DNA of 64,000 nucleotides, taken from Candidatus Binatia bacterium (GTDB taxonomy: Bacteria; Eisenbacteria; RBG-16-71-46; SZUA-252). A program made the translations under genes and the position numbers. Within the stretch, counting starts at the first letter, position 1. Every line of letters starts with the position of its first letter. The notes beneath the pieces were generated by a model. That model had not been told where the DNA came from, did no database searches, and worked only from the letters and a program-made list of their open reading frames with translations. Shown piece after piece: positions 1-64,000 of the stretch. Location: the NCBI GenBank assembly GCA_035631035.1, contig DASQJL010000042.1, positions 1 through 64,000 of the forward strand. The letters run 5' to 3'.

Positions 1-1662
1 CGGGTGATCATCCGGGCGGCGCGTGTGGGCTCGTATCGGGTCGTGGTCGGAGCCGCGGACGCTTCCGGCGAGATCACGGATACGTTCCTGGTGACCATTG
101 AGGATCACGCGATCCACCATGCTCCCCGGTTCGAATCCATCTCGAACCTCACCGTGGATCAGGGCGCGAGGGCGAGCGAAACGCTCGTAGCGACGGACGC
201 CGACGGCGACGATCTTCGAATCGAGCTCGTTCGCGGCCCGCGCTATGTCGGGCTCGGTTCGCCGCGGTACACGCCGGGGAGGGCGGAGCGCGACATCGGC
301 GCAACCCCGGGAGGCATGGACGTGAGCGGCACGGCGCTCGTCCGGTGCACCGATGGGCTTATCGAAACCCAGGACTCGCTGCAGGTGGTCGTCAACGACG
401 TCAACTTCGCTCCGAGGTTCGAGTGGCGTCCCAGCTCGGAATCGTGCGCGGCGCAGGGCGAGAACGGCTGGGTCGACCTTCCGTTCTTCGATGCCGACGG
501 GGACTCCATGGCCCTGAGTACGGAGGGCCTTCCGCCGTGGGCTCGCGCGGAATGCTTCACGTTTCCCCGCATTCCGTTGGGCTACGTGTCCCTGTATCTG
601 CAGCCGCAGCGTGCGGACAGCCTGGGCCGATATCCGGTACGGGTGCGGATCCTCGACCCGGCCGGTCGGTCTGCCGAAGCCTCCGTAACGATCGTGCTGG
701 AGCCGCCTGGAAGTTGCGGCGGAAATGAGCCTCCGGTCTGTCCGATCTGCGCATCGTCCCCGTTGCCACCGACCGCGGTGGTGGGGGGCCCCTACAAGGG
801 CGTGGCCGGAGTCCCGATTTCGTTCGACGGCAGGCAGTCGCATTCGGACGGCGCGATCCAATACCGCTGGGATTTCGGAGACGGTGCGAAGGCATCAGGT
901 CCCAACCCCACCCATGTGTACTCGAGCGGCGGGGACTTCCGTGTCCTGTTGAGTGTTTGGAATCCGGGAGGCGTGAGCAGCGATTCGGCTCTGGTTCGGG
1001 TGGCCGCCGGGTACCCGGTGCGTGCCTTCCTGAGCCCGGCGGGCCGGCCGCTCGTGTCCGTTGCCGGCAACGAGCGATTCCCCGTCTTCGTCGAATCCCC
1101 CGAGAGCACGTATACCGCGCAGGAGATCGATCCGGCCTCCATCGTCGTCGGACGATCCGAGACGTTCCCGGGAGCAGGTGTCGTGAACGGGCGCGACGCC
1201 CGTCTGGGTGATTCGGACAAGAACGGCGTGCCGGATCTCGAAGTCGCCTTGTCGGGCGATGCGCTGCGCTCCTTGGTCGCATCCGCAAGCGGGAGGAGCG
1301 AACTGGACCTGAACGTCGAGGGACGGCTCACGGGCGGGGGTCACCTGGTTGGCAGCCTGCGGCTGACCGCTCTGGGGACGCCGGCGAAGTCCGGTCGCGC
1401 GGTCGTCGGGCCCAACCCGATGAATCCCGCGGGCACGTTCTACTTCGACGTGCCCCGGAGCGGGCCTGTGAGCGTTCGAATCTACGAGGTGGGCGGGCGG
1501 CTCGTGCGCACCCTGGTGGATGCCACCGTGCCGGCCGGTCCGATGACGGTTTCGTTCAACGGCCGCGACGGGAAGGGACGGGAGCTGGCGACCGGGATCT
1601 ACTTCTATCGTATCGAAACAACGGGAGGGCGCCAGGTAGGACGGATTTCACTTCTCAAGTGA
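1..1662 (+). CDS. Secreted PKD/Ig-domain protein with FlgD-like C-terminal sorting module (5' partial)
   Basis: The reading frame is open from the first base, so the N-terminus lies outside the window. Residue numbers count from the GTG at 4. The visible 552 residues look like an extracellular multidomain protein: Ig/cadherin-like repeats over about residues 1-235, a PKD domain at about 255-335 (YRWDFGDG core), a Ca-binding-like DSDKNGVPD segment near 400, and a C-terminal FlgD-like module from about 460 (VVGPNPMNP, then VRIYEVGGRLVRTL and GIYFYRIET). Such C-terminal modules occur on surface or secreted proteins of FCB bacteria, often as type IX secretion signals. Substrate or binding partner cannot be told from the sequence. 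It ends 27 bases from a convergent gene, with no clear terminator between them. Confidence 0.8.
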   Translation, partial: RVIIRAARVGSYRVVVGAADASGEITDTFLVTIEDHAIHHAPRFESISNLTVDQGARASETLVATDADGDDLRIELVRGPRYVGLGSPRYTPGRAERDIGATPGGMDVSGTALVRCTDGLIETQDSLQVVVNDVNFAPRFEWRPSSESCAAQGENGWVDLPFFDADGDSMALSTEGLPPWARAECFTFPRIPLGYVSLYLQPQRADSLGRYPVRVRILDPAGRSAEASVTIVLEPPGSCGGNEPPVCPICASSPLPPTAVVGGPYKGVAGVPISFDGRQSHSDGAIQYRWDFGDGAKASGPNPTHVYSSGGDFRVLLSVWNPGGVSSDSALVRVAAGYPVRAFLSPAGRPLVSVAGNERFPVFVESPESTYTAQEIDPASIVVGRSETFPGAGVVNGRDARLGDSDKNGVPDLEVALSGDALRSLVASASGRSELDLNVEGRLTGGGHLVGSLRLTALGTPAKSGRAVVGPNPMNPAGTFYFDVPRSGPVSVRIYEVGGRLVRTLVDATVPAGPMTVSFNGRDGKGRELATGIYFYRIETTGGRQVGRISLLK

Positions 1663-1689
1663 GATAAGGCGGCCCCGAACGGCAGAGGG

Positions 1690-2202
1690 TCAGCGCTCCC
1701 AGACGGGAGCCCAGTCGTCGGTGCGGATCAGGGTGCCGGCGACGATGCCGAGCACCAATCCTGAGCCGGCGCCGGCCGCCCCGTAGATGACCGTGGCGAC
1801 CCATTGATCCCGGCCATTCTCCTCGGAGGTGCTGATCAGCGCTCCGATGCCGGCGCCCAGGACCAGCCCCAGGAACGCTCCGGCGAGCGTGTGGCCGTGA
1901 CTGCCGGAGCGGCGGTCGAGACCCTCGATCGCCTTGAACTCCAGACGGGATTCGTGACGCAGCCGCCTGTCAGATGCGAGATACAGCGTCTCCGGCGTGG
2001 CCGCGAGGAAGCGGGCGCGGAAGGAATCGTCGGAGCGCAGTCGGACGCGGATGGGATCGCCGCGCTGGAGGTCCATGAACGGGGAAGAGGTTCGGAGCAC
2101 GGTCTCCGGGTCCTCGGCCCGTGCGAGGGTCGCGAGACCACAAAAGAGAACGAGCCCCAATCCGGCGCAGATCAGGGCTCGCGTCCAAACGAATATGGGC
2201 AC
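1690..2202 (-). CDS. Small exported glycine-zipper protein, unknown function
   Basis: I do not recognise this 170-residue protein. It starts at GTG 2202, 2 bases after the stop of the aminotransferase, so it is the last gene of the minus-strand operon. Residues about 8-29 form a signal peptide or signal anchor ending ATLARA. Residues 47-95 look like a small beta-rich domain (DPIRVRLRSDD, then LYLASD and LEFKAIEGLDRR), similar in feel to domains that set a conductance or binding surface. Two glycine-rich hydrophobic stretches follow (about 106-123 and 138-158, with GxxxG-type spacing), as in glycine-zipper envelope proteins. Membrane association is likely; the role is unknown. Confidence 0.65.
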   Translation of the reverse strand: MPIFVWTRALICAGLGLVLFCGLATLARAEDPETVLRTSSPFMDLQRGDPIRVRLRSDDSFRARFLAATPETLYLASDRRLRHESRLEFKAIEGLDRRSGSHGHTLAGAFLGLVLGAGIGALISTSEENGRDQWVATVIYGAAGAGSGLVLGIVAGTLIRTDDWAPVWER

Positions 2203-2204
2203 CG

Positions 2205-3404
2205 CTACCGGGCGACCTTGACGGGATACGCCTCCAGCGCGCCCTTGAGGATTTCCATCGCCTTCCGCAGCGCGCCCTCCTCGAGCACGTACGCGAAGCG
2301 GATCTCGTTCTTGCCCCGGCCGGGCGTGGCGTAGAAGCCGTCGCCGGGCGCGACCATGACGGTCGCCTTGTCCTTCCGGTAATTCTGAAGTAACCAGATC
2401 ACGAACTCCTCGGCGTCCGGAACGGGGAGCTCGGCCATCAGGTAGAAGGCGCCCTCGGGCTTGCGCGCGAACGCGCCGGGGATGTGCGACAGCCCCTCCA
2501 TCACCAGGTCGCGGCGCTTCTTGAACTCGGCCACGACGCCGTCCGTGTAGGACTTCGGCACCTGGTCGATCACGGCGGCGGCGTACTGCCCGATGCTCGG
2601 CGGGGACAGGCGCGCCTGCGCGAACTTCAAGCAGGCGTCGCGCACGCCGGCATTCTTGGAGACCAGCGTCCCCACGCGGGCCCCGCACATGTTGAGCCGC
2701 TTGGAGATCGAATCCACCAGCACCACGCGTTCCGCGGCCTTGGCGCGCGTCATCGGCGACTCGTGCCGGGCGCCGTCGTAGATGAACTCGCGATAGGCCT
2801 CGTCGGTGATGATCCAGAGGTCGTGCTTCATCGCGAGGTCGACGATGGCGTCGATCTCGGCCGCGGTGTAGGCCGTGCCGGTCGGGTTCGACGGCGCGCA
2901 GATCAGGATGCCGCGGGTCTTGGGCCCGATGGCCCGCTCGATCGCCTCGACCGGCGGCAGGTGGTAGCCGGTGCGGCCGTCGCAGGGGATCGGCTTCACG
3001 CCGACGCCTGCGACCAGCGCCATGGTCGCGTAGTTCGTGTAGAACGGCTCGAAGACGATGCACTCTTCACCCGGCTCGAAGAGCGCCCAGAACGCGAACT
3101 GGAGCGCCTCACTCCCGCCCACGGTGGTAAGCACCTCGGCCGGGGAGACGTCGAGTCCGACGCTCTTGTAGTAGCGCGACATCCCTTCGCGGAATTCGGG
3201 AATGCCGGGCGACGGTGCGTACGGCACGTACTTCCCGGGGTAGTTCCGGATCCGCTCCATCACGATCTCCGGCGTGGGGAGATCGGGCTGGCCGATGTTC
3301 AGCTGGTAGACTTTCACGCCCTGGCGCGTGGCCTCCTCCGCGTACGGCGCGAGCCGCCGGATGGGGGAAGCCTGCGCGTCGCGGCCCCGTGTCGAAATCT
3401 TCAT
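2205..3404 (-). CDS. PLP-dependent class I/II aminotransferase
   Basis: A 399-residue fold-type I aminotransferase of the aspartate aminotransferase family. Seen in the sequence: substrate-loop APSNPTG (Asn173), cofactor Asp201 and Tyr204 in TDEAYREFIYDG, the Schiff-base Lys235 in DSISKRLNMCGARVG, and Arg243. It would transfer an amino group between an amino acid and a 2-oxo acid in the cytoplasm; the exact substrate cannot be assigned. The ATG at 3404 overlaps the stop of the upstream M42 peptidase gene in an ATGA. Coupling to three peptidase genes suggests use of amino acids freed by peptide breakdown, which is inference. Confidence 0.92.
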   Translation of the reverse strand: MKISTRGRDAQASPIRRLAPYAEEATRQGVKVYQLNIGQPDLPTPEIVMERIRNYPGKYVPYAPSPGIPEFREGMSRYYKSVGLDVSPAEVLTTVGGSEALQFAFWALFEPGEECIVFEPFYTNYATMALVAGVGVKPIPCDGRTGYHLPPVEAIERAIGPKTRGILICAPSNPTGTAYTAAEIDAIVDLAMKHDLWIITDEAYREFIYDGARHESPMTRAKAAERVVLVDSISKRLNMCGARVGTLVSKNAGVRDACLKFAQARLSPPSIGQYAAAVIDQVPKSYTDGVVAEFKKRRDLVMEGLSHIPGAFARKPEGAFYLMAELPVPDAEEFVIWLLQNYRKDKATVMVAPGDGFYATPGRGKNEIRFAYVLEEGALRKAMEILKGALEAYPVKVAR

Positions 3405-4516
3405 GTCCGCCCTCCTCGTTTCGTCCGCCCAGCGCCCGCGCGCGCCTTGGTCTTGGTTCGCTTGCTCTTGGACCGTTCGCCGGCCGCGCCGCCGGCCCCT
3501 TCGAGGATCGCGGCGATCAGCGCCGCCGTCTGCTCCAGATCGGTCGCGTGGACCAGCGATCCGACGCCTCCCGTCCGTCGCGCGGGGATCGCGATGACCG
3601 CGGTCGGGACGCCGCTCCGGGCCGCGCGCACGGCGCGGGCGTCGCTTCCCTCCCCCTCGCGGATCAGGTACTGGAGCGGGACGCGCGCGGCGCGCGCCGC
3701 CTTGCGGACCCGCTCCAGCATCTCCGGGTGCGCCAGGAATCCCTGCTCCTTGAGCGTGACGCAGGGTCCCTTGCCGAGCGAGAAGCCGCTGGTCTCCTTG
3801 GGCTCACCCAGGTGCGCCACGTCCACGACGACCGCCATCTCGGGGTCGATCCCGAAGGTGCCGGTCGTGGCGCCGCGGGCGCCCAGGTCCGATTGCGCCG
3901 TGAAGACCGCATGCACATCGTAACGCACCCGCCGGGCGCGCGTGAGGGCGTGGACCAGCGCGGCGCAGCCGGCACGGTCGTCGAGGTTGGCCGAGCACCA
4001 GTAGTCGCCGAGGCGCGCTGGCCGGTCGTCGATGGCGGCCACGTCGCCCACGTCGAGCGGGCGGCTCCCATTCGCGCGCGTCGCGCGACGCCCGGCGGCC
4101 CTGCCGACTCCGGTCTCGACCAGAAGCTGGTCCATCTCGGGGTCGGCGCCCTCCTTCCGGTCCCAGCTCACGATCGCGGCGCGGCCGTCCTCGAAGCGGA
4201 GCGGCGCGCCCACCAGCTCGGCCGGCCTCCGGCCGCCCAGGATCGACAGGCGCGCCTGTCCCGTCTCGCCGTCGAGCCTCGTGACGATGATCCCGGGCGC
4301 GTCCATGTGCGCGGCGAGCAGGAGCCGCGGCCCCTCGCCGGCGCGGTGCAGATGCAGATTCCCGATCGCGTCCTCCTCCCACGTTCCGGCGCCGCGCAAC
4401 AGGCGCCGCAGCACGGAGCGGACCGCGGACTCACGGCCCGGAGGTCCATAGGCGGCGAGCAGCGGCTGGAGCAGGGAATCCAGGGCCGCGGCGGATTTCA
4501 GGGAAGCGGGGCTCAT
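3401..4516 (-). CDS. M42-family aminopeptidase paralog 1, catalytic Glu pair replaced
   Basis: This 371-residue protein is the most diverged of three adjacent M42 (TET-type dinuclear metallo-aminopeptidase) paralogs. Metal-ligand positions are recognisable: His70 and Asp72 (AAHMDAP), Asp179 (ANLDDRAGC), Asp232 (VVVDVAH) and His323 (GSLVHATD). Where the family has the general base and metal ligand Glu-Glu (QEEVGLRGA in the next gene), this protein has Ser209-Asp210 (AQSDLGARGA), so normal peptidase activity is doubtful. A Lys/Arg-rich tail (about 345-371) is absent from its neighbours. The start at ATG 4516 overlaps the upstream stop (ATGA). It may have altered activity or act as a non-catalytic partner in a mixed assembly. 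Confidence 0.85.
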   Translation of the reverse strand: MSPASLKSAAALDSLLQPLLAAYGPPGRESAVRSVLRRLLRGAGTWEEDAIGNLHLHRAGEGPRLLLAAHMDAPGIIVTRLDGETGQARLSILGGRRPAELVGAPLRFEDGRAAIVSWDRKEGADPEMDQLLVETGVGRAAGRRATRANGSRPLDVGDVAAIDDRPARLGDYWCSANLDDRAGCAALVHALTRARRVRYDVHAVFTAQSDLGARGATTGTFGIDPEMAVVVDVAHLGEPKETSGFSLGKGPCVTLKEQGFLAHPEMLERVRKAARAARVPLQYLIREGEGSDARAVRAARSGVPTAVIAIPARRTGGVGSLVHATDLEQTAALIAAILEGAGGAAGERSKSKRTKTKARAGAGRTKRGGRT

Positions 4517-5631
4517 GATTCCGACCACTCCTTTCCGATCGCGCGCAGGGCGTGCCAGACGAGCTCCACCGTGCGCCGGGCGTCGCGCACGTCGAGGTAT
4601 GCGGCGGGCGCATGGATGTAACGGCAGGGAACCGAGACGACCGCCGAGGGAACGCCGGCCCCGGAGAGCGCGATCCTTCCCGCGTCGGTGCCGCCGATGC
4701 CGGGCCGCTTCCACTGGGTCGGGATGCGCCGCTCCGCCGCCGTGCGGCGAAGCAGGTCGACCAGCCGCGCGTCGGCCATGAGGCTCCGGTCGTGCACGGT
4801 CAGCGTGGGTCCACCCCCCATGCGCGGGGCGCTCTCCTCGGGGCCGGCGCCGGGCGTCTCGCCGGACGCGGTGCCTTCGAGCACGATCGCCAAGTCGGGC
4901 GCGACCCGGCGCGCCGCGGCCGTGGCGCCGCGCAGGCCGACCTCCTCCTGGACCGACCAGACCGCGGTCACCGGGACCGGGGGCCGCTCCTGGACCAGGC
5001 TCGCGAGCACCGCGCACCCCGCGCGGTCGTCGAAGGCCTTCCCCTTGCGAACCGACCCCCAGGCCTCGTAGGTGGTGTCGAACACGGCGGTGTCGCCGAT
5101 CGCGACGTGCCGCATCGCGTCCTCGCGCGACGAGGCGCCGATGTCGATGTAGAGGTCGTCGGCCGCGATGACCTTGTCCTCCTCGGTATGCGACACCAGA
5201 TGGGGGGGCAGGATTCCGGTCACGCCGCGAACGCCGGCGCCGCCCACCCGGAACACCTGTCCCACGAGGACGCGCGGGTCGATGCCGCCCGCGCGCCGGA
5301 AGCGGAGGCGGCCTTCCTTCTCGATGGCGGTGATCATGAAGCCCACTTCGTCCATGTGGGCGCAGAGCATCACGTGGGGAAGACGTCCCTTCCGGGCCGA
5401 GCCGTTCGTCCGCGCGTTTCCGTTCCGGACGCCGGCGCCCTCGACCCCGATGCGCGCGACGAGGCTGCCCATCGCGTCCACCTCGAGCGTGTCCACCCGG
5501 TCGCGCACGGCGGCCGCGACGATCTCGCGCACGCGATGCTCGTCGCCGCTCACGCCGGCCGCGTTGGAGAGCGATTCCAGGAAGTCCTCGCGGAAGGCCG
5601 GGGCCGCGCCGCGAGCGCCGTTCGCGCTCAC
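4513..5631 (-). CDS. M42-family metallo-aminopeptidase paralog 2
   Basis: A 372-residue M42 peptidase starting at GTG 5631, which overlaps the previous stop as GTGA. All catalytic positions are present: His92 and Asp94 (CAHMDEVGF), Asp201 (FDDRAGC), Glu229-Glu230 (VQEEVGLRGA), Glu252 in the next metal position (VLEGTASGE) and His340 (RYIHAP). Family members form large tetrahedral TET particles that trim N-terminal residues from short peptides in the cytoplasm. A Gly/Asn/Arg-rich insertion at about 64-83 is unusual. The Glu at the metal site normally held by Asp is a known variation in the wider clan, but its effect on specificity here is unknown. Confidence 0.92.
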   Translation of the reverse strand: MSANGARGAAPAFREDFLESLSNAAGVSGDEHRVREIVAAAVRDRVDTLEVDAMGSLVARIGVEGAGVRNGNARTNGSARKGRLPHVMLCAHMDEVGFMITAIEKEGRLRFRRAGGIDPRVLVGQVFRVGGAGVRGVTGILPPHLVSHTEEDKVIAADDLYIDIGASSREDAMRHVAIGDTAVFDTTYEAWGSVRKGKAFDDRAGCAVLASLVQERPPVPVTAVWSVQEEVGLRGATAAARRVAPDLAIVLEGTASGETPGAGPEESAPRMGGGPTLTVHDRSLMADARLVDLLRRTAAERRIPTQWKRPGIGGTDAGRIALSGAGVPSAVVSVPCRYIHAPAAYLDVRDARRTVELVWHALRAIGKEWSES

Positions 5632-6716
5632 TTGAGCACCTCGGTCACGCTCCAGTCGGACGCCAATCCGGCGACGTAGCCGGCGAGGAGACGCGCGCAC
5701 GCGTCCACATCGCGAGGCTCCACCGTCTCGACGCCGCTGTGCATGTAGCGGCAGGGAATGCCGAGCACCGCGGTGGGGATCCCCTCCCGCGCGATCTGGA
5801 TGTCCATGGCGTCGGTGCCCGACGAGGCGGGATAGGCCTCGACGTGATAGGGGATCTTGAGCGAGCGCGCCGTGGCGCGGAGCCCCTCGAAGACGCGAGG
5901 ATGCACGTTCGAGCCCACGGTGAGGCCGGGGCCGCCGCCGAGCGGGATCGTGTCCGCCTCGCGGGCGCCGAGCATGTCGCCGTGGCTCACGTCGATCGCG
6001 ATGCCGAGCCTCGGGTCCACGCGCTCGGTCGCGGTGCGGGCGCCCAGGAACACGGTGCCGAACTCCTCTTCGATGGTGGCCACGCCGACCACGTCCCATT
6101 CCGGGCGGCGGTCGCGCAGCAGCTCGAGCGTCCGGATCACGACGACGACGCCCGCGCGGTCGTCCATGCCGGGGGAAGCGATCCTCCCGTTCAGGAGATC
6201 CACGGGCGGCTGGCGCAGCGTGACCATGGTGCCGATCGGGACGCGCCGCCGCACCTCGGCCTCGGGGCGTCCCGTATCCAGGTAGAGCTCGTGCAGCGGC
6301 ACCACCTTCTCCGACTCGCCGCGCGCCTGGAGATGGGGCGGCTTGGTTCCGAAGAGCGCCGGCATCGGCGGCTTGGAGTGCACCATCACCTCCTTGCCGG
6401 GCAGCGTGCGCGGATCGAAGCCGCCGACCGAGGTGACGCGGAGAAAACCCCCCTTCTCGATCCGCTTCACGAGGAACCCGATCCGGTCCATGTGGGCGGC
6501 GAGAAGCGCGCGCGGCCGCGGCGTTTCGCCCGTGCCGTCGATCCACCCGTAGACGTTCCCGATCGGATCGCGCGTCACGCGATCGGCGAACTGGCCGAAG
6601 ACGCGCGCGATCTCCGGGGCGGCGGCGTGCTCGTGTCCGGGAACGCCGGGGAGCGACGTGATGTGCCGGAGCCAGTCGGCCGTGGATCCGTGGCGCACAT
6701 CGATCGCGGTGGGCAT
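5628..6716 (-). CDS. M42-family metallo-aminopeptidase paralog 3 (first gene of operon)
   Basis: A 362-residue M42 peptidase with the canonical set: His75 and Asp77 (AAHMDRIGF), Asp185 (GMDDRAGV), the Glu pair in TIEEEFGTVFLGA, Asp242 (AIDVSHGD) and the C-terminal His in CRYMHSGVE. It is the promoter-proximal gene of a five-gene minus-strand operon in which nearly all junctions overlap. Family knowledge indicates cytoplasmic peptide trimming by a dodecameric particle; three different subunits encoded together could form mixed particles, as reported for some archaeal TET proteins. That last point is inference. Confidence 0.93.
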   Translation of the reverse strand: MPTAIDVRHGSTADWLRHITSLPGVPGHEHAAAPEIARVFGQFADRVTRDPIGNVYGWIDGTGETPRPRALLAAHMDRIGFLVKRIEKGGFLRVTSVGGFDPRTLPGKEVMVHSKPPMPALFGTKPPHLQARGESEKVVPLHELYLDTGRPEAEVRRRVPIGTMVTLRQPPVDLLNGRIASPGMDDRAGVVVVIRTLELLRDRRPEWDVVGVATIEEEFGTVFLGARTATERVDPRLGIAIDVSHGDMLGAREADTIPLGGGPGLTVGSNVHPRVFEGLRATARSLKIPYHVEAYPASSGTDAMDIQIAREGIPTAVLGIPCRYMHSGVETVEPRDVDACARLLAGYVAGLASDWSVTEVLK

Positions 6717-6725
6717 AGAAGCCAG

Positions 6726-6754
6726 AATTTAGTCCACCCCTCCCATGCAGGCAA
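6726..6754 (-). promoter_or_regulatory. Candidate sigma-70-type promoter of the M42 operon
   Basis: Read on the minus strand, TTGCCT (6754-6749), a 17-base spacer and TAAATT (6731-6726). The -10 lies 9 bases from the ATG at 6716, so a transcript starting about 7 bases past it would be nearly leaderless. It is the only AT-rich stretch in the divergent intergenic region. Confidence 0.4.
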
Positions 6755-6772
6755 CGTAAACTCCGCGCCCAC

Positions 6773-7819
6773 ATGGACCGTCTGCGGATCGCCGTGGCGC
6801 TCCCGCATCTCGGGGTCTACGGCGGCGTCCGCCGTTTCCTCGAGCTGGGCCGGGTCTGGTCGGAGCGGGGGCACGAGGTCGCCCTGGCCACGCCCCCCGG
6901 CGCGCGGGAGGCCGCCCCGTGGCTTCCGTTTCCGGGCCGCGTCACCTCGCTGGAGGCGCTGCCGGCCGAGCGCTGGGACGTCCTCCTCTCGCCCGACCCG
7001 CGGCTCTTTCAGGAAGTCCGGCTACCGGGCGCCTTGCGCGTCTTCTACGCGGTGCTCGAATGGGCGCCCGGCGCGATCCACGCGTGGCGTGGCGCCGACC
7101 TCGTGCTCGCCAATTCCGAGGGGATGGCGCGCCACCTCCGCCGCAGGCGCGTCCGCGCCGTGCACGCGCCGGGGGGCGTGAACTTCGCGACGTTCCATCC
7201 TCCCGCGGAGGATCCGCGACCGAGGGGTCCCGTGGACGAGCCGGTGCGGGCGCTGGTCTACGGGAGGCTCTCGCGGCGGCGCAAGGGGACGCTGGCCGCG
7301 GCGCAGGCCGTGGACCGCGCGGCGCGGCGGACCGGCGTGCGCGTGTCGCTCACGCTCTTCGACGCGCCCCCCTCGGGAGCCGCCCCGCCGAGCGAGCCGC
7401 TGCCGATTTCGGTGCCGCACCGCTGGGTCCTCCACCCCTCCCAGGAGACGCTGGTCGCGCTGTACGGCGAGGCCGATCTCTTCGTGAGCGCGGAGCGCCG
7501 CGCGGGGTGGTGCAACACGGCGGCGGAAGCGATGGCCTGCGGCGCGGCGGTGGTCTGCACGCGGAGCGGCACGCTCGACTTCGCGCGACACGGCGACACG
7601 GCTCTCGTCTCGCGATTTCCGTGGAGCTGGACGCTGGCGCGTCACGCCGAGGCCCTGCTGCGCGATCCGGAGCGGCGCGGGGCGATCGCCGCGCGCGGGC
7701 GGGCGCGCATCGCGGAGTTTCCCTGGGAGCGCACCGCGGCGATCATCGAGACGGCGATTCTGGACCGCCTGGGCACCGGCCGCGGACATCGTGACGGAGC
7801 CCCGGAGGAGGGACGATGA
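6773..7819 (+). CDS. Glycosyltransferase family 4 (GT-B fold)
   Basis: A 348-residue GT-B glycosyltransferase. The N-terminal half begins with the typical LRIAVALPHLGVYGG strand-loop and contains the acceptor-side HAPGGVNFATFHP loop. The C-terminal half carries the nucleotide-sugar site, ERRAGWCNTAAEAMACG followed by AAVVCTRSGTLDF; the family usually has an EGFG-type motif where ERRAGW stands. It would transfer a sugar to an envelope glycan or lipid at the cytoplasmic face. Donor and acceptor cannot be assigned. It is divergent from the M42 operon and overlaps cutA by ATGA. Confidence 0.88.
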   Translation: MDRLRIAVALPHLGVYGGVRRFLELGRVWSERGHEVALATPPGAREAAPWLPFPGRVTSLEALPAERWDVLLSPDPRLFQEVRLPGALRVFYAVLEWAPGAIHAWRGADLVLANSEGMARHLRRRRVRAVHAPGGVNFATFHPPAEDPRPRGPVDEPVRALVYGRLSRRRKGTLAAAQAVDRAARRTGVRVSLTLFDAPPSGAAPPSEPLPISVPHRWVLHPSQETLVALYGEADLFVSAERRAGWCNTAAEAMACGAAVVCTRSGTLDFARHGDTALVSRFPWSWTLARHAEALLRDPERRGAIAARGRARIAEFPWERTAAIIETAILDRLGTGRGHRDGAPEEGR

Positions 7820-8169
7820 GCGTCGGACGACGGCTGGCGATGGGATCGGGGATGGCGGTCGTGATCCTCTCGGCCTATCCGAGGCGTCTCGCGGCGGAGC
7901 GCGCCGCCCGCGCCCTCGTGCGCGAAGGCCTCCTTGCCTGTGCCACGGTGACGCCCGGGGCGCGCGCCTTCTATCGCTGGAAGGGGAAGGACCGAGCCGC
8001 ATCGACCACGCTCCTCTGGGGAAAGACGACCCGCGCCAAGGCAAGTGCCGCGGTGCGCGCCATCCACGAGAGTCATCCCGACGAGGTGCCGGAGATCCTG
8101 ATCCTTCCGGTCGTGGGCGGACACGAACCCTACCTCGCCTGGGTTGAGAGCGAGGTGAAGGGGCCATGA
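7816..8169 (+). CDS. cutA: CutA1-like divalent-cation tolerance protein
   Basis: A 117-residue member of the CutA1 family, a trimeric ferredoxin-like-fold protein linked to metal tolerance. Family hallmarks are present: VVILSAYP, the LLACATVTPGARAFYRWKGK segment, and HPDEVPEILILPV near the C-terminus with a final YLAWV. ATG 7816 overlaps the glycosyltransferase stop; the homologous part starts about 13 residues in (MAVVILSAYP), so an internal ATG at about 7852 is an alternative start. It is coupled at its 3' end to the amidohydrolase. Confidence 0.9.
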   Translation: MSVGRRLAMGSGMAVVILSAYPRRLAAERAARALVREGLLACATVTPGARAFYRWKGKDRAASTTLLWGKTTRAKASAAVRAIHESHPDEVPEILILPVVGGHEPYLAWVESEVKGP

Positions 8170-9836
8170 CCCCCGCGCGCAGGCCGCCTCCCGCCCGCCC
8201 GGTTCGACGCGGGCGCGACGAGGCCGGAGAGCTTCTCTTCCACAACGGACGCCTCGTCGACGCGCGACGTGCCGCCCGGCTTCCCGCGCCCGGACACGCG
8301 CGTCCGCTCCCGCGCGGCGGCGGAGAAGCCGTCTGGGTGCGGGGCGGCAGGATCGAGGCGGTCGGAACCTACGGCGCGCTCCGACGGCGCGCGGGCCGCT
8401 CGGCGCGCGGCATCGATCTCCGGGGCGGCACGCTCACTCCCGGCTTCACCGACGCCCACATCCATCTCATCACCTGGCGGCGCGCGCTGGACGAGCCGTG
8501 GCTGGAGGCGCAGACGCCCGAGGCGGTCGAGCGGGCGGTGGCGGCGCGCCTCGCCGAGGCCGGGGCACAGGAATGGATCCTGGTGCGCGGCTGGGTGCCT
8601 CGGGAGTGGCCCGCGGAGCGCCGGCGGCGCGCGATGCTCGACCGGCTCGCGCCCGGCCGCCCGCTCGTGCTCCAGGCGGTGGACGGGCACTCGGTCTGGG
8701 CGAATGGGGAGGCGCTGACCCGCGCCGGGATCGACGGAAGCACGCCCGATCCCTCCGGCGGGCGGATCGAGCGGGACGCCTCGGGAGGTCTCACCGGCAT
8801 CCTCGTCGAGGCCGCCGACCGCCCGGTGCGCTCGGCGGTCGTGCATGGAGAGGACCCGGCCGTGACGCTGGGGCGGGCCCTGGCGCGCGCCCGCGCGCTC
8901 GGCATCACCAGCGCGCACGACTTCGACCGCTCGGCCACCTGGCGCGCGGCCCAGGATCTGGAGCGCAAGGGTTCGCTCGGGTTCCGGCTCCTGCTTTCGA
9001 TCCCGCTCATCGCGCTCGACCAGGCGCTCGCGCTGGGTCTCCGGAGCGGCTTCGGGACCGAGCGCCTCCGGATCGGTCCCGTGAAGATGTTCGCCGACGG
9101 AACGCTGGGGTCGGCGACGGCGCTCCTCGAGGCGCCCTACGAGGGGTCGACCGATGCGGGGATCGAGGTCACCGATGCCGGCGCGCTGGCCGAGGGCTGC
9201 CGGCGGGCCGCCGAGGGCGGCCTCTCCGTCGCCATTCACGCGATCGGAGACCGGGCGGTCCGGCACGCGCTGGACGCCATCGAGACTCCCCTGAACGCCG
9301 GCCTCAGCTACCCGCTGCCGCCCCGGATCGAGCACGTCCAGCTCTTGCGATTCGAAGATCTTTCGAGATTTCGTTCCAGCGGTACTCTAGCTTCGGTCCA
9401 GCCCATCCACCAGGTGACCGACCGCACCGTCGCACGCGCCAAGTGGGGTGAGCGGACCGGACGTTCGTATGCCTACCGAGCGCTTCTCGGCGCCGGCGCC
9501 CCGCTCCTCTTCGGCTCGGACGCGCCGTTCGACCGCGCGGGGCCGCTGCTCGCGATCCAGGCCGCGCTCTCGCGGCGCGAGGCGGGGGAGGCGGACGCGA
9601 TGTCGTATCATCCGGAGCAGCGGCTCCGGCTGACCCAGGCGCTCCGCGCGCACCTCGAGTCGTCGCACCTGGCCGCGGGGTGGGCGACGCCGCTCGGGAG
9701 GATCGAGGCCGGCTACGGAGCCGACCTGGTCCGTTTCGACCAGGATTTATGGTCCGTTCCGACCGATTCCTGGCACCAGGCGAGGGTCACCGGTGTTTGG
9801 GTGGGCGGAAGGCCGGAACCTATCGAAAAAATGTAG
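8166..9836 (+). CDS. YtcJ-type metal-dependent amidohydrolase
   Basis: A 556-residue member of the amidohydrolase superfamily (amidohydrolase 3/YtcJ group). Seen: a beta-sandwich N-terminal part with an ADG-type region, the HxH metal motif in GFTDAHIHL, a third histidine in AIHAIGDRAV, IEHVQLL, and the final Asp in LFGSDAPF. It likely hydrolyses a C-N or C-O bond in a small molecule, with unknown substrate. Start ATG 8166 forms an ATGA with the cutA stop. The first about 20 residues are Arg/Pro rich and may not be conserved. Confidence 0.88.
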   Translation: MTPARRPPPARPVRRGRDEAGELLFHNGRLVDARRAARLPAPGHARPLPRGGGEAVWVRGGRIEAVGTYGALRRRAGRSARGIDLRGGTLTPGFTDAHIHLITWRRALDEPWLEAQTPEAVERAVAARLAEAGAQEWILVRGWVPREWPAERRRRAMLDRLAPGRPLVLQAVDGHSVWANGEALTRAGIDGSTPDPSGGRIERDASGGLTGILVEAADRPVRSAVVHGEDPAVTLGRALARARALGITSAHDFDRSATWRAAQDLERKGSLGFRLLLSIPLIALDQALALGLRSGFGTERLRIGPVKMFADGTLGSATALLEAPYEGSTDAGIEVTDAGALAEGCRRAAEGGLSVAIHAIGDRAVRHALDAIETPLNAGLSYPLPPRIEHVQLLRFEDLSRFRSSGTLASVQPIHQVTDRTVARAKWGERTGRSYAYRALLGAGAPLLFGSDAPFDRAGPLLAIQAALSRREAGEADAMSYHPEQRLRLTQALRAHLESSHLAAGWATPLGRIEAGYGADLVRFDQDLWSVPTDSWHQARVTGVWVGGRPEPIEKM

Positions 9837-9854
9837 TTTTACGCGTCTCTCTTC

Positions 9855-9884
9855 TTGTCCCGGGACATCGTGCGCTGGTAGAAT
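9855..9884 (+). promoter_or_regulatory. Candidate sigma-70-type promoter for the protease-propeller-barrel gene
   Basis: TTGTCC (9855-9860), an 18-base spacer and TAGAAT (9879-9884) lie in the 111-base gap before the ATG at 9948. This predicts a leader of about 55 bases. Confidence 0.5.
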
Positions 9885-9947
9885 GTTTCTCGCGTCTCCC
9901 ACCAGTCGTCGTCTCGCCGGGCGGACTCATCCGAAGGCCGCTCTTGA

Positions 9948-12900
9948 ATGAAAACTGAACGTCTCGTCGGGCTCATCTCAGCGCTGCTTCTCGTCGTCGT
10001 CGCCGCACGTCCCGCTGCCGCGCAGTACTACGCCTTCGGCAAGAACAAGGTGCAGTACGAATCCTTCCAGTGGCACACGCTCCAGGGCGCCCACGTCGAG
10101 ATCTACTACTACCCGGAGGAAGAGCCGCTCGCCCGGCTCGCTCTGGTGCTGGCCGAGCAGAGCTACGAGGACCTGACGAAGAAGTTCCAGCACGAGGTCG
10201 ACCGGCCCGTGCCGATGATCGTCTTCGCCTCCCACCACCACTTCGAGCAGAACAACGTAAGTCCTTTCGTCATGCCCGAAGGCGTCCAGGGCTTCACGGA
10301 ATACCTGAAGGGCCGCGTGGTCCTGCCCTACACCGGCTCCTACGCCGAATTCCGGCACGTGATCCATCACGAGATGGTGCACGTCTTCCAGTTCTCGATT
10401 CTCGACGAGGTCTACAAGAAGCACCGGAAGAGCACCTACCTCGTCCCGCCGCTCTGGTTCTCGGAGGGGCTCGCCGAGTACTGGTCGACCGAGTGGGACG
10501 CGCAGGGGACGATGGTCCTCTCCGACATGGTCCTCGAGGGACAGCTTCCGACGATCAACGAGCTCTGGCGCTACAACGGCACCTTCACGATCTACAAGCT
10601 GGGACAGTCGATCTGCCAGTACATCGGGGAGACGTACGGGCAGGACGCGCTTCGCCGCCTCTACACCGACGCCTACAAGGACGACCGCTTCGAGAAGCTG
10701 ATCGGCCGGGTCACTGGCACTTCGGTGCAGAAGGTCTCCGAAGACTGGATCTACGCGATGAAGCGCCGCTACTACCCCGAGGTGAAGGATCACGTCTCGC
10801 TCGCTTCGGCCGCCGAGGAGCGCGCCGTCTCGCAGGGGGTCAACCTCAAGCCGGTGGCGGTGCCCGACTCGACGATCCTGGGCGGCTACCGCTACCTCTT
10901 CATGTCCGCCCGGAGCGGCTACACGAACATCTACTCGGCTTCGTGGAAGGGGCGCGAGCGCGACGTGAAGTCGGTCGTGCGCGGCCAGCGGACGGCGCAG
11001 TTCGAGTCGTTCCACCCCTTCCAGAGCCGGATCGACGCCAACCGGAAGGGCGAGCTGGCCTTCGTCTCCAAGTGGAACGAGGGGGACGCCCTCTTCGTGA
11101 TGGATCTCGCCACGAAGAAGGTGACGATCAAGAAGCGCTTCGAGGGACTGACGACGCTGGCCTCGCCCGCGTGGTCGCCCGACGGCTCCGCCATCGCGTT
11201 CGCCGGGATCACGCCCTCGGGACAATCCGATCTGTATCTCTTCCGTCCGGCCACGGGCGAGCTGCAGCGGCTGACCCATGACGATTACGCCGACGCCGAC
11301 CCCACCTGGTCGCCCGACGGCAAGACGATCGCGTTCGCCTCGGACCGCACCCGCTACGGCAAGGACGGGCACCAGAACCTGTTCCTCCTCGACGTGGCGA
11401 GCGGCGGCGTCCGCTACCTGACCTGCGGCCCCTGGATCGACCAGTCGCCGCGGTGGTCGCCCGACGGGAAGCGGATCGCGTTCGCGTCCGACCGCGACGG
11501 CGGCTTCAACCTGTACGCCGTCGACCCGCAGGGAAACGGCGCGCGCCTGACGAAGCTCCTCGGCACCGCGCTCGACCCGGCGTGGACGCCCGACGGCCGT
11601 TCGCTTCTCTTCACCGGCTTCCGGAAGCAGGGATTCGGGATCTACCAGCTCCCGGTCGAACCTGCCGCCCTTCCGGGCCCGTCCGCTCCGACGGCGTCGG
11701 CGCGCCCCTCGGCCCCGGGGACGTCCGCGAGCCTCGCTCCGGGCGCCATGGTGGCCGCCAATCCCGCTCCCGCGGCCTCCGGCGGCACGGATGCCTCGGC
11801 CAAGGCGGATCCCAAGTCCGCGGCCTCTGACGATCCAAAGCCCGCGGTCTCCGCCGACCCGAAGCCCGCGGCCGTGGCGGCCACGACGCCGGCCGCGCCG
11901 GCCGATTCCTTCCAGCTCGTGATGGAATCCGCCCCGCCGCAGTGGGGCTGGGACGAGACGCTGGCCCAGGCGACGCAGAAGCCCTCGACCTACGAGCCGC
12001 ACTACGGGCTGGACCTGGTTTCGGGCGGCCTCTCCTTCACGCCCAGCGAGAACGGCGGCGAAGGGTTCGTGGGAGCCTTCAGCGACCTCCTCGGCAACCG
12101 CACCTTCGTCTTCCAGGTGGGGAACACGGCGGAGACGGCGGGGGACATCCTCTCGCGCATGAACGCGGGGGCCTGGTACATCAACCGCCAGCACCGCTGG
12201 AACTACGGCGTCGGGATCTTCCACCTCGCCGCCAACTACCGCGACGCCCTCGATCTCGACTACTTCGAGCGGAGGGCCGGCGGCTCGCTGGTCGCCTCCT
12301 ATCCCTTCTCCCGGTTCAGCCGGGTCGAAGGGACGGCCGAAGCGTTCTACGATCAGAAGGAGCGCGAGGACGGCTCGATGCGCGAAGGGTTCCTCACGAG
12401 CCACTCGATCTCGCTCATCCGCGACAACACCCTCTGGTTCGCGACCGGCCCGCGCGACGGCTCCCGCTACAACCTGACCGGCTCGCTCACCACCAACTGG
12501 CGCACCGGCCACGCCGAGAACCTGACGCTGAGCGCAGACTACCGGCGCTACCTGCGCGTGAGCCAGTGGACGACGCTGGCGATGCGGGTGCAGGGGCGGG
12601 AATCGAACGGGGCCGACCCCGAGCGCTTCGTGATGGGCGGCACGCATTCGCTCCGCGGCTACGGCCGGCGCAGCATCTTCGGAACGAGGATGTACCTGGC
12701 CAATCTGGAGTACCGGTTCCCCCTCTTCGATCGCCTCGTGCTGGGGGCTCCGATCCGCGGCCTCGAGCTGCCGGGCGTGGAGGGCGCCGTGTTCGCCGAC
12801 GCCGGGAACGCGTGGGAGAAGTTCGAGCCGTTCCCGAGCCCGAAGGGCTCCATGGGTTTGAGCCTTCGCATGAGCCTGGGCGGGTATATGGTTCTTCGCT

Positions 12901-12980
12901 ATGACCTCGCCCGCCGCACCGATTTCAAGACCGTCCGACCGGGTTGGGAGAAGGAGTTCTATCTCGGGTTCGACTTCTGA
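9948..12980 (+). CDS. Secreted zinc-metalloprotease / TolB-like propeller / outer-membrane barrel fusion, copy A
   Basis: A 1010-residue protein with three parts. (1) Signal peptide (1-25, ending PAAAQ), then a peptidase-MA-like domain with zinc motif HEMVH at 141-145 and the third ligand Glu173 in SEGLAEYW (gluzincin arrangement). (2) A propeller with PD40/TolB-like repeats near 405, 450, 500 and 543 (WSPDGKTIAFAS type). (3) An Ala/Pro-rich linker (about 570-655), then a beta-barrel resembling the surface-antigen/Omp85 C-terminal domain, from about 665 to the terminal FYLGFDF. No POTRA domain is visible. The barrel would sit in the outer membrane with protease and propeller in the periplasm. 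A paralog starts at 17188. The combination is what I see; substrate and role are unknown. Confidence 0.85.
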   Translation: MKTERLVGLISALLLVVVAARPAAAQYYAFGKNKVQYESFQWHTLQGAHVEIYYYPEEEPLARLALVLAEQSYEDLTKKFQHEVDRPVPMIVFASHHHFEQNNVSPFVMPEGVQGFTEYLKGRVVLPYTGSYAEFRHVIHHEMVHVFQFSILDEVYKKHRKSTYLVPPLWFSEGLAEYWSTEWDAQGTMVLSDMVLEGQLPTINELWRYNGTFTIYKLGQSICQYIGETYGQDALRRLYTDAYKDDRFEKLIGRVTGTSVQKVSEDWIYAMKRRYYPEVKDHVSLASAAEERAVSQGVNLKPVAVPDSTILGGYRYLFMSARSGYTNIYSASWKGRERDVKSVVRGQRTAQFESFHPFQSRIDANRKGELAFVSKWNEGDALFVMDLATKKVTIKKRFEGLTTLASPAWSPDGSAIAFAGITPSGQSDLYLFRPATGELQRLTHDDYADADPTWSPDGKTIAFASDRTRYGKDGHQNLFLLDVASGGVRYLTCGPWIDQSPRWSPDGKRIAFASDRDGGFNLYAVDPQGNGARLTKLLGTALDPAWTPDGRSLLFTGFRKQGFGIYQLPVEPAALPGPSAPTASARPSAPGTSASLAPGAMVAANPAPAASGGTDASAKADPKSAASDDPKPAVSADPKPAAVAATTPAAPADSFQLVMESAPPQWGWDETLAQATQKPSTYEPHYGLDLVSGGLSFTPSENGGEGFVGAFSDLLGNRTFVFQVGNTAETAGDILSRMNAGAWYINRQHRWNYGVGIFHLAANYRDALDLDYFERRAGGSLVASYPFSRFSRVEGTAEAFYDQKEREDGSMREGFLTSHSISLIRDNTLWFATGPRDGSRYNLTGSLTTNWRTGHAENLTLSADYRRYLRVSQWTTLAMRVQGRESNGADPERFVMGGTHSLRGYGRRSIFGTRMYLANLEYRFPLFDRLVLGAPIRGLELPGVEGAVFADAGNAWEKFEPFPSPKGSMGLSLRMSLGGYMVLRYDLARRTDFKTVRPGWEKEFYLGFDF

Positions 12981-13854
12981 CCCGCGCGCGGCCCAGGGAA
13001 GGGCGTCCCGGCTCCGCCTCGTTCTCGTCCTTCTGACGCTCCCCGTCGCGCTCGCCGCGGCGGGGAGCGCGCGCGCCGGCTCCACGCTGCTTCCGGAGAG
13101 CGCCCGCCCCGATTCCGCGGTCGCGTCGCTCCGCGTCTCGACGAAGCCCGAGGGCCTCGTCGTGCTCGTGGACGGCGTGCGGGTGGGGCGCGCCCCGGTG
13201 GGGCCGCTCTGGGTGCCCGCCAAGGCCATCCTCGTCCAGGCCCTCTCCGACGACCCGCGCCGCTTCGAGCCGGGACGCGACACCCAGCTGGTGACGCCCA
13301 AGGCGGGGGACGCCCTCGCCGTCACGATCGACCTACGCCCCTCGGTGCTGCTGCGCACCGAGCCCGAACCGGCCGACCTCTTCCTGCGCTCGGGGGGGGA
13401 TTCGCTCCTCGGAACGACGCCGCTGCGCCTGCTCCCGTCGCGCCTCGAGGGGCGCGAATTCCGGATCGCCGCCCCCGAGCATGCCGACACCCTCCTCGCC
13501 GGCGACGCGCTGCTCGCCCTCGCTCCCTCGGGCGGGCCCGCGAGCGTGCGCTTGAGGCGGGTCGCGCCGCATATCCTTCCGGCGGCGCCCAAGGCTCCCC
13601 CCGTCTTCCGGCGCCGGTGGTTCCAGCTCGCGATGATCGGAACGGGCGCGGCCCTGACCGGCACGTCGGCGGCGCTCCGGCACCGCGCGGACCAGTGGTA
13701 CGAGCGTTATCTCCAGTCGTCCGACTCGCGCGAGATCCCGGGGCTCTACGACCGGACCGTGCACTACGACCGTCTCGCGGGGGGGACGCTGGCGTCGGGA
13801 CAGGTGCTGCTCACCGCGGGAATCTTCCTGCTCGTGACGAGCGCCCATCGGTGA
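12901..13854 (+). CDS. Exported PEGA-like protein
   Basis: A 317-residue protein of unknown function. The only ordinary start in frame is ATG 12901, which overlaps the barrel gene by 80 bases. It gives a long hydrophilic lead before the hydrophobic stretch at about 39-55 (LRLVLVLLTLPVALAAAG), so the real start may be a non-canonical codon nearer 12970. A PEGA-like repeat (LRVSTKPEGLVVLVDG, then VRVGRAPVG) follows at about 77-105, with a second, weaker repeat (LLRTEPEPADLFLRSGG) near 150. Two hydrophobic segments lie at about 244-258 and 297-312. PEGA domains are surface or envelope beta domains. It overlaps the next gene as GTGA and is probably cotranscribed with both neighbours. Confidence 0.65.
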   Translation: MTSPAAPISRPSDRVGRRSSISGSTSDPRAAQGRASRLRLVLVLLTLPVALAAAGSARAGSTLLPESARPDSAVASLRVSTKPEGLVVLVDGVRVGRAPVGPLWVPAKAILVQALSDDPRRFEPGRDTQLVTPKAGDALAVTIDLRPSVLLRTEPEPADLFLRSGGDSLLGTTPLRLLPSRLEGREFRIAAPEHADTLLAGDALLALAPSGGPASVRLRRVAPHILPAAPKAPPVFRRRWFQLAMIGTGAALTGTSAALRHRADQWYERYLQSSDSREIPGLYDRTVHYDRLAGGTLASGQVLLTAGIFLLVTSAHR

Positions 13855-15143
13855 CCCGCCCCCGCATTCCAGCCGCGGCGCTCGCCTTCGCGCTGCTCGC
13901 GGCCGCGCTCGGCGCCGGCGGCGGATGCGCCCTGCGGGACCGCTCCAATCCGCTCGACCCGAAGAACCGGAGCGGCACGCACGGCCTGCTCGGCGGCTTC
14001 AACGCGGTGGCGGGGGACAACGTGGTCCTCCTGCGCTGGACCCCGGTCGCGCAAGCGGGCGTCGAGGGCTATCGCGTCGATCGCTGGCGGCCGGGTGAGC
14101 CGCCCCAGCCGCTTCCGGGAGCGTTCTATCCGCCCTACACCACTTCGGCCGAGGACCTCTCGGCGCGGAACGACTCCGCCTACGTCTATCGGGTCGTGGC
14201 CCGGTTCGCCTCCGGGGACAGCGTCGCCAGCCTTCCCGACAGCGCGACGCCGGGCACGCGCCGCATCATGGTGCTCGTGGCCGATCTTCCCGGCGTCGCC
14301 GGGCTCGCGCCGGACGCGCGGGACATCGTCTACGACGACGTCGCCTCCGAGCCCTACGACGAGATCGACCTCGATTCCACGCGCGGCGTCTTCTGGCTCA
14401 GCCAGTACGACCGGGGCGTCATCGCCAGCCGCCGCTTCGAGTCGCTGAGCGGCGGCATCGAGTTCCAGTCCTACCATCCGACCGACATCGCGATCACGAC
14501 GCAGCGCCCCACGATCTGGGCCGCCCAGCCCGAGCTGTCCCAGGTCTCCCGGCTGCTCGCGGGCGACAGCACGGGGAGCGCGATCTCCGGGGTGGGGCCG
14601 GCCCGAGCCGTGGAGTCGAACAGCGCGAACGCGACGCTCTGGATTGGGGCCGACGACGGCGGCCTCTACCACGCGAGCGCGGCGACGCTCGACACGCTCC
14701 AGTCCTGGCGCTTCTCCGGGCGGGTGGGCCCGATCGCGGTGGACGTCGCCTCGGACGAGGCCTGGGTCGCGGTCCGCTCGAGCGATCTCTTCGATCTCTA
14801 CCTCGTCACCGCCGGAAATCCCGTGCCGCTGCGGCTGCGGACGGGACTGCTCAACGTGACCGACATCGAGGTGGAGGCGGCGACCCGAACGGCGTGGGTC
14901 AGCGAGCGCGGCGCGCCGCTCGCCGGAAACGGGCGGCTCTCGCGCATTGACCGCGACGGGACGGTGCTCGCGAGGCTCATCGGCATCGAGCCGTACGCGC
15001 TCGCGGTCGAGCCTCGGTCGAGCGAGGTCTGGGTGACCGACATCCGCTCCGACCGCCTGATCGAGGTGTCCCCGGCCGGAGCGATCCTCCGGCGCTCGCC
15101 CCCGATGGGGGTTCCCTACGGCGTGCGCGTCTACCGCCCGTAA
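13851..15143 (+). CDS. Lipoprotein with fibronectin-like and beta-propeller repeats
   Basis: A 430-residue protein starting at GTG 13851, within GTGA. The N-terminus is a lipoprotein signal (LAFALLAAALGAGGGC), placing a lipidated Cys near residue 24. A fibronectin-III-like stretch follows (VVLLRWTPV, then VEGYRVDRW and YVYRVVARF). The rest is six or so short repeats of the NHL or quinoprotein-propeller type, with recurring AWVSERG and VWVTDIRS strands. It is probably anchored to a periplasm-facing or outer membrane and may read out or scaffold something. It lies in a run with the metalloprotease-barrel gene. No enzymatic residues were recognised. Confidence 0.75.
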   Translation: MTRPRIPAAALAFALLAAALGAGGGCALRDRSNPLDPKNRSGTHGLLGGFNAVAGDNVVLLRWTPVAQAGVEGYRVDRWRPGEPPQPLPGAFYPPYTTSAEDLSARNDSAYVYRVVARFASGDSVASLPDSATPGTRRIMVLVADLPGVAGLAPDARDIVYDDVASEPYDEIDLDSTRGVFWLSQYDRGVIASRRFESLSGGIEFQSYHPTDIAITTQRPTIWAAQPELSQVSRLLAGDSTGSAISGVGPARAVESNSANATLWIGADDGGLYHASAATLDTLQSWRFSGRVGPIAVDVASDEAWVAVRSSDLFDLYLVTAGNPVPLRLRTGLLNVTDIEVEAATRTAWVSERGAPLAGNGRLSRIDRDGTVLARLIGIEPYALAVEPRSSEVWVTDIRSDRLIEVSPAGAILRRSPPMGVPYGVRVYRP

Positions 15144-15148
15144 TCCCG

Positions 15149-15164
15149 TGGCACACCGGTTGCA
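15149..15164 (+). promoter_or_regulatory. rpoN-dependent: Sigma-54 (-24/-12) promoter, near-perfect match
   Basis: TGGCAC (15149-15154), five bases, then TTGCA (15160-15164): the match to the sigma-54 consensus TGGCAC-N5-TTGCW is complete. It begins five bases after the lipoprotein stop codon. Transcription should start near 15176 and give a leader of about 180 bases before ATG 15359. The remaining gap (15144-15358) contains no other gene I can support. Confidence 0.75.
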
Positions 15165-15358
15165 GCGTGGCTCTCACGACGCCGGCCCGGAAGGGATCGA
15201 GCCGGCCTCGGAAATGGGAAGCATCTACCGGTCGCTCAACCGGATAGCGATGGCGGCGCGCACCGCGCGAACGAGGTGCAAGCCGTCGCTCGATGTCGCT
15301 TCTGGCCATGCACTGGTGGCGAATCGTGCACTCTGCATCATTCAGGAGGATGAGGAGA

Positions 15359-15856
15359 ATGCCACGCACCCGCCAGAAACTCGCCACGCTGGACGCCGTC
15401 GAAGAAATCGCGCGGCGGGTCCCCGGCTACAAGGGATACCAGGAGCTGTCGCAGCGCCGCGAGGACGACCGGCGATTCCGGAGCAGCATCGCCGAGCACC
15501 TCGCCGGTGAGGCGCATCGCCTGGAGCGGATCGAGAGCCATCAGTTCCGTGACGACTTCTCCGACCTGCTGGAAGAGGTGGACGCCGGCGCGCGCAAGCT
15601 GGAGTTCCTGGCCGACGCCATCGCCATGCCCTCTCCCGCGCAGAAGGGAACCTTCTCCGACGAGGCCGCGGAGGGCGCGGGGGCCATCGACCGGCAGATC
15701 CTGGACGAGCTGGACCGCCTCCACCGGCTGGTGCACGAGCTGGAGAAGGCCTACGTTCATGACGAGCGCTTCGAGATGAACCTGGCGGAGCTCCGCGGAC
15801 TCACGGAGTCGATCGCCGACCTGATCGAGCAGCGGAACATGGCGCTGACCCGCTGA
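15359..15856 (+). CDS. Coiled-coil protein with PGYxGY motif, sigma-54 controlled
   Basis: A 165-residue soluble protein. The start was chosen at ATG 15359 because AGGAGG (15344-15349) lies 9 bases upstream; the ATG at 15350 abuts the same sequence. The N-terminus carries RRVPGYKGYQELSQRREDDR, a motif I associate with small uncharacterised proteins in several phyla. The remainder is mostly charged helix, probably coiled coil, without membrane segments. It follows a strong sigma-54 promoter and ends in a strong terminator, so it is monocistronic. A structural or regulatory role is possible; the function is unknown. Confidence 0.8.
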   Translation: MPRTRQKLATLDAVEEIARRVPGYKGYQELSQRREDDRRFRSSIAEHLAGEAHRLERIESHQFRDDFSDLLEEVDAGARKLEFLADAIAMPSPAQKGTFSDEAAEGAGAIDRQILDELDRLHRLVHELEKAYVHDERFEMNLAELRGLTESIADLIEQRNMALTR

Positions 15857-15902
15857 CGCGGCGCCACGCTCCATCGAGGCGCGGCCCGGCCTCGCGCGGT
15901 TC

Positions 15903-15943
15903 GAGGCTCCCCGATTGCCGTACGGGGAGCCTCCTTGTATTCT
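15903..15943 (+). terminator. Intrinsic terminator after the coiled-coil gene
   Basis: A perfect 11-base inverted repeat (15903-15913 with 15923-15933), GAGGCTCCCCG, with a 9-base loop, is followed by CTTGTATTCT. It lies 47 bases after the stop at 15856. A candidate promoter for alaX overlaps the loop and tail. Confidence 0.8.
15915..15943 (+). promoter_or_regulatory. Candidate promoter of alaX inside the terminator
   Basis: TTGCCG (15915-15920), a 17-base spacer and TATTCT (15938-15943). The -35 lies in the terminator loop and the -10 in its T-rich tail. The alaX start at 15987 is about 44 bases downstream. Confidence 0.45.
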
Positions 15944-15986
15944 CGACCCACCGTCTCCCATCGCCCGGTCCGAGGAACGCTCCTTC

Positions 15987-17183
15987 TTGACCCGTCGCCT
16001 CTACTACGAAGATTCCCGACGCGACCAGTTCGAAGCCGTCGTCCTGAGCGCGCGCCCCGACGAGGGGGGAACGCGCGTGGTCCTGGACGCGACCGCGTTC
16101 TACCCGGGCGGCGGCGGCCAGCCCTCCGACCGGGGGGTGCTGGGCGGCCGCGCCGTCCTGGAGGTCGGGCTCGAGGGCGACGAGCTCTGGCACCGCGTCG
16201 AGGGACCGCTGGAATCGGGCGCGCGCGTCCAAGGCCGGCTGGACTGGGCTCGCCGCTTCGACCACATGCAGCAGCACACCGGTCAGCACATCCTCTCCCG
16301 CGCCTTCGTCGAGGTGGCCCGGGCCGACACGCGCTCCTTCCACCTGGGCGAGGCGGTCGTGACCATCGACGTGGACCATCCCGGCCCGGACGCCGCCCTC
16401 CTCCGCAAGGTCGAGGATCGCGCCAACGCCATCGTGTGGGAGGACCGGCCGGTCGCGACCCACGTCGTCTCCCTCGATCGCGCGCGGGAATTTCCGCTGC
16501 GCAAGGCGCCGGATGTGGAAGGAGAGGTGCGCGTCGTCGAGGTGGAGGGATTCGACTGGTCGGCGTGCGGCGGGACCCACGTCGCGCGCTCGGGGCAGGT
16601 CGGGATGATCGCCCTCCTCGGCACGGAGAAGTACAAGAACGGGACCCGCGTCGCCTTCGCCTGCGGGGGCCGCGCGCTGGAGCGGCTCCGGGAGGCATCG
16701 GGCGTCCTGCGCGGGCTCTGTCTCGAATTCACGGCGGGAGAAGCGGATCTTCCGCGCGCCATCGCGCGTCTCAAGGGGGAGGTCCGCCGCCTCGAATCGC
16801 GCCTGAAGCCGCTCCTCGCCGAGTCGCTGGTCCGGGAAGCCGAGACCTTGCTGGCCGAAGCCGAGCGGGGTAGCGCGGGCCCGGTGGTCGCCCGGTATTT
16901 CCCCGACCGGGACCCCTCCGAGCTCGCGGGGATCGCGGCGCACGTCGCCGGCCGGGGCGGAATCGCGCTGCTCGCGGCGGGACGCGACATCGCGCGGGCG
17001 CACTTTTCGGCTCCGAAAGGTACAATATCCGTAGGCGCCCTCTTCGCCGACCTCTCCAACGCCTTCGGCGCGAAGGGGGGCGGGCGCCCCGAGGCGGCGC
17101 AGGGAGCGATCCCCGCCGACCGCGCGGAAGAGGCGATTGACGCGGCGCGCCGGGCCGCACTGGCCGGAACGAACCAGGGGTGA
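15987..17183 (+). CDS. alaX: AlaX-type alanyl-tRNA editing protein with DHHA1 domain
   Basis: A 398-residue stand-alone relative of the alanyl-tRNA synthetase editing and C-terminal regions. Start: TTG 15987, with GAGGAA 9 bases upstream; an upstream in-frame TTG (15915) falls in the terminator hairpin and is unlikely. Zinc/catalytic residues are His93 and His97 (FDHMQQHTGQH), Cys194 and His198 (SACGGTHVARSG). The C-terminal third, with a helical linker (240-290) and RGGIALLAAG, then KGGGRPEAAQG, is a DHHA1 domain, so this is the long AlaX form. Expected role: hydrolysis of mischarged Ser- or Gly-tRNA(Ala) in the cytoplasm. Confidence 0.9.
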   Translation: MTRRLYYEDSRRDQFEAVVLSARPDEGGTRVVLDATAFYPGGGGQPSDRGVLGGRAVLEVGLEGDELWHRVEGPLESGARVQGRLDWARRFDHMQQHTGQHILSRAFVEVARADTRSFHLGEAVVTIDVDHPGPDAALLRKVEDRANAIVWEDRPVATHVVSLDRAREFPLRKAPDVEGEVRVVEVEGFDWSACGGTHVARSGQVGMIALLGTEKYKNGTRVAFACGGRALERLREASGVLRGLCLEFTAGEADLPRAIARLKGEVRRLESRLKPLLAESLVREAETLLAEAERGSAGPVVARYFPDRDPSELAGIAAHVAGRGGIALLAAGRDIARAHFSAPKGTISVGALFADLSNAFGAKGGGRPEAAQGAIPADRAEEAIDAARRAALAGTNQG

Positions 17184-17187
17184 ATGG

Positions 17188-20100
17188 ATGACCCGACATC
17201 ACGATCGGCGCGCCGGATCCGTCGTTCACGGCGGGACGCTTTCGCGCGCCGCCGCTCTGCTCCTTCTTCTCGCCCTGGCCTCCTCGCCCCCCGCGGCGCG
17301 AGCGCAGTCCTTCGGCCAGAACAAGGTCCAGTACAAGGACTTCCATTGGAAGGTGCTCCGCACGGAGCACTTCGACGTCTATCACTACCAGGGGACCGAG
17401 CGCGCGGTGCAAGACGCCGCCGTCATGGCCGAGCGCGGCTACCAGCGCTTGAGCCGCGTCCTCCAGCACCAGATCAAGGCGCGCGTCCCGCTCGTCCTCT
17501 ACGCTTCGCACACCGACTTCGAGCAGACCAACATCACGCCGGAGCTCCTCGGGATCGGCACCGGCGGCGTCACCGAGTTCCTGAAGCGGCGCGTCTTCCT
17601 TCCGTTCACCGGCTCCTACGCCGAGCTGGACCACGTTCTCACGCACGAGCTGGTGCACGCGTTCCAGGTGGACATCCTCTTCGGCGACCGGCCGGGAATC
17701 GTGGGGAACCCCTTTGCCAGCGTGCCCCCCGGCTGGTTCATGGAGGGGATGGCGGAATACCTGTCGGTGGGCGAGATCGACACGAACACGCAGTCCTGGC
17801 TGCGGGACGCCTCCCTCGAGGGCTATCTCATCCCGATCAGCACGCTGGCCTACGTGGGCGACATCCGCGTCTACCGTTTCGGACAGTCGATCTTCGAGTT
17901 CATCGCCGACACCTACGGGATCCAGAAGATCGGCGACATCCTGAAGCGGACCCGGCGCATGGGGAGCATGGAGCGGGCCCTCGAGGCCTCCACCGGCCTC
18001 ACCGTCGACGTCCTCTCCAAGAAGTGGCAGGAGTCGGTCCGCAAGCAGTACCTGCCGCAGATCGCCGACTACGACAAGGCGGACGCGATCGCCTCGAAGC
18101 TCACCGACGCCCAGCACGACCGGTCCAACTTCAACGTCGCGGTGGGCGTCTCGCCCTCGGGGATGCAGATGGTCTACATCTCCGACAAGAGCATGTACAA
18201 CAACGTCTATCTCGCCTCCGCGCTCGACGGGAAGAACTTCAAGAAGCTGGTCGAGGGAGAGCGCACGCCCTCCTTCGAGACGCTCCGTTTCTTCAACACG
18301 TCGATCGCCTGGTCGCCCGACGAGAAGATGATCGCCCTTCCCGCGAAAGTGGGCGGCGAGGACGCGATCTACCTGATCGAGGTTCCCTCCGGACACGTGA
18401 AGCGGAAGCTCAAGTTCGGGCTCGACGCGATCTACTCCCCGACCTGGTCGCCGGACGGAAAGCAGATCGCCTTCGTGGGGATCGACCACGGCTGGTCGCA
18501 CCTGATCGTGTCGGACACCAACGGCAAGAATCGCCGGGAGCTGATCAGCGGGCCGTACTCGGTCCGCGAGCCGGTGTGGTCCCCCGACGGGACGAAGATC
18601 GCCTACGCGACCGACCAGGGGGAGGGGACCGACGTCTCGCGGCTCATCTTCGGCAAGCTCCGCCTGGCGACCTTCGACGTGGCGACGCATCAGGTCACGG
18701 TGCTCCCGCGGCAGAGCGGATCCAACTTCTCGCCGCAGTGGCTGCCCGACGGCAAGTCGCTCCTCTTCGTGTCCGATCGCGCCGGGATTCCGAACATCTA
18801 TCGCTACGATCTCGTCACGGGCGACTCCTTCCGTCTCTCGAACCTGCTCACGGGGGTCTCCGGCGTCGTGGCCGACGCGCCCTGCATCTCGCTCTCGGCC
18901 GACGGCAAGCGGCTCCTCTTCACCTCCTTCACGCGCGGCGGGTGGGACATCTACTCGGTGCGTGACGTGCGCAAGTTCCTCGCTCCCGCCACCGGCGTTC
19001 TGGCCGAGCGCTCCATGCCGCTCGCCCCGCTCGCCCCGCTCGGCCGGGTCGAAGCCGCGGCCGGCGTCACCGAGGCGTCGAGCTCCGATCCGGACGGCGA
19101 TCGCGATCCCGCCGTCCCGCCACCGGCTCCCGCCGACTCGGCCGCGGCGCGCATGGCCGCATCGCGCCCGCCGTCGCTGCCGGGACCGGCGCCCAGTCTC
19201 CACGACACGGTGACCGCCGGCGGCATCCAGCCGGCCGTGGCGCTTCGCGATACCTCGGCCGTCGCCGACACGACCCTCGCCATGTACGTGCAGCAGGTCT
19301 ACCGCGAGCCGCTGACCGACAGCACGACGTTCCTGCGTCTGCCGTACAAGGCCCGGTTCTCGCGCGACTACATCTCGGGCGGGGCGCTCTTCGCCTCGAA
19401 TGTCGGCTTCGCGGGGTCGAGCGTCATCTCCTTCAGCGACGTGCTCGGGAATCACAACGTCCTCGCCGTGCTGAACCTGTACGGCGACCTGACGCAGTCG
19501 GACATCTACCTGGCCTACACCAATCTCGCGAAGCGCACGAACTACGGCTTCGCGGTCTTCCAGTACCGGAACGACCTGCTGCTCCTCTCGGCGCCCTCCA
19601 GCGACGACGTGGAGAGCCAGATCTATCGCGGGGGCGCGGTCTTCTTCTCGCGGCCGTTCAACCGCTTCCGGCGAATCGAGTACGGGGTCGAGGCGGCGGT
19701 GCTGAACGAGCGGGTGCTCCGCTACAACTACGACCTGGGGCAGATCTCGACGCTGGCGAACAACGGGGACTTCTTCTACGTCGCGCCGAACATCGGACTG
19801 GTGGCGGACAACGCGCTCTACGGCACCACCGGGCCGATCAACGGCGGGCGCTCCCGCTACACGGTGGAGTACGCCCTGGGCGACGTGCACTACACGACCG
19901 GTCTCATGGACTGGCGGCGCTACACGAACATCCACCAGAACTTCTCGATCGCGCAGCGCTTCATCGCCGGCGCCTCGACCGGGCGCGACCCGCAGCTCTT
20001 CCGCTTCGGCGGGGCGTTCACCTACCGCGGCGTGGACTACGGCGACCTGGTGGGCACGCGCGTGCTCCTGGGGAACCTCGAGTTCCGCTTCCCGCTGATC

Positions 20101-20379
20101 GAGCAGCTCCGCCTGGGATGGCCGCTCGCGATCAACCTGGGCGGCATCAACGGCGTCCTCTTCACCGACGCCGCGACCGCCTGGGAGGACGGGCACGAGC
20201 CGGTCTTCTTCTCGAACGTGGGCGGGCTCCGCACCAAGGACCTGCACCTCGCGTTCGGGTTCGGGGCGCGCGTCAACCTGGGCTACTTCATCCTCCGCTA
20301 CGACTACGCGCGGGAGCACAAGCTCGATGGCGGCATCGGCAAGCCCCGGCACTTCGTGACCTTCGGCGCCGAGTTCTAG
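17188..20379 (+). CDS. Secreted zinc-metalloprotease / TolB-like propeller / outer-membrane barrel fusion, copy B
   Basis: A 1063-residue paralog of the protein starting at 9948. Start ATG 17188 follows the alaX stop by 4 bases, with an AGGGG upstream. Signal peptide 1-40 (RAAALLLLLALASSPPAARA); zinc motif HELVH at 153-157 with Glu186 in FMEGMAEY; propeller repeats from about 371 (SIAWSPDE, SPTWSPDGKQIAFVG, EPVWSPDGTKIAYAT, SPQWLPDGKSLLFVS); a Pro/Ala-rich linker (about 605-700); then a beta-barrel to the terminal FVTFGAEF. The mature N-terminus QSFGQNKVQYKDFHW parallels copy A's QYYAFGKNKVQYESFQW. A catalytic zinc protease tethered to an outer-membrane barrel is predicted. The target is unknown; function in assembly or quality control of envelope proteins is a guess. 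Confidence 0.85.
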   Translation: MTRHHDRRAGSVVHGGTLSRAAALLLLLALASSPPAARAQSFGQNKVQYKDFHWKVLRTEHFDVYHYQGTERAVQDAAVMAERGYQRLSRVLQHQIKARVPLVLYASHTDFEQTNITPELLGIGTGGVTEFLKRRVFLPFTGSYAELDHVLTHELVHAFQVDILFGDRPGIVGNPFASVPPGWFMEGMAEYLSVGEIDTNTQSWLRDASLEGYLIPISTLAYVGDIRVYRFGQSIFEFIADTYGIQKIGDILKRTRRMGSMERALEASTGLTVDVLSKKWQESVRKQYLPQIADYDKADAIASKLTDAQHDRSNFNVAVGVSPSGMQMVYISDKSMYNNVYLASALDGKNFKKLVEGERTPSFETLRFFNTSIAWSPDEKMIALPAKVGGEDAIYLIEVPSGHVKRKLKFGLDAIYSPTWSPDGKQIAFVGIDHGWSHLIVSDTNGKNRRELISGPYSVREPVWSPDGTKIAYATDQGEGTDVSRLIFGKLRLATFDVATHQVTVLPRQSGSNFSPQWLPDGKSLLFVSDRAGIPNIYRYDLVTGDSFRLSNLLTGVSGVVADAPCISLSADGKRLLFTSFTRGGWDIYSVRDVRKFLAPATGVLAERSMPLAPLAPLGRVEAAAGVTEASSSDPDGDRDPAVPPPAPADSAAARMAASRPPSLPGPAPSLHDTVTAGGIQPAVALRDTSAVADTTLAMYVQQVYREPLTDSTTFLRLPYKARFSRDYISGGALFASNVGFAGSSVISFSDVLGNHNVLAVLNLYGDLTQSDIYLAYTNLAKRTNYGFAVFQYRNDLLLLSAPSSDDVESQIYRGGAVFFSRPFNRFRRIEYGVEAAVLNERVLRYNYDLGQISTLANNGDFFYVAPNIGLVADNALYGTTGPINGGRSRYTVEYALGDVHYTTGLMDWRRYTNIHQNFSIAQRFIAGASTGRDPQLFRFGGAFTYRGVDYGDLVGTRVLLGNLEFRFPLIEQLRLGWPLAINLGGINGVLFTDAATAWEDGHEPVFFSNVGGLRTKDLHLAFGFGARVNLGYFILRYDYAREHKLDGGIGKPRHFVTFGAEF

Positions 20380-20389
20380 CCCCGGCGCC

Positions 20390-21130
20390 GTGGGGCACGC
20401 ATGGGACGTCGCGCTCTTCCGCGCGGTCCATCTCGGGTGGCATCAGGCCTGGCTCGACCCGATCCTGCGGGCCCTCTCCAGCCCCGGCGTGTTCAAGATT
20501 CCGCTCCTCGTCCTCCTCGGCGCGGCGTTTCTGCTGCGCGGCCGGCGCGGAAGGCTGGGGGTCCTGGTCCTGGCGCTGGCGATCGCCTGCTCCGACCAGC
20601 TCTCCTCCAAGGTGCTGAAGCCGATCGTCGGCCGCACCCGTCCCTCGGTGGAGATCGCCGACGCGAGGCCGCTCTTCGGCGTGCGGCACAGCCGCTCCTT
20701 CCCGTCGTCGCACGCCGTGAACTTCTTCACCGCGGCGCCGATCGTGGGGTACGTGTTCCCGGAAGCCCGGGTCGCGGCGTACGTGGTGGCGGGGGCGGTT
20801 TCCTTCTCGCGCGTTTACGTGGGGGACCACTGGCCGTCGGACGTCCTGGCCGGCGCGGCGCTCGGCCTCCTGCTGGGGTTCACCTGGCGGAAAGCGCTGA
20901 GGCGGCTGGAGCGGACCCTCAGCGCGCGGGCGGAGCCAGCCGGAGCAGCATCCAGTGGCGCCCCGTCGTCCCACGGTCCCGGCGATGGGAGTAGAACCGC
21001 TCCGGCAGGCACGCGGTACACTCGGACGCGATCGCGATCCGGGCGGGAGGAACCCCCGCCCCGGTCAGGGACGCGGCGATCGCTCCCGGCAGATCGAGGG
21101 CGAAGCCGCCGCTCGCATGGGGTTGAATGA
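20390..21130 (+). CDS. PAP2-family membrane phosphatase
   Basis: A 246-residue integral membrane phosphatase starting at GTG 20390. The three PAP2 signature blocks are present: KPIVGRTRPS, SRSFPSSHAVN, and SRVYVGDHWPSDV. The family removes phosphates from lipid substrates such as phosphatidate or undecaprenyl diphosphate on the outer side of the inner membrane. The conserved domain ends near residue 180; the last about 65 residues (Ser/Arg/Gly-rich) are coded antisense to the end of pgeF for 212 bases. Either this tail is real or an early stop has been lost by a sequence change. Confidence 0.85.
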   Translation: MGHAWDVALFRAVHLGWHQAWLDPILRALSSPGVFKIPLLVLLGAAFLLRGRRGRLGVLVLALAIACSDQLSSKVLKPIVGRTRPSVEIADARPLFGVRHSRSFPSSHAVNFFTAAPIVGYVFPEARVAAYVVAGAVSFSRVYVGDHWPSDVLAGAALGLLLGFTWRKALRRLERTLSARAEPAGAASSGAPSSHGPGDGSRTAPAGTRYTRTRSRSGREEPPPRSGTRRSLPADRGRSRRSHGVE

Positions 21131-21710
21131 GGAACGCCGGGAAGCGACCGGCCGTCTCGGGACCCACGGGGTAGCAGCAGGCATGGATGCACGGACCGAT
21201 CACGACGTGAAGCGATTCCGGCGGGGAGCCGCTCCGCTCCAGGGCGAGCGCCGCGCGCACGGCGATGCCGTCGAGCGTGCCGCGCCAGCCCGAGTGCACC
21301 AGCGCGCCGCGCGCTCCATCCTCCGCGACCAGGGCCACCGCCGCGCAGTCGGCCACGCTGACCGCGGCCCAGGGATCCCCGGCCGCGAGCAGGATGCCGT
21401 CCGCCCGCGGGAGGAGGTCGCCCGCGGCCGCCTCCGCGAGATCGGTGCCGTGCACCTGGCGCACCCGCACCGGCTCCCGCGCGTCCATGCCGAGGGCGCC
21501 GCGGATCCGCCGGACGTTTTCGAGCACCGACTCCTCGCGGTCGCCGACCCGGAGGCCGACGTTGAGCTCGGCGTAGGGCCCGCGGCTCACGCCGCCGACG
21601 CGTGTCGTCATGACGAGCGCCGCTCCGGCGGGGAGCGCCCCCGGCGGCGCCGTCCAGAAGACCGGGTCGGTCCCGGCGCCCTTCGCGCGCTCGATCGCTT
21701 CCGTTTCCAT
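20919..21710 (-). CDS. pgeF: Peptidoglycan-editing factor PgeF (YfiH family)
   Basis: A 263-residue polyphenol-oxidase-like YfiH/PgeF protein, starting at ATG 21710. Zinc-ligand regions are visible: RVRQVHGTDL, VADCAAVALV and ALVHSGWRGTLDG, plus GPCIHACCYPVG. In studied bacteria the family removes mis-incorporated residues (such as L-Ser) from peptidoglycan precursors. It is divergent from the downstream lipoprotein gene, and its 3' end overlaps the PAP2 gene antisense by 212 bases. Confidence 0.92.
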   Translation of the reverse strand: METEAIERAKGAGTDPVFWTAPPGALPAGAALVMTTRVGGVSRGPYAELNVGLRVGDREESVLENVRRIRGALGMDAREPVRVRQVHGTDLAEAAAGDLLPRADGILLAAGDPWAAVSVADCAAVALVAEDGARGALVHSGWRGTLDGIAVRAALALERSGSPPESLHVVIGPCIHACCYPVGPETAGRFPAFLIQPHASGGFALDLPGAIAASLTGAGVPPARIAIASECTACLPERFYSHRRDRGTTGRHWMLLRLAPPAR

Positions 21711-21761
21711 CCCCGTCACTCTGCCGTCCTCCGCGCGCTGGCGCAAGCGGGTTGCGTCGCG

Positions 21762-22568
21762 ATGCTGGCCCTGGCGGGATGCGGCAAGGCTCCGGTCTCG
21801 CTCACCGGCGGTCCCTCCGGCTCGGGGGATAAGGCGCGCGCGCTCTTCCTCCAGGAATTCGCCAGGACGGAGGCGGCCTCGCGGGGATCGGGAGCGATCT
21901 CGCTCAAGCGCGGGGGCGCCAGCGAGGGATCGATGGACGTGCGCTGGGCCACCGAGGCGGACAGCCTCGTCGTCGTGGGCTACGTCGGCCCCATCCGCGC
22001 GCTGGACGCTTCCTACCTGGGGGACTCGCTCTACGTGGCGCTTCGCCCGATGGATCTCGGTCTTGCCGGGCAGGTCCTGGGCGAGGACGGGCTCGGGCCG
22101 CACGGGCTCCGGTTCCTCGCGCGCCCCTGGGACTTCAGTCCCGGCTGGATCCGCGCCGCCATCGAGCACGGAACGGTGGAGCCCTGGGGGGACGGATGGC
22201 GGGTGGCGGGTGTGTTCGTGGGCGAGGCGACGAATCCCTTCGGCCTCGAGCTGAGCGCGAAGGGGGAGCCGCGGCGGCTCCGGATCGGCGGCGCCGGCGG
22301 GCGCGGTACGCTCGTCACCATCCGCTACGGCGATCCGAAGAGCTATCGCGGCGGGACGCTGCCGCGCTCGGTGGAATGGGAGCGCGGCCCCGCGGTGGTG
22401 CGGCTGGACATCGACGAATACGCGCGTCCGGGCCCATCCAGGCTGCGCCACCTGCCTCCGGCCGATCCCGAGTGGACGATGCTCTCCCTGGACGATCCGC
22501 GGAGCCGCGCCCTGCTCCGCCGCTTTCTCGGGATCGGCGAAGAGGGCATGGACGGAGCGGAGCCTTGA
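21762..22568 (+). CDS. LolB/DUF4292-like lipoprotein (start uncertain)
   Basis: A protein of about 268 residues from ATG 21762, with lipobox LALAGC close to this start. The signal peptide would then be only six residues, so translation probably starts a little upstream; no ATG, GTG or TTG exists in frame between 21711 and 21762, but a CTG lies at 21738. The upstream frame would read VLRALAQAGCVAMLALAGC, a normal lipoprotein leader. The body (VVVGYVGPIRALDASYLGDS and LYVALRPMDL) resembles LolB-like outer-membrane lipoproteins, at low confidence. It is coupled to a LolA-like gene, suggesting lipoprotein or lipid carriage. Confidence 0.6.
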   Translation: MLALAGCGKAPVSLTGGPSGSGDKARALFLQEFARTEAASRGSGAISLKRGGASEGSMDVRWATEADSLVVVGYVGPIRALDASYLGDSLYVALRPMDLGLAGQVLGEDGLGPHGLRFLARPWDFSPGWIRAAIEHGTVEPWGDGWRVAGVFVGEATNPFGLELSAKGEPRRLRIGGAGGRGTLVTIRYGDPKSYRGGTLPRSVEWERGPAVVRLDIDEYARPGPSRLRHLPPADPEWTMLSLDDPRSRALLRRFLGIGEEGMDGAEP

Positions 22569-23290
22569 GCGCGCGTCGCGGGCTGGCCGCCTCGGCGGCG
22601 GGACTCCTGGTGCTGGCGCTCGTCGTGCTGCCGCGCGCGCTCCGGGGAGCGGACGCGGCCGAGGAGGAGGTCCGCGCCTCCTTCCGCCGGGTGCTCGCCG
22701 CGCCCGAGGCCAAGGCGCTGATGGCGATCGAGCGCAGCGATCCGTTCGGCGGCGAGCCCTCGCGCGAGAACGGATCGGTCTGGATCCTTCCCGGGCGCGG
22801 CCTCCGGTACCGCTCCGCCGCGAGCGGCGGCCAGGAGATCGTCATCGACCGGCAGAAGGAGCTCTTCCTCCTCTATAGCCCCTCGGAGCGCACTGTCTAT
22901 CGGGCGCCCTATGCGCGCGCTCCGGCGCGCCTCCGCCGCCTGGTCGCCGAGCCGGAGCAGTTCCTTCGCGCGCGTCTCGACGCCCGCGCGGAGGCTCGGG
23001 CCGTCCGCGGTCGCATGCGGGACGGCTACCGCCTGCACGGCGGCTCGCTCGGCGATTCGCTCCCCGAGGTCTCGGTGTGGATGTCGCGCGACCGGGGTAC
23101 GGGACTGCCGCACTGGGTCTCGATCGCTTCGCCCACCGACACCGTCTGGATCGAGTTCCGGAACTGGAATCTCGCGTCCCGGGCGCGCCCGGCCGACCTC
23201 GCCCTCTCGGCTCCTCCCGGCACCCAGGAGGCGCCGCTCGACCCCCGCGAGCTGCTCGAGCGCGGGGGAGGATCGGGCGAATCCCGTTGA
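22565..23290 (+). CDS. LolA-like periplasmic carrier protein
   Basis: A 241-residue protein starting at TTG 22565, inside a TTGA with the upstream stop. A signal peptide is evident (about 8-30, SAAGLLVLALVVLPRALRGA). The body has the half-barrel strand pattern of LolA/outer-membrane lipoprotein-sorting proteins: SVWILPGRGLRYRS, EIVIDRQKELFLLYSPS and TVYRAPY. Its length matches the family (about 200-240). With the preceding LolB-like lipoprotein it would form a carrier pair distinct from the LolC/E-LolD genes at 51389-53324. The assignment rests on pattern only. Confidence 0.6.
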   Translation: MSARRGLAASAAGLLVLALVVLPRALRGADAAEEEVRASFRRVLAAPEAKALMAIERSDPFGGEPSRENGSVWILPGRGLRYRSAASGGQEIVIDRQKELFLLYSPSERTVYRAPYARAPARLRRLVAEPEQFLRARLDARAEARAVRGRMRDGYRLHGGSLGDSLPEVSVWMSRDRGTGLPHWVSIASPTDTVWIEFRNWNLASRARPADLALSAPPGTQEAPLDPRELLERGGGSGESR

Positions 23291-23316
23291 CGCTGGTTCG
23301 CGGCCGCTGGTAGGGT
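23287..23316 (+). promoter_or_regulatory. Candidate sigma-70-type promoter for the nitrilase gene
   Basis: TTGACG (23287-23292), an 18-base spacer and TAGGGT (23311-23316), in the 88-base gap before ATG 23379. The -35 overlaps the last codon and stop of the LolA-like gene. Confidence 0.5.
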
Positions 23317-23378
23317 CCGGCCGTGACCGCAGAAGGTCGCGCCTCCCAGCGGGTTAACGCCGCACGATCAGGACTTCG

Positions 23379-24191
23379 ATGATCGCGGGCTTCTTCCAAT
23401 TCTCCCCCGAGCGGGGGCGGCCGGAACGGAACGCCGCTCGGTTGGAGGAGGCGCTCCGATCCACGAGGACCGATCTCCTCGTCTGTCCCGAGCTGGCCAC
23501 CACCGGATATCTCTACTTCGACAAGGAAGCGCTGCGCGCGGTGGCCGAGCCCGTTCCGTCGGGCCCGACCGTGACGCGCCTCGCCGCGGCCGCGCGCGAG
23601 ACCGGACGCGCGATCGTGTTCGGCATCGCCGAGCGCGCGGAGACGAAGATCTACAACAGCGCGGTGGCGATCCAACCCGAGGGTCCGGTCGTGTGCTACC
23701 GGAAAGCGCACCTCTTCGACACCGAGAAGGAGGTCTTCGACCGCGCGGGCGCTTCGCCGCGACACGCCCGGGCGGCCGGCGCCGACGTGGGGATCATGAT
23801 CTGCTTCGACTGGCGCTTTCCCGAGATGGCCCGCGTCCTGGCGCTGGAAGGGGCGGAGGTGATCGCGCACCCCGCGAATCTCGTCCATCCCTATTGCCAG
23901 GAGGCGATGATCACGCGCTCCCTCGAGAACCGGGTCTTCACGATCACGGCGAGCCGCACGGGGAGTGAGACCGTGGAGGGGGCCACGCTCACGTTCACGG
24001 GGCGGAGCCAGATCGTCTCGCCCCGGGGCGAGCGCCTCGCGGCGGCGGGTCCCGAGGAGGAGTGCGTCCGCACCGCGGAGATCGACCCGCTCCTTGCGCG
24101 CGACAAGAGGGTGACGCCGCGGAACGATCTGTTCGCCGACCGGCGGCCGGAGCTCTATCGCGCTCTCGACCGCCCGGAGCGCGCGTCGTGA
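23379..24191 (+). CDS. Carbon-nitrogen hydrolase (nitrilase superfamily)
   Basis: A 270-residue nitrilase-superfamily enzyme with the expected triad: Glu in CPELATTGYLY, Lys in YRKAHLFDTEKE, Cys in GIMICFDWRFPEMAR. The family hydrolyses amides or N-carbamoyl groups; the specific substrate is not evident, though omega-amidase or N-carbamoylputrescine amidase-type members look similar. It follows its own candidate promoter and overlaps the kinase start by GTGA. Confidence 0.9.
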   Translation: MIAGFFQFSPERGRPERNAARLEEALRSTRTDLLVCPELATTGYLYFDKEALRAVAEPVPSGPTVTRLAAAARETGRAIVFGIAERAETKIYNSAVAIQPEGPVVCYRKAHLFDTEKEVFDRAGASPRHARAAGADVGIMICFDWRFPEMARVLALEGAEVIAHPANLVHPYCQEAMITRSLENRVFTITASRTGSETVEGATLTFTGRSQIVSPRGERLAAAGPEEECVRTAEIDPLLARDKRVTPRNDLFADRRPELYRALDRPERAS

Positions 24192-25597
24192 GCCGCCGGC
24201 TGATCGCCTACATCGCCATCGTGTCCGGCCTTGGCGCCGTCGTGCTCGCGCTCTCGCTCCATGCGCTCGCGGCGGTCGGCTGGATGCAGGTCGGCGTGTG
24301 GGTCCTGGTCAGCCTGCTCGCCGAGAGCCTCTGGATTCCGACGCTCACCGGCAAGGCGATGGAGAGCATGGCCTCGGCCGTCGACCTGAGCCTCCTCGTG
24401 CTGCTGGGCTTCATGCCGTCGGTCTGGATCGTCGCCGTCGCCTTCGCGCTCGCGAACCTCTTCTTCTCGGGACGGAAGTGGTACAAGGCGGTCTTCAACG
24501 CGGGGCAGAACGTGCTCTCGCTCGCCGCGGCCGGACTGGTGTTCGAGGCGCTCGGGGGCGCGCCGCTCGTGCGCGCGGGCGGGCTCCCGGCCTTCCACGG
24601 GATCGCCCTGATCGTTCCCTGGGCCACGGCGACGATCGTCTACTTCCTCGTGAACACCCTGTTCGTCTCGGGCGCGGTCGCGCTCTCGAGCGGGCGGCGA
24701 CTCCTGAACACCTGGCGCGAGGAGTACCTCTATCCCATCTCGCTCCTCGGATCGGCGGCGCTCTTCTTCCTCTCGCCCCTCGTGGTGGTGTCGTACCTGG
24801 CGCTCGGCTTCTTCGGGCTCATCTTCTTCTTCGTGCCGCTCCTCCTGATCAAGGAGGCGGGCGCGCGCTACATCGCCCTCGAGAAGGCCAAGGACGAGCT
24901 GGTCTCCTCGGAGCGCCTCGCCGCGAAGGGGGAAATGGCGGCGGAGATCGCGCACGAGCTGAACAACTATCTCGCCGCGATCTCCGGGCGGGCGCAGCTC
25001 CTGCTGATGGGCATCGGGAAGCAGCCGGTGGAGAAGACCGAGGAGAGCGCGCGGATCATCGCCGAGCAGGCGCGCAACATGGGCGTGCTCGTGAAGGGGC
25101 TCCTCGATTTCTCGCACAAGGAGATCCGGAAGCAGCCGACCCGCCTGAACGACCTCGTGCGGCGCACGGTGGAGTTCATCGTCCCGCAGAACAAGTACGA
25201 GCGGATCGCGTTCGACCTGGACCTGGCGCCCGACCTGCCCGAGGCGTCGCTGGATCCCGGTCAGATCCAGCAGGTGCTGATGAACCTCTTCTCGAACGCG
25301 GCCGACTCGATGAACGCCGCCGGCCGCGGCGACCCGCGCATCACGGTCCGGACGCGCGTCCTCCGGGAGGAGATCCGCCTCGTCGTGGAGGACACCGGGC
25401 CGGGCATCGCCGCCGAGGTCATCAACAAGCTGTTCGAGCCCTCGGTGACGACCAAGCCGGAGGGGCACGGCTTCGGCCTCTCCACCTGCTACCGGATCAT
25501 CTCGAACCACGGCGGGAGGATCACGGCGGAGAACGGGCCGCGCGGCGCCGTGTTCACGCTGACGATCCCGCTCGAGCGGAAGCGCCTGGCGGCCTAG
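24188..25597 (+). CDS. NtrB-like membrane sensor histidine kinase
   Basis: A 469-residue kinase starting at GTG 24188, within GTGA. The N-terminal half (about 1-225) contains six or more hydrophobic segments with no large loop, so it senses within or near the membrane. The dimerisation/phosphoacceptor helix has His256 (AAEIAHELNNYLAAI), the sequence type of NtrB-like kinases; ATP-site boxes are NLFSNAADS, VEDTGPGI and GHGFGLSTC. The membrane part resembles that of the HD-GYP protein at 31719. A sigma-54 activator at 34138 could be related, but it has no receiver domain, so the real partner may lie elsewhere. Confidence 0.85.
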   Translation: MSRRLIAYIAIVSGLGAVVLALSLHALAAVGWMQVGVWVLVSLLAESLWIPTLTGKAMESMASAVDLSLLVLLGFMPSVWIVAVAFALANLFFSGRKWYKAVFNAGQNVLSLAAAGLVFEALGGAPLVRAGGLPAFHGIALIVPWATATIVYFLVNTLFVSGAVALSSGRRLLNTWREEYLYPISLLGSAALFFLSPLVVVSYLALGFFGLIFFFVPLLLIKEAGARYIALEKAKDELVSSERLAAKGEMAAEIAHELNNYLAAISGRAQLLLMGIGKQPVEKTEESARIIAEQARNMGVLVKGLLDFSHKEIRKQPTRLNDLVRRTVEFIVPQNKYERIAFDLDLAPDLPEASLDPGQIQQVLMNLFSNAADSMNAAGRGDPRITVRTRVLREEIRLVVEDTGPGIAAEVINKLFEPSVTTKPEGHGFGLSTCYRIISNHGGRITAENGPRGAVFTLTIPLERKRLAA

Positions 25598-25630
25598 CGC
25601 CGTCGCGGCCGCCGCGCGGCGGCGCTAGGC
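25592..25630. terminator. Bidirectional terminator between convergent genes
   Basis: A perfect 11-base inverted repeat, GCCTAGCGCCG (25592-25602) with CGGCGCTAGGC (25620-25630), continues inward through a wobble and four more pairs, leaving a 7-base loop. It includes the kinase stop codon and lies 6 bases from the end of the minus-strand gene. Confidence 0.7.
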
Positions 25631-25635
25631 GTCCT

Positions 25636-26013
25636 TCAGCGATCGGCGGCCGCCACGATCAGCACCCCCGCGAGGGCGCCGAGGAGATCAGCTCCCAGGT
25701 CCTTCCGGCTCGCCCCCCGTCCCAGGCGCCGCGGCTTCAGGGTCGCGTCGTACAGCTCCTTCGCCACGCCGATCACCGCCGTCCCGGCGACCGATTCCAG
25801 CCGCGAGCGCCCCTCGACGCGAAGCGACGCCGCGATCGCGAGCGATGCCGCGAAATGGACCTGTCGGTCGGGCGCGGCCCACGATCCCTCGCGCGAGCAG
25901 GGGATCAGGAAGGGGTCGGCCGCGGCCGGCGCCGCGCCGGCGACCGCGGCGATCGCGCCGAAGGCCAGGGCGGCGAGGAGACGCGGAGGGCCGGGGAGTC
26001 GGAGCGCGCGCAT
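25636..26013 (-). CDS. YfiM/DUF2279-like exported protein
   Basis: A 125-residue protein with a signal peptide (about 10-33, LLAALAFGAIAAVAGAAPAA). The core has the pattern DRQVHFAASL, then GVAKELYDATLK and SRKDLGADLLGALAG, which resembles YfiM/DUF2279-type and VanZ-like small membrane proteins; one or two hydrophobic helices follow. The conserved Asp, His, Lys-Glu and Asp residues suggest a membrane-embedded polar site. Function unknown. It is divergent from the nucleotidyltransferase gene, with 67 bases between. Confidence 0.6.
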   Translation of the reverse strand: MRALRLPGPPRLLAALAFGAIAAVAGAAPAAADPFLIPCSREGSWAAPDRQVHFAASLAIAASLRVEGRSRLESVAGTAVIGVAKELYDATLKPRRLGRGASRKDLGADLLGALAGVLIVAAADR

Positions 26014-26080
26014 GGGGCGAGCCTAGCGGCTCCCCGCGCGGGCCGCAACGCCCGCGCGCTCTGGTACCATCGAGAGCGCC

Positions 26081-27463
26081 ATGACTCCTCGTCCCCTCGA
26101 TCCGAGCCGGGTGCCTCCGCCCGTCCGCGACCTGATCCTCCGCCTCCAGGGGGAGGGGAATCGCGCGTGCCTGGTGGGGGGATGCGTGCGGGATCTCATC
26201 CGCGGAACCCCGGTGCTCGACTGGGACGTGGGGACCGGCGCCGTTCCCGAGCGCGTGCTGGCGCTCTTCCCCGAAGCGATCCCGACGGGGCTGAAGCACG
26301 GGACGGTCACCGTGCCGCTCCCGAGCGGTCCCTGCGAGGTGACCACCTTTCGCATCGAATCCGGCTATTCGGACGCGCGGAGGCCCGACCGGGTCACGTT
26401 CACCGGCGACGTGGAGCGGGATCTCGCGCGCCGCGATTTCACGGTGAACGCCATCGCGTGGGACCCGATCGCGCGGGCGGAGTGGGATCCGTTCGGCGGC
26501 CGCGACGATCTCGCGCGGCGGATCCTGCGCGCCGTGGGGGATCCCGCGACGCGCTTTCGCGAGGACGGGCTCCGGCCGGTGCGCGCCGCGCGCTTCGCGG
26601 CCACGCTCGAATTCGAGGTCGAGCCGGAGACCTTCGCCGCGCTCGCCGTGGCGCGGGACCAGGTCGCGCGCGTCGCGGCCGAGCGGATCCGCGAAGAGCT
26701 TCTGAAGATGCTGCAGGCGCGCGAGCCGTCGCGCGGCTTCGAGGTGCTGCGCCGCGCGGGCCTCCTCGAGATCGTCCTTCCCGAGCTGGCCGCCTGCGTG
26801 GCCGTGCCGCAGAACCGGTACCACGCCTACGACGTCTACTTCCACACGCTCTACTCGACCGACGCCGCGCCCCCGGCCAAGCCCGCGGTGCGCCTGGCGG
26901 CGCTCTTCCACGACGTGGGCAAGCCCGCCACGCGCGCCGAGAAGGAGAACGGCGACGCCACCTTCTACAACCACCAGTTCGAGAGCGCGCGGCTGACCGA
27001 GGCGGCGATGGCCCGGCTCCGCTTCTCCCGGGATCTCACCGACCGGGTGGTGCATCTCGTGAAGAACCACATGTTCGACTACCGGCCGGAGTGGACCGAC
27101 GCCACGGTGCGCCGCTTCGTCCGCACGGTCGGCATCGAGAACGTGGCCGACCTCTTCGACCTCCGGATCGCGGACAACCTGGGAAACGGGCTGAAGACCG
27201 GCTTCCCGCACTACCTGGGGGAGCTCACCGAGCGGATCGGGAGGGTGGTCGAGGCGCAGGAGGCCCTCTCGGTGCGGGATCTCAAGGTGGACGGCGCCGA
27301 CGTGATGCGCGAGCTCGGGCTTCCGCCCGGTCCCGAGGTGGGGCGCATCCTGGACCGGCTGCTCGAGGAGGTGACCGAAGACCCCTCCCTGAACGAGCGG
27401 AAGCGGCTCCTGCGCCGCCTGTCCCAGGGCATGGCGATTGACACGGCGGGCCCTCCCGCCTAG
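26081..27463 (+). CDS. cca: CCA-adding / poly(A)-polymerase-family nucleotidyltransferase with HD domain
   Basis: A 460-residue class II nucleotidyltransferase. Head: VGGCVRDLIRGT, then Asp residues in VLDWDVGTG, template-like RRDFTVNAIAWDP and REDGLRPVRAARFAA. C-terminal part: an HD domain, LAALFHDVGKPATR with VVHLVKNHMFDY. HD-containing members usually repair the CCA end of tRNA; poly(A) or A-only activity cannot be excluded from sequence. The ATG at 26081 begins the predicted protein only a few residues before homology. Confidence 0.85.
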   Translation: MTPRPLDPSRVPPPVRDLILRLQGEGNRACLVGGCVRDLIRGTPVLDWDVGTGAVPERVLALFPEAIPTGLKHGTVTVPLPSGPCEVTTFRIESGYSDARRPDRVTFTGDVERDLARRDFTVNAIAWDPIARAEWDPFGGRDDLARRILRAVGDPATRFREDGLRPVRAARFAATLEFEVEPETFAALAVARDQVARVAAERIREELLKMLQAREPSRGFEVLRRAGLLEIVLPELAACVAVPQNRYHAYDVYFHTLYSTDAAPPAKPAVRLAALFHDVGKPATRAEKENGDATFYNHQFESARLTEAAMARLRFSRDLTDRVVHLVKNHMFDYRPEWTDATVRRFVRTVGIENVADLFDLRIADNLGNGLKTGFPHYLGELTERIGRVVEAQEALSVRDLKVDGADVMRELGLPPGPEVGRILDRLLEEVTEDPSLNERKRLLRRLSQGMAIDTAGPPA

Positions 27464-27466
27464 ACT
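27438..27466 (+). promoter_or_regulatory. Strong sigma-70-type promoter for the prenyl synthase operon
   Basis: TTGACA (27438-27443), a 17-base spacer and TAGACT (27461-27466). It overlaps the last codons of cca and predicts a start near 27473, before the TTG at 27510. It rules out an upstream TTG start at 27438. Confidence 0.7.
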
Positions 27467-27509
27467 GGCGCGTCCGCAAGGAACGGGCCCCCATGAAACT
27501 AGGAGTGAA

Positions 27510-28529
27510 TTGACCCGAACGAGCCAGAGTCCCGCGCGGCCGAACCCCGAAGAACCCACGCTCGCCTCGATCCGAGAGCCGATCGCCGAGGCGTTCGAGC
27601 GCTTTCAGGAGCGGCTCGACGACGCCTTTCTCTGCGACGTCTCCCTGGTGGGCGCGGTCGGCGCGCACCTCCACCGTGCCTTCGGGAAGCGCTTCCGTCC
27701 CACGCTCCTCCTGCTCGCCACGCGCGGCTTCGGCGCGGTCAGCGACGAGTCGGTGCTGGGCGCGGTGGTCGTGGAGCTGATCCACACGGCCACCCTGATC
27801 CACGACGACAGCGTCGACAAGAGCCTGGTCCGCCGCGGCCTGCCCACGGTGAACAGCGCCTGGAACAACGACGTCGCGATCCTCATGGGCGACTATCTCT
27901 ATTCCAAGGCGTTCTCCATCCTGGTCAAGAACCGCATGTACGAGGCGATGGATCTCCTGGCCGAGGCGACGCATCGGATGAGCCAGGGCGAGTTGCGGCA
28001 GATCGAGCAGAAGAACCGTCTCGACCTGACCGAGGCGGAGTACATGCGCGTCATCGAAGAGAAGACCGCCTGCCTCATCTCGGCCGGCTGCGAGTTCGGA
28101 GCCTTCTCGGGCGGCGCTGACCCCGAGGCGCGCCAGGCGATGTTCCGCTACGGCCGCGCCGTCGGCCTCGCGTTCCAGATCACTGACGACATCTTCGACT
28201 ACCTGGGCTCCGAGAACGTGATGGGGAAGGCGATGGGGAGCGACCTCGAGGGGGGGAAGATCACGCTGCCGCTCATCACCGCGCTCCGGAACGCTTCCGA
28301 TCCGGCGCGGCGCGAGATGCGCGCGATGATCCAGAACCGCGAGTTCCGGAACGGCCACTGGGGCGACGTGGTCCGCTTCGTCACCGAGAACGGAGGCGTC
28401 GAAGTCAGCGAGGAGCGCTCCTCCGCGCTGGCGCGCGAGGCCGAAGCCGAGCTGGACCATGTGAAGGACGACGTCGCCCGCACGGCGCTGACCGACGCGG
28501 TCCGCTACGCCGTGACGCGCCGCCGGTGA
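27510..28529 (+). CDS. Long-chain polyprenyl diphosphate synthase
   Basis: A 339-residue all-helical trans-prenyltransferase starting at TTG 27510, behind AGGAG. Both Asp-rich motifs are present: LIHDDSVDKS (first DDxxD type) and FQITDDIFDYLG (second), plus GKRFRPTLL. It would build an all-trans prenyl diphosphate from IPP, likely for the quinone side chain (IspB type); chain length is not readable. The stop overlaps the rsfS start by GTGA, beginning an operon with rsfS, argS and a PfkB kinase. Confidence 0.9.
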   Translation: MTRTSQSPARPNPEEPTLASIREPIAEAFERFQERLDDAFLCDVSLVGAVGAHLHRAFGKRFRPTLLLLATRGFGAVSDESVLGAVVVELIHTATLIHDDSVDKSLVRRGLPTVNSAWNNDVAILMGDYLYSKAFSILVKNRMYEAMDLLAEATHRMSQGELRQIEQKNRLDLTEAEYMRVIEEKTACLISAGCEFGAFSGGADPEARQAMFRYGRAVGLAFQITDDIFDYLGSENVMGKAMGSDLEGGKITLPLITALRNASDPARREMRAMIQNREFRNGHWGDVVRFVTENGGVEVSEERSSALAREAEAELDHVKDDVARTALTDAVRYAVTRRR

Positions 28530-28918
28530 AGCAGCCCGAGCCCGAGCCTGCGCCGCGCGACGCGCAGCGGCACTCCGATTCCCAGGCCCTCGCGCGCACG
28601 GCCGCCCGACTCACGCTGACCAAGCGCGCCGAGGACGTGATGATCCTCGACCTGCGCGAGCTGGACGGCGTCTGCGACTTCTTCGTGCTGGCGACGGGAA
28701 GCTCCGAAGTCCAGGTGCGCGCCATCGCCGACGCGGTGGACGACGGGCTCCGCGCCGACGGGATGAAGCCCTGGCACGTCGAGGGCTACGAGGCGCGCCG
28801 CTGGATCCTCCTCGACTACGTGGACGTCGTCGTGCACGTCTTCCATGCCAAGGCCCGCGAATACTATCTCCTCGACAAGCTCTGGGGTGACGCCCGACGT
28901 GAACTCGTGGCCGATTGA
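28526..28918 (+). CDS. rsfS: Ribosomal silencing factor RsfS
   Basis: A 130-residue RsfS/Iojap protein. Conserved segments seen: DVMILDLRELDGVCDFFVLA, GSSEVQVRAIADAV and WILLDYVDVVVHVF. RsfS binds ribosomal protein L14 and blocks subunit joining under starvation. The start is GTG 28526 in GTGA. A short, charged N-terminal lead (residues 1-25) precedes homology. The 3' end overlaps the argS start region. Confidence 0.92.
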   Translation: MKQPEPEPAPRDAQRHSDSQALARTAARLTLTKRAEDVMILDLRELDGVCDFFVLATGSSEVQVRAIADAVDDGLRADGMKPWHVEGYEARRWILLDYVDVVVHVFHAKAREYYLLDKLWGDARRELVAD

Positions 28919-30569
28919 AGCCTACCTGACCGAGCGCCTCGCGGCCGCGGTCGGGAAGGCGGGGTTCACGCTGCCCGAGGGGACCGCGGTCGAGGTCGAG
29001 GTGCCGCGCGAGGGGAGCCACGGCGACTGGGCGTCGGCGGTGGCGCTCTCCCTGGCCAAGGCCTCCCGGCGTCCGCCGCGCGAGGTGGCGAACGCGATCG
29101 TGGCCGCGCTGGACGTCGAGGGGGGCGTGCTCGACAAGGTCGAGCTCGCCGGGCCCGGCTTCATCAATTTCCGCCTCGCCGCTCCGTGGCTCCAGGACGC
29201 GGTGCGCCGGATCCTCGGCGACCCCGCCGGCTACGGCGCCTCGGAGTCGGGGCGCGGAGAGCGGATCCTCGTCGAATACGTCAGCGCCAATCCCACCGGC
29301 CCGCTCAACATCGTGAGCGCGCGCGCCGCCTCCTTCGGCGACTCCCTGATCCGCATCCTGAACGCGGCGGGCTACCGCGCCGACGGGGAGTTCTACGTGA
29401 ACGACTCGGGGCTCCAGGCCGAGCTCTTCGGGGCCTCGGTGCGCACGCGCTACTGCGAGGCGCGGGGGCTGCCCGCGCCGGAGATCCCGGAGGAGGGCTA
29501 CGCGGGCGGCTACGTCGCCGAGGTGGCCGCGCGGCTGGAGGAGGCCCCGGCGTCGGAATGGCTGAAGCTTCCGGAGCGGGAGCAGCGCGCCGCCTTCGGC
29601 GCCGCCGCGATCGATCTCATGGTCGCGCGGCAGAGGGCGCAGCTCGAGCAGTTCGGCGTGCGGATGGAGCGGTGGTTCCGGGAATCGGAGCTCCACCGGG
29701 AGGGGCGCGTCCTGGCCGAGCTGGAGCGGCTCCGCGCGAGCGGGCACGTCTACGAGAAGGACGGCGCCGTCTGGTTCCGGTCCACTTCGTTCGGCGATCA
29801 GGAGGACCGGGTGATCGTCCGCTCGAACGGCATCCCGACCTATTTCCTCCCGGACATCGCCTACCACGACGACAAGCTCTCGCGGGGCTATTCGCGCGCC
29901 ATCGATTTGTGGGGGCCCGACCACCACGGCCACATCCAGCGGATGAAGGCGGCGCTCCAGTCGCTGGGGTACGGCCCCGAGCGCTTCGACGTGATCACGC
30001 TCCAGTGGGTGAAGCTGATGCGCGGCGGCGAGGTCGTGAAGATGTCCAAGCGCGCCGGCGAGTTCGTCACCATGGAGGAGCTGGTCGAGGAGGTCGGCGT
30101 GGACGCCGCGCGCTTCTTCTTCCTCATGCGGCGGGCCGAGAGCCCGATGGATTTCGACCTGGAGCTGGCGGTCAAGCGGAGCGAGGAGAATCCGGTCTAC
30201 TACGTCCAGTACGCGCACGCCCGGATCTTCCACGTGCTCGAGTACGCCCAGCACCAGGGCGTGCCCGAGCCCGACGTCGCCCAGGCCCGCCTCGAGCTCC
30301 TGTGCGAGCCCGAGACCGAGGCGCTCCTCCGCGCGCTCGCCTCTTTTCCCTCGCTGCTGGCCGCCGCGGCCCGGACCCGGGAGCCTCACCGGGTTCCGCA
30401 GTACCTGAAGGAGCTGGCGGCGAAATTCCATGCGTTCTACCACTTCCATCGCGTGGTCGGGACCGATCCCGACACGACCGCGGCGCGCCTGCTCCTCACC
30501 CGGGCGACGGGCGCCGTGCTGAAGCGCGGGCTCTCCCTGATGGGCGTGAGCGCGCCGGAGGCGATGTAG
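28899..30569 (+). CDS. argS: Arginyl-tRNA synthetase with atypical HIGH region
   Basis: A 556-residue class I synthetase. The start was taken at GTG 28899, with GGGGTG nine bases upstream; GTG 28887 is an alternative. Seen: an N-terminal Add1-like domain (1-about 105), the active-site region SANPTGPLNIVSARA where the usual HIGH tetrad reads Asn-Ile-Val-Ser, the Arg-specific FYVNDSGLQ, KMSKR in VVKMSKRAGEF, and the anticodon-binding helical end. Length is normal for ArgS. It overlaps rsfS by 20 bases and the PfkB kinase start by 1 base. The HIGH divergence is discussed in the findings. Confidence 0.9.
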   Translation: MNSWPIEAYLTERLAAAVGKAGFTLPEGTAVEVEVPREGSHGDWASAVALSLAKASRRPPREVANAIVAALDVEGGVLDKVELAGPGFINFRLAAPWLQDAVRRILGDPAGYGASESGRGERILVEYVSANPTGPLNIVSARAASFGDSLIRILNAAGYRADGEFYVNDSGLQAELFGASVRTRYCEARGLPAPEIPEEGYAGGYVAEVAARLEEAPASEWLKLPEREQRAAFGAAAIDLMVARQRAQLEQFGVRMERWFRESELHREGRVLAELERLRASGHVYEKDGAVWFRSTSFGDQEDRVIVRSNGIPTYFLPDIAYHDDKLSRGYSRAIDLWGPDHHGHIQRMKAALQSLGYGPERFDVITLQWVKLMRGGEVVKMSKRAGEFVTMEELVEEVGVDAARFFFLMRRAESPMDFDLELAVKRSEENPVYYVQYAHARIFHVLEYAQHQGVPEPDVAQARLELLCEPETEALLRALASFPSLLAAAARTREPHRVPQYLKELAAKFHAFYHFHRVVGTDPDTTAARLLLTRATGAVLKRGLSLMGVSAPEAM

Positions 30570-31498
30570 TGGGCATCGCGGTCGTCGGCTCGCTGGGTCT
30601 CGACACGATCCAGACACCCAAGGGCAGGGTGGAGGAGGTGCTCGGCGGCTCGGCCGCCTACTTCGCGCTGGCGGCCCGGCATTTCGCGCCGGTGCACCTC
30701 GTGGCCGTCGTGGGCTCCGACTTCCCGGCCGAGGCCCGCGCGGCGCTCACCCTGCCGGACCTGGACCTCTCCGGCCTCGAGATCGCCCCCGGGCGCACCT
30801 TCCGGTGGGAAGGGGTCTACAGCGAGGACATGAACACGCGGCGCACGGTGCGCACCGAGCTCAACGTCTTCGAGCACTTCCGGCCCGAGCTGCCCGCCGC
30901 CGTGCGGCAGCTGCGCGACGTCTTCCTCGCCAACATCGATCCGGTCCTCCAGCGCGACGTCCTGGCGCAGTTCACGAGCCCGCGCCTCGTCCTGGCCGAC
31001 ACCATGAACTACTGGATCGCGAACAAGCGCGACGAGCTCCTCGAGACGCTGAAGCGCGTCCGCATCCTCCTGATCAACGAGGAGGAGGCGCGCGAGCTCA
31101 CGGGCGAGTCGCTCACCCACAAGGCCGCGCGCGCGATCCTCGCGCTCGGGCCCGAGACGGTGGTGGTCAAGATGGGGGAGCACGGCGCCTTTCTCCAGAG
31201 CCGGGGGGAGTACTTCGCCTGTCCGGCGTTTCCCCTGGAGACGGTGGTGGACCCGACCGGCGCGGGGGACACGTTCGCCGGCGGCTTCATGGGCGCGCTC
31301 ACGCGGATGGGACGGCTCACCGAGGCCAATCTCCGACGCGCCGTGGTCTACGGCTGCGTGCTCGCGTCGTACGCCGTCGAGGAGTTCAGCGTCGGCGCGC
31401 TCCTGCGCGTGGAGCGCGGCGAAGTGCTGCGCCGCGCCGAGGCGATCACGGCGATGACACGCGTCAGCCTGGACAACACGGCGCGCGTCCTGCGGTGA
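30569..31498 (+). CDS. PfkB-family carbohydrate kinase
   Basis: A 309-residue ribokinase-like kinase starting at GTG 30569, one base overlapping the argS stop. Signatures: GGSAAYFALAARHF near the N-terminus, and DPTGAGDTFAGGF with the catalytic Asp of the second PfkB motif. The family phosphorylates sugars or nucleosides with ATP; the substrate cannot be told. It ends the operon that begins at the prenyl synthase gene. The following 220 bases are non-coding apart from a sigma-54 promoter. Confidence 0.88.
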   Translation: MGIAVVGSLGLDTIQTPKGRVEEVLGGSAAYFALAARHFAPVHLVAVVGSDFPAEARAALTLPDLDLSGLEIAPGRTFRWEGVYSEDMNTRRTVRTELNVFEHFRPELPAAVRQLRDVFLANIDPVLQRDVLAQFTSPRLVLADTMNYWIANKRDELLETLKRVRILLINEEEARELTGESLTHKAARAILALGPETVVVKMGEHGAFLQSRGEYFACPAFPLETVVDPTGAGDTFAGGFMGALTRMGRLTEANLRRAVVYGCVLASYAVEEFSVGALLRVERGEVLRRAEAITAMTRVSLDNTARVLR

Positions 31499-31653
31499 CC
31501 TCCGGGCCGCGCGCGACCCGGCCCGAAGCGCCGGAGAACGCCCGCTCCGACGCCGACGGCGCCTCGACGCCGCCCGCGCGCGTCGCGCTCCGCGCTCCCT
31601 GCTTCCGCTCCCGCGCCCGACACGCGTTAGCTCTTTATACGGACGGTGCGCGC

Positions 31654-31669
31654 TGGCACACTCGTTGCG
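31654..31669 (+). promoter_or_regulatory. rpoN-dependent: Sigma-54 (-24/-12) promoter of the HD-GYP gene
   Basis: TGGCAC (31654-31659), five bases, then TTGCG (31665-31669). The invariant GG and GC dinucleotides have proper spacing. The start would be near 31681, about 40 bases ahead of ATG 31719. The rest of the intergenic region (31499-31653) shows no gene. Confidence 0.65.
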
Positions 31670-31718
31670 GTTCGCCAATCCCTTGCACCGCCGAAACCAA
31701 CGAACGCGAGGACCACCG

Positions 31719-33080
31719 ATGCACGTGATCACGTCGCTTCCGTCCTCCACGGCATTCGCTCGCTCGCGCTCCATCGCCGCGCGCGTCGCCTGGTTCGTCG
31801 TCCCGTCGTTCCTGGCCGCGCTCCCGGTGCTGCTCGCGCTCTTCGGCGGCCCCGAGGTGAAGCAGACGCGGCCCGACCTGCTGGGCGTCGTGGTCTGGTT
31901 CGTGCTCCTCGTCGTGGCCGAGTCGCACCCCGTCCCGCTGCCGCGCGGCGGCACCATCACGATCGCCTCGGTGCTCGACGTGGGCGCCATCCTGCTGTTC
32001 GGTCCGTGGGTGGCGGGCGCGCTCGATCTCCTCACCGCCATCCCGGCGCAGCTCTTCCTCCTGCGCGAGCGGCCCGCGGCCGCCATGCTCAACGGAGGCA
32101 TCTACGCCTCGACCACCATTCTGGCCGGATCGGCGTATCTCGCGGCGGGCGGCGCCCTGGGCGCGCCGCGGCTCCACGATTTCCTCCCGATCCTGATCGC
32201 GGGAGCCCTCTACTACGCGGTCAACACGGGGTGGGTGAGCCTCCTCGTCGGCGCGAACACGCAGGAGTCGCCCCGGACCATCTGGCGGCAGCAGTTCCGG
32301 GACGGGCTCCTCCAGCACGCGCTGGCGATCGGGTTCGGGCTCCTCTTCGCGCAGGTGCGGGTCGTGGCCGGCATCCCGGGCGTGCTCCTCCTCACGGTCC
32401 CGCTCTTCCTGGCCCGCTACGCGCTCCGGCTCTACGCCGACCTGCGCGAGGACCTGGTCGGATTCGTGCGGGCGCTCTCCACGGCGCTGGATGCGGTCGA
32501 CCCCTACACGCACCGCCACTCGGTGCGGGTCGCGGGCTATTCGGTGCGCGTGGCGCGCCACCTCGCGCTTCCCGAATCGGAAGTCGAGATGATCCACTAC
32601 GCGGCGCTGGTGCACGACATCGGGAAGATCGCGCAGCGCCCCGACGTCATCCGCAAGCCGACCCCGCTCACCGAGGAGGAGCGGCTGCTCATGATGCGCC
32701 ACCCCGAGGCGGGGGCGAAGATCGTGGAGCAGATCCGCGCGCTCCGCTCCGCGGCCGAGATGGTGCGCACGCATCACTGGCGGCCCGACGGGCAGGGGTA
32801 TCCGTCGGGGCTCACCGAGGCGGAAGTGCCGCTGGGGGCCCGCATCATTCACGTGTGCGACGCGTTCGACGCGATGACCTCGGACCGCTCCTACCGCCGC
32901 GGCCTTCCGGTCGCGTGCGCGCTGGCCGAGCTCTCGGCCAAGGCGGGGACCGAATTCGACGAGGAGATCGTGGCCGCGCTCGTGCAGCTCCACGAGGGGG
33001 GCGCGCTCGAGGGGGTGCGCGAGGCGGGGGAGCACGCCGACGAGATCTTCCTTCCCGAAGCCGAGCCCGAGCCTCGATGA
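31719..33080 (+). CDS. Membrane-anchored HD-GYP-type phosphodiesterase-like protein
   Basis: A 453-residue protein starting at ATG 31719, with GAGG upstream. The N-terminal half (about 20-240) has seven or so membrane segments; the C-terminal half is an HD-GYP-like domain with His-Asp at 299-300 and Gly-Lys 302-303 (LVHDIGKIAQ) and HHWRPDGQGYP at about 352-362, close to the HHExxDGxGYP signature. Such proteins degrade cyclic di-GMP or related messengers. The control of the gene by sigma-54, and the shared membrane module with the kinase at 24188, hint at a motility or surface signalling role. It overlaps purM by ATGA. Confidence 0.85.
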   Translation: MHVITSLPSSTAFARSRSIAARVAWFVVPSFLAALPVLLALFGGPEVKQTRPDLLGVVVWFVLLVVAESHPVPLPRGGTITIASVLDVGAILLFGPWVAGALDLLTAIPAQLFLLRERPAAAMLNGGIYASTTILAGSAYLAAGGALGAPRLHDFLPILIAGALYYAVNTGWVSLLVGANTQESPRTIWRQQFRDGLLQHALAIGFGLLFAQVRVVAGIPGVLLLTVPLFLARYALRLYADLREDLVGFVRALSTALDAVDPYTHRHSVRVAGYSVRVARHLALPESEVEMIHYAALVHDIGKIAQRPDVIRKPTPLTEEERLLMMRHPEAGAKIVEQIRALRSAAEMVRTHHWRPDGQGYPSGLTEAEVPLGARIIHVCDAFDAMTSDRSYRRGLPVACALAELSAKAGTEFDEEIVAALVQLHEGGALEGVREAGEHADEIFLPEAEPEPR

Positions 33081-34099
33081 GCCGCTACGAGGACGCCGGC
33101 GTCAACATCCGGAAGGGAGAGGAAGCGGTCGCGCGCATCCGGGACCTCTGCCGCTCCACCTTCGGTCCCGGGGTTCTGGGCGACGTGGGGCTCTTCGCGG
33201 GCGCGTACCGGGTTCCGGGGATGCCCGGACAGGTGCTGCTCTCCAGCATCGACGGGGTCGGCACCAAGCTCAAGGTCGCGATCCTCTGCGACCGCCACGA
33301 CACGGTCGGGTACGACCTCGTCTGCCACTCCGCAAACGACATCCTCGTGCACGGCGCCACGCCGCTCTTCTTCCTCGACTACATCGCCATGGGGGCTCTC
33401 GATCCGGTCCGTGTCGAGCGCCTCGTCCAGGGCCTCGCGCGCGGATGCCGCGAGGTCGGCTGCGCCCTGATCGGCGGGGAGACGGCTGAGATGCCGGGGC
33501 TCTACGCGGCGGGCGACTACGACCTCGCGGGGGCGATCGTCGGCATCGCCGCCGAGCGCGACCTGGTTCGCGGCGAGGGGATCGCGCCGGGGGACGTCGT
33601 GCTCGGCCTGCCGAGCGCGGGCCTCCATACGAACGGCTACTCGCTCGCGCGGAAGATCCTCTTCGAGACGCTGCACCTCCGCGCGGGAGACCGCTTTCCG
33701 GGCGCCGAGGAGTCGGTGGGAGAGCTGCTGCTCGCGCCGCACCTCTACTACGGCACCGACGTGAGGATCGCGCGCGCCGCGGGGACGGTGCGCGGGATGG
33801 CGCACGTCACCGGCGGCGGCATTCCGGGAAACCTGGTCCGCATCCTCCCCGAGGGGGCCCGCGCGGAGATCAAGCTCGGATCGTGGACCGTGCCGCACGT
33901 CTTCCGCGCGCTCGTCGAAGCGGGAGGGGTCCCCGATGCCGAAGCGTACGAAGTGTGGAACATGGGGCTGGGGCTGCTGCTCGTGGTCCCGGAGGCCGAT
34001 GCGAACGCGATCGAGCGGGCGCTCGCGCGCGAGCACCGCGCCTGCCGGCGTGTCGGCTCCATCGCCGCCGGCCCGCGCGAGGTGCGCCTGATTTCGTAG
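33077..34099 (+). CDS. purM: Phosphoribosylformylglycinamidine cyclo-ligase
   Basis: A 340-residue PurM (AIR synthetase). Typical segments: [49 protein letters not shown] and [10 protein letters not shown]. It catalyses the fifth step of de novo purine synthesis in the cytoplasm: FGAM to AIR with ATP. It sits apart from the other pur genes (40720-47287), coupled behind the HD-GYP gene, so it may be transcribed from the sigma-54 promoter at 31654 unless another start lies within that gene. Confidence 0.96.
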
Positions 34100-34137
34100 G
34101 CTTCGGATCCGAGAGGGAGCGGGTGGAGGGGAGCGTG

Positions 34138-35184
34138 GTGGAACCTATCCAAGTCGAGGCGGACCGGCCCCTGCCGCTTCCCGCGCTCGCGCCCGGCGGA
34201 CCCGGGCCCTACGCCGCCGCCCTCGGGATCGTCGGCTCGAGCGCGGCGCTCCGCGCCCTCTGCGAGCGGATCGCCGCGCACGCGCGGAGCAGCGCGACCG
34301 TGCTCATCCGCGGCGAGACCGGCTCGGGCAAGGAGCTCGTGGCCCGCGCCCTCCACCGCTTGAGCCCGCGCGCCGGACGCGCCTTCCTGCCGCACAACTT
34401 CGCCTCCATTCCCGACTCGCTCGTGGAGAGCGAGCTCTTCGGGCACGCGCGCGGAGCGTTCACCGGGGCGCACGCCGACCGGCCGGGGCTGTTCGAGCTG
34501 GCGGACGGCGGCACCCTTTTCCTCGACGAGATCGGCGACGCGAGCCCATCGGTCCAGAGCCGGCTGCTCCGCGTCCTCCAGGAAGGGGAAGTGCGGCGGG
34601 TGGGGGACGGGAGGTCGCGCCGCGTGGACGTGCGGATCGTCGCCGCCACGCACCGCGATCTCGCGGCCGAAGCGCGCGCCGGCCGCTTCCGCGCCGATCT
34701 CTACTACCGGCTGCACGTCCTGGCGCTGGACGTGCCGCCGCTTCGCGATCGCCGCTCGGACGTGCCGGCCCTGGCGGCGCACATCTTGGAGTCCCTCGCG
34801 CGCCGCGACGCGCTCGCCGTCCGCGGCGTCCATCCGGCCGCGCTCGAGCTCCTGCTCGCCCACGACTGGCCGGGAAACGTGCGCGAGCTGGAGGCGGTGC
34901 TGACCCGCGCCGCCCACGGCGCCGGCTCCGGCGGCGTGATCGGGCCCGAGGCGCTCGGTCCCGAGATCGGCCAGCGCCCCCTCCTGGTGCGCGAGCGGCA
35001 CGCCACGCTGCGCGGCCGCACGCTCGCGTACGAAGCGGAGCTGATCCGCACCGCGCTCGACGCGCATCGCGGGAACCGCTCGCGGGCCGCGCGCTCGCTC
35101 GGTCTCACGCGGCAGGGACTGTGGAAGAAGATGCGCCGGCTCGGGGTGCGCGCGAACGGAGATCCGATCGAAGCGGCCGATTGA
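34138..35184 (+). CDS. Sigma-54 activator lacking a receiver domain
   Basis: A 348-residue bacterial enhancer-binding protein. Start GTG 34138 was chosen for GGAGGGG six bases upstream; GTG 34123 and 34135 are alternatives. AAA+ core: Walker A GETGSGKE (59-66), the sigma-54-contacting loop GAFTGA (106-111), Walker B LFLDEIGD (127-134), and [14 protein letters not shown]-terminus: a Fis-like helix-turn-helix, [20 protein letters not shown]. Only about 30 residues precede the AAA+ domain, so no receiver, PAS or GAF domain is present. It could be constitutively active or controlled by a partner protein, and is a candidate for acting on the three sigma-54 promoters of this window. Confidence 0.92.
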
Positions 35185-35186
35185 CC

Positions 35187-35214
35187 TTGATTTCGCCGGT
35201 CGCATTTCTATACT
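35187..35214 (+). promoter_or_regulatory. Candidate sigma-70-type promoter for the oxidoreductase gene
   Basis: TTGATT (35187-35192), a 16-base spacer and TATACT (35209-35214), 3 bases after the activator stop. It fits the TTG start at 35290 with a leader of about 70 bases. Confidence 0.5.
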
Positions 35215-35289
35215 CGCGCGACATCGTCGTTTCCCTTTCGTCCGCCGCCAGCTCGCACCGCGCGGCGGGCGCTCCTCGGGAGGAAACCC

Positions 35290-36303
35290 TTGGCCAAGCG
35301 TCCCCTGCGGATCGGCGTGATCGGGGCCGGCCTCGTCACGCAGATCAATCATCTCCCGGCGCTCAAGAAGCGCCGCGACGCCGAAGTGGTCGCGGTCTGC
35401 GACGACGACGGGGAAAAGGCCCGCATGGTCGCGCGGCACTTCGGCATCGCCCGCACGCTCACCGACTACGAGACGCTGCTCCGGAGCGACGAGGTCGAGG
35501 CGGTGATCGTCGCGACCCCGAACCATCTGCACGCGCCGATGGTGCTGGCCGCGATGGGCTACGGCAAGCACGTCCTCTGCGAGAAGCCGCCGGCCCGCAC
35601 CGCCGCCGAGGCGGAGCAGATGGCGGAGGCCGCGCGCCGCTCCGGCTGCATCCTGATGTACGCGATGAACAATCGGTTCCGCACCGACGTCCAGCTCCTC
35701 CGGGGCTACATGGAGCGGCGCGAATTCGGCACCATCTTCTACGCGAAGACCGGCTGGCTGCGGCGGCGCACGGCGCAGCGCGGCCCCGCGTGGTACCAGA
35801 ACAAGCGCAGCTCGGGAGGCGGCGTCCTCATGGACCTCGGCGTCCAGATGCTCGATCTCTCCCTGTGGCTCCTGGGGAATCCCCAGGTGGCGTCCGTCAC
35901 GGCCACCAAGTACGTGACCGATCCGCGCGAGGACGTCGAGGACACGGTCGCGGCGTTCCTGGTGCTGGACAGCGGGGCGGCGCTGACGCTCGAGGTGAGC
36001 TGGGCGCTCCTGCTGGAGAAGAACTTCCCCTATCTGAACCTGTTCGGCACGCACGGCGCGGCCCTCCTGAACCCCTTCCGGGTGCACAAGGAGCTGGGGG
36101 GGAACCTCCTCGACGTGACGCCGCCCCTGGAGTCGAAGAACGTCTACAAACAGTCGTACGAAGCGGAGCTCGACCACTTCATCCGATGCGTCACGCAGGG
36201 CGAGCGGCCCGTGGGCACGCCCGAAGAAGGTCTCCAGCTCATGCGGGTCATCGACGCCATCTACCAGTCCGCTGAGAGCCGCCGCGAGGTCCGCCTCCAT
36301 TAG
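35290..36303 (+). CDS. Gfo/Idh/MocA-family oxidoreductase
   Basis: A 337-residue NAD(P)-dependent oxidoreductase starting at TTG 35290 behind GGGAGG. The Rossmann motif is GVIGAGLVTQINHLPAL, followed by AVCDDD, and the catalytic-region CEKPPARTAAE contains the conserved Glu-Lys-Pro. The C-terminal domain is the alpha/beta dimerisation fold of the family. Substrates are usually sugars or inositols; the specific one is unknown. Its stop (36301-36303) overlaps the probable ATT start of lnt. Confidence 0.9.
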   Translation: MAKRPLRIGVIGAGLVTQINHLPALKKRRDAEVVAVCDDDGEKARMVARHFGIARTLTDYETLLRSDEVEAVIVATPNHLHAPMVLAAMGYGKHVLCEKPPARTAAEAEQMAEAARRSGCILMYAMNNRFRTDVQLLRGYMERREFGTIFYAKTGWLRRRTAQRGPAWYQNKRSSGGGVLMDLGVQMLDLSLWLLGNPQVASVTATKYVTDPREDVEDTVAAFLVLDSGAALTLEVSWALLLEKNFPYLNLFGTHGAALLNPFRVHKELGGNLLDVTPPLESKNVYKQSYEAELDHFIRCVTQGERPVGTPEEGLQLMRVIDAIYQSAESRREVRLH

Positions 36304-37858
36304 ATCGGCGCGCGCGCCCCTGGCCGCGGCCGCGTCGGGCATCCTCGCCAGCCTCGCCTTCCCCTCGGCATCGCTCTGGCCGCTGATCTTCGTCGCGCTG
36401 GTGCCGCTGTTCCTGGTGCTGGCTACGGGCTCGCCCGGGCCGCGCGATCCCGAACCCGCCTCCCGCGGCGTGCGCTGGGCGCCGTGGCTCATGGGGACCG
36501 TCTTCTACGCGCTCACGTTCTGGTGGATCGTCCGCCTGCCGGTCGCGGCGATGACGCATCCCTGGCTCATCTACCCGGGCCTGCTCGCGCTGGGACTCTA
36601 CCTCGGCCTCTACGTCGCGCTCTTCGGCTGGCTGGTGCGCTTCGTGCGGCGCCGGCTCGGCTGGCCGGTGCTCGCGCTGGCGCCGTTCGCCTGGTGCGTG
36701 GCGGAGTGGCTCAAGTCCTCGGGAGAGCTGGGGTGTCCCTGGGGGAACTTGGGAACCGCGCTCGCCGAGCATCCGGCCTGGATCCAGGGCGCCTCCATCG
36801 CCGGGGCTCCGGGGCTCTCCTTCTGGGTCGTCTCGGTAAACGCGCTGGTCGCGGCCATCCTCCTCGCGCGCCGCTGGTCCTCGCGGATCGGGCTCGCGAT
36901 GATCCTCACGGCCGCCGTCGGCGTCCCCGTGTTCTGGGGAGCCGCGCGGCTCAAGACGCAGCCCCCGCCGCCGCTGGTGCAGGTCGCCATCGTGCAGCCG
37001 AACGTGGGGAGCCATGAGAAGTGGGTCCCGGCGCTTCAAGACTCGGTCACCGCGCGCGTGGAGCGGCTCACGCGCGAGGCGGCGGCGGCCGTCCCGGCGC
37101 CGACCGTCATCCTCTGGCCCGAGACGGCGCTTCCGTACTACGTGCGGGTGGAGCCGCTCAAGCTGCAGCGGCTGATCGCCCTCGCGAAGGAGGTGAAGCG
37201 CCCCATCCTGGCCGGCTATCCCGACGCGAAGCTGAACGCGCAGGGTGACGTGCTCACCTACAACGCGGCGGGCCTCGTCCTGCCGGCGGGGGCGATCGTC
37301 GGGCAGTACGAGAAGATCCACCTCGTTCCCTTCGGAGAGCGCATCCCGTTCCAGGGCTTCTTTCCGTTCCTGGGATCGATCGACCTGGGCCAGGCGGAGT
37401 GGACGCCGGGAACGCGCCCGTTCGTCTTCCGCCGCGCGGGACCGGCGTTCGGCGTGCTCATCTGCTTCGAGTCGATCTTCCCGGATCACACCCGCCGCTA
37501 TGCGCTCGAGGGGGCGCAGTACCTGGTCAACATCACGAACGACGAGTGGTTCGGGCGGACGGCCGGGCCGATCCAGCACGCCGACCTGGCGATCCTCCGT
37601 TCGGTCGAGCTGGGGATGGGTCTCGCGCGCGCGGCGAACACCGGCGTCTCGATGCTCATCGATCCCTACGGTCGCGTCGAGGCGCGCACGCCGCTCTTCG
37701 CCGAGGCGGTGCTGGCCGGCACCGTGAAGACCGGGATCGGGCCCACGACCTTCACGCGCTGGGGCGATTGGATCTCGATGCTCTCGCTCGCGGTGACGCT
37801 GATCTTGGTCGCGGTCGCGTGGTTCCGGGGCGTTGACAGGCGGACCAGGCTCCGGTAG
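36299..37858 (+). CDS. lnt: Apolipoprotein N-acyltransferase, likely ATT start
   Basis: A 519-residue Lnt if begun at ATT 36299. The first canonical in-frame start is GTG 36401, but that deletes the first transmembrane helix, which reads LAAAASGILASLAFPSASLW in frame. GCGAGG (36284-36289) is 9 bases upstream of ATT, an infC-like non-canonical start. Catalytic residues Glu275 (LWPETALP), Lys339 (QYEKIHLVPFGE) and Cys389 (LICFESIFP) match the nitrilase-type triad of E. coli Lnt. Multiple membrane helices occur before about 210. It acylates the N-terminal Cys of lipoproteins at the periplasmic face of the inner membrane, upstream of Lol export. Confidence 0.92.
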   Translation: MRSARAPLAAAASGILASLAFPSASLWPLIFVALVPLFLVLATGSPGPRDPEPASRGVRWAPWLMGTVFYALTFWWIVRLPVAAMTHPWLIYPGLLALGLYLGLYVALFGWLVRFVRRRLGWPVLALAPFAWCVAEWLKSSGELGCPWGNLGTALAEHPAWIQGASIAGAPGLSFWVVSVNALVAAILLARRWSSRIGLAMILTAAVGVPVFWGAARLKTQPPPPLVQVAIVQPNVGSHEKWVPALQDSVTARVERLTREAAAAVPAPTVILWPETALPYYVRVEPLKLQRLIALAKEVKRPILAGYPDAKLNAQGDVLTYNAAGLVLPAGAIVGQYEKIHLVPFGERIPFQGFFPFLGSIDLGQAEWTPGTRPFVFRRAGPAFGVLICFESIFPDHTRRYALEGAQYLVNITNDEWFGRTAGPIQHADLAILRSVELGMGLARAANTGVSMLIDPYGRVEARTPLFAEAVLAGTVKTGIGPTTFTRWGDWISMLSLAVTLILVAVAWFRGVDRRTRLR

Positions 37859-37861
37859 GGT
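37833..37861 (+). promoter_or_regulatory. Strong sigma-70-type promoter for the EcfT-like gene
   Basis: TTGACA (37833-37838), a 17-base spacer and TAGGGT (37856-37861), overlapping the last codons of lnt. A start near 37868 is predicted, so the in-frame TTG at 37833 is not a start codon. Confidence 0.6.
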
Positions 37862-37934
37862 GGGGCTTCAGGTGGGGCGCGCGAGCGCATCCGCCTCCGA
37901 CGGCACGCCAAGTCCAGAGGAACGGCAAGCGACA

Positions 37935-38681
37935 GTGCCCGGCTCGCCCGAGTCCGAAGCCACGAAACCGAAATCGACGTCCCGCGCGCGACGGCCGCTC
38001 CATCCCGGCGCGGGGCTCTTCGTCTGCGCGGCCCTGGGCGTGGGCTTCTCGCTCACGCCGTCGCCCGCCCTGCTCGCCGCCGGAGCGGCCCTTCTCCTGA
38101 TCGCCGCCATGCGCACCGAGCGCCGGCCGCTCCGCGCCGAGGCGCCGCTCCTCCTCCTCGCGCTCGTCCTGTTCGCGGCGCATCTCCTCCTGGCCGGCCG
38201 GCCGCCGCGCGAGGCGCTTCTTCCCTCGGGGCTGATCGCCCTTCGCCTCTTGGCCCTGGTGTATCTGACGCGGTGGGCGGCCCGCGCCGTCCTTCCGCGG
38301 GCGGCCCGCTGGCTCTTCGGCCGCGGCGGCATCGCGCGGCCGCGACCGCTGGCGCTCCTGATCGAGAGCGGGCGGATGACCCTGGCGCTCCTGCCGCTCG
38401 CGCTCGCCGAGGCGGAGCGGCAGCACACGGCGCTCCGGGCCCGCGCGATCCGTCCGGGACGCGGCCTGGGCGGCCGGGCGCGCTACCTCGCCGCGTGGCT
38501 TCTTCCGTACCTGGGGACGATGCTCCGCGTCGGCGACAGCTACGGCGAGGCGCTGCACGCGCGCGGCTACGCGCTCGGGGCGCGGCGCCGGGGATCGACT
38601 TCGTACCGGTGGGGCGCTCCCGAGGCGGCGGGCGCCCTCCTGTCCGCGGCGGCGGCCGCCTGGCTCGTCCGTGCTCGATGA
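37935..38681 (+). CDS. EcfT/CbiQ-like transmembrane protein
   Basis: A 248-residue membrane protein. The start was placed at GTG 37935 behind AGAGGAA; GTG 37872 is an alternative, extending the hydrophilic lead. About five hydrophobic helices are visible, with a C-terminal cytoplasmic segment carrying ALRARAIRPG and LHARGYALGARRRG; the Ala-Arg-Gly type motifs are the ATPase-coupling signature of EcfT (energy-coupling factor transporters). No EcfA ATPase or substrate-binding S component is adjacent. It overlaps truA by 11 bases, an order also seen in Firmicutes (ecfT-truA). Confidence 0.6.
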   Translation: MPGSPESEATKPKSTSRARRPLHPGAGLFVCAALGVGFSLTPSPALLAAGAALLLIAAMRTERRPLRAEAPLLLLALVLFAAHLLLAGRPPREALLPSGLIALRLLALVYLTRWAARAVLPRAARWLFGRGGIARPRPLALLIESGRMTLALLPLALAEAERQHTALRARAIRPGRGLGGRARYLAAWLLPYLGTMLRVGDSYGEALHARGYALGARRRGSTSYRWGAPEAAGALLSAAAAAWLVRAR

Positions 38682-39468
38682 ACGGAAGGAGCGGGAGGAA
38701 ACGCTCCGGATCGGGGTGGAATACGACGGGACCGCGTTCAGCGGCTGGCAGCGCCAGCCCCGGGCGCGGACCGTTCAGGGGGAGCTGGAGAAGGCCGTGG
38801 AGCGGATCGTGGGCGCCAAGGTCACGGTGAACGGGGCGGGGAGAACCGACGCGGGGTGCCACGCCGCGGGGCAGGTGGCTTCCTTCACGGCGGTCACGAG
38901 GCTCGCCCCGGAGCGGCTCCGCATGGCGATGAACGCGCACCTGCCTCCCGACGTCCGGGTGGTCGAGGCGGCGTTCGCGCCGAGGGGCTTCCACGCGCGC
39001 TTCCGCGCCATGCGCCGGAGCTATCGCTACCTCATCGTTCCGGAGCCGGCGGCGATCCGAAGGCGGCTGGCCTGGGCGCGCCGGATGCGCGCCGGGGCCG
39101 CGGAGCTGAACGAGGCGGTCGCGCCGCTCCTGGGGGAGCACGACTTCACGACCTTTTCGCGGCAGGGCGGGGACGAGACGTCGCCGGTCTGCCGCGTGAC
39201 CCGCGCGGTGTGGAGCGGTTCCAAGGGCGCCCTCCGCTTCGACATCGAGGCGGACCGGTTCCTGTACACTATGGTACGCCGCATCGTATCGACCGCGATC
39301 GCCGCCGCCGAGCAGGGCGGCGGGCCGGCCGCCGTTCGAACGGCGCTCGAATCGAGGCGCCGGCGTCTGGGGGCGCCGCCGGCCCCGGCGCACGGCCTCT
39401 ATCTCATGCGGGTCCGCTATCCCGGACTCGGATGGCTTCCGAAGGAGCGAATGCATGTCGTCGCTTGA
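38671..39468 (+). CDS. truA: tRNA pseudouridine synthase A
   Basis: A 265-residue TruA. Catalytic Asp lies in NGAGRTDAGCHAAGQ; other family segments are GVEYDGTAFSGWQRQP and RFLYTMVRRIV. It converts U38-U40 of tRNA anticodon arms to pseudouridine. The start at GTG 38671 overlaps the EcfT-like gene; homology begins at residue 12. Its stop overlaps the HtrA start by 14 bases. Confidence 0.95.
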   Translation: MLDERKEREETLRIGVEYDGTAFSGWQRQPRARTVQGELEKAVERIVGAKVTVNGAGRTDAGCHAAGQVASFTAVTRLAPERLRMAMNAHLPPDVRVVEAAFAPRGFHARFRAMRRSYRYLIVPEPAAIRRRLAWARRMRAGAAELNEAVAPLLGEHDFTTFSRQGGDETSPVCRVTRAVWSGSKGALRFDIEADRFLYTMVRRIVSTAIAAAEQGGGPAAVRTALESRRRRLGAPPAPAHGLYLMRVRYPGLGWLPKERMHVVA

Positions 39469-40723
39469 AGCGGCGCCGCGGGCCGCGAAACCCCGGGGCC
39501 GCTGGCCGATTTCCACGCTGGGCGCGGGAGTGCTCTTCGGCGCGCTCCTGCTCGCCGCGCTCGTGCTCGCGACGCAGCGGCCCAAGGACCGCGCCGCCGA
39601 GACGGACGGCAAGCCGCTGTACGGAGGGCCGGGGAACGAGGTGAACCTGGCCGCCGCGGCGGGCTCCGACTCGGTCGGCGCCGCGCCCGCCTCGCTCGAC
39701 ACCTCCCGGCGCACGGCGATCGTCGCGGCCGCCGAGAAGGTCGGCCCCTCCGTGGTCACGCTGAGCGTGGTCCAGACCCAGGTGGTCCAGACCTCCCCCA
39801 TCCCCTTCGGCGACGATTTCTTCGAGCCCTTCTTCCGCGACATGATCCCGCAGTATCGCTACCGCGAGCAGATCCCCAGCATGGGCTCGGGCTTCATCAT
39901 CTCGTCGAACGGCTACGTGCTCACGAACGAGCACGTCGTGCGCAACGCCGAGAAGATCACGGTGATCCTCCCCGACGGGCGCCGGTTCGAGGGCAAGGTG
40001 CTCGGAAGCCATCCGCAGTACGACCTCGCCGTGGTGAAGATCGAGGGGAAGGACCTGCCCGTCGCCAAGCTCGGGACCTCGAGCGATCTCATGGTGGGCG
40101 AGTGGGCGCTGGCCATCGGAAACCCGTTCGGGTTCCTGTTGAACGACACCCAGCCGACCGTGACCGCGGGGGTCGTGAGCGCGACGCATCGCGACATCAA
40201 GTCGCAGGCCTCGAGTGCCGGGATCTACAAGAACATGATCCAGACCGACGCGGCCATCAACCCGGGGAACTCGGGCGGCCCCCTCGTGAACGCCAAAGGC
40301 GAGGTCGTCGGCATCAACACCTTCATCTTCACGAAGAGCGGCGGCTCGGAGGGGATCGGCTTCGCCATCCCGATCGACGCCGCGAAGAAGGTGGTGGACG
40401 AGCTGCTCAAGTACGGCAAGGTGCGGAACGTCTGGATCGGCGTCCGGACCTGGGAGCTCACCCCCTACGTCGCCGAGCGGCTCGGGACCAAGGACCGGAA
40501 CGGGCTCTACGTCTCGGTGATCGAGAAGGGGAGCCCCGCGGACAAGGCGGGCATCAAGGTGGGCGACATCATCCGCAAGGTGAACGGGACCCCGATCCGG
40601 GACGTGGACGAGGCCTACCGCGCGCTCTTCGGAGCCAACGTCGGCGACACCATCTCCCTCACCGTCGAGCGCGACGGCAAGCTCCTCACGATGAGCCTCG
40701 CGCTCACCGAGCTGCCCGAGTGA
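39455..40723 (+). CDS. htrA: HtrA/Deg-type serine protease
   Basis: A 422-residue trypsin-fold protease with one PDZ domain. An N-terminal membrane anchor or signal (about 22-40, LGAGVLFGALLLAALVLA) exports it. Triad: His in LTNEHVVRN, Asp in QYDLAVVK, Ser in NPGNSGGPLV. The PDZ domain at about 330-415 includes SPADKAGIKVGD. It degrades or refolds damaged envelope proteins in the periplasm. It is coupled to truA upstream and purB (GTGA) downstream, probably by genome compaction. Confidence 0.94.
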   Translation: MSSLEAAPRAAKPRGRWPISTLGAGVLFGALLLAALVLATQRPKDRAAETDGKPLYGGPGNEVNLAAAAGSDSVGAAPASLDTSRRTAIVAAAEKVGPSVVTLSVVQTQVVQTSPIPFGDDFFEPFFRDMIPQYRYREQIPSMGSGFIISSNGYVLTNEHVVRNAEKITVILPDGRRFEGKVLGSHPQYDLAVVKIEGKDLPVAKLGTSSDLMVGEWALAIGNPFGFLLNDTQPTVTAGVVSATHRDIKSQASSAGIYKNMIQTDAAINPGNSGGPLVNAKGEVVGINTFIFTKSGGSEGIGFAIPIDAAKKVVDELLKYGKVRNVWIGVRTWELTPYVAERLGTKDRNGLYVSVIEKGSPADKAGIKVGDIIRKVNGTPIRDVDEAYRALFGANVGDTISLTVERDGKLLTMSLALTELPE

Positions 40724-42033
40724 TCGCGCGCTACAGCCGTCCCGCGATGGCGGGGCTCTTCGACGACCGGGCGCGCTACGCGACCTGGCTCGACGTCGAG
40801 CTGGCGGTGACGCGCGCGCTGGAGCGCCGCGGGGAAGCGCCCGCGGGCGCTTCGGCGCGGATCGCGGCGGCGGCGCGCATCGACCCCGCGCGGATCGACG
40901 AGCTGGAAGCCACGCTCCGCCACGACGTGATCGCCTTCCTGACGCAGGTGGGGGAGACCGCCGGCGCCGACGCGCGCTACCTGCACCTGGGGATGACCTC
41001 CTCCGATCTCGTGGACACCGCCCTCGCGCTCACGCTGGTGCGCGCGACCGACCTGCTCCTGCCCGAGGTGGACGCGCTCCGGGAGGAGACGCGCCGTCTC
41101 GCGCTCCGCCACAAGGACACGGTGATGGTGGGGCGCACGCACGGCATCCACGCCGAGCCGATCACGTTCGGGCTCAAGGCGCTCGTCTGGTACGAGGAGC
41201 TGGGGCGCGCGCGGGAACGGCTCCAGCGCGCGCGCGCGACCATCGCCGTGGGGAAGCTCTCCGGCGCGGTCGGCACGCTGGCCCACCTGACCCCCGCTCT
41301 CGAAGAGGAGGTGCTCGCCTCGCTGGGCCTCCGCCCCGAGCCGGCCGCCACCCAGGTCGTGCAGCGCGACCGCCACGCCGAATTGCTCCAGATGCTCGCC
41401 CTGCTCGGCGCGTCGCTCGAGAAGATCGCGATGGAGATCCGCCACCTGCAGCGCACCGAGGTGCTCGAGGTCGAGGAGCCCTTCCGCGAGGGGCAGAAGG
41501 GCTCGTCGGCGATGCCACACAAGCGGAACCCGGTGAACTGCGAGCGGGTGTGCGGCCTCGCGCGGATCCTGCGCGCGAACGCGCACGCGGCGACCGAGGA
41601 CGTGGCGCTCTGGCACGAGCGGGACATCAGCCACTCCAGCGTGGAGCGCGTGATTCTCCCCGACTCCTTCCTGCTCGCCGACTTCATGACGGCGCAGATG
41701 CGGGAGATCCTGGCCGGTCTGCACGTCTACCCCGACCGCATGCGCGCGAACCTCGAGGCGACGCGTGGACTGGTCTACTCTCAGCGAGCGCTCCTCGCCC
41801 TGACCGCGGCGGGGCTCTCGCGCGAGGACGCCTACGCACTGGTGCAGCGCCACGCGATGGCGGCGTGGAAGGAGCCGCCCGGCCTCCTGGCGAGACTGCA
41901 GGCCGATCCGGCCGCCACGAAGGCGCTCGATCCCGAGGCGCTGGCCCGCTGCTTCGAACCGGCCCACTTCCTGCGACACGTAAACCAAATCTTCGATCGC
42001 GTTCTGGGAGCTACCGTTGCAGCGGCTCGCTGA
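40720..42033 (+). CDS. purB: Adenylosuccinate lyase
   Basis: A 437-residue PurB of the fumarase/aspartase superfamily, starting at GTG 40720. Signature [16 protein letters not shown] is present, with [13 protein letters not shown] and [13 protein letters not shown]. It cleaves SAICAR to AICAR and adenylosuccinate to AMP. It begins a run of purine genes; the stop overlaps the purL start by 17 bases. Confidence 0.96.
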
Positions 42034-44383
42034 CGCCCCGACGATCCCCCTCCGGGAGGCCGATCCGGCCCGCCGGAAGGCGCTGCTCGAGGCCGAAGGG
42101 CTGCGGCTCACGGCCGACGAGGCGGCGCGCATGCTCGAGCTGTTGGGACGCGACCCCACGCGCGTCGAGGCGACCATCTTCGACACGATGTGGAGCGAGC
42201 ACTGCTCCTACAAGAGCAGCCGACGCGTGCTCCAGGCGCACCTTCCCACGAAGAGCCCCGACGTGATCCTGGGTCCGGGGGAGGACGCCGGCGTCGTGCG
42301 CTTCGGCGCCTGGAAGGGCGTCGAGTACGCGCTCGTGTTCGCGCACGAGAGCCACAACCATCCCTCCCAGGTCGTTCCGGTCGAGGGGGCCGCCACCGGC
42401 ATCGGCGGCATCGTGCGCGACGTGAACTGCATGGGCGCCGAGGTGATCGGCGTCATGGACGCGCTCCGCTTCGGCGATCCCGAAGGTCCGCGCGCCTCCT
42501 CGGTGCGCGAGATCGTGCGCGGCGTCGTGGACGGGATCTGGCAGTACGCGAACGCCCTGGGCGTCCCCAACCTCGGCGGGGATGTCTTTTTCTCGCCGCG
42601 CTTCGACGAGAACTGTCTCGTGAACGTCGTGGCGCTGGGGCTGGTGCGCGCCGACCGGATCGTGCGGAGCCGCGTGCCGGAGGCGGCCTCGCGCGAGCCG
42701 TACGTCTTCGTGCTGGTGGGGAAGCCGACCGACGAGACCGGGTTCGGTGGCGCCTCCTTCGCCTCGGCCATCCTCGAGGAGAACACCGAAGGGCAGCGGG
42801 GCCACGTGCAGGTCCCCGACCCCTTCCTGAAGCGGGTGCTCTTCGAAGCCAACCGGGCCGCGCTCGACTGGCTGGACGCGCAGGGCGCGGCCTTCGGCTT
42901 CAAGGACCTCGGCGCCGGGGGGATCGCGTGCGCCTCGAGCGAGCTGGCCGCGGCCGGCGGGTTCGGGATGGACGTCGACCTGGACCAGATCCCCACGGCG
43001 CCCGGCGACTATCCGGCCGAAGTGATCGCCTGCTCCGAGACGCAGGAGCGCTTCGCGCTCGTGGTCCCGGAGCGGCTCGCCGGGGGACTCCTCCGGATCT
43101 ACAACGAGGACTACGCGCTCCCGCTCGTCTATCACGGCGCGCGCGCCGCGGTGGCGGGACGGGTGCGCACCGACGGGCGCTACCGGATCCTGCGCGGCGG
43201 CCAGCCCGTGGCGGAGGCTCCGGTCGAGGTGATCACCGCGGGCATCGAGCACGACCGCCCGCGCCGTCCTCGCCACGCCGAGCCGCCCGAGACGCCGCTT
43301 CCGCCGGTGCGGGACCACGGCGCCCTCTTCCGCTCCATGATCGCGTCGCCGAACGTCGCCTCGCGCGCGCCGATCCTCCGCTATTACGACACCGAGGTGC
43401 AGGCGCGCGTCGTGATCCGCGCCGGCGAGGCCGACGCGTCGGTGCTCGCTCCGGTGCCCGGCGCGCCGCTCGGCTGCGCCCTCACCGTGGACGGCAATCC
43501 GTGGTACGTCGCGGCCGATCCCTACTGGGGGACGGCGCACGTCGTGCTGGAGGCGCTCCGGAATCTCGCCTGCGTCGGAGCGCGCCCCGTCGCGCTCACC
43601 GACTGTCTCAACTTCGGGAATCCCGAAGACCCCGAGGTCTTCGACGAGTTCGTGCGCAGCGTGCGCGGACTGGGCGACGCCGCGCGCGAGCTCGCGCCCG
43701 GGGGACCCTCGGGCCCGCCGGTGGCCGTGGTCTCGGGCAACGTCTCCTTCTACAACGAGTCGGCGACGGGGCGCTCCATCGAACCCTCGCCGATCGTGGC
43801 CGCGCTCGGCGTCCTGGAGGATTACAGCGTCGCCGTCTCGTCGGCCCTCCGCGCCCATCCGGGCGTGCTCGTGCTGAGCGGGCCGCGCGGCACGGCGACC
43901 GGCGCCTCGCAGCTCCGGCACCTCCTCACCGGCGAGACCGGCGGCGCGCTTCCCCCGCTCGATTTCGACCTCGAGCGGCGGCGGCTGAACGCCGTGCGCG
44001 AGGCGGTGCGGCGGGGGCTGGTCCGCTCCTGCCACGACATCTCCGAAGGCGGGCTGGCGGTCGCGGCGCTCGAGATGGCGCTCGGCGGCTTCGCTTCGGG
44101 CGGCTTCGGGCTCCAGATCCCGATCTCGGCGCTCGGCGACACGCCGGCCGAGATCCGGCTCTATGCCGAGGCGCCGGGATTCCTGATGGAGGCGTCGAAC
44201 GACGCGCTGGGCGCGCTGCTCGATCTCTTCGCCAAGCAGGGGGTGGACGCGACGATGATCGGCCGCACGCTTCCCGAGCCGAAGCTCCGCTTCATGGACG
44301 GCGGCACGACCCTGATCGAGGCGGACCTCGCCGAGCTGCGCGATCTCTACGGCGGCGCGCTCCGCCCCTACGTGGAGGCGTGA
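42017..44383 (+). CDS. purL: FGAM synthase subunit PurL (small form)
   Basis: A 788-residue PurL, starting at TTG 42017 with GGGAG upstream. Sequence hallmarks: MWSEHCSYKSSR, HESHNHPSQVVP (catalytic His), GAATGIGGIVRD, and two AIR-synthase-like halves (second from about 440). The length fits the small PurL of PurLQS complexes, which needs separate PurQ (glutaminase) and PurS (scaffold) subunits. It converts FGAR plus ammonia and ATP to FGAM. PurQ follows; a recognisable purS is absent. Confidence 0.96.
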   Translation: MQRLADAPTIPLREADPARRKALLEAEGLRLTADEAARMLELLGRDPTRVEATIFDTMWSEHCSYKSSRRVLQAHLPTKSPDVILGPGEDAGVVRFGAWKGVEYALVFAHESHNHPSQVVPVEGAATGIGGIVRDVNCMGAEVIGVMDALRFGDPEGPRASSVREIVRGVVDGIWQYANALGVPNLGGDVFFSPRFDENCLVNVVALGLVRADRIVRSRVPEAASREPYVFVLVGKPTDETGFGGASFASAILEENTEGQRGHVQVPDPFLKRVLFEANRAALDWLDAQGAAFGFKDLGAGGIACASSELAAAGGFGMDVDLDQIPTAPGDYPAEVIACSETQERFALVVPERLAGGLLRIYNEDYALPLVYHGARAAVAGRVRTDGRYRILRGGQPVAEAPVEVITAGIEHDRPRRPRHAEPPETPLPPVRDHGALFRSMIASPNVASRAPILRYYDTEVQARVVIRAGEADASVLAPVPGAPLGCALTVDGNPWYVAADPYWGTAHVVLEALRNLACVGARPVALTDCLNFGNPEDPEVFDEFVRSVRGLGDAARELAPGGPSGPPVAVVSGNVSFYNESATGRSIEPSPIVAALGVLEDYSVAVSSALRAHPGVLVLSGPRGTATGASQLRHLLTGETGGALPPLDFDLERRRLNAVREAVRRGLVRSCHDISEGGLAVAALEMALGGFASGGFGLQIPISALGDTPAEIRLYAEAPGFLMEASNDALGALLDLFAKQGVDATMIGRTLPEPKLRFMDGGTTLIEADLAELRDLYGGALRPYVEA

Positions 44384-44385
44384 CC

Positions 44386-45228
44386 ATGGCGCGCGCGGCG
44401 GTCATCCAGATTCCGGGCGTCAACTGCGAGTACGAGAGCGCTCGGGCCCTGGAGCGCGTCGGCATCGAAGCGTCGATCCTCCGCTTCAACGAGCCCGCGT
44501 CGGTGCTCTCCGAGTTCGACGCCTATCTCCTGCCGGGCGGCTTCGCGTTCCAGGACCGAATCCGCGCCGGGGCGGTCGCCGCCAAGCTCCCCGCCGTCGA
44601 GCGGATCGCGGCCGAATCGGAGCGGGGGAAGATCGTGGTCGGAATCTGCAACGGAGCGCAGGTGCTGGTCGAAGCGGGGCTCGTCCCCGGGATCCGTCCA
44701 GGCCGCGTGGAGCTCGCGCTCGCGCCCAACAAGGCGCCGCGGCGCCAGGGCTATCTCTGCCGCTGGATCTGGGTGCGGGCCGAAGAGGGTCCCGGGCGCG
44801 ACGCCTTCACCGCCGCGCTCGAGCCCGGCGCGGTGGTGCCGCTCCCGATGGCGCACGGCGAAGGGCGCTTCGAGACCGCCGACCCCGACGTGCGCCGCGC
44901 GATCGAGTCGGAGGGGCTCGCCCTTCTTCGCTACGTCGCGCCCGGCGGCGCGCCCGCGCGCGGGTGGCCGGACGATCCCAACGGGGCGATGCTCCACGCC
45001 GCCGGCATCACCAACCGGGGCGGAAACGTGCTGGCGTTCATGCCGCACCCCGAGCGGGCAAACGCCCTGAAGCACGTCCCGCTCGACCTGCCCGGCACCT
45101 GGGGCGAGGCGAGGCGCCGCGCGGTGGGAACCTGGGAGGCGCTGGAAGGGGACGGCCCGGGAGCCTTCCTCTTCCGCTCCCTCGCCGCGCGGCTGGGCGC
45201 CGCCACGCCGGCGGGAAGGTCGCGATGA
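44386..45228 (+). CDS. purQ: FGAM synthase glutaminase subunit PurQ
   Basis: A 280-residue class I glutamine amidotransferase starting at ATG 44386. Nucleophile Cys lies in GICNGAQVL; His/Glu in MPHPERAN. It supplies ammonia to PurL. It is somewhat longer than the about 225-residue PurQ of Bacillus, closer to archaeal-type PurQ, with insertions such as the WIWVRAEEGPG region. It overlaps the next gene in an ATGA. Confidence 0.95.
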   Translation: MARAAVIQIPGVNCEYESARALERVGIEASILRFNEPASVLSEFDAYLLPGGFAFQDRIRAGAVAAKLPAVERIAAESERGKIVVGICNGAQVLVEAGLVPGIRPGRVELALAPNKAPRRQGYLCRWIWVRAEEGPGRDAFTAALEPGAVVPLPMAHGEGRFETADPDVRRAIESEGLALLRYVAPGGAPARGWPDDPNGAMLHAAGITNRGGNVLAFMPHPERANALKHVPLDLPGTWGEARRRAVGTWEALEGDGPGAFLFRSLAARLGAATPAGRSR

Positions 45229-45845
45229 GCTCGGTTCTTCTCATACGGCTCAAGATCCCCGATCTCACCGCCTTGACCGCGCTCGACGCCGGGCGCGCGC
45301 TCCTTCCGGCGGGCCAGGAGCTCATGCGGCTGGTGCGGGAAGAGGTGGTCCTCTTCGAGCCGGCCGGGGAGTCGCGAGCTCCGGGATCGGCCGCCGCCCG
45401 GGAGCTGGACGCGAAACTCCTGAAAGCGGTGGAGACCAGCAACTTCTTCGTGAATCCAAACAAGGAGCGCTACCGGCTGATCGCCGCCTCCGAGCGGGGG
45501 GAGGCCTGGACGCCGCCCGAGGGGAGCTGGGGCATCCTGACGCGCCCGCGCGGAGATACGCGGGACGCCGGGCTCCTCGAGCGCCTGCAGCGGGAGCACC
45601 CGCTGGCGGGGCTTTCGGCGATCCGGCGGGGGCGCGTCTGGTGGCTCTGGACCCGCGGGGCCGACGGAAGCGCGGGCAGGGAAGGGGCGCTGGAGGCGCT
45701 GGGACCGGTGGAGCACGCCGGCCGGGGGCTCCTGGTGAATCCCCATTCCGAGTCGTGGCTCGTTCTTCCGGGTCCCATTCCCTGGACCCGCATCGAAACG
45801 TTTCTCGCGGCGCCGGAGCCGGCGGCCGCGGCCACCACCACCTGA
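45225..45845 (+). CDS. Uncharacterised purine-operon protein; candidate tandem PurS-like subunit
   Basis: A 206-residue soluble protein between purQ and purF, coupled to purQ by ATGA. Not recognised by name. It appears to be two diverged repeats, about 1-87 and 101-181. Each begins with a short beta strand (LLIRLKIPD; GILTRPRGD), passes a helix (LDAGRALLP; GLLERLQRE), a strand pair (REEVVLFEP; IRRGRVWWLW) and ends similarly (NFFVNPNKERYRLI; GLLVNPHSESWLVL). PurS has the same order, including an IRxGK-type strand and a terminal LLANPVIEDY-type segment, and works as a dimer; this gene may be a fused, diverged PurS pair. The identity is inference, not family-level recognition. Confidence 0.55.
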   Translation: MSSVLLIRLKIPDLTALTALDAGRALLPAGQELMRLVREEVVLFEPAGESRAPGSAAARELDAKLLKAVETSNFFVNPNKERYRLIAASERGEAWTPPEGSWGILTRPRGDTRDAGLLERLQREHPLAGLSAIRRGRVWWLWTRGADGSAGREGALEALGPVEHAGRGLLVNPHSESWLVLPGPIPWTRIETFLAAPEPAAAATTT

Positions 45846-45856
45846 GAGGAGCGATC

Positions 45857-47287
45857 GTGGACGAAGCCCAGGACGACCGGCTGCGGGAGGAATGCGGCGT
45901 GTTCGGCATCTGGGGCGCGGAGAACGCGGCGCGCCTCGCCTACGCCGGACTCTACGCCCTCCAGCATCGCGGGCAGGAGAGCGCCGGGATCGTGGCCAGC
46001 GACGGAAAGGAGTTCCACGCCCACCGCGGCCTGGGCCTCGTCTCCGACGTCTTCGCCGGAGGCGTCCTCGACCGTCTGACGGGCCACGTCGCGATCGGAC
46101 ACAACCGCTACTCCACCACGGGCCGGAACCACCCCCAGAACGCCCAGCCGCTCGTCGTGAACTACCGCGAGGGGGACCTCGCGATCGGCCACAACGGGAA
46201 TCTTGTGAACGCGCTCGCGCTGCGCCGCGAGATGGAAGAGCAGGGCTCCATCTTCCAGACCACCAGCGACACCGAGGTGATCCTCCACCTGATCGCGCGC
46301 TCCAAGGCGACGGAGCTGGAGCGGATGATCCCCGAGGCGCTGGCGCGCTGCCAGGGGGCCTACTCGCTCGTGATCCTCGCGGGCGAGACCCTCGTCGGCG
46401 TGCGCGATCCGCGCGGCTTCCGACCGCTCTGCCTGGGACGGCGCGGCACGGCGCACGTGCTCGCGAGCGAAACCTGCGCGCTCGACATCGTCGGCGCCGA
46501 CTTCGTCCGCGAGATCGATCCGGGGGAGATGGTGGTCATCGACCGGGACGGGGTGCGCTCGTTCCGGATCCTCGCGCCCGAGCCGCAGCGCGCCTGCGTC
46601 TTCGAGCTGATCTACTTCTCCCGCCCCGACAGCGTCGTCTTCGGCGTGAGCGTGGACTCGGTGCGGCGCAAGCTGGGACGCCGCCTGGCCGAGGAGCATC
46701 CCGCTGACGCCGACATCGTCATCTCGGTGCCGGACTCCAGCAACTCCGCCGCCCTGGGATTCGCCGAGGCGTCGGGTCTCCCCTTCGAGCTGGGCCTGAT
46801 CCGGAACCACTACGTCGGGCGCACCTTCATCGCCCCCGAGCAGATCACGCGCTCCTTCGGCGTGAACATGAAGTTCAACGCCGTGCGCCGCATCCTGGAC
46901 GGCAAGCGCGTCGTGGTCGTGGACGACTCGATCGTGCGCGGCACGACCAGCCGGAGCCTCGTCATGATGCTCCGCGCCGCCGGCGCGAAGGAGGTCCACT
47001 TCCGGGTCTCCAGCCCGCCGATCGGCTGGTCCTGCTACTACGGCATCGACACGCCGAACCGCCGCGAGCTGATCGCCTCGTCGCACACGATTGAGGAGAT
47101 CCGGAACTACCTGCACGTCGACTCCCTGGGCTATCTCTCCATGGAGGGGCTGCGCTCCTGCGTGGAGACGCCGGACGCGCACTGCTACGCCTGCTTCAAC
47201 GGCGACTACTCGGTGCGGTTCGGCGAGGAGATGGACAAGTTGGCGATGGAACGCCCGGCTGTGAAGAACGGCGGCGCCAAGGCGTAA
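45857..47287 (+). CDS. purF: Amidophosphoribosyltransferase
   Basis: A 476-residue PurF starting at GTG 45857, with AGAGGAG five bases upstream. The short propeptide ends before the catalytic Cys of EECGVFGIWG, so self-cleavage is expected. PRPP-binding loop: VVVVDDSIVRGTTSR. Zn/Fe-S-type ligands in the C-terminal part (SCVETPDAHCYACF) suggest a Bacillus-type PurF with a 4Fe-4S cluster. It makes phosphoribosylamine, the first committed purine step. Confidence 0.96.
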   Translation: MDEAQDDRLREECGVFGIWGAENAARLAYAGLYALQHRGQESAGIVASDGKEFHAHRGLGLVSDVFAGGVLDRLTGHVAIGHNRYSTTGRNHPQNAQPLVVNYREGDLAIGHNGNLVNALALRREMEEQGSIFQTTSDTEVILHLIARSKATELERMIPEALARCQGAYSLVILAGETLVGVRDPRGFRPLCLGRRGTAHVLASETCALDIVGADFVREIDPGEMVVIDRDGVRSFRILAPEPQRACVFELIYFSRPDSVVFGVSVDSVRRKLGRRLAEEHPADADIVISVPDSSNSAALGFAEASGLPFELGLIRNHYVGRTFIAPEQITRSFGVNMKFNAVRRILDGKRVVVVDDSIVRGTTSRSLVMMLRAAGAKEVHFRVSSPPIGWSCYYGIDTPNRRELIASSHTIEEIRNYLHVDSLGYLSMEGLRSCVETPDAHCYACFNGDYSVRFGEEMDKLAMERPAVKNGGAKA

Positions 47288-47332
47288 CGCACTCGACGGC
47301 CGTGCCTACGGGCGGCCGAGCGCACTGCGTTT

Positions 47333-47451
47333 GGCGCGAGGGGAGACAGCCATTCGGGCGGCCGCCCTCCGGCCCGACTCTCTCCACTTGTTTGGGAAAC
47401 ACCTCGGCGGGCCTCCGGGAGGCGCCCTCCGCGGCTGCCTCCCCTCGCGTC
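47333..47451. ncRNA. Possible structured RNA or long hairpin of unknown role
   Basis: Bases 47333-47351 pair with 47433-47451: 19 pairs with one mismatch and one wobble (core GCGAGGGGAGACAGCC with GGCTGCCTCCCCTCGC). The 81-base interior contains smaller hairpins, such as GCCTCCGGGAGGC near 47411-47423. It lies 46 bases after purF. It lacks a T-tract and does not match SRP RNA, tRNA or tmRNA features I could recognise. It may be a transcript end, an RNA gene or a cruciform. Confidence 0.4.
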
Positions 47452-47578
47452 CACGGATCGCGTCTCGACCTGCCGACCACTGCTCTCCCACGATCTAATC
47501 GAGGCGAGATCCCTGGCTAACTTTTTACCGTCGCTAGCGGCGGTGAATCGATGGGCAAGTGTCTTCATGGATTGACGC

Positions 47579-47600
47579 GACAGAACGTCCTTACGTTGTC
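47579..47600. promoter_or_regulatory. Candidate activator site upstream of the pilB promoter
   Basis: A short inverted repeat, AACGT-CCTT-ACGTT, flanked by GACAG and GTC, lies about 200 bases upstream of the sigma-54 promoter, a normal distance for enhancer-binding sites. No second copy was found near the other sigma-54 promoters, so confidence is low. Confidence 0.25.
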
Positions 47601-47792
47601 ACCGGAGAGCGCAGGTGGGTCCGGGCGATGAGGTCAGGTCGCACGGACCTTTGTGCCGCTGGTCAGCTCTCGACCGCTCCTCGCCGAGGCTGACCGCTTT
47701 TATCCGTTTCAAACTCCGGCCTCGCCGCCCGCCGAAAACCCTAAGCCGAAGAATCGTCTTCGCTTTGGCCGGAGTAGATCCGGCGTCTTCCG

Positions 47793-47808
47793 TGGCACGC
47801 CGATTGCC
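47793..47808 (+). promoter_or_regulatory. rpoN-dependent: Sigma-54 (-24/-12) promoter of the pilB-like gene
   Basis: TGGCAC (47793-47798), five bases, then TTGCC (47804-47808). The -24 element is complete, including the following G. Transcription should begin near 47820, about 40 bases before GTG 47863. Type IV pilus genes are common sigma-54 targets. Confidence 0.7.
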
Positions 47809-47862
47809 CTTTCGGTCGCGGCCGGAACCCGTCCGGGGCCGGCGCCACCCTGGAGATCGACG

Positions 47863-49803
47863 GTGACCGAGAGCAAGCGGAAGAAGGTGGGGGAGTACCT
47901 CCTCGAGGCGGGCCTCATCACGGAGGACCAGCTCAAGGAAGCGCTCCGCCGTCAGCGGCAGACGAAGGAGCCCCTGGGACAGATCCTGGCGCGCGCGGGC
48001 TTCGTCGACGAGGGAGACGTCTGTCGTGTCCTTCACCAGCAGCTCGGGCTTCCGATCGTGGACCTCCAGGCCCTCGCCATCGACGAGGCGGTGATCGCCC
48101 TGGTCAAGGAGGAGCTGGCCAAGCGCTACACCGCGATCCCGGTCGGCAAGGAGAATCAGAACACGATCCGGGTCGCGATGGCCGATCCGCTGAACGTCTC
48201 GGCCATGGAGGACATCCGCTTCCAGAGCGGCTACTTCGTGCGCCCGGTCCTGGCACCCCCCACGGACATCCTCGAAGCGATCACGCGCTACTACCATCTC
48301 GACGACTCGGTCGGGGAGGTGCTCGAGAACATCATCCGGAGCGACCCGGGGCGGGAAGTGCGCGAGCTGGTCGAGGACGCGCAGGAGGAGTCGCTGACGG
48401 CGAACGCGGCCGAGCTGGCTGCCGGCTCGCCGATCGTGCGCCTGGCGAACTGGATCATCGCCCGCGCGGTCGAGCTCCGCGCGAGCGACATCCACATCGA
48501 GCCGCAGGACAAGGGCGTGGGCGTGCGCGTGCGCGTGGACGGCCTGCTGCAAGACCTGGAGCGGATGCCGAAGTGGACGCAGGGAGCCCTGATCTCGCGC
48601 ATCAAGATCCTCGCCGCCCTCGACATCGCCGAAAAGCGCATCCCGCAGGATGGCCGCTTCCGCGTGGAGTCGGAGGGACGCCGCATCGATCTCCGCGTCT
48701 CCACGCTTCCGACCCTGCACGGCGAAAAGATCGTGATCCGCATCGTCGACCAGGAGCGCACCGCGCTCCGGCTGGACACGCTGGGGCTGACGCCGCAGAG
48801 CCTGGCCGACATCCGGGAGTTCGCCGGAAGACCGCAGGGGATCCTGATCGTCACCGGGCCGACGGGAAGCGGCAAGACGACGCTCCTCTATTCCATCCTC
48901 GAGCAGATCCACTCGGTCACGAAGAACATCATCACGGCCGAGGACCCGATCGAGCACCAGGTCCCGGGCGTGAACCAGGTGCAGGTGGACGAGAAGAGCA
49001 AGAAGACCTTCGCCTCGGTGCTCCGCGCCATGCTGCGCCAGGACCCGGACGTCATGATGGTGGGCGAGGTGCGCGACGCCGAGACGGCGCAGATCGCGTT
49101 TCGCGCCTCGATCACGGGGCACCTGGTGCTCTCGACGGTGCACACCAACGATGCCGCCTCCGCCGTGACCCGTCTGGTCGACCTGGGGCTCGCCCCCTAC
49201 ATGGTCTCCTCGGCGCTGATCGCGGTGATCTCGATGCGCCTGGTGCGGACGCTCTGTCCCAAGTGCAAGGACGCCTACGTCCCCTCGGCCGACCTGCTGC
49301 GCTCGGCGGGCCTCTCCGGAAGCGACGCGCGGCGCCTGGTGCTCTATCGCCCCGCCGGGTGCGAGGCGTGCAACGGCACCGGCTATCGCGGGCGCACGGG
49401 CATCTACGAGATCCTCGAGATGAAGGAATCGCTCCGCCGGCTGGTCACCTCGGGCGGCACCGAGGCGATGATCCGCGCCGCCGCCGTCGAGGCGGGCATG
49501 GTGCCGATCGGACAGGACGGGCTCTCCAAGGCGCTCGCGGGGGAGACGACGATCGACGAGCTGCGCCGCGTGATCTACACGCCCGACGAGTCGGGACGCA
49601 TCTGCGGCGGCTGTCACGCCACCATCTCGTCCGACTTCTCCTTCTGTCCGGAGTGCGGGACGCGCGCCGAGCTGGCGTGCGGGCAGTGCGGCAAGCGCGT
49701 CGCGCCCGAGTGGTCGTACTGCACGGGATGCGGGCACCCGCGGGCGGGCGCCGTCAGCGACGTCGAGCCCGGCGCGCTTGACCCATCCTCGTTCGCTCCC
49801 TAG
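47863..49803 (+). CDS. pilB: PilB/GspE-type secretion ATPase with C-terminal zinc ribbons
   Basis: A 646-residue ATPase starting at GTG 47863, with GGAG upstream. Order: MshEN/GspE N-terminal domain (about 1-150; EYLLEAGLITEDQLKEALRR), ATPase core with Walker A GPTGSGKTT, Asp box, Walker B MVGEVRDAETA and His box VLSTVHTND, and a tetra-Cys CPKC/CEAC zinc site. Unusually, two more zinc-ribbon-like CxxC pairs follow at about 580-625 (CGGC-CPEC and CGQC-CTGC), after the point where PilB normally ends. It powers type IV pilus or type II-like secretion assembly. The other pilus genes are not in this window. Confidence 0.88.
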   Translation: MTESKRKKVGEYLLEAGLITEDQLKEALRRQRQTKEPLGQILARAGFVDEGDVCRVLHQQLGLPIVDLQALAIDEAVIALVKEELAKRYTAIPVGKENQNTIRVAMADPLNVSAMEDIRFQSGYFVRPVLAPPTDILEAITRYYHLDDSVGEVLENIIRSDPGREVRELVEDAQEESLTANAAELAAGSPIVRLANWIIARAVELRASDIHIEPQDKGVGVRVRVDGLLQDLERMPKWTQGALISRIKILAALDIAEKRIPQDGRFRVESEGRRIDLRVSTLPTLHGEKIVIRIVDQERTALRLDTLGLTPQSLADIREFAGRPQGILIVTGPTGSGKTTLLYSILEQIHSVTKNIITAEDPIEHQVPGVNQVQVDEKSKKTFASVLRAMLRQDPDVMMVGEVRDAETAQIAFRASITGHLVLSTVHTNDAASAVTRLVDLGLAPYMVSSALIAVISMRLVRTLCPKCKDAYVPSADLLRSAGLSGSDARRLVLYRPAGCEACNGTGYRGRTGIYEILEMKESLRRLVTSGGTEAMIRAAAVEAGMVPIGQDGLSKALAGETTIDELRRVIYTPDESGRICGGCHATISSDFSFCPECGTRAELACGQCGKRVAPEWSYCTGCGHPRAGAVSDVEPGALDPSSFAP

Positions 49804-49881
49804 AATCCCCCGACTTCCCGCCCGCTGCGGCAACGAGCCGCGCCCGGAGGCGGCGGGAGCGAACACGATCGCGGGAGCCCC

Positions 49882-51354
49882 GTGTCCATTCAGGAAGTCC
49901 GCCGCGCGAAGCTCCAGGCGCTCCAGGAGCGCGGGATCCAGCCGTACGCCTACCGATACGACGCCACGCACCGCTCCGCCGCGATCCGCGCGCAGCACGC
50001 CGCCCTGGAAGCTTCCGGTGAGGCGGTGCGCGTCGCCGGGCGCCTGATGACGAAGCGGGGCCACGGCAAGGCCTCGTTCGCCCACATCAAGGACGAGGAC
50101 GGGCTTCTCCAGATCTATCTCCGCGAGGACGCGCTCGGCCCGGAGGCCTACGCCGAGGCGCTGGACTTCGACCTCGGCGACTGGGTCGGCATCGAGGGGT
50201 CGGTGTTCCGGACCAAGACGGGCGAGATCACGGTCAAGGCCGCGGCGGTGACGCTCCTCTCCAAGTCGCTCCACCCGCTTCCGGAGAAGTGGCACGGGCT
50301 GACCGACGTCGAGATCCGCTACCGCCAGCGCTACACCGATCTCGTCGTGAACGACGAGGTCCGCGCCGTGTTCAAGGCGCGCGCCCGCCTGATCCGCTCG
50401 ATCCGGGAATTTCTCGACGCCCGGGGGTATCTGGAGGTGGAGACGCCCGTGCTGCAGCCGCTCTACGGCGGGGCCGCGGCGCGCCCCTTCACGACGCATC
50501 ACAACGCGCTCGACATGCCGCTCTACCTGCGGATCGCGGATGAGCTGTATCTCAAGCGCCTCATCGTCGGGGGCTTCGAGCGCGTCTACGAGATCGCGAA
50601 GGACTTCCGGAACGAGGGGATCGACCGGAGCCACAACCCCGAGTTCACCATGCTCGAGTTCTACCAGGCCTATGCGGACTACGAGACGATGATGGAAGTG
50701 ACGCAGGACCTGATCGTGCACGCGGCGCGGACCCTCCACGGTGGCACCCTGGTGCCGCACGAGGGGAGGACGATCGATTTCGCGCCTCCCTGGAACCGGC
50801 TCCGCTACAAGGAGGCCGCGGCGAAGGCGCTCGGCGTCGCCGCCCTCCCGGAAGGGGAGGAGGATCTCCGCGCGCTGGCCGGGCGCGCCGGCTTGAAGCT
50901 CGATCCCGCATTCGGGTGGGGGCGGATCCTGGACGAGGTGGTCTCGGAGAAGGTGCAGCCCGGCCTGGAGCGGCCGACGTTCCTTCTCGACCATCCCAGG
51001 GACGTGTCGCCGCTCGCCAAGACGCGCCGCGGCGACCCCACCGTCGTGGAGCGCTTCGAGCTGATCGTCGCGGGGATGGAGGTCGCGAACAGCTTTTCGG
51101 AGCAGAACGACCCGCTGGAGCAGCGCCGCGCCTTCGAGGCGCAGATGCGCCAGCGGGAGCGCGGCGACGACGAGGCGCAGATGCTGGACGAGGACTACCT
51201 GCGCGCCCTGGAGCTGGGCATGCCGCCGACGGGGGGCGTGGGGATCGGGGTCGACCGGCTGATCATGCTGCTCGCCGACCAGCGGAGCATTCGCGACGTG
51301 ATCCTCTTCCCGCAGATGCGCCCCGAAGAACGCGCCGGCGAGGAGGGCGCCTAG
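49882..51354 (+). CDS. lysS: Lysyl-tRNA synthetase, class II
   Basis: A 490-residue LysRS starting at GTG 49882, behind GGGAG. The N-terminal OB domain spans about 45-145 (VRVAGRLMTKRGHGKASF); class II motifs include motif 2 FRNEGIDRSHNPEFTMLEFY and motif 3 GVGIGVDRLIML. It charges tRNA(Lys). It heads a likely run with LolC/E and LolD genes. Confidence 0.96.
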   Translation: MSIQEVRRAKLQALQERGIQPYAYRYDATHRSAAIRAQHAALEASGEAVRVAGRLMTKRGHGKASFAHIKDEDGLLQIYLREDALGPEAYAEALDFDLGDWVGIEGSVFRTKTGEITVKAAAVTLLSKSLHPLPEKWHGLTDVEIRYRQRYTDLVVNDEVRAVFKARARLIRSIREFLDARGYLEVETPVLQPLYGGAAARPFTTHHNALDMPLYLRIADELYLKRLIVGGFERVYEIAKDFRNEGIDRSHNPEFTMLEFYQAYADYETMMEVTQDLIVHAARTLHGGTLVPHEGRTIDFAPPWNRLRYKEAAAKALGVAALPEGEEDLRALAGRAGLKLDPAFGWGRILDEVVSEKVQPGLERPTFLLDHPRDVSPLAKTRRGDPTVVERFELIVAGMEVANSFSEQNDPLEQRRAFEAQMRQRERGDDEAQMLDEDYLRALELGMPPTGGVGIGVDRLIMLLADQRSIRDVILFPQMRPEERAGEEGA

Positions 51355-51388
51355 CGCTCCGCCCGGAGCGGCGGCCCGGCACCCACGG

Positions 51389-52612
51389 ATGGGCTACGTC
51401 TGGATCATCGCCTCGCGCTACCTGCGCTCGAAGCGGCGGCTCAACTTCATCACGCTCGTGAGCCTGCTGGCCATCGGCGGCGTCTTCGTTGGCACCGCGG
51501 CCCTGACGATCGTCCTCTCGGTCATGAACGGGTTCGAGGACCAGGTGCAGCGGCGGATCGCGGGCACGAACGCGCACATCGCCGTCCTCTCCGGCGACGA
51601 CCGGCCGATGCGGGAAAATCCCGATCTCGTCCGCGCGATCCGGAAGACGCTGCCCACGGCCCAGGTCGCGCCGTTCGTCTACGGCAAGGTGATGGTGGCC
51701 TCGCGCCACGGGATCGACGGCATGGTGCTGAAGGGGGTGGACCCGCCCGCCGAGGCGCGCGTGACCGACATCCTCGCGCACCTGACGCCCACCCGCGACG
51801 CGTTCGAGGGGGGCGATCTGCCGGGCATCGCGCTCGGCCGCGAGCTGGCCTCGCGCCTCCGCGTGGCGACCGGCGACGTGATCCTGATCAGCCTGCCCAC
51901 GGAGGAGCCGGGAGGGGTTCTGGGCGGCGTGCCGCGCACGACGCGGCTCCGCGTGACCTCGATCTTCGAGTCGGGGCTCTACGAGTACGACTCCTCCTTC
52001 GGCGTGGTCCTCGCGCCGACGGCCGCGTCCTTCTTCCGCCTCGACGGCGAGATCACCGGCTACCAGCTTCGCATTCCCGACATGTTCCGAGCGGCCGAGG
52101 ACTCGCGGGCGCTGGAGCAGGCGCTCGGGCCCTCCTACCGGGTGACGAACTGGATCGACCTCAACCGGAATCTGTTCGCCTGGATGCGCATCGAGAAGGC
52201 GGTGATGTTCACGATCCTGATCCTCATCGTGATCGTGGCGGCCGTGAACATCGTCTCGAGCCTGGTCATGCTCGTTCTTGAGAAACGCCGCGACATCGGT
52301 GTTCTACGCACCATGGGGGTGACTCCGAGGGGCATCCTCCAGATCTTCCTGCTCCAGGGGACCCTGGTGGGGCTGTGCGGCACGGCGCTCGGGCTGGGCG
52401 CGGGCGTTGCCGTCTCGTATGCGCTGGGCCGCTGGAAGCTGCTCCATCTTCCCGGGGAGATCTACTTCATCGACACCCTGCCCGTGAAAATGGAATGGCA
52501 CGACATCGTCTTCGTGGCGGTGGCGGCGACGGTGACCTGCTTCCTCGCGAGCCTCTATCCCGCGTGGCAGGCCGCGCGGCTTGCCCCGGTCCAGACGATC
52601 CGGTATGAATGA
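51389..52612 (+). CDS. lolC: Lipoprotein-releasing permease LolC/LolE family
   Basis: A 407-residue ABC permease with four membrane helices: one near 20-45 (ITLVSLLAIGGVFVGTAALT), then a large periplasmic domain, and three after about 265. The MacB/FtsX-type core includes IVSSLVMLVLEKRRDIGVLR. Paired with the downstream ATPase it extracts mature lipoproteins from the inner membrane for transfer to LolA. Only one permease gene is present, so LolF-like homodimeric use is possible. It overlaps lolD by 8 bases. Confidence 0.9.
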   Translation: MGYVWIIASRYLRSKRRLNFITLVSLLAIGGVFVGTAALTIVLSVMNGFEDQVQRRIAGTNAHIAVLSGDDRPMRENPDLVRAIRKTLPTAQVAPFVYGKVMVASRHGIDGMVLKGVDPPAEARVTDILAHLTPTRDAFEGGDLPGIALGRELASRLRVATGDVILISLPTEEPGGVLGGVPRTTRLRVTSIFESGLYEYDSSFGVVLAPTAASFFRLDGEITGYQLRIPDMFRAAEDSRALEQALGPSYRVTNWIDLNRNLFAWMRIEKAVMFTILILIVIVAAVNIVSSLVMLVLEKRRDIGVLRTMGVTPRGILQIFLLQGTLVGLCGTALGLGAGVAVSYALGRWKLLHLPGEIYFIDTLPVKMEWHDIVFVAVAATVTCFLASLYPAWQAARLAPVQTIRYE

Positions 52613-53324
52613 GCCGGGTGAGGGCGAAGCACCCCTGCTCGAAGCGGAAGGCCTGGCCAAGACTTACGACGAAGGGATCGCGCCGGTCGTGGTGTTGCGC
52701 GACGTCTCCCTCCGGGTGATGCCGGGGGAGATGGTCGCGGTGGTGGGAGCCTCGGGCTCCGGAAAGTCGACGCTGCTCCACCTGCTGGGGGGGCTCGACC
52801 GGCCCACCGCCGGCACCGTGCGGGTCGCAGGCGTCGCGATGTCGTCCCTCGACGAGGAGGGGCGCTCGAAGCTACGCGGCCGGTCGGTGGGGTTCGTGTT
52901 CCAGTTCCACCAGCTCCTCCCCGAATTCACCGCGCTGGAGAACGCGATGATGCCGGGGTGGATCGCGGGAAGACCGGCGCCCCAGGTGCGGAAACGGGCC
53001 GAGAGCCTGCTTCGGGACCTCGGCCTGGGCGGACGGCTGGAGCACAAGCCCTCCGAGCTTTCGGGCGGGGAGCAGCAGCGCGTGGCCGTGGCGCGAGCCT
53101 TGCATCTGCAACCGGCAGTGCTGCTTGCGGACGAGCCGACCGGCAATCTGGACCGTCCGGCCACCATGGCGCTGCTGGAGATTCTGGAGCGGTACCGGCA
53201 GGAAGAATCCCAAGCCATTGTGATCGCGACGCATAATGCGGAAGTGGCCGGTGCGGCGGGACGGGTCCTGAGCCTACAGGATGGACGACTCCAGCCGATG
53301 AAAGTGATGCCGACCCGCATCTAA
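52605..53324 (+). CDS. lolD: Lipoprotein-releasing ATPase LolD
   Basis: A 239-residue ABC ATPase starting at ATG 52605, overlapping the permease gene. Walker A GASGSGKST, Q-loop VFQFHQLLPEFTALEN (LolD-like), signature LSGGEQQRVAVARAL, Walker B VLLADEPTGNLD. It supplies energy for lipoprotein release. The stop is 33 bases ahead of mcsA. Confidence 0.93.
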   Translation: MNEPGEGEAPLLEAEGLAKTYDEGIAPVVVLRDVSLRVMPGEMVAVVGASGSGKSTLLHLLGGLDRPTAGTVRVAGVAMSSLDEEGRSKLRGRSVGFVFQFHQLLPEFTALENAMMPGWIAGRPAPQVRKRAESLLRDLGLGGRLEHKPSELSGGEQQRVAVARALHLQPAVLLADEPTGNLDRPATMALLEILERYRQEESQAIVIATHNAEVAGAAGRVLSLQDGRLQPMKVMPTRI

Positions 53325-53357
53325 ACGGCGAGGGACCGTCAGGAGGGAAGAGCGGCC

Positions 53358-53888
53358 ATGCAGTGCCAGCTGTGCGGGAAGCGACCCGCGATCGTCCATT
53401 TCACGGAAATCGTGAACAACAAGAAGTCGGAATACCACGTCTGCGAGAAGTGCGCCGAAGAGCGGGGCTACAGCGTGCCCCTCCTGAAAACAAAGTTTTC
53501 AGTCGGCGATCTCCTCGCGGGCATGGTGGACCAGACCGGCGTCGGCGAGGAGGCCAAGGTCGGGCGCGTGCAGTGTCCGCGCTGCGGCATGGTCTATTCG
53601 AGTTTCCGGGAGACGGGCCGCCTCGGCTGCTCCGAGTGCTACGTGACGTTCCGCACCCAGCTCCGGCCGCTCCTGCGCCGGATCCACGGAAGCACGAAGC
53701 ACGTCGGCAAGGCGCCGCGGCGGGACGACGCGCGCACGAACCTGCGCCACGAGATCCAGCGCCTCCACGAAGAGATGCAACGCGCGATCGAGCGGGAGGA
53801 ATTCGAGACCGCCGCCAGCCTCCGCGACCAGATCCGCGCCATGGAAGGGCAGGAGACGACGGAGACGACCGGGGAGGGGGCGGCGTGA
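53358..53888 (+). CDS. mcsA: McsA-like zinc protein, activator of protein arginine kinase
   Basis: A 176-residue protein starting at ATG 53358 behind AGGAGGG. It has the McsA pattern: CQLC and CEKC, then CPRC and CSEC zinc pairs, and a C-terminal UVR motif (MQRAIEREEFETAASLRDQI). McsA stimulates the arginine kinase McsB. It is followed by mcsB (GTGA overlap) and clpC, as in Firmicutes, but no ctsR precedes it; lolD does. Confidence 0.92.
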   Translation: MQCQLCGKRPAIVHFTEIVNNKKSEYHVCEKCAEERGYSVPLLKTKFSVGDLLAGMVDQTGVGEEAKVGRVQCPRCGMVYSSFRETGRLGCSECYVTFRTQLRPLLRRIHGSTKHVGKAPRRDDARTNLRHEIQRLHEEMQRAIEREEFETAASLRDQIRAMEGQETTETTGEGAA

Positions 53889-54961
53889 AGCTGACCACGC
53901 TGGCGCGATCGCTGGGCCGCTGGCTGGACGGGACGGGGCCGTCGTCGGACATCGTCCTCTCCACGCGCGTCCGGCTCGCGCGCAACATGAAGGACGTCCC
54001 CTTCACCCACCGGGCGCGCGAAGAGCAGCTCGCGATGGTCTACTCCAGCGCGATCACCGCCGTGCGCAAGACGCCGCCGCTCGCGCACTCGTCGGCGTTC
54101 CAGATGCGCGATCTGACGCCGCTCGACCGGCAGTTCCTGGTCGAGCGCCATCTGATCTCGAACGATCTGGCCGACAACGGGAAGCTTCGCGGGCTGCTCG
54201 TGATGCCCGACGAGAGCGTGGCCGTGATGGTGAACGAAGAGGACCATCTTCGCCTGCAGGCGCTGGCGTCGGGGTTCCAGCTCCGCTCGGCCTGGGAGGC
54301 GGTCAACGCCATCGATGATGAATTGGCGCAGGACCTCGACTATGCTTTCAGCGACGAGCTCGGCTATTTGACGGCGTGCCCGACGAATGCGGGCACCGGC
54401 ATGCGCGCCTCGGTGCTGATCCACCTGCCCTCGCTCGTCCTGACCAAGCAGATCGGCAAAGTGCTCCAGGGCATCACGCAGGTGGGTCTCGCCGTGCGCG
54501 GCTTCTACGGCGAGGGCTCGCAGATCATGGGGAACTTCTTCCAGATCTCGAACCAGACGACGCTGGGTCAGAGCGAGCGGGAGACGATCGACAGTCTGGA
54601 GCGGGTGACGCGACAGATCATCGACTACGAGCAGCGGGCGCGGGACGAGCTGGTCAAGGACGCCCGCGTGCAGATCGAAGACAAGATCTGGAGGGCCTAC
54701 GGGACCCTGCGGCACAGCCGCGTGATCTCGTCCCAGGAAGTGATCAACCTCTCCTCGGCGGTGCGCTTCGGCGTGGCGCTGAACATGGAGGGGCTGACCG
54801 ACGTGCCGACATTGAACGAAATGTTGATCCGCACCCAGCCGGCGCACCTGCAGCTCTTCACGGGGCGCGAGATGGAGCAGCGCGAACGGAACGTGGTCCG
54901 CGCCGACTACGTCCGCCACCTCCTCGAAGGCGGCGGGGACGATGCGGTGCGCTCGAATTAG
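53885..54961 (+). CDS. mcsB: Protein arginine kinase McsB
   Basis: A 358-residue phosphagen-kinase-fold enzyme starting at GTG 53885 (GTGA). Seen: LSTRVRLARNMKDVPF near the N-terminus, VNEEDHLRLQ, CPTNAGTGMRASV (catalytic Cys) and RGFYGEGSQI. It phosphorylates protein arginines, marking proteins for ClpC-ClpP degradation in Bacillus. Its length matches Bacillus McsB. Confidence 0.95.
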   Translation: MKLTTLARSLGRWLDGTGPSSDIVLSTRVRLARNMKDVPFTHRAREEQLAMVYSSAITAVRKTPPLAHSSAFQMRDLTPLDRQFLVERHLISNDLADNGKLRGLLVMPDESVAVMVNEEDHLRLQALASGFQLRSAWEAVNAIDDELAQDLDYAFSDELGYLTACPTNAGTGMRASVLIHLPSLVLTKQIGKVLQGITQVGLAVRGFYGEGSQIMGNFFQISNQTTLGQSERETIDSLERVTRQIIDYEQRARDELVKDARVQIEDKIWRAYGTLRHSRVISSQEVINLSSAVRFGVALNMEGLTDVPTLNEMLIRTQPAHLQLFTGREMEQRERNVVRADYVRHLLEGGGDDAVRSN

Positions 54962-54985
54962 GGCGAGGCGGGAGGCTCGCAGCTG

Positions 54986-57403
54986 ATGCATGACAAGTTC
55001 ACGGAACGCGTGCGCAAGGTGATGTACCTCGCCCGCGAGGAGGCGGCCCGGCTCCAGCACGACTACATCGGGACCGAGCACCTTCTCCTGGGCGTCATCC
55101 GCGAAGGAGAGGGAATCGCCGCCACGGTGCTGAACAATCTGGGCCTCGACCTGGACGCCATCCGCCAGGCGGTCGAGAGCATGGTCGCCTCCACCGGAGG
55201 CACGCTCACGATCGGCGAGATCCCGTTCACGCCGCGGGCGAAGCGGGTGCTCGAGCTGTCGGTGGACGAAGCGCGCCAGCTCGGCCACAACTACGTCGGC
55301 ACCGAGCATCTCCTCCTGGGGCTGATCCGGGAAGGGGAGGGCGTCGCCGCGCGCGTCCTGCTCGAGCTGGGCGTGGACCGGAAGAAGGTGCGCGAGGAGA
55401 CCCTGAAGCTCCTGGGCGGCACGCCGTCGGCGTCGCAGCCGGAGCGCGAGGGGAAGGTCGAGACGCCGGCGCTGAACCAGTTCGGCCGCGACCTGACCGC
55501 CCTGGCCCGGGAGAACAAGCTCGACCCCATCATCGGGCGCGAGTCCGAGATCGAGCGCGTCATCCAGGTGCTCTCCCGCCGGAAGAAGAACAACCCGATC
55601 CTGATCGGGGAGCCCGGCGTGGGGAAGACCGCCATCGCCGAGGGGCTGGCCGAGCGGATCGTCGAGAACCGGGTCCCGGAGACCCTCAAGGACAAGCGGA
55701 TCGTTACGTTGGACCTCGCGGCGGTGGTCGCGGGTACCAAGTATCGCGGCCAGTTCGAAGAGCGCCTCAAGGCGGTCATGAACGAGATCCGGGAATCCAA
55801 GGACACCATCATCTTCATCGACGAGCTCCATACCATCGTCGGGGCGGGCGGCGCCGAGGGCGCCATCGACGCCTCGAACATGCTGAAGCCGGCGCTGGCG
55901 CGCGGCGAGCTCCAGTGCATCGGGGCCACCACGCTCGACGAGTTCCGGAAGTACATCGAGAAGGACGGGGCCCTGGAGCGGCGCTTCCAGCCGATCATGG
56001 TCGACCCCCCCTCGGTGGACGAGACGATCCAGATCATCATGGGGCTGCGCGACAAGTACGAGGCGCACCACGGCTCCAAGTACACGGACGACGCCATCGT
56101 CGCGGCGGTGAAGCTGGCCGACCGCTACATCAACGACCGCTTCCTCCCGGACAAGGCCATCGACGTGATCGACGAGGCGGGCGCCTGCGCGCGCCTCTCG
56201 ATGTCGGCCATTCCCTCCGAGGTGCGCGAGCTGGAGAAGCAGGTCGAGGAAGTGGCCAAGGAGAAGGAAGCCTCGATCCAGCAGCAGGAGTTCGAGAAGG
56301 CGGCCCGCTTCCGCGACAAGGAGAAGGAGCTCCGCGCGAAGCTCCGCGAGCACAAGAAGAACTGGAACGAGATCAAGCACGAGACCGAGGTCAAGGTGGA
56401 CGCCGACCTCATCGCGCAGGTCATCTCGCGCATGACCGGCATCCCGATCTCGCGCATCGAGGAAAAGGAATCGGAGAAGCTCCTCCGCATGGAGGAGGAG
56501 ATCCGGAAGTCGATCGTCGGGCAGGACGAGGCCGTCGCGGCCGTCTCCCGCGCCATCCGGCGGAACCGGGCCGGGCTCAGGGATCCGCGGCGTCCCATCG
56601 GCTCCTTCATCTTCCTCGGCCCGACCGGCGTGGGGAAGACCGAGCTGGCGCGCGTGCTCGCGCGGTTCCTCTTCGACGACCCGGACGCGCTCATCCGGAT
56701 CGACATGTCGGAGTACATGGAGAAGTTCTCGGTCTCGCGGCTGATCGGCGCCCCGCCGGGGTACGTGGGCCACGAGGAGGGCGGGCAGCTGACGGAGAAG
56801 GTCCGCCGGAAGCCCTACTCGGTGGTGCTCCTCGACGAGATCGAGAAGGCCCATCCCGACGTGTTCAACATCCTGCTCCAAGTGCTGGACGACGGGCAGC
56901 TCACCGACAGCCTGCGGCGCCGCGTCGATTTCAAGAACACGGTGCTGATCATGACGTCGAACCTCGGAGCCCGGCAGATCAAGGGGCAGCGCGCGCTGGG
57001 CTTCGGCGAGCGTACCGAGGACTCGACCTACGACAACATGAAGCGGACGATCCTCGAGGAGCTGAAGCGCAACTTCAATCCGGAGTTCCTGAACCGGATC
57101 GACGAGGCGATCGTCTTCCACCCGCTGTCGCGCCCGCAGATGGAGCAGATCACCGGCATCCTGCTGCAGCAGGTGTCCGAGCGGCTGCGCCAGAGCGGCG
57201 TCAAGGTCACGTTCGAGCCCTCGGTCGTCGACCTCCTCATCGAGAAGGGGTTCGACGCCGCGCTGGGAGCCCGTCCGCTCAAGCGCGCCATCCAGAAGCT
57301 CATCGAAGACCCCCTCTCCGAGCACGTGCTGCGCGGCCAGCTGAAAGAAGGCAGCGACGTGCTCATCTCCCGTGCCGGTGACGAGCTGACCTTTGCGTCC
57401 TGA
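54986..57403 (+). CDS. clpC: AAA+ unfoldase ClpC
   Basis: An 805-residue Hsp100 with a double Clp-N domain (1-150), D1 Walker [12 protein letters not shown] and D2 Walker [12 protein letters not shown], and a UVR-like coiled middle region ([20 protein letters not shown]) that is diagnostic of ClpC against ClpA/B. It unfolds substrates, including arginine-phosphorylated ones, for ClpP. The stop overlaps the bamA start by one base. Confidence 0.95.
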
Positions 57404-59841
57404 TGCCTGACGCCATTCGAGCCGCGGCGCCCCGAAGGGGGGGCCGCGGTCTCGCGGCCCGCGCCGCGATCCCGTGCTTCGCGGCGCTTTTCCTGACGCT
57501 CGGACCCGGGACGCCCGGCGCGAGCGCCCAGATCGCCAACCCGCCCTCGTCCTCGCCGTTCGACACCACGTCGGCGCCCGCGACGCCGCTGCCCGAGCCT
57601 CCCGCGGCTCCGGCGCCGTCGCCCTCGGGTCCGGCGGTCGTCCACTCGGTCCGGGCCTCAGGCTTCGCCAACGTGGACTCCACCGTCATTCTCCGGACCT
57701 TCGGATTCAAGGCGGGCGATCCCTACGATCCCGCGGGCGTGCGCGCGGGCGTGCGGCGGCTCTTCGCGACCGGCCTCTTCACTGACGTGGACGTCCAGGA
57801 TGCCTCCACCCCCGCGGGGGTGGATCTGAACGTGCAGGTCAAGGAGCGGCTGCGGATCCAGGGCGTGCAGTTCAGCGGCGCGAAGAAGATCGAAGAGAAG
57901 ACGCTGAAGACCAAGATCACGGTGGCGACGGGGCAGCTGGTCGATCCGGGCACGCTGGAGCTCGACGCCCGGAAGATCCAGGACGCCTATGCCGACGAGG
58001 GCTACGGCCACGCGCGGGTCCACACGATCACGCGCCCCGCCGGCCCCGGCGCGGTCACGGTGATCTTCCAGGTCGAGGAGGGGGAGAAGGAGAAGGTGCG
58101 CGGCATCACCGTGCACGGCGCGAACACCCTCTCGGCCGAGGGCATCCGCAAGTCGATGAAGAGCCGGACGCCGGCCTTTCTGAAGAGCGGGACCTACAAG
58201 CCCTCCCAGATCGAAGACGACGAGACCAAGATCCGGCTGTACATGCGCAGCCGCGGATTCCGCGACGCCGACGTGGATTCGATCCGCGCGATCGAGACCC
58301 CCGACGGCAAGGGCGTCCTGCTCCACGTCTACGTGCGCGAGGGACCCCGCTACCGGTTCGGGAACGTGGCGTGGACGGGAAACAGCGCCGTGCCGCGCGC
58401 AGCGCTCGACATCGCGACGATGATCCGCCCCGGCACGCCGTACAACGAGAGCCAGGTCCAGAAGACGCTGGAGCAGGCCTACTCGCTCTACCAGGAACAG
58501 GGGTACCTCTTCCTCTCGATCGATCCCAAGTTCACCGACCGCGACTCGGTGGTGGACGTCGACTTCCAGGTGCAGGAGGGGAACCGCTCGCGCGTGGCCG
58601 ACCTGCGGATCGTGGGGAACACGCGCACCAAGGAGAACGTCATCCGCCGCGAGGCCTCGGTCCGCCCGGGGGACGTCTTCCGGCGCTCGGCCCTGATCCG
58701 CACCCAGCGGGACATCTTCGGCCTGGGCTATTTCCAGGACGTCAACGTGGACTACGAGCCGACCGGCGACAGCGCGGACATCCGGCTGACCCTGAAGGTC
58801 CAGGAGAAGCAGACGGGAACGGCCAGCGCCGGAGCGGGGTACTCCAGCCAGACCGGCGTGACCGGCTTCCTGGAGCTGGGACACAACAACCTGTTCGGCA
58901 ACGGCCAGAGCATCTCCGTCCGGCTCGAGCGGGGGAGCCACACCGGCAACATCGAGCTCTCCTTCACCGAGCCCTGGTTCCGGGACACCCCCCTCTCCCT
59001 GGGGGCCGACATCTTCAACACGCAGCGGGACCTCGACTTCTACGACCGGAAGGACGTGGGCGGAGGGGTCCGGCTGGGGCGGCCGCTGCCGTGGCCCGAC
59101 TACACCCGGGGCGTGATCGCTTACGATCTTCGGGACGTGACGCTGTCGAACATCCGGGCCGTCAGCCCGGGCGAGCCGTCGAACCTGGCCGAGCTTCGAA
59201 CGACCAAGTGGCCGCGCCGCGTGAGCAGCGTGACCCTGACCTTCACCCGCAACAGCACCGACAACCCCTTCTATCCGACGCGCGGCTCCCGGCTGAGCTG
59301 GGGAAACGAGATCGCGGGGGGCCTCTTCGGAGGGGTGGAGCACTACACGAAGGAGACCGTGGAGCTGCGGAATTTCAGCAAGCTGCAATCGCCGTTCACG
59401 TTGATGCTGCGGGGGAAAGCCGGCTTCCTGGCCGGGTCGACCGTGCCCGACTACGAACGCTTCCGGCTGGGCGGGACGACGGCGGACTACCTGCGGGGCT
59501 ATCCGGACTACTACGTGGTGCCGCGCGCGAACATCACGCGCGATCCGCTGACGGGGAGGGTCCTGGACCGCTACCCGGGCGGGCGCACGATGCTGATCCT
59601 GACCAGCGAGCTGCAGTTTCCGATCGCCGATCCGCTCCATGGCCTGCTCTTCTTCGAAGCGGGGAACACCTGGAATTCGACCCGCGACCTGGATCTCGGG
59701 GATCTCCGGAAGTCGGCGGGCGTGGGCGTGCGGCTCGAAGTGCCCGCTCTGGGTCGCGTCGGATTCGACGTCGGCTACGGATTCGACCGGGAAGAAGGGG
59801 GTCAGTGGGAGACCCACTTCCAGTTAGGCAACACCTTCTGA
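57403..59841 (+). CDS. bamA: Outer-membrane assembly factor BamA
   Basis: An 812-residue Omp85 protein starting at ATG 57403. Signal peptide (about 20-43), a Pro/Ala-rich lead (44-80), five POTRA domains (about 81-440; first VVHSVRASGFANVDS), then a 16-strand barrel with a conserved LRGYPDYYV loop and terminal QLGNTF ending in Phe. It inserts barrel proteins into the outer membrane. The operon continues with skp and lipid A genes. Confidence 0.95.
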   Translation: MPDAIRAAAPRRGGRGLAARAAIPCFAALFLTLGPGTPGASAQIANPPSSSPFDTTSAPATPLPEPPAAPAPSPSGPAVVHSVRASGFANVDSTVILRTFGFKAGDPYDPAGVRAGVRRLFATGLFTDVDVQDASTPAGVDLNVQVKERLRIQGVQFSGAKKIEEKTLKTKITVATGQLVDPGTLELDARKIQDAYADEGYGHARVHTITRPAGPGAVTVIFQVEEGEKEKVRGITVHGANTLSAEGIRKSMKSRTPAFLKSGTYKPSQIEDDETKIRLYMRSRGFRDADVDSIRAIETPDGKGVLLHVYVREGPRYRFGNVAWTGNSAVPRAALDIATMIRPGTPYNESQVQKTLEQAYSLYQEQGYLFLSIDPKFTDRDSVVDVDFQVQEGNRSRVADLRIVGNTRTKENVIRREASVRPGDVFRRSALIRTQRDIFGLGYFQDVNVDYEPTGDSADIRLTLKVQEKQTGTASAGAGYSSQTGVTGFLELGHNNLFGNGQSISVRLERGSHTGNIELSFTEPWFRDTPLSLGADIFNTQRDLDFYDRKDVGGGVRLGRPLPWPDYTRGVIAYDLRDVTLSNIRAVSPGEPSNLAELRTTKWPRRVSSVTLTFTRNSTDNPFYPTRGSRLSWGNEIAGGLFGGVEHYTKETVELRNFSKLQSPFTLMLRGKAGFLAGSTVPDYERFRLGGTTADYLRGYPDYYVVPRANITRDPLTGRVLDRYPGGRTMLILTSELQFPIADPLHGLLFFEAGNTWNSTRDLDLGDLRKSAGVGVRLEVPALGRVGFDVGYGFDREEGGQWETHFQLGNTF

Positions 59842-59857
59842 GACAAGAGGTTGGGAT

Positions 59858-60433
59858 ATGACTCGACATCCGGTTAGGGCTGGGGTACTCTGGGTCGCCT
59901 TGTGCGCCTCCCTCCTCGCGGCCCCCGTGGTCCGCGCGGCGGATTTGAAGCTCGGCTTCATCGATTCCGACCGGATCTTCCAGCAATACGAGAAGACCAA
60001 GACGGTCCAGGAGGACTTCAACCGCGAGGTCGCGGACATCTCCAAGACCGCCCGGGAGAAGAAGACGGAGATCGACGACCTGCAGCGCAAGCTGGATCAG
60101 CAGAGCCCGATGCTGAGCGAGGCGAAGCGGGACGAGCAGAACAAGCAGCTCCAGAGCAAGATCGGCGAGTACGAAGCGTTCGTTCAAGCCAACTGGGGGC
60201 CGAACGGCAGGATCTCCAAGCTGAACGAAGAGTACCTGAAGCCGATCATCGATCGCGTTCACAACATCGTGACCGTGATCGGTACCGACGAGGGGTATTC
60301 GCTGATCCTCGACGCGGCCGACGGCAACGTCGTGTTTGGAGACAAGTCGTACGACCTGACCGACCGCGTCTTGAGCTCGCTAAGGACGGAGGATGAGAGC
60401 GGAACCCCGTACCGCGGACGCAGCAGCCAGTAG
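59858..60433 (+). CDS. skp: Skp/OmpH periplasmic chaperone
   Basis: A 191-residue OmpH-family protein with signal peptide (about 8-27, ending VVRAAD), strand LKLGFIDSDRIFQQY, and long coiled helices (to about 110) forming the tentacle of the trimer. It escorts unfolded outer-membrane proteins. The conserved core ends near 175. It overlaps the lpxD start by 41 bases. Confidence 0.9.
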   Translation: MTRHPVRAGVLWVALCASLLAAPVVRAADLKLGFIDSDRIFQQYEKTKTVQEDFNREVADISKTAREKKTEIDDLQRKLDQQSPMLSEAKRDEQNKQLQSKIGEYEAFVQANWGPNGRISKLNEEYLKPIIDRVHNIVTVIGTDEGYSLILDAADGNVVFGDKSYDLTDRVLSSLRTEDESGTPYRGRSSQ

Positions 60434-61547
60434 CGGGGTCGACGCCCCGGTCCTCGCGGCCGATGGCCGCCCGGACCAGGGGATTGCCTCCCATTCCGGC
60501 AGACCCTCGATCCGGGCCACGCTCGACGTGCTGGCCCAGGTGGTCGGCGGCGTCGTCATCGGCGACGGCTCGACCGAGATCACCGGCGTCGCCGGGATCC
60601 GCGAGGCCCAGGAAGGGGATCTCACCTTTCTCGCCAATCCCCGCTACGAGCCCTATCTGGGGCAGACGCGCGCTTCCGCCGTCATCGTGGCCGAGGATCA
60701 TCGCGACCTCGGCAAGCCGCTCATCCAGAACGCCCATCCCTATCTCGCCTTCCTGAAGGCGGTCCGCTTCTTCCAGGGGGAGGAGGCCCGCCCCGAGCCG
60801 GGCATCCATCCCTCCGCCGTCCTCGCGGCCGACGCCTGCGTCGACGCCACCGCCTCGATCGGTCCCCACGTCGTGATCGAATCGGGCGCGCGCGTCGGCC
60901 CGCTGGCCTGGGTCGGACCCGGCTGCTACATCGGCGCCGGCGCTTCGATCGGCTCCGAGACGCGGCTCCATCCCAACGTGACCCTCCTCGAGGAATGCGT
61001 GCTGGGCGCGCGCGTGATCGTCCACTCCGGCGCCGTCATCGGCAGCGACGGCTTCGGCTTCGTGCGCGACGGCGACATCTATCGGAAGCTTCCCCAGGTC
61101 GGGAACGTGGTCGTCGAGGACGACGTGGAGCTGGGCGCCTGCGTCACGATCGACCGCGCCACCATGGGCACGACCCGGATCGGACAGGGGAGCAAGATCG
61201 ACAACCTGGTTCAGATCGCGCACAACGTGCAGATCGGCCGGAACTGCATCATCGTGGCCCAGGTCGGCATCTCGGGAAGCACTTCCATCGGCGAGAACGT
61301 GGTGCTGGCGGGGCAGGTCGGCATCGTGGGCCACATCGAGATCGGCGCCGGCGCGCAGGTGGGCGCCAAGTCGGGCGTCTCCAAGTCGGTGAAGCCGGGG
61401 GAGCGGATCTTCGGCTACCCGGCGCTTCCGGTGGGGCAGGCGAAGCGGATCGAAGCCTCCCTCCGGCACCTACCCGAGCTGATCCAGACCGTCCGCGCGC
61501 TCAGGCGCCGGATCGAGGAGCTCGAGGGGCAGAAGCCTTCCTCGTGA
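60393..61547 (+). CDS. lpxD: UDP-3-O-acylglucosamine N-acyltransferase
   Basis: A 384-residue LpxD. The left-handed beta-helix of hexapeptide repeats runs from about 130 to 325, with catalytic His in QIAHNVQIG. The N-terminal domain (about 40-120) carries VVGGVVIGDGSTEITG. It transfers the second acyl chain in lipid A synthesis. The start at ATG 60393 adds about 35 poorly conserved residues and may be slightly upstream of the real one. The stop overlaps lpxC/fabZ (GTGA). Confidence 0.94.
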   Translation: MRAEPRTADAAASSGVDAPVLAADGRPDQGIASHSGRPSIRATLDVLAQVVGGVVIGDGSTEITGVAGIREAQEGDLTFLANPRYEPYLGQTRASAVIVAEDHRDLGKPLIQNAHPYLAFLKAVRFFQGEEARPEPGIHPSAVLAADACVDATASIGPHVVIESGARVGPLAWVGPGCYIGAGASIGSETRLHPNVTLLEECVLGARVIVHSGAVIGSDGFGFVRDGDIYRKLPQVGNVVVEDDVELGACVTIDRATMGTTRIGQGSKIDNLVQIAHNVQIGRNCIIVAQVGISGSTSIGENVVLAGQVGIVGHIEIGAGAQVGAKSGVSKSVKPGERIFGYPALPVGQAKRIEASLRHLPELIQTVRALRRRIEELEGQKPSS

Positions 61548-62878
61548 GCGCGCCCAACCAGCGGACCCTCGGCCGCACCGTCGCCTACGACGGCGTCGGC
61601 CTGCACACCGGCGCCGCCTGCCACGTCGAGTTCCGTCCCGCGCCACCGGGCACGGGAATCCGCTTCGTCCGCCTCGACCTGCCGGGCGCTCCCGAGATTC
61701 CCGTCGCGCCCCGCTACGCGCGCGCCGACACCGACCAGATGCGCCGCACCATCTTGAAGAACGATGGCGCGGAGGTGCACACGGTCGAGCACATCCTCGC
61801 CGCGATCGCCGGTCTCGAGATCGACAACATGGTGATCGCGCTCGACGCGCAGGAGCCGCCGGAGCCGCAGGACGGCAGCGCGCGGCCCTACGTGGCCCTC
61901 TTCCAGGGCGCGGGCATCGTCGAACAGCCGGCGGCGCGCCAGTACTTCCGCGTCACCGAGCCGGTCCAGTACGAGGAGGGGGGCGTGATCCTGGTCGCCC
62001 TCCCCCACGAGGGGCTCCGCGTCACGTTCACCATCGAGTACGAGAACGCCTACCGCGGCACGCAGTACGCCACGTACGACATCACCCCCGACACCTTCGT
62101 GCGCGAGATCGCGCCCGCCCGGACGTTCGTGCTGGAGCGCGACGTGGAACACCTCCGGTCGCGCGGCATGATCCAGGGGGGGACGCTTCAGAACGCGGTC
62201 GTGGTGCAGCCGGACGGCATCCTGAACCGGGAGCCGCTCCGCTTCGAGGACGAGTTCGTCCGCCACAAGATCCTCGATTTCCTCGGGGACCTCTTCCTCC
62301 TGGGACGCCCCGCGCGGGGCCACTTCCTCTCCGTGAAGTCGGGACACGCCACCAACGTGCGCTTCGTGCAGCGCCTGATCCAGGACCAGGAGCCGGGTAG
62401 CCTGATCCGCGGCATCGTCGGCAACGGCAACCACGGCCCGATCCAGCTCGACATCATGGCGATCCAGAAGATCATGCCGCATCGCTACCCGCTGCTCCTG
62501 ATCGACCGGATCCTGAGCCTCGAGGAGGACCGGGTGGTGGGCATCAAGAACGTGACGATCAACGAGCCGTTCTTCGCCGGGCACTTCCCGGGGCACCCGA
62601 TCATGCCCGCGGTGCTCATCATCGAGGCGATGGCGCAGTGCGGTGGCGTGCTCCTCCTGAACACGGTGGATCGCCCCAAGGACAAGCTGGTCTACTTCAT
62701 GGGAATCAACAACGCGAAATTCCGGAAGCCGGTGCGGCCGGGCGATCAGCTGCGATTCGAGCTGACCCTGCTCCGCCTGAAGCAGCGCATCTGCAAGATG
62801 GAGGGAAAGGCCTACGTCCATGGAGACCTCGTCGCGGAAGCAGAGCTCCTTTCCAGCATTGTCGAGCGCAATCCCTGA
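61544..62878 (+). CDS. lpxC/fabZ: Fused LpxC deacetylase - FabZ dehydratase
   Basis: A 444-residue two-domain protein starting at GTG 61544 (GTGA). LpxC part, about 1-295: zinc His in HTVEHILAA, catalytic QDGSARPYVAL, KILDFLGDL and KSGHATN. FabZ part, about 300-444: IMPHRYPLLLIDRI and FFAGHFPGHPIMPAV with active-site His and Glu. It joins the committed lipid A step with hydroxyacyl dehydration, known as a fusion in Bacteroidetes and related phyla. Confidence 0.95.
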   Translation: MSAPNQRTLGRTVAYDGVGLHTGAACHVEFRPAPPGTGIRFVRLDLPGAPEIPVAPRYARADTDQMRRTILKNDGAEVHTVEHILAAIAGLEIDNMVIALDAQEPPEPQDGSARPYVALFQGAGIVEQPAARQYFRVTEPVQYEEGGVILVALPHEGLRVTFTIEYENAYRGTQYATYDITPDTFVREIAPARTFVLERDVEHLRSRGMIQGGTLQNAVVVQPDGILNREPLRFEDEFVRHKILDFLGDLFLLGRPARGHFLSVKSGHATNVRFVQRLIQDQEPGSLIRGIVGNGNHGPIQLDIMAIQKIMPHRYPLLLIDRILSLEEDRVVGIKNVTINEPFFAGHFPGHPIMPAVLIIEAMAQCGGVLLLNTVDRPKDKLVYFMGINNAKFRKPVRPGDQLRFELTLLRLKQRICKMEGKAYVHGDLVAEAELLSSIVERNP

Positions 62879-63728
62879 AGCCGACCGGCTGACCGGCACG
62901 TGGGCCCGCGTGGCGGGCGCCGTCGTGCCGCTGCCGGAAGCGACGGATCGAAGCCGGCCCTCGATCCACCCGACGGCCCTCGTGGCCCGCGGGGCGGAGC
63001 TCGGGCCGGGCGTGGTGGTCGGGCCGTTCGCCTACATCGGGCCGCGCGTGGAGCTCGGGGCCGGAACGCGCGTCGGGCTGCACGCGATCATCGAGGGATG
63101 CACGACCATCGGACCCGGCTGCCAGATCCACCACGGGGCGGTGATCGGGAACATCCCGCAAGACTTGAAATTTCGGGGCGCTCCGACCCACGTGAAGATC
63201 GGGAAGGAAACCACGATCCGCGAGTACGCGACGATCAACGCCGCGACCGGAGAAGGGGAGTCCACGGTCGTCGGCGACAGCGTGCTCCTGATGGCCTACG
63301 CCCACGTCGCGCACAACTGCAACATCGGCAACGGCGTGATCCTGGCGAACTGCGTGAACCTGGCGGGCCACGTGCGCGTCGACGATTTCGCGACCATTGG
63401 CGGCATGACCCCCGTGCACCAGTTCGTGGCGATCGGCTGCCAGGCCTTCATCGGGGGCGCCTCGCGCGTGGCGCAGGACGTCCCTCCCTACGTGAAGGCG
63501 GCGGGCAACCCGCTCCGCGCGTGCGGGCTGAACAGCATCGGCATGGAGCGGCGCGGCATCCCGGCCGACGTGCGCCTCGAGATGAAGCGCGCCTACCGCA
63601 TCCTCTACCGCTCGCAGTTGAACGTGGGACCGGCGCTCGACCGGATCCTGCGCGAGCTCAAGCCGTATCCCGAGATCCATGAGTTCGTGGAGTTCGTGCG
63701 CTCGTCGGAGCGGGGCATCGCGCGGTGA
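62820..63728 (+). CDS. lpxA: UDP-GlcNAc acyltransferase LpxA
   Basis: A 302-residue hexapeptide-repeat acyltransferase. Conserved SIHPTALV begins near residue 48; catalytic His in YAHVAHNCNIG. ATG 62820 has GAGGGAAAGG upstream and overlaps the fused gene by 59 bases; GTG 62910 is a shorter alternative. It starts lipid A synthesis. The next gene overlaps by GTGA and is an oxidoreductase. Confidence 0.93.
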   Translation: METSSRKQSSFPALSSAIPEADRLTGTWARVAGAVVPLPEATDRSRPSIHPTALVARGAELGPGVVVGPFAYIGPRVELGAGTRVGLHAIIEGCTTIGPGCQIHHGAVIGNIPQDLKFRGAPTHVKIGKETTIREYATINAATGEGESTVVGDSVLLMAYAHVAHNCNIGNGVILANCVNLAGHVRVDDFATIGGMTPVHQFVAIGCQAFIGGASRVAQDVPPYVKAAGNPLRACGLNSIGMERRGIPADVRLEMKRAYRILYRSQLNVGPALDRILRELKPYPEIHEFVEFVRSSERGIAR

Positions 63729-64000
63729 GAACCCTCCGCGCGGGGGTCGCGGGGCTCGGACATCTGGGGACCCTGCACGCCCGCGCCTGGCAGCGCATCG
63801 AGGGGGTGGAGCTGGTCGGGGGGTTCGATCCCGACCCCGACGCCCGCGCGCGGGCCGAGGAGGCGCTCGGGATCAAGATGCACGACTCCCTGGCCGCGCT
63901 GCTCGCGGGGCTCGATCTCCTCTCGATCGCCGCGCCGACGCCGGCGCATCATGATCTCGCCAAGGCCGCGCTCGCCCGCGGCATCGCGACCCTGGTCGAG
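63725..64000 (+). CDS. Gfo/Idh/MocA oxidoreductase (3' partial); candidate GnnA
   Basis: The first 92 residues of an NAD-dependent oxidoreductase, cut by the window edge. It starts at GTG 63725 in GTGA with lpxA. Rossmann motif GVAGLGHLGTLHARAW, then VGGFDPDP, and IAAPTPAHHDLAKA, as in the family. In bacteria that make lipid A with 2,3-diaminoglucose, the oxidoreductase GnnA (with aminotransferase GnnB) is coded next to lpxA; the position supports this, the sequence alone does not prove it. Confidence 0.75.
   Translation, partial: MRTLRAGVAGLGHLGTLHARAWQRIEGVELVGGFDPDPDARARAEEALGIKMHDSLAALLAGLDLLSIAAPTPAHHDLAKAALARGIATLVE

Follow-up and report, generated by a model that had tools for sequence, protein, structure and literature searches.

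The window, that is, the whole stretch of 64,000 nucleotides analyzed here, comes from a Candidatus Eisenbacteria genome and carries a purine operon on the + strand in the order purB-purL-purQ-X-purF. The purB gene (40747–42033) encodes adenylosuccinate lyase, as judged from its own sequence and from homologues found in the same order in relatives. The purL gene (42017–44383) encodes the small form of PurL, with FGAR-AT linker and AIRS domains and matches above cut-off to TIGR01736 and PRK01213, and its length of 788 aa is counted from a TTG at 42017, the start codon being uncertain. The purQ gene (44386–45228) encodes a separate glutaminase of 280 aa that matches TIGR01737 above cut-off, while purF (45857–47287) encodes amidophosphoribosyltransferase with class II glutaminase and phosphoribosyltransferase domains. 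Between the latter two lies the gene here called X (45225–45845, + strand; 206 aa plus stop), which is recognized as a gene by its open reading frame and translation, its conserved family and its structural model, and for which, as a candidate single-chain tandem PurS, we propose the name PurSS. The ATG of X overlaps the purQ stop codon in a shared ATGA, and its GC content by codon position (0.74/0.56/0.87) is typical for coding sequence here. A scan for promoters and terminators found none, and there was no Rfam match.

FGAM synthase catalyzes the fourth step of purine synthesis. Where PurL is small, the enzyme depends on the homodimeric PurS in addition to PurL and PurQ (PMC3261824, PMC3815217). 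A preliminary description of the locus had read PurL as the small form and PurQ as separate, both of which agree with the family matches above, and had found no recognizable PurS. This absence extends to the whole genome, in which PF02700 has no match, a profile of 37 PurS sequences has no match at E<=10, and no other PurS was found (3.35 Mb, 97% complete). The genome holds a single PurL, and the N-terminal domain of large PurL (FGAR-AT_N, PF18076) has no match in this genome or in the phylum. The window protein X by itself matched nothing in Pfam, NCBIfam or the PDB sequences and did not reach the PF02700 cut-off, and a profile built from X of the phylum gave only chance matches, none of them PurS, against PDB sequences.

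The AlphaFold model of X, based on a 21-sequence alignment, has a pLDDT of 93.4 and a pTM of 0.88 and shows strand-helix-strand-helix-strand twice. Repeat 1 (residues 1–96; 45225–45512, + strand) is beta-alpha-beta-alpha-beta according to its own model, the PDB fold search and hhalign, and repeat 2 (residues 97–206; 45513–45842, + strand) has the same elements plus a C-terminal helix according to the whole-chain model and hhalign, as anticipated from the PurS-like strand order that had been read in each half. When repeat 1 was modelled alone (pLDDT 90), ranks 1–11 of the PDB fold search were all PurS, from six organisms, with probabilities of 0.82–1.00, and the next match stood at 0.16. The search with the whole chain placed large PurL/FGAR-AT of human and Salmonella on top, with ten large PurL/FGAR-AT matches within ranks 1–11 (probability 0.92–1.00, E 4e-3 to 3e-2; Foldseek E-values are modest, all those against the PDB being >1e-3), and no unrelated fold appeared at comparable probability. 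The matched part of these long chains is probably the N-terminal PurS-like domain, because repeat 1 matches PurS and chains of PurM and small PurL are absent from the list. Over the two queries covered, half 1 alone and the whole chain, the searches thus led to PurS and to large PurL, and the predicted fold is that of PurS rather than the unrelated fold that would speak against a tandem PurS. In a viral structure library, the best matches were fragments of herpesvirus ORF75, a relative of FGAR-AT, and these added nothing new.

Sequence profiles agree with the fold. With 57 X sequences and 37 PurS sequences as input, hhalign aligned repeat 1 with PurS at a probability of 92% (P 7e-7) and repeat 2 with PurS at 91% (P 1e-6), and repeat 1 with repeat 2 at 96% (P 6e-9). 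This last comparison scored 45.6, whereas none of 150 column shuffles exceeded 13.5. The similarity of the two halves noted in the preliminary description is therefore beyond chance. Using only members from outside the phylum, the probabilities were 95% (repeat 1 and PurS), 96% (repeat 2 and PurS) and 97% (repeat 1 and repeat 2). Overall, the halves matched PurS at probabilities of 91–96% (P 1e-6 to 3e-9), and hhalign scores were 35 to 60 where the best of 150 column shuffles for these pairs reached 17, while reversed profiles gave nothing. The suggested comparison of each half with PurS was thus borne out for both halves by hhalign and for half 1 by structure search. Against 177,635 PDB sequences, the profile of outside members placed PurS of T. 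maritima (3d54_B, 1vq3) first and had PurS as five of its six matches; the half-1 profile also placed T. maritima PurS first, and the repeat-2 profile had it second as a weak match (E 0.13). The homology needed the wider X family to show, as the phylum profile matched a small PurS alignment of eight sequences only weakly (P 0.014) and the match became strong once 37 PurS sequences and 22 outside members were used. By fold and by sequence profile, X is a member of the PurS superfamily.

The matching ends that had been seen in the two halves correspond to NFFVNPNKERYRLI at the end of repeat 1 (residues 73–86; 45441–45482, + strand), in which N77 is invariant in family alignments, and to GLLVNPHSESWLVL at the end of repeat 2 (residues 168–181; 45726–45767, + strand), and both take the position of the PurS motif LLANPVIEDY. 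In the second motif, G168, L169, L170, N172, P173 and H174 vary little or not at all within the phylum. The IRRGR strand described for the second half is also present (residues 133–137; 45621–45635, + strand), within the second strand of repeat 2, predicted at residues 130–144, and at the position of VRxGK in PurS. The motifs of X are conserved across 57 sequences, with a consistent difference between the halves, namely FxNPNKE or FxNPNKH in repeat 1 and GLLxNPHxQ in repeat 2. Such asymmetry is impossible for a homodimer. One may guess at a division of labor, with one half facing PurL and the other PurQ.

Homologues of X were found in 35 of 47 Eisenbacteria genomes examined by protein search and then by profiles from relatives, and every one of the 35 copies adjoins purQ and/or purF, usually in the order purL-purQ-X-purF. 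A single-protein search of named contigs returned four close relatives, three of them from Candidatus Eisenbacteria. The fourth (L089, 56% identity) lies in a genome deposited as Candidatus Latescibacterota, which probably reflects no more than a difference in labelling. Among the 12 genomes of the phylum without X, seven lack a detectable PurQ, as expected if the purine cluster is missing from the assembly, and in the other five PurL itself includes a fused tandem PurS domain. In one genome, the end of PurQ runs directly into X in one open frame (G040:C68, 4953–6308, - strand; L080), and this arrangement, seen in that genome only, is suggestive of direct contact between the two proteins, although it may be an assembly or sequence error rather than a natural fusion.

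Strong matches to X (E about 1e-11 or better) occur in 58 of 385 genomes, comprising the 35 Eisenbacteria and 23 outside genomes from 16 families; a weak outside match in G218 (E 0.0046 over 44 positions), probably a chance one, was left out. Outside copies adjoin purQ and/or purF in 20 of 23 cases, 19 with purQ directly upstream and one at a contig edge with purF directly downstream. In the three remaining outside genomes X lies away from purQ; all three encode a small PurL elsewhere and lack PurS. These unlinked copies are L099 and L101 (G327 and G190), with riboflavin-synthesis-like genes among their neighbors, and L117 (G150).

A separate PurS match was found in none of the 58 genomes with X and in 221 of the 327 others, an exclusion with a Fisher P of 3e-25 overall and 1e-11 outside the phylum alone, values that overstate independence, since genomes share ancestry. 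X occurs with small PurL and a separate PurQ and without another PurS, and it replaces the separate PurS. Of the X members tried against PF02700, only L109 (G112; 32.2 bits) and L116 (G253; 25.4 bits) pass the Pfam cut-off of 22.2, and these intermediate sequences thus also connect X to the PurS superfamily. Neither was reported by the six-frame PF02700 search of genomes, the first filter of which can miss a tandem PurS, so the exclusion holds for separate PurS genes only.

The reading of X as a tandem PurS is supported by these results, from which binding to PurL and PurQ and an effect on activity are predicted. We consider it highly probable that X is a natural single-chain PurS dimer that serves a split FGAM synthase as its third subunit, where it would bridge PurL and PurQ at 1:1:1. 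In the proposed mechanism, two diverged tandem repeats would form the PurS homodimer as one chain, and X would hold the FGAM synthetase (small PurL) and the glutaminase (PurQ) together, coupling them in such a way that the ammonia released by PurQ could reach PurL. In PurLQS this role falls to two PurS chains, and in large PurL to the N-terminal domain, whose contact with the synthetase buries 1033 square angstroms and that with the glutaminase 1919 (PMC3815217). The expected complex would contain one PurL, one PurQ and one X.

Other explanations of the locus and its history have to be weighed. Since the window protein has no direct family match, X might be an unrelated operon gene whose two NP motifs are similar to one another and to PurS by coincidence, but the fold and profile searches with their controls contradict this and the motifs are conserved across 57 sequences, which makes it scarcely credible. 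X could also have the fold and origin of PurS and yet, instead of replacing PurS stoichiometrically, regulate the enzymes of the purine operon or help them assemble, as its strong sequence divergence from PurS would allow. This we regard as very unlikely, because PurS is required with small PurL (PMC3261824, PMC3815217), these genomes offer no other candidate, and X is kept even where it is unlinked from purQ.

A further alternative concerns history rather than function: X may be a PurS-like N-terminal domain that gene fission released from a medium or large PurL and that works alike. X is indeed collinear over both repeats with the fused PurS tandem of five Eisenbacteria (probability 52–63%, P about 1e-4), and large PurL came first in the whole-chain structure search. 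However, in genomes with X the small PurL is of the standard kind and mostly 44–53% identical to that of the window, compared with about 28% for the fused kind, free PurS is a closer match to the halves of X (P 1e-6 to 3e-9) than the fused domain is to X, and X has no FGAR-AT_N match; fission is thus rather unlikely. Because X matches free PurS better than the fused tandem, sequence comparison weakly favors a fusion of two purS genes over fission of a fused PurL. More tentatively, the single-chain PurS dimer encoded by X and the PurS-like part of medium and large PurL might both go back to one duplicated single-chain PurS, which in the latter was joined to PurL afterwards. X would then be a living intermediate on the way from split to fused enzyme, each half being already specialized for one partner, PurL or PurQ; we think this possible, with the balance somewhat against it.

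X resembles free PurS (PF02700, TIGR00302; PurLQS FGAM synthase; 3d54, 1gtd, 1twj, 2yx5, 2cuw, 1vq3) in the fold of its halves and the order of elements, in where its VRxGK and NP motifs lie, in its operon partners and in occurring only with small PurL and PurQ. Free PurS is a homodimer of about 80 aa with a single repeat, whereas X has two diverged repeats per chain and asymmetric halves, and the window protein falls below detection by PurS models. The N-terminal domain of large PurL/FGAR-AT (PF18076; 1t3t, 4r7g, 9nb3) likewise has two PurS-like repeats in a one-chain pseudo-dimer and is the equivalent of the PurS dimer (PMC3815217, PMC10927867), but X is a separate gene, unjoined to PurL and PurQ. 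Known forms also include the mdPurL of methanogens, with an N-terminal PurS-like region of about 200 extra residues and mostly no purS (PMC3261824). Like X, mdPurL and the five fused PurL of Eisenbacteria replace free PurS by a one-chain PurS-like region and leave PurQ separate; in these proteins the region stands at the start of PurL, while X is free and encoded after purQ. A synthetic "PurSS" sequence was once built for alignment with the N-terminus of large PurL (PMC3815217), and it has two PurS units in one chain as X does, an artificial device of which X is the natural counterpart. Among papers searchable under open licence, none was found that describes a free, naturally occurring tandem PurS. 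The split PurS, PurL and PurQ and the large PurL are already known, and the form of X is intermediate between the separate-subunit and the fused versions.

As a natural single-chain PurS dimer, a form previously known only inside fused PurL, X would account for the apparent absence of PurS across a phylum and in many outside lineages. It would also give a name and a function to a family mostly undetected by Pfam and NCBIfam and correct pathway calls in which the fourth purine step of these bacteria would seem defective. Whether duplication preceded fusion, and what the asymmetry contributes to holding PurL and PurQ, become directly testable.

The fused PurL of the five Eisenbacteria genomes without X exceeds 960 aa over the frames that were read and has the PurS tandem at its front, and in one of the five, which is cut by a contig end, the second repeat alone is visible. 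The loci are L038, L039, L040, L121, L122 and L123 (G017, G024, G025, G027, G033 and G025, respectively). In these genomes PurL is about 28% identical to that of the window and is accompanied by a separate divergent PurQ, with two such sets in G025, and this looks like a replacement of the whole enzyme. Weak PurS matches in G017, G024 and G025 were rejected as free PurS, the domains being fused to PurL of at least 1000 aa.

Split FGAM synthase is the usual form in Gram-positives. Downstream of the operon in the window (49882–63725), lysS-like and clpC-like genes, a Lol-type ABC exporter, an outer-membrane assembly protein, a Skp-like protein and lpxD were recognized as look-alikes by sequence. 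The window lineage looks like an outer-membrane lineage that carries a split FGAM synthase.
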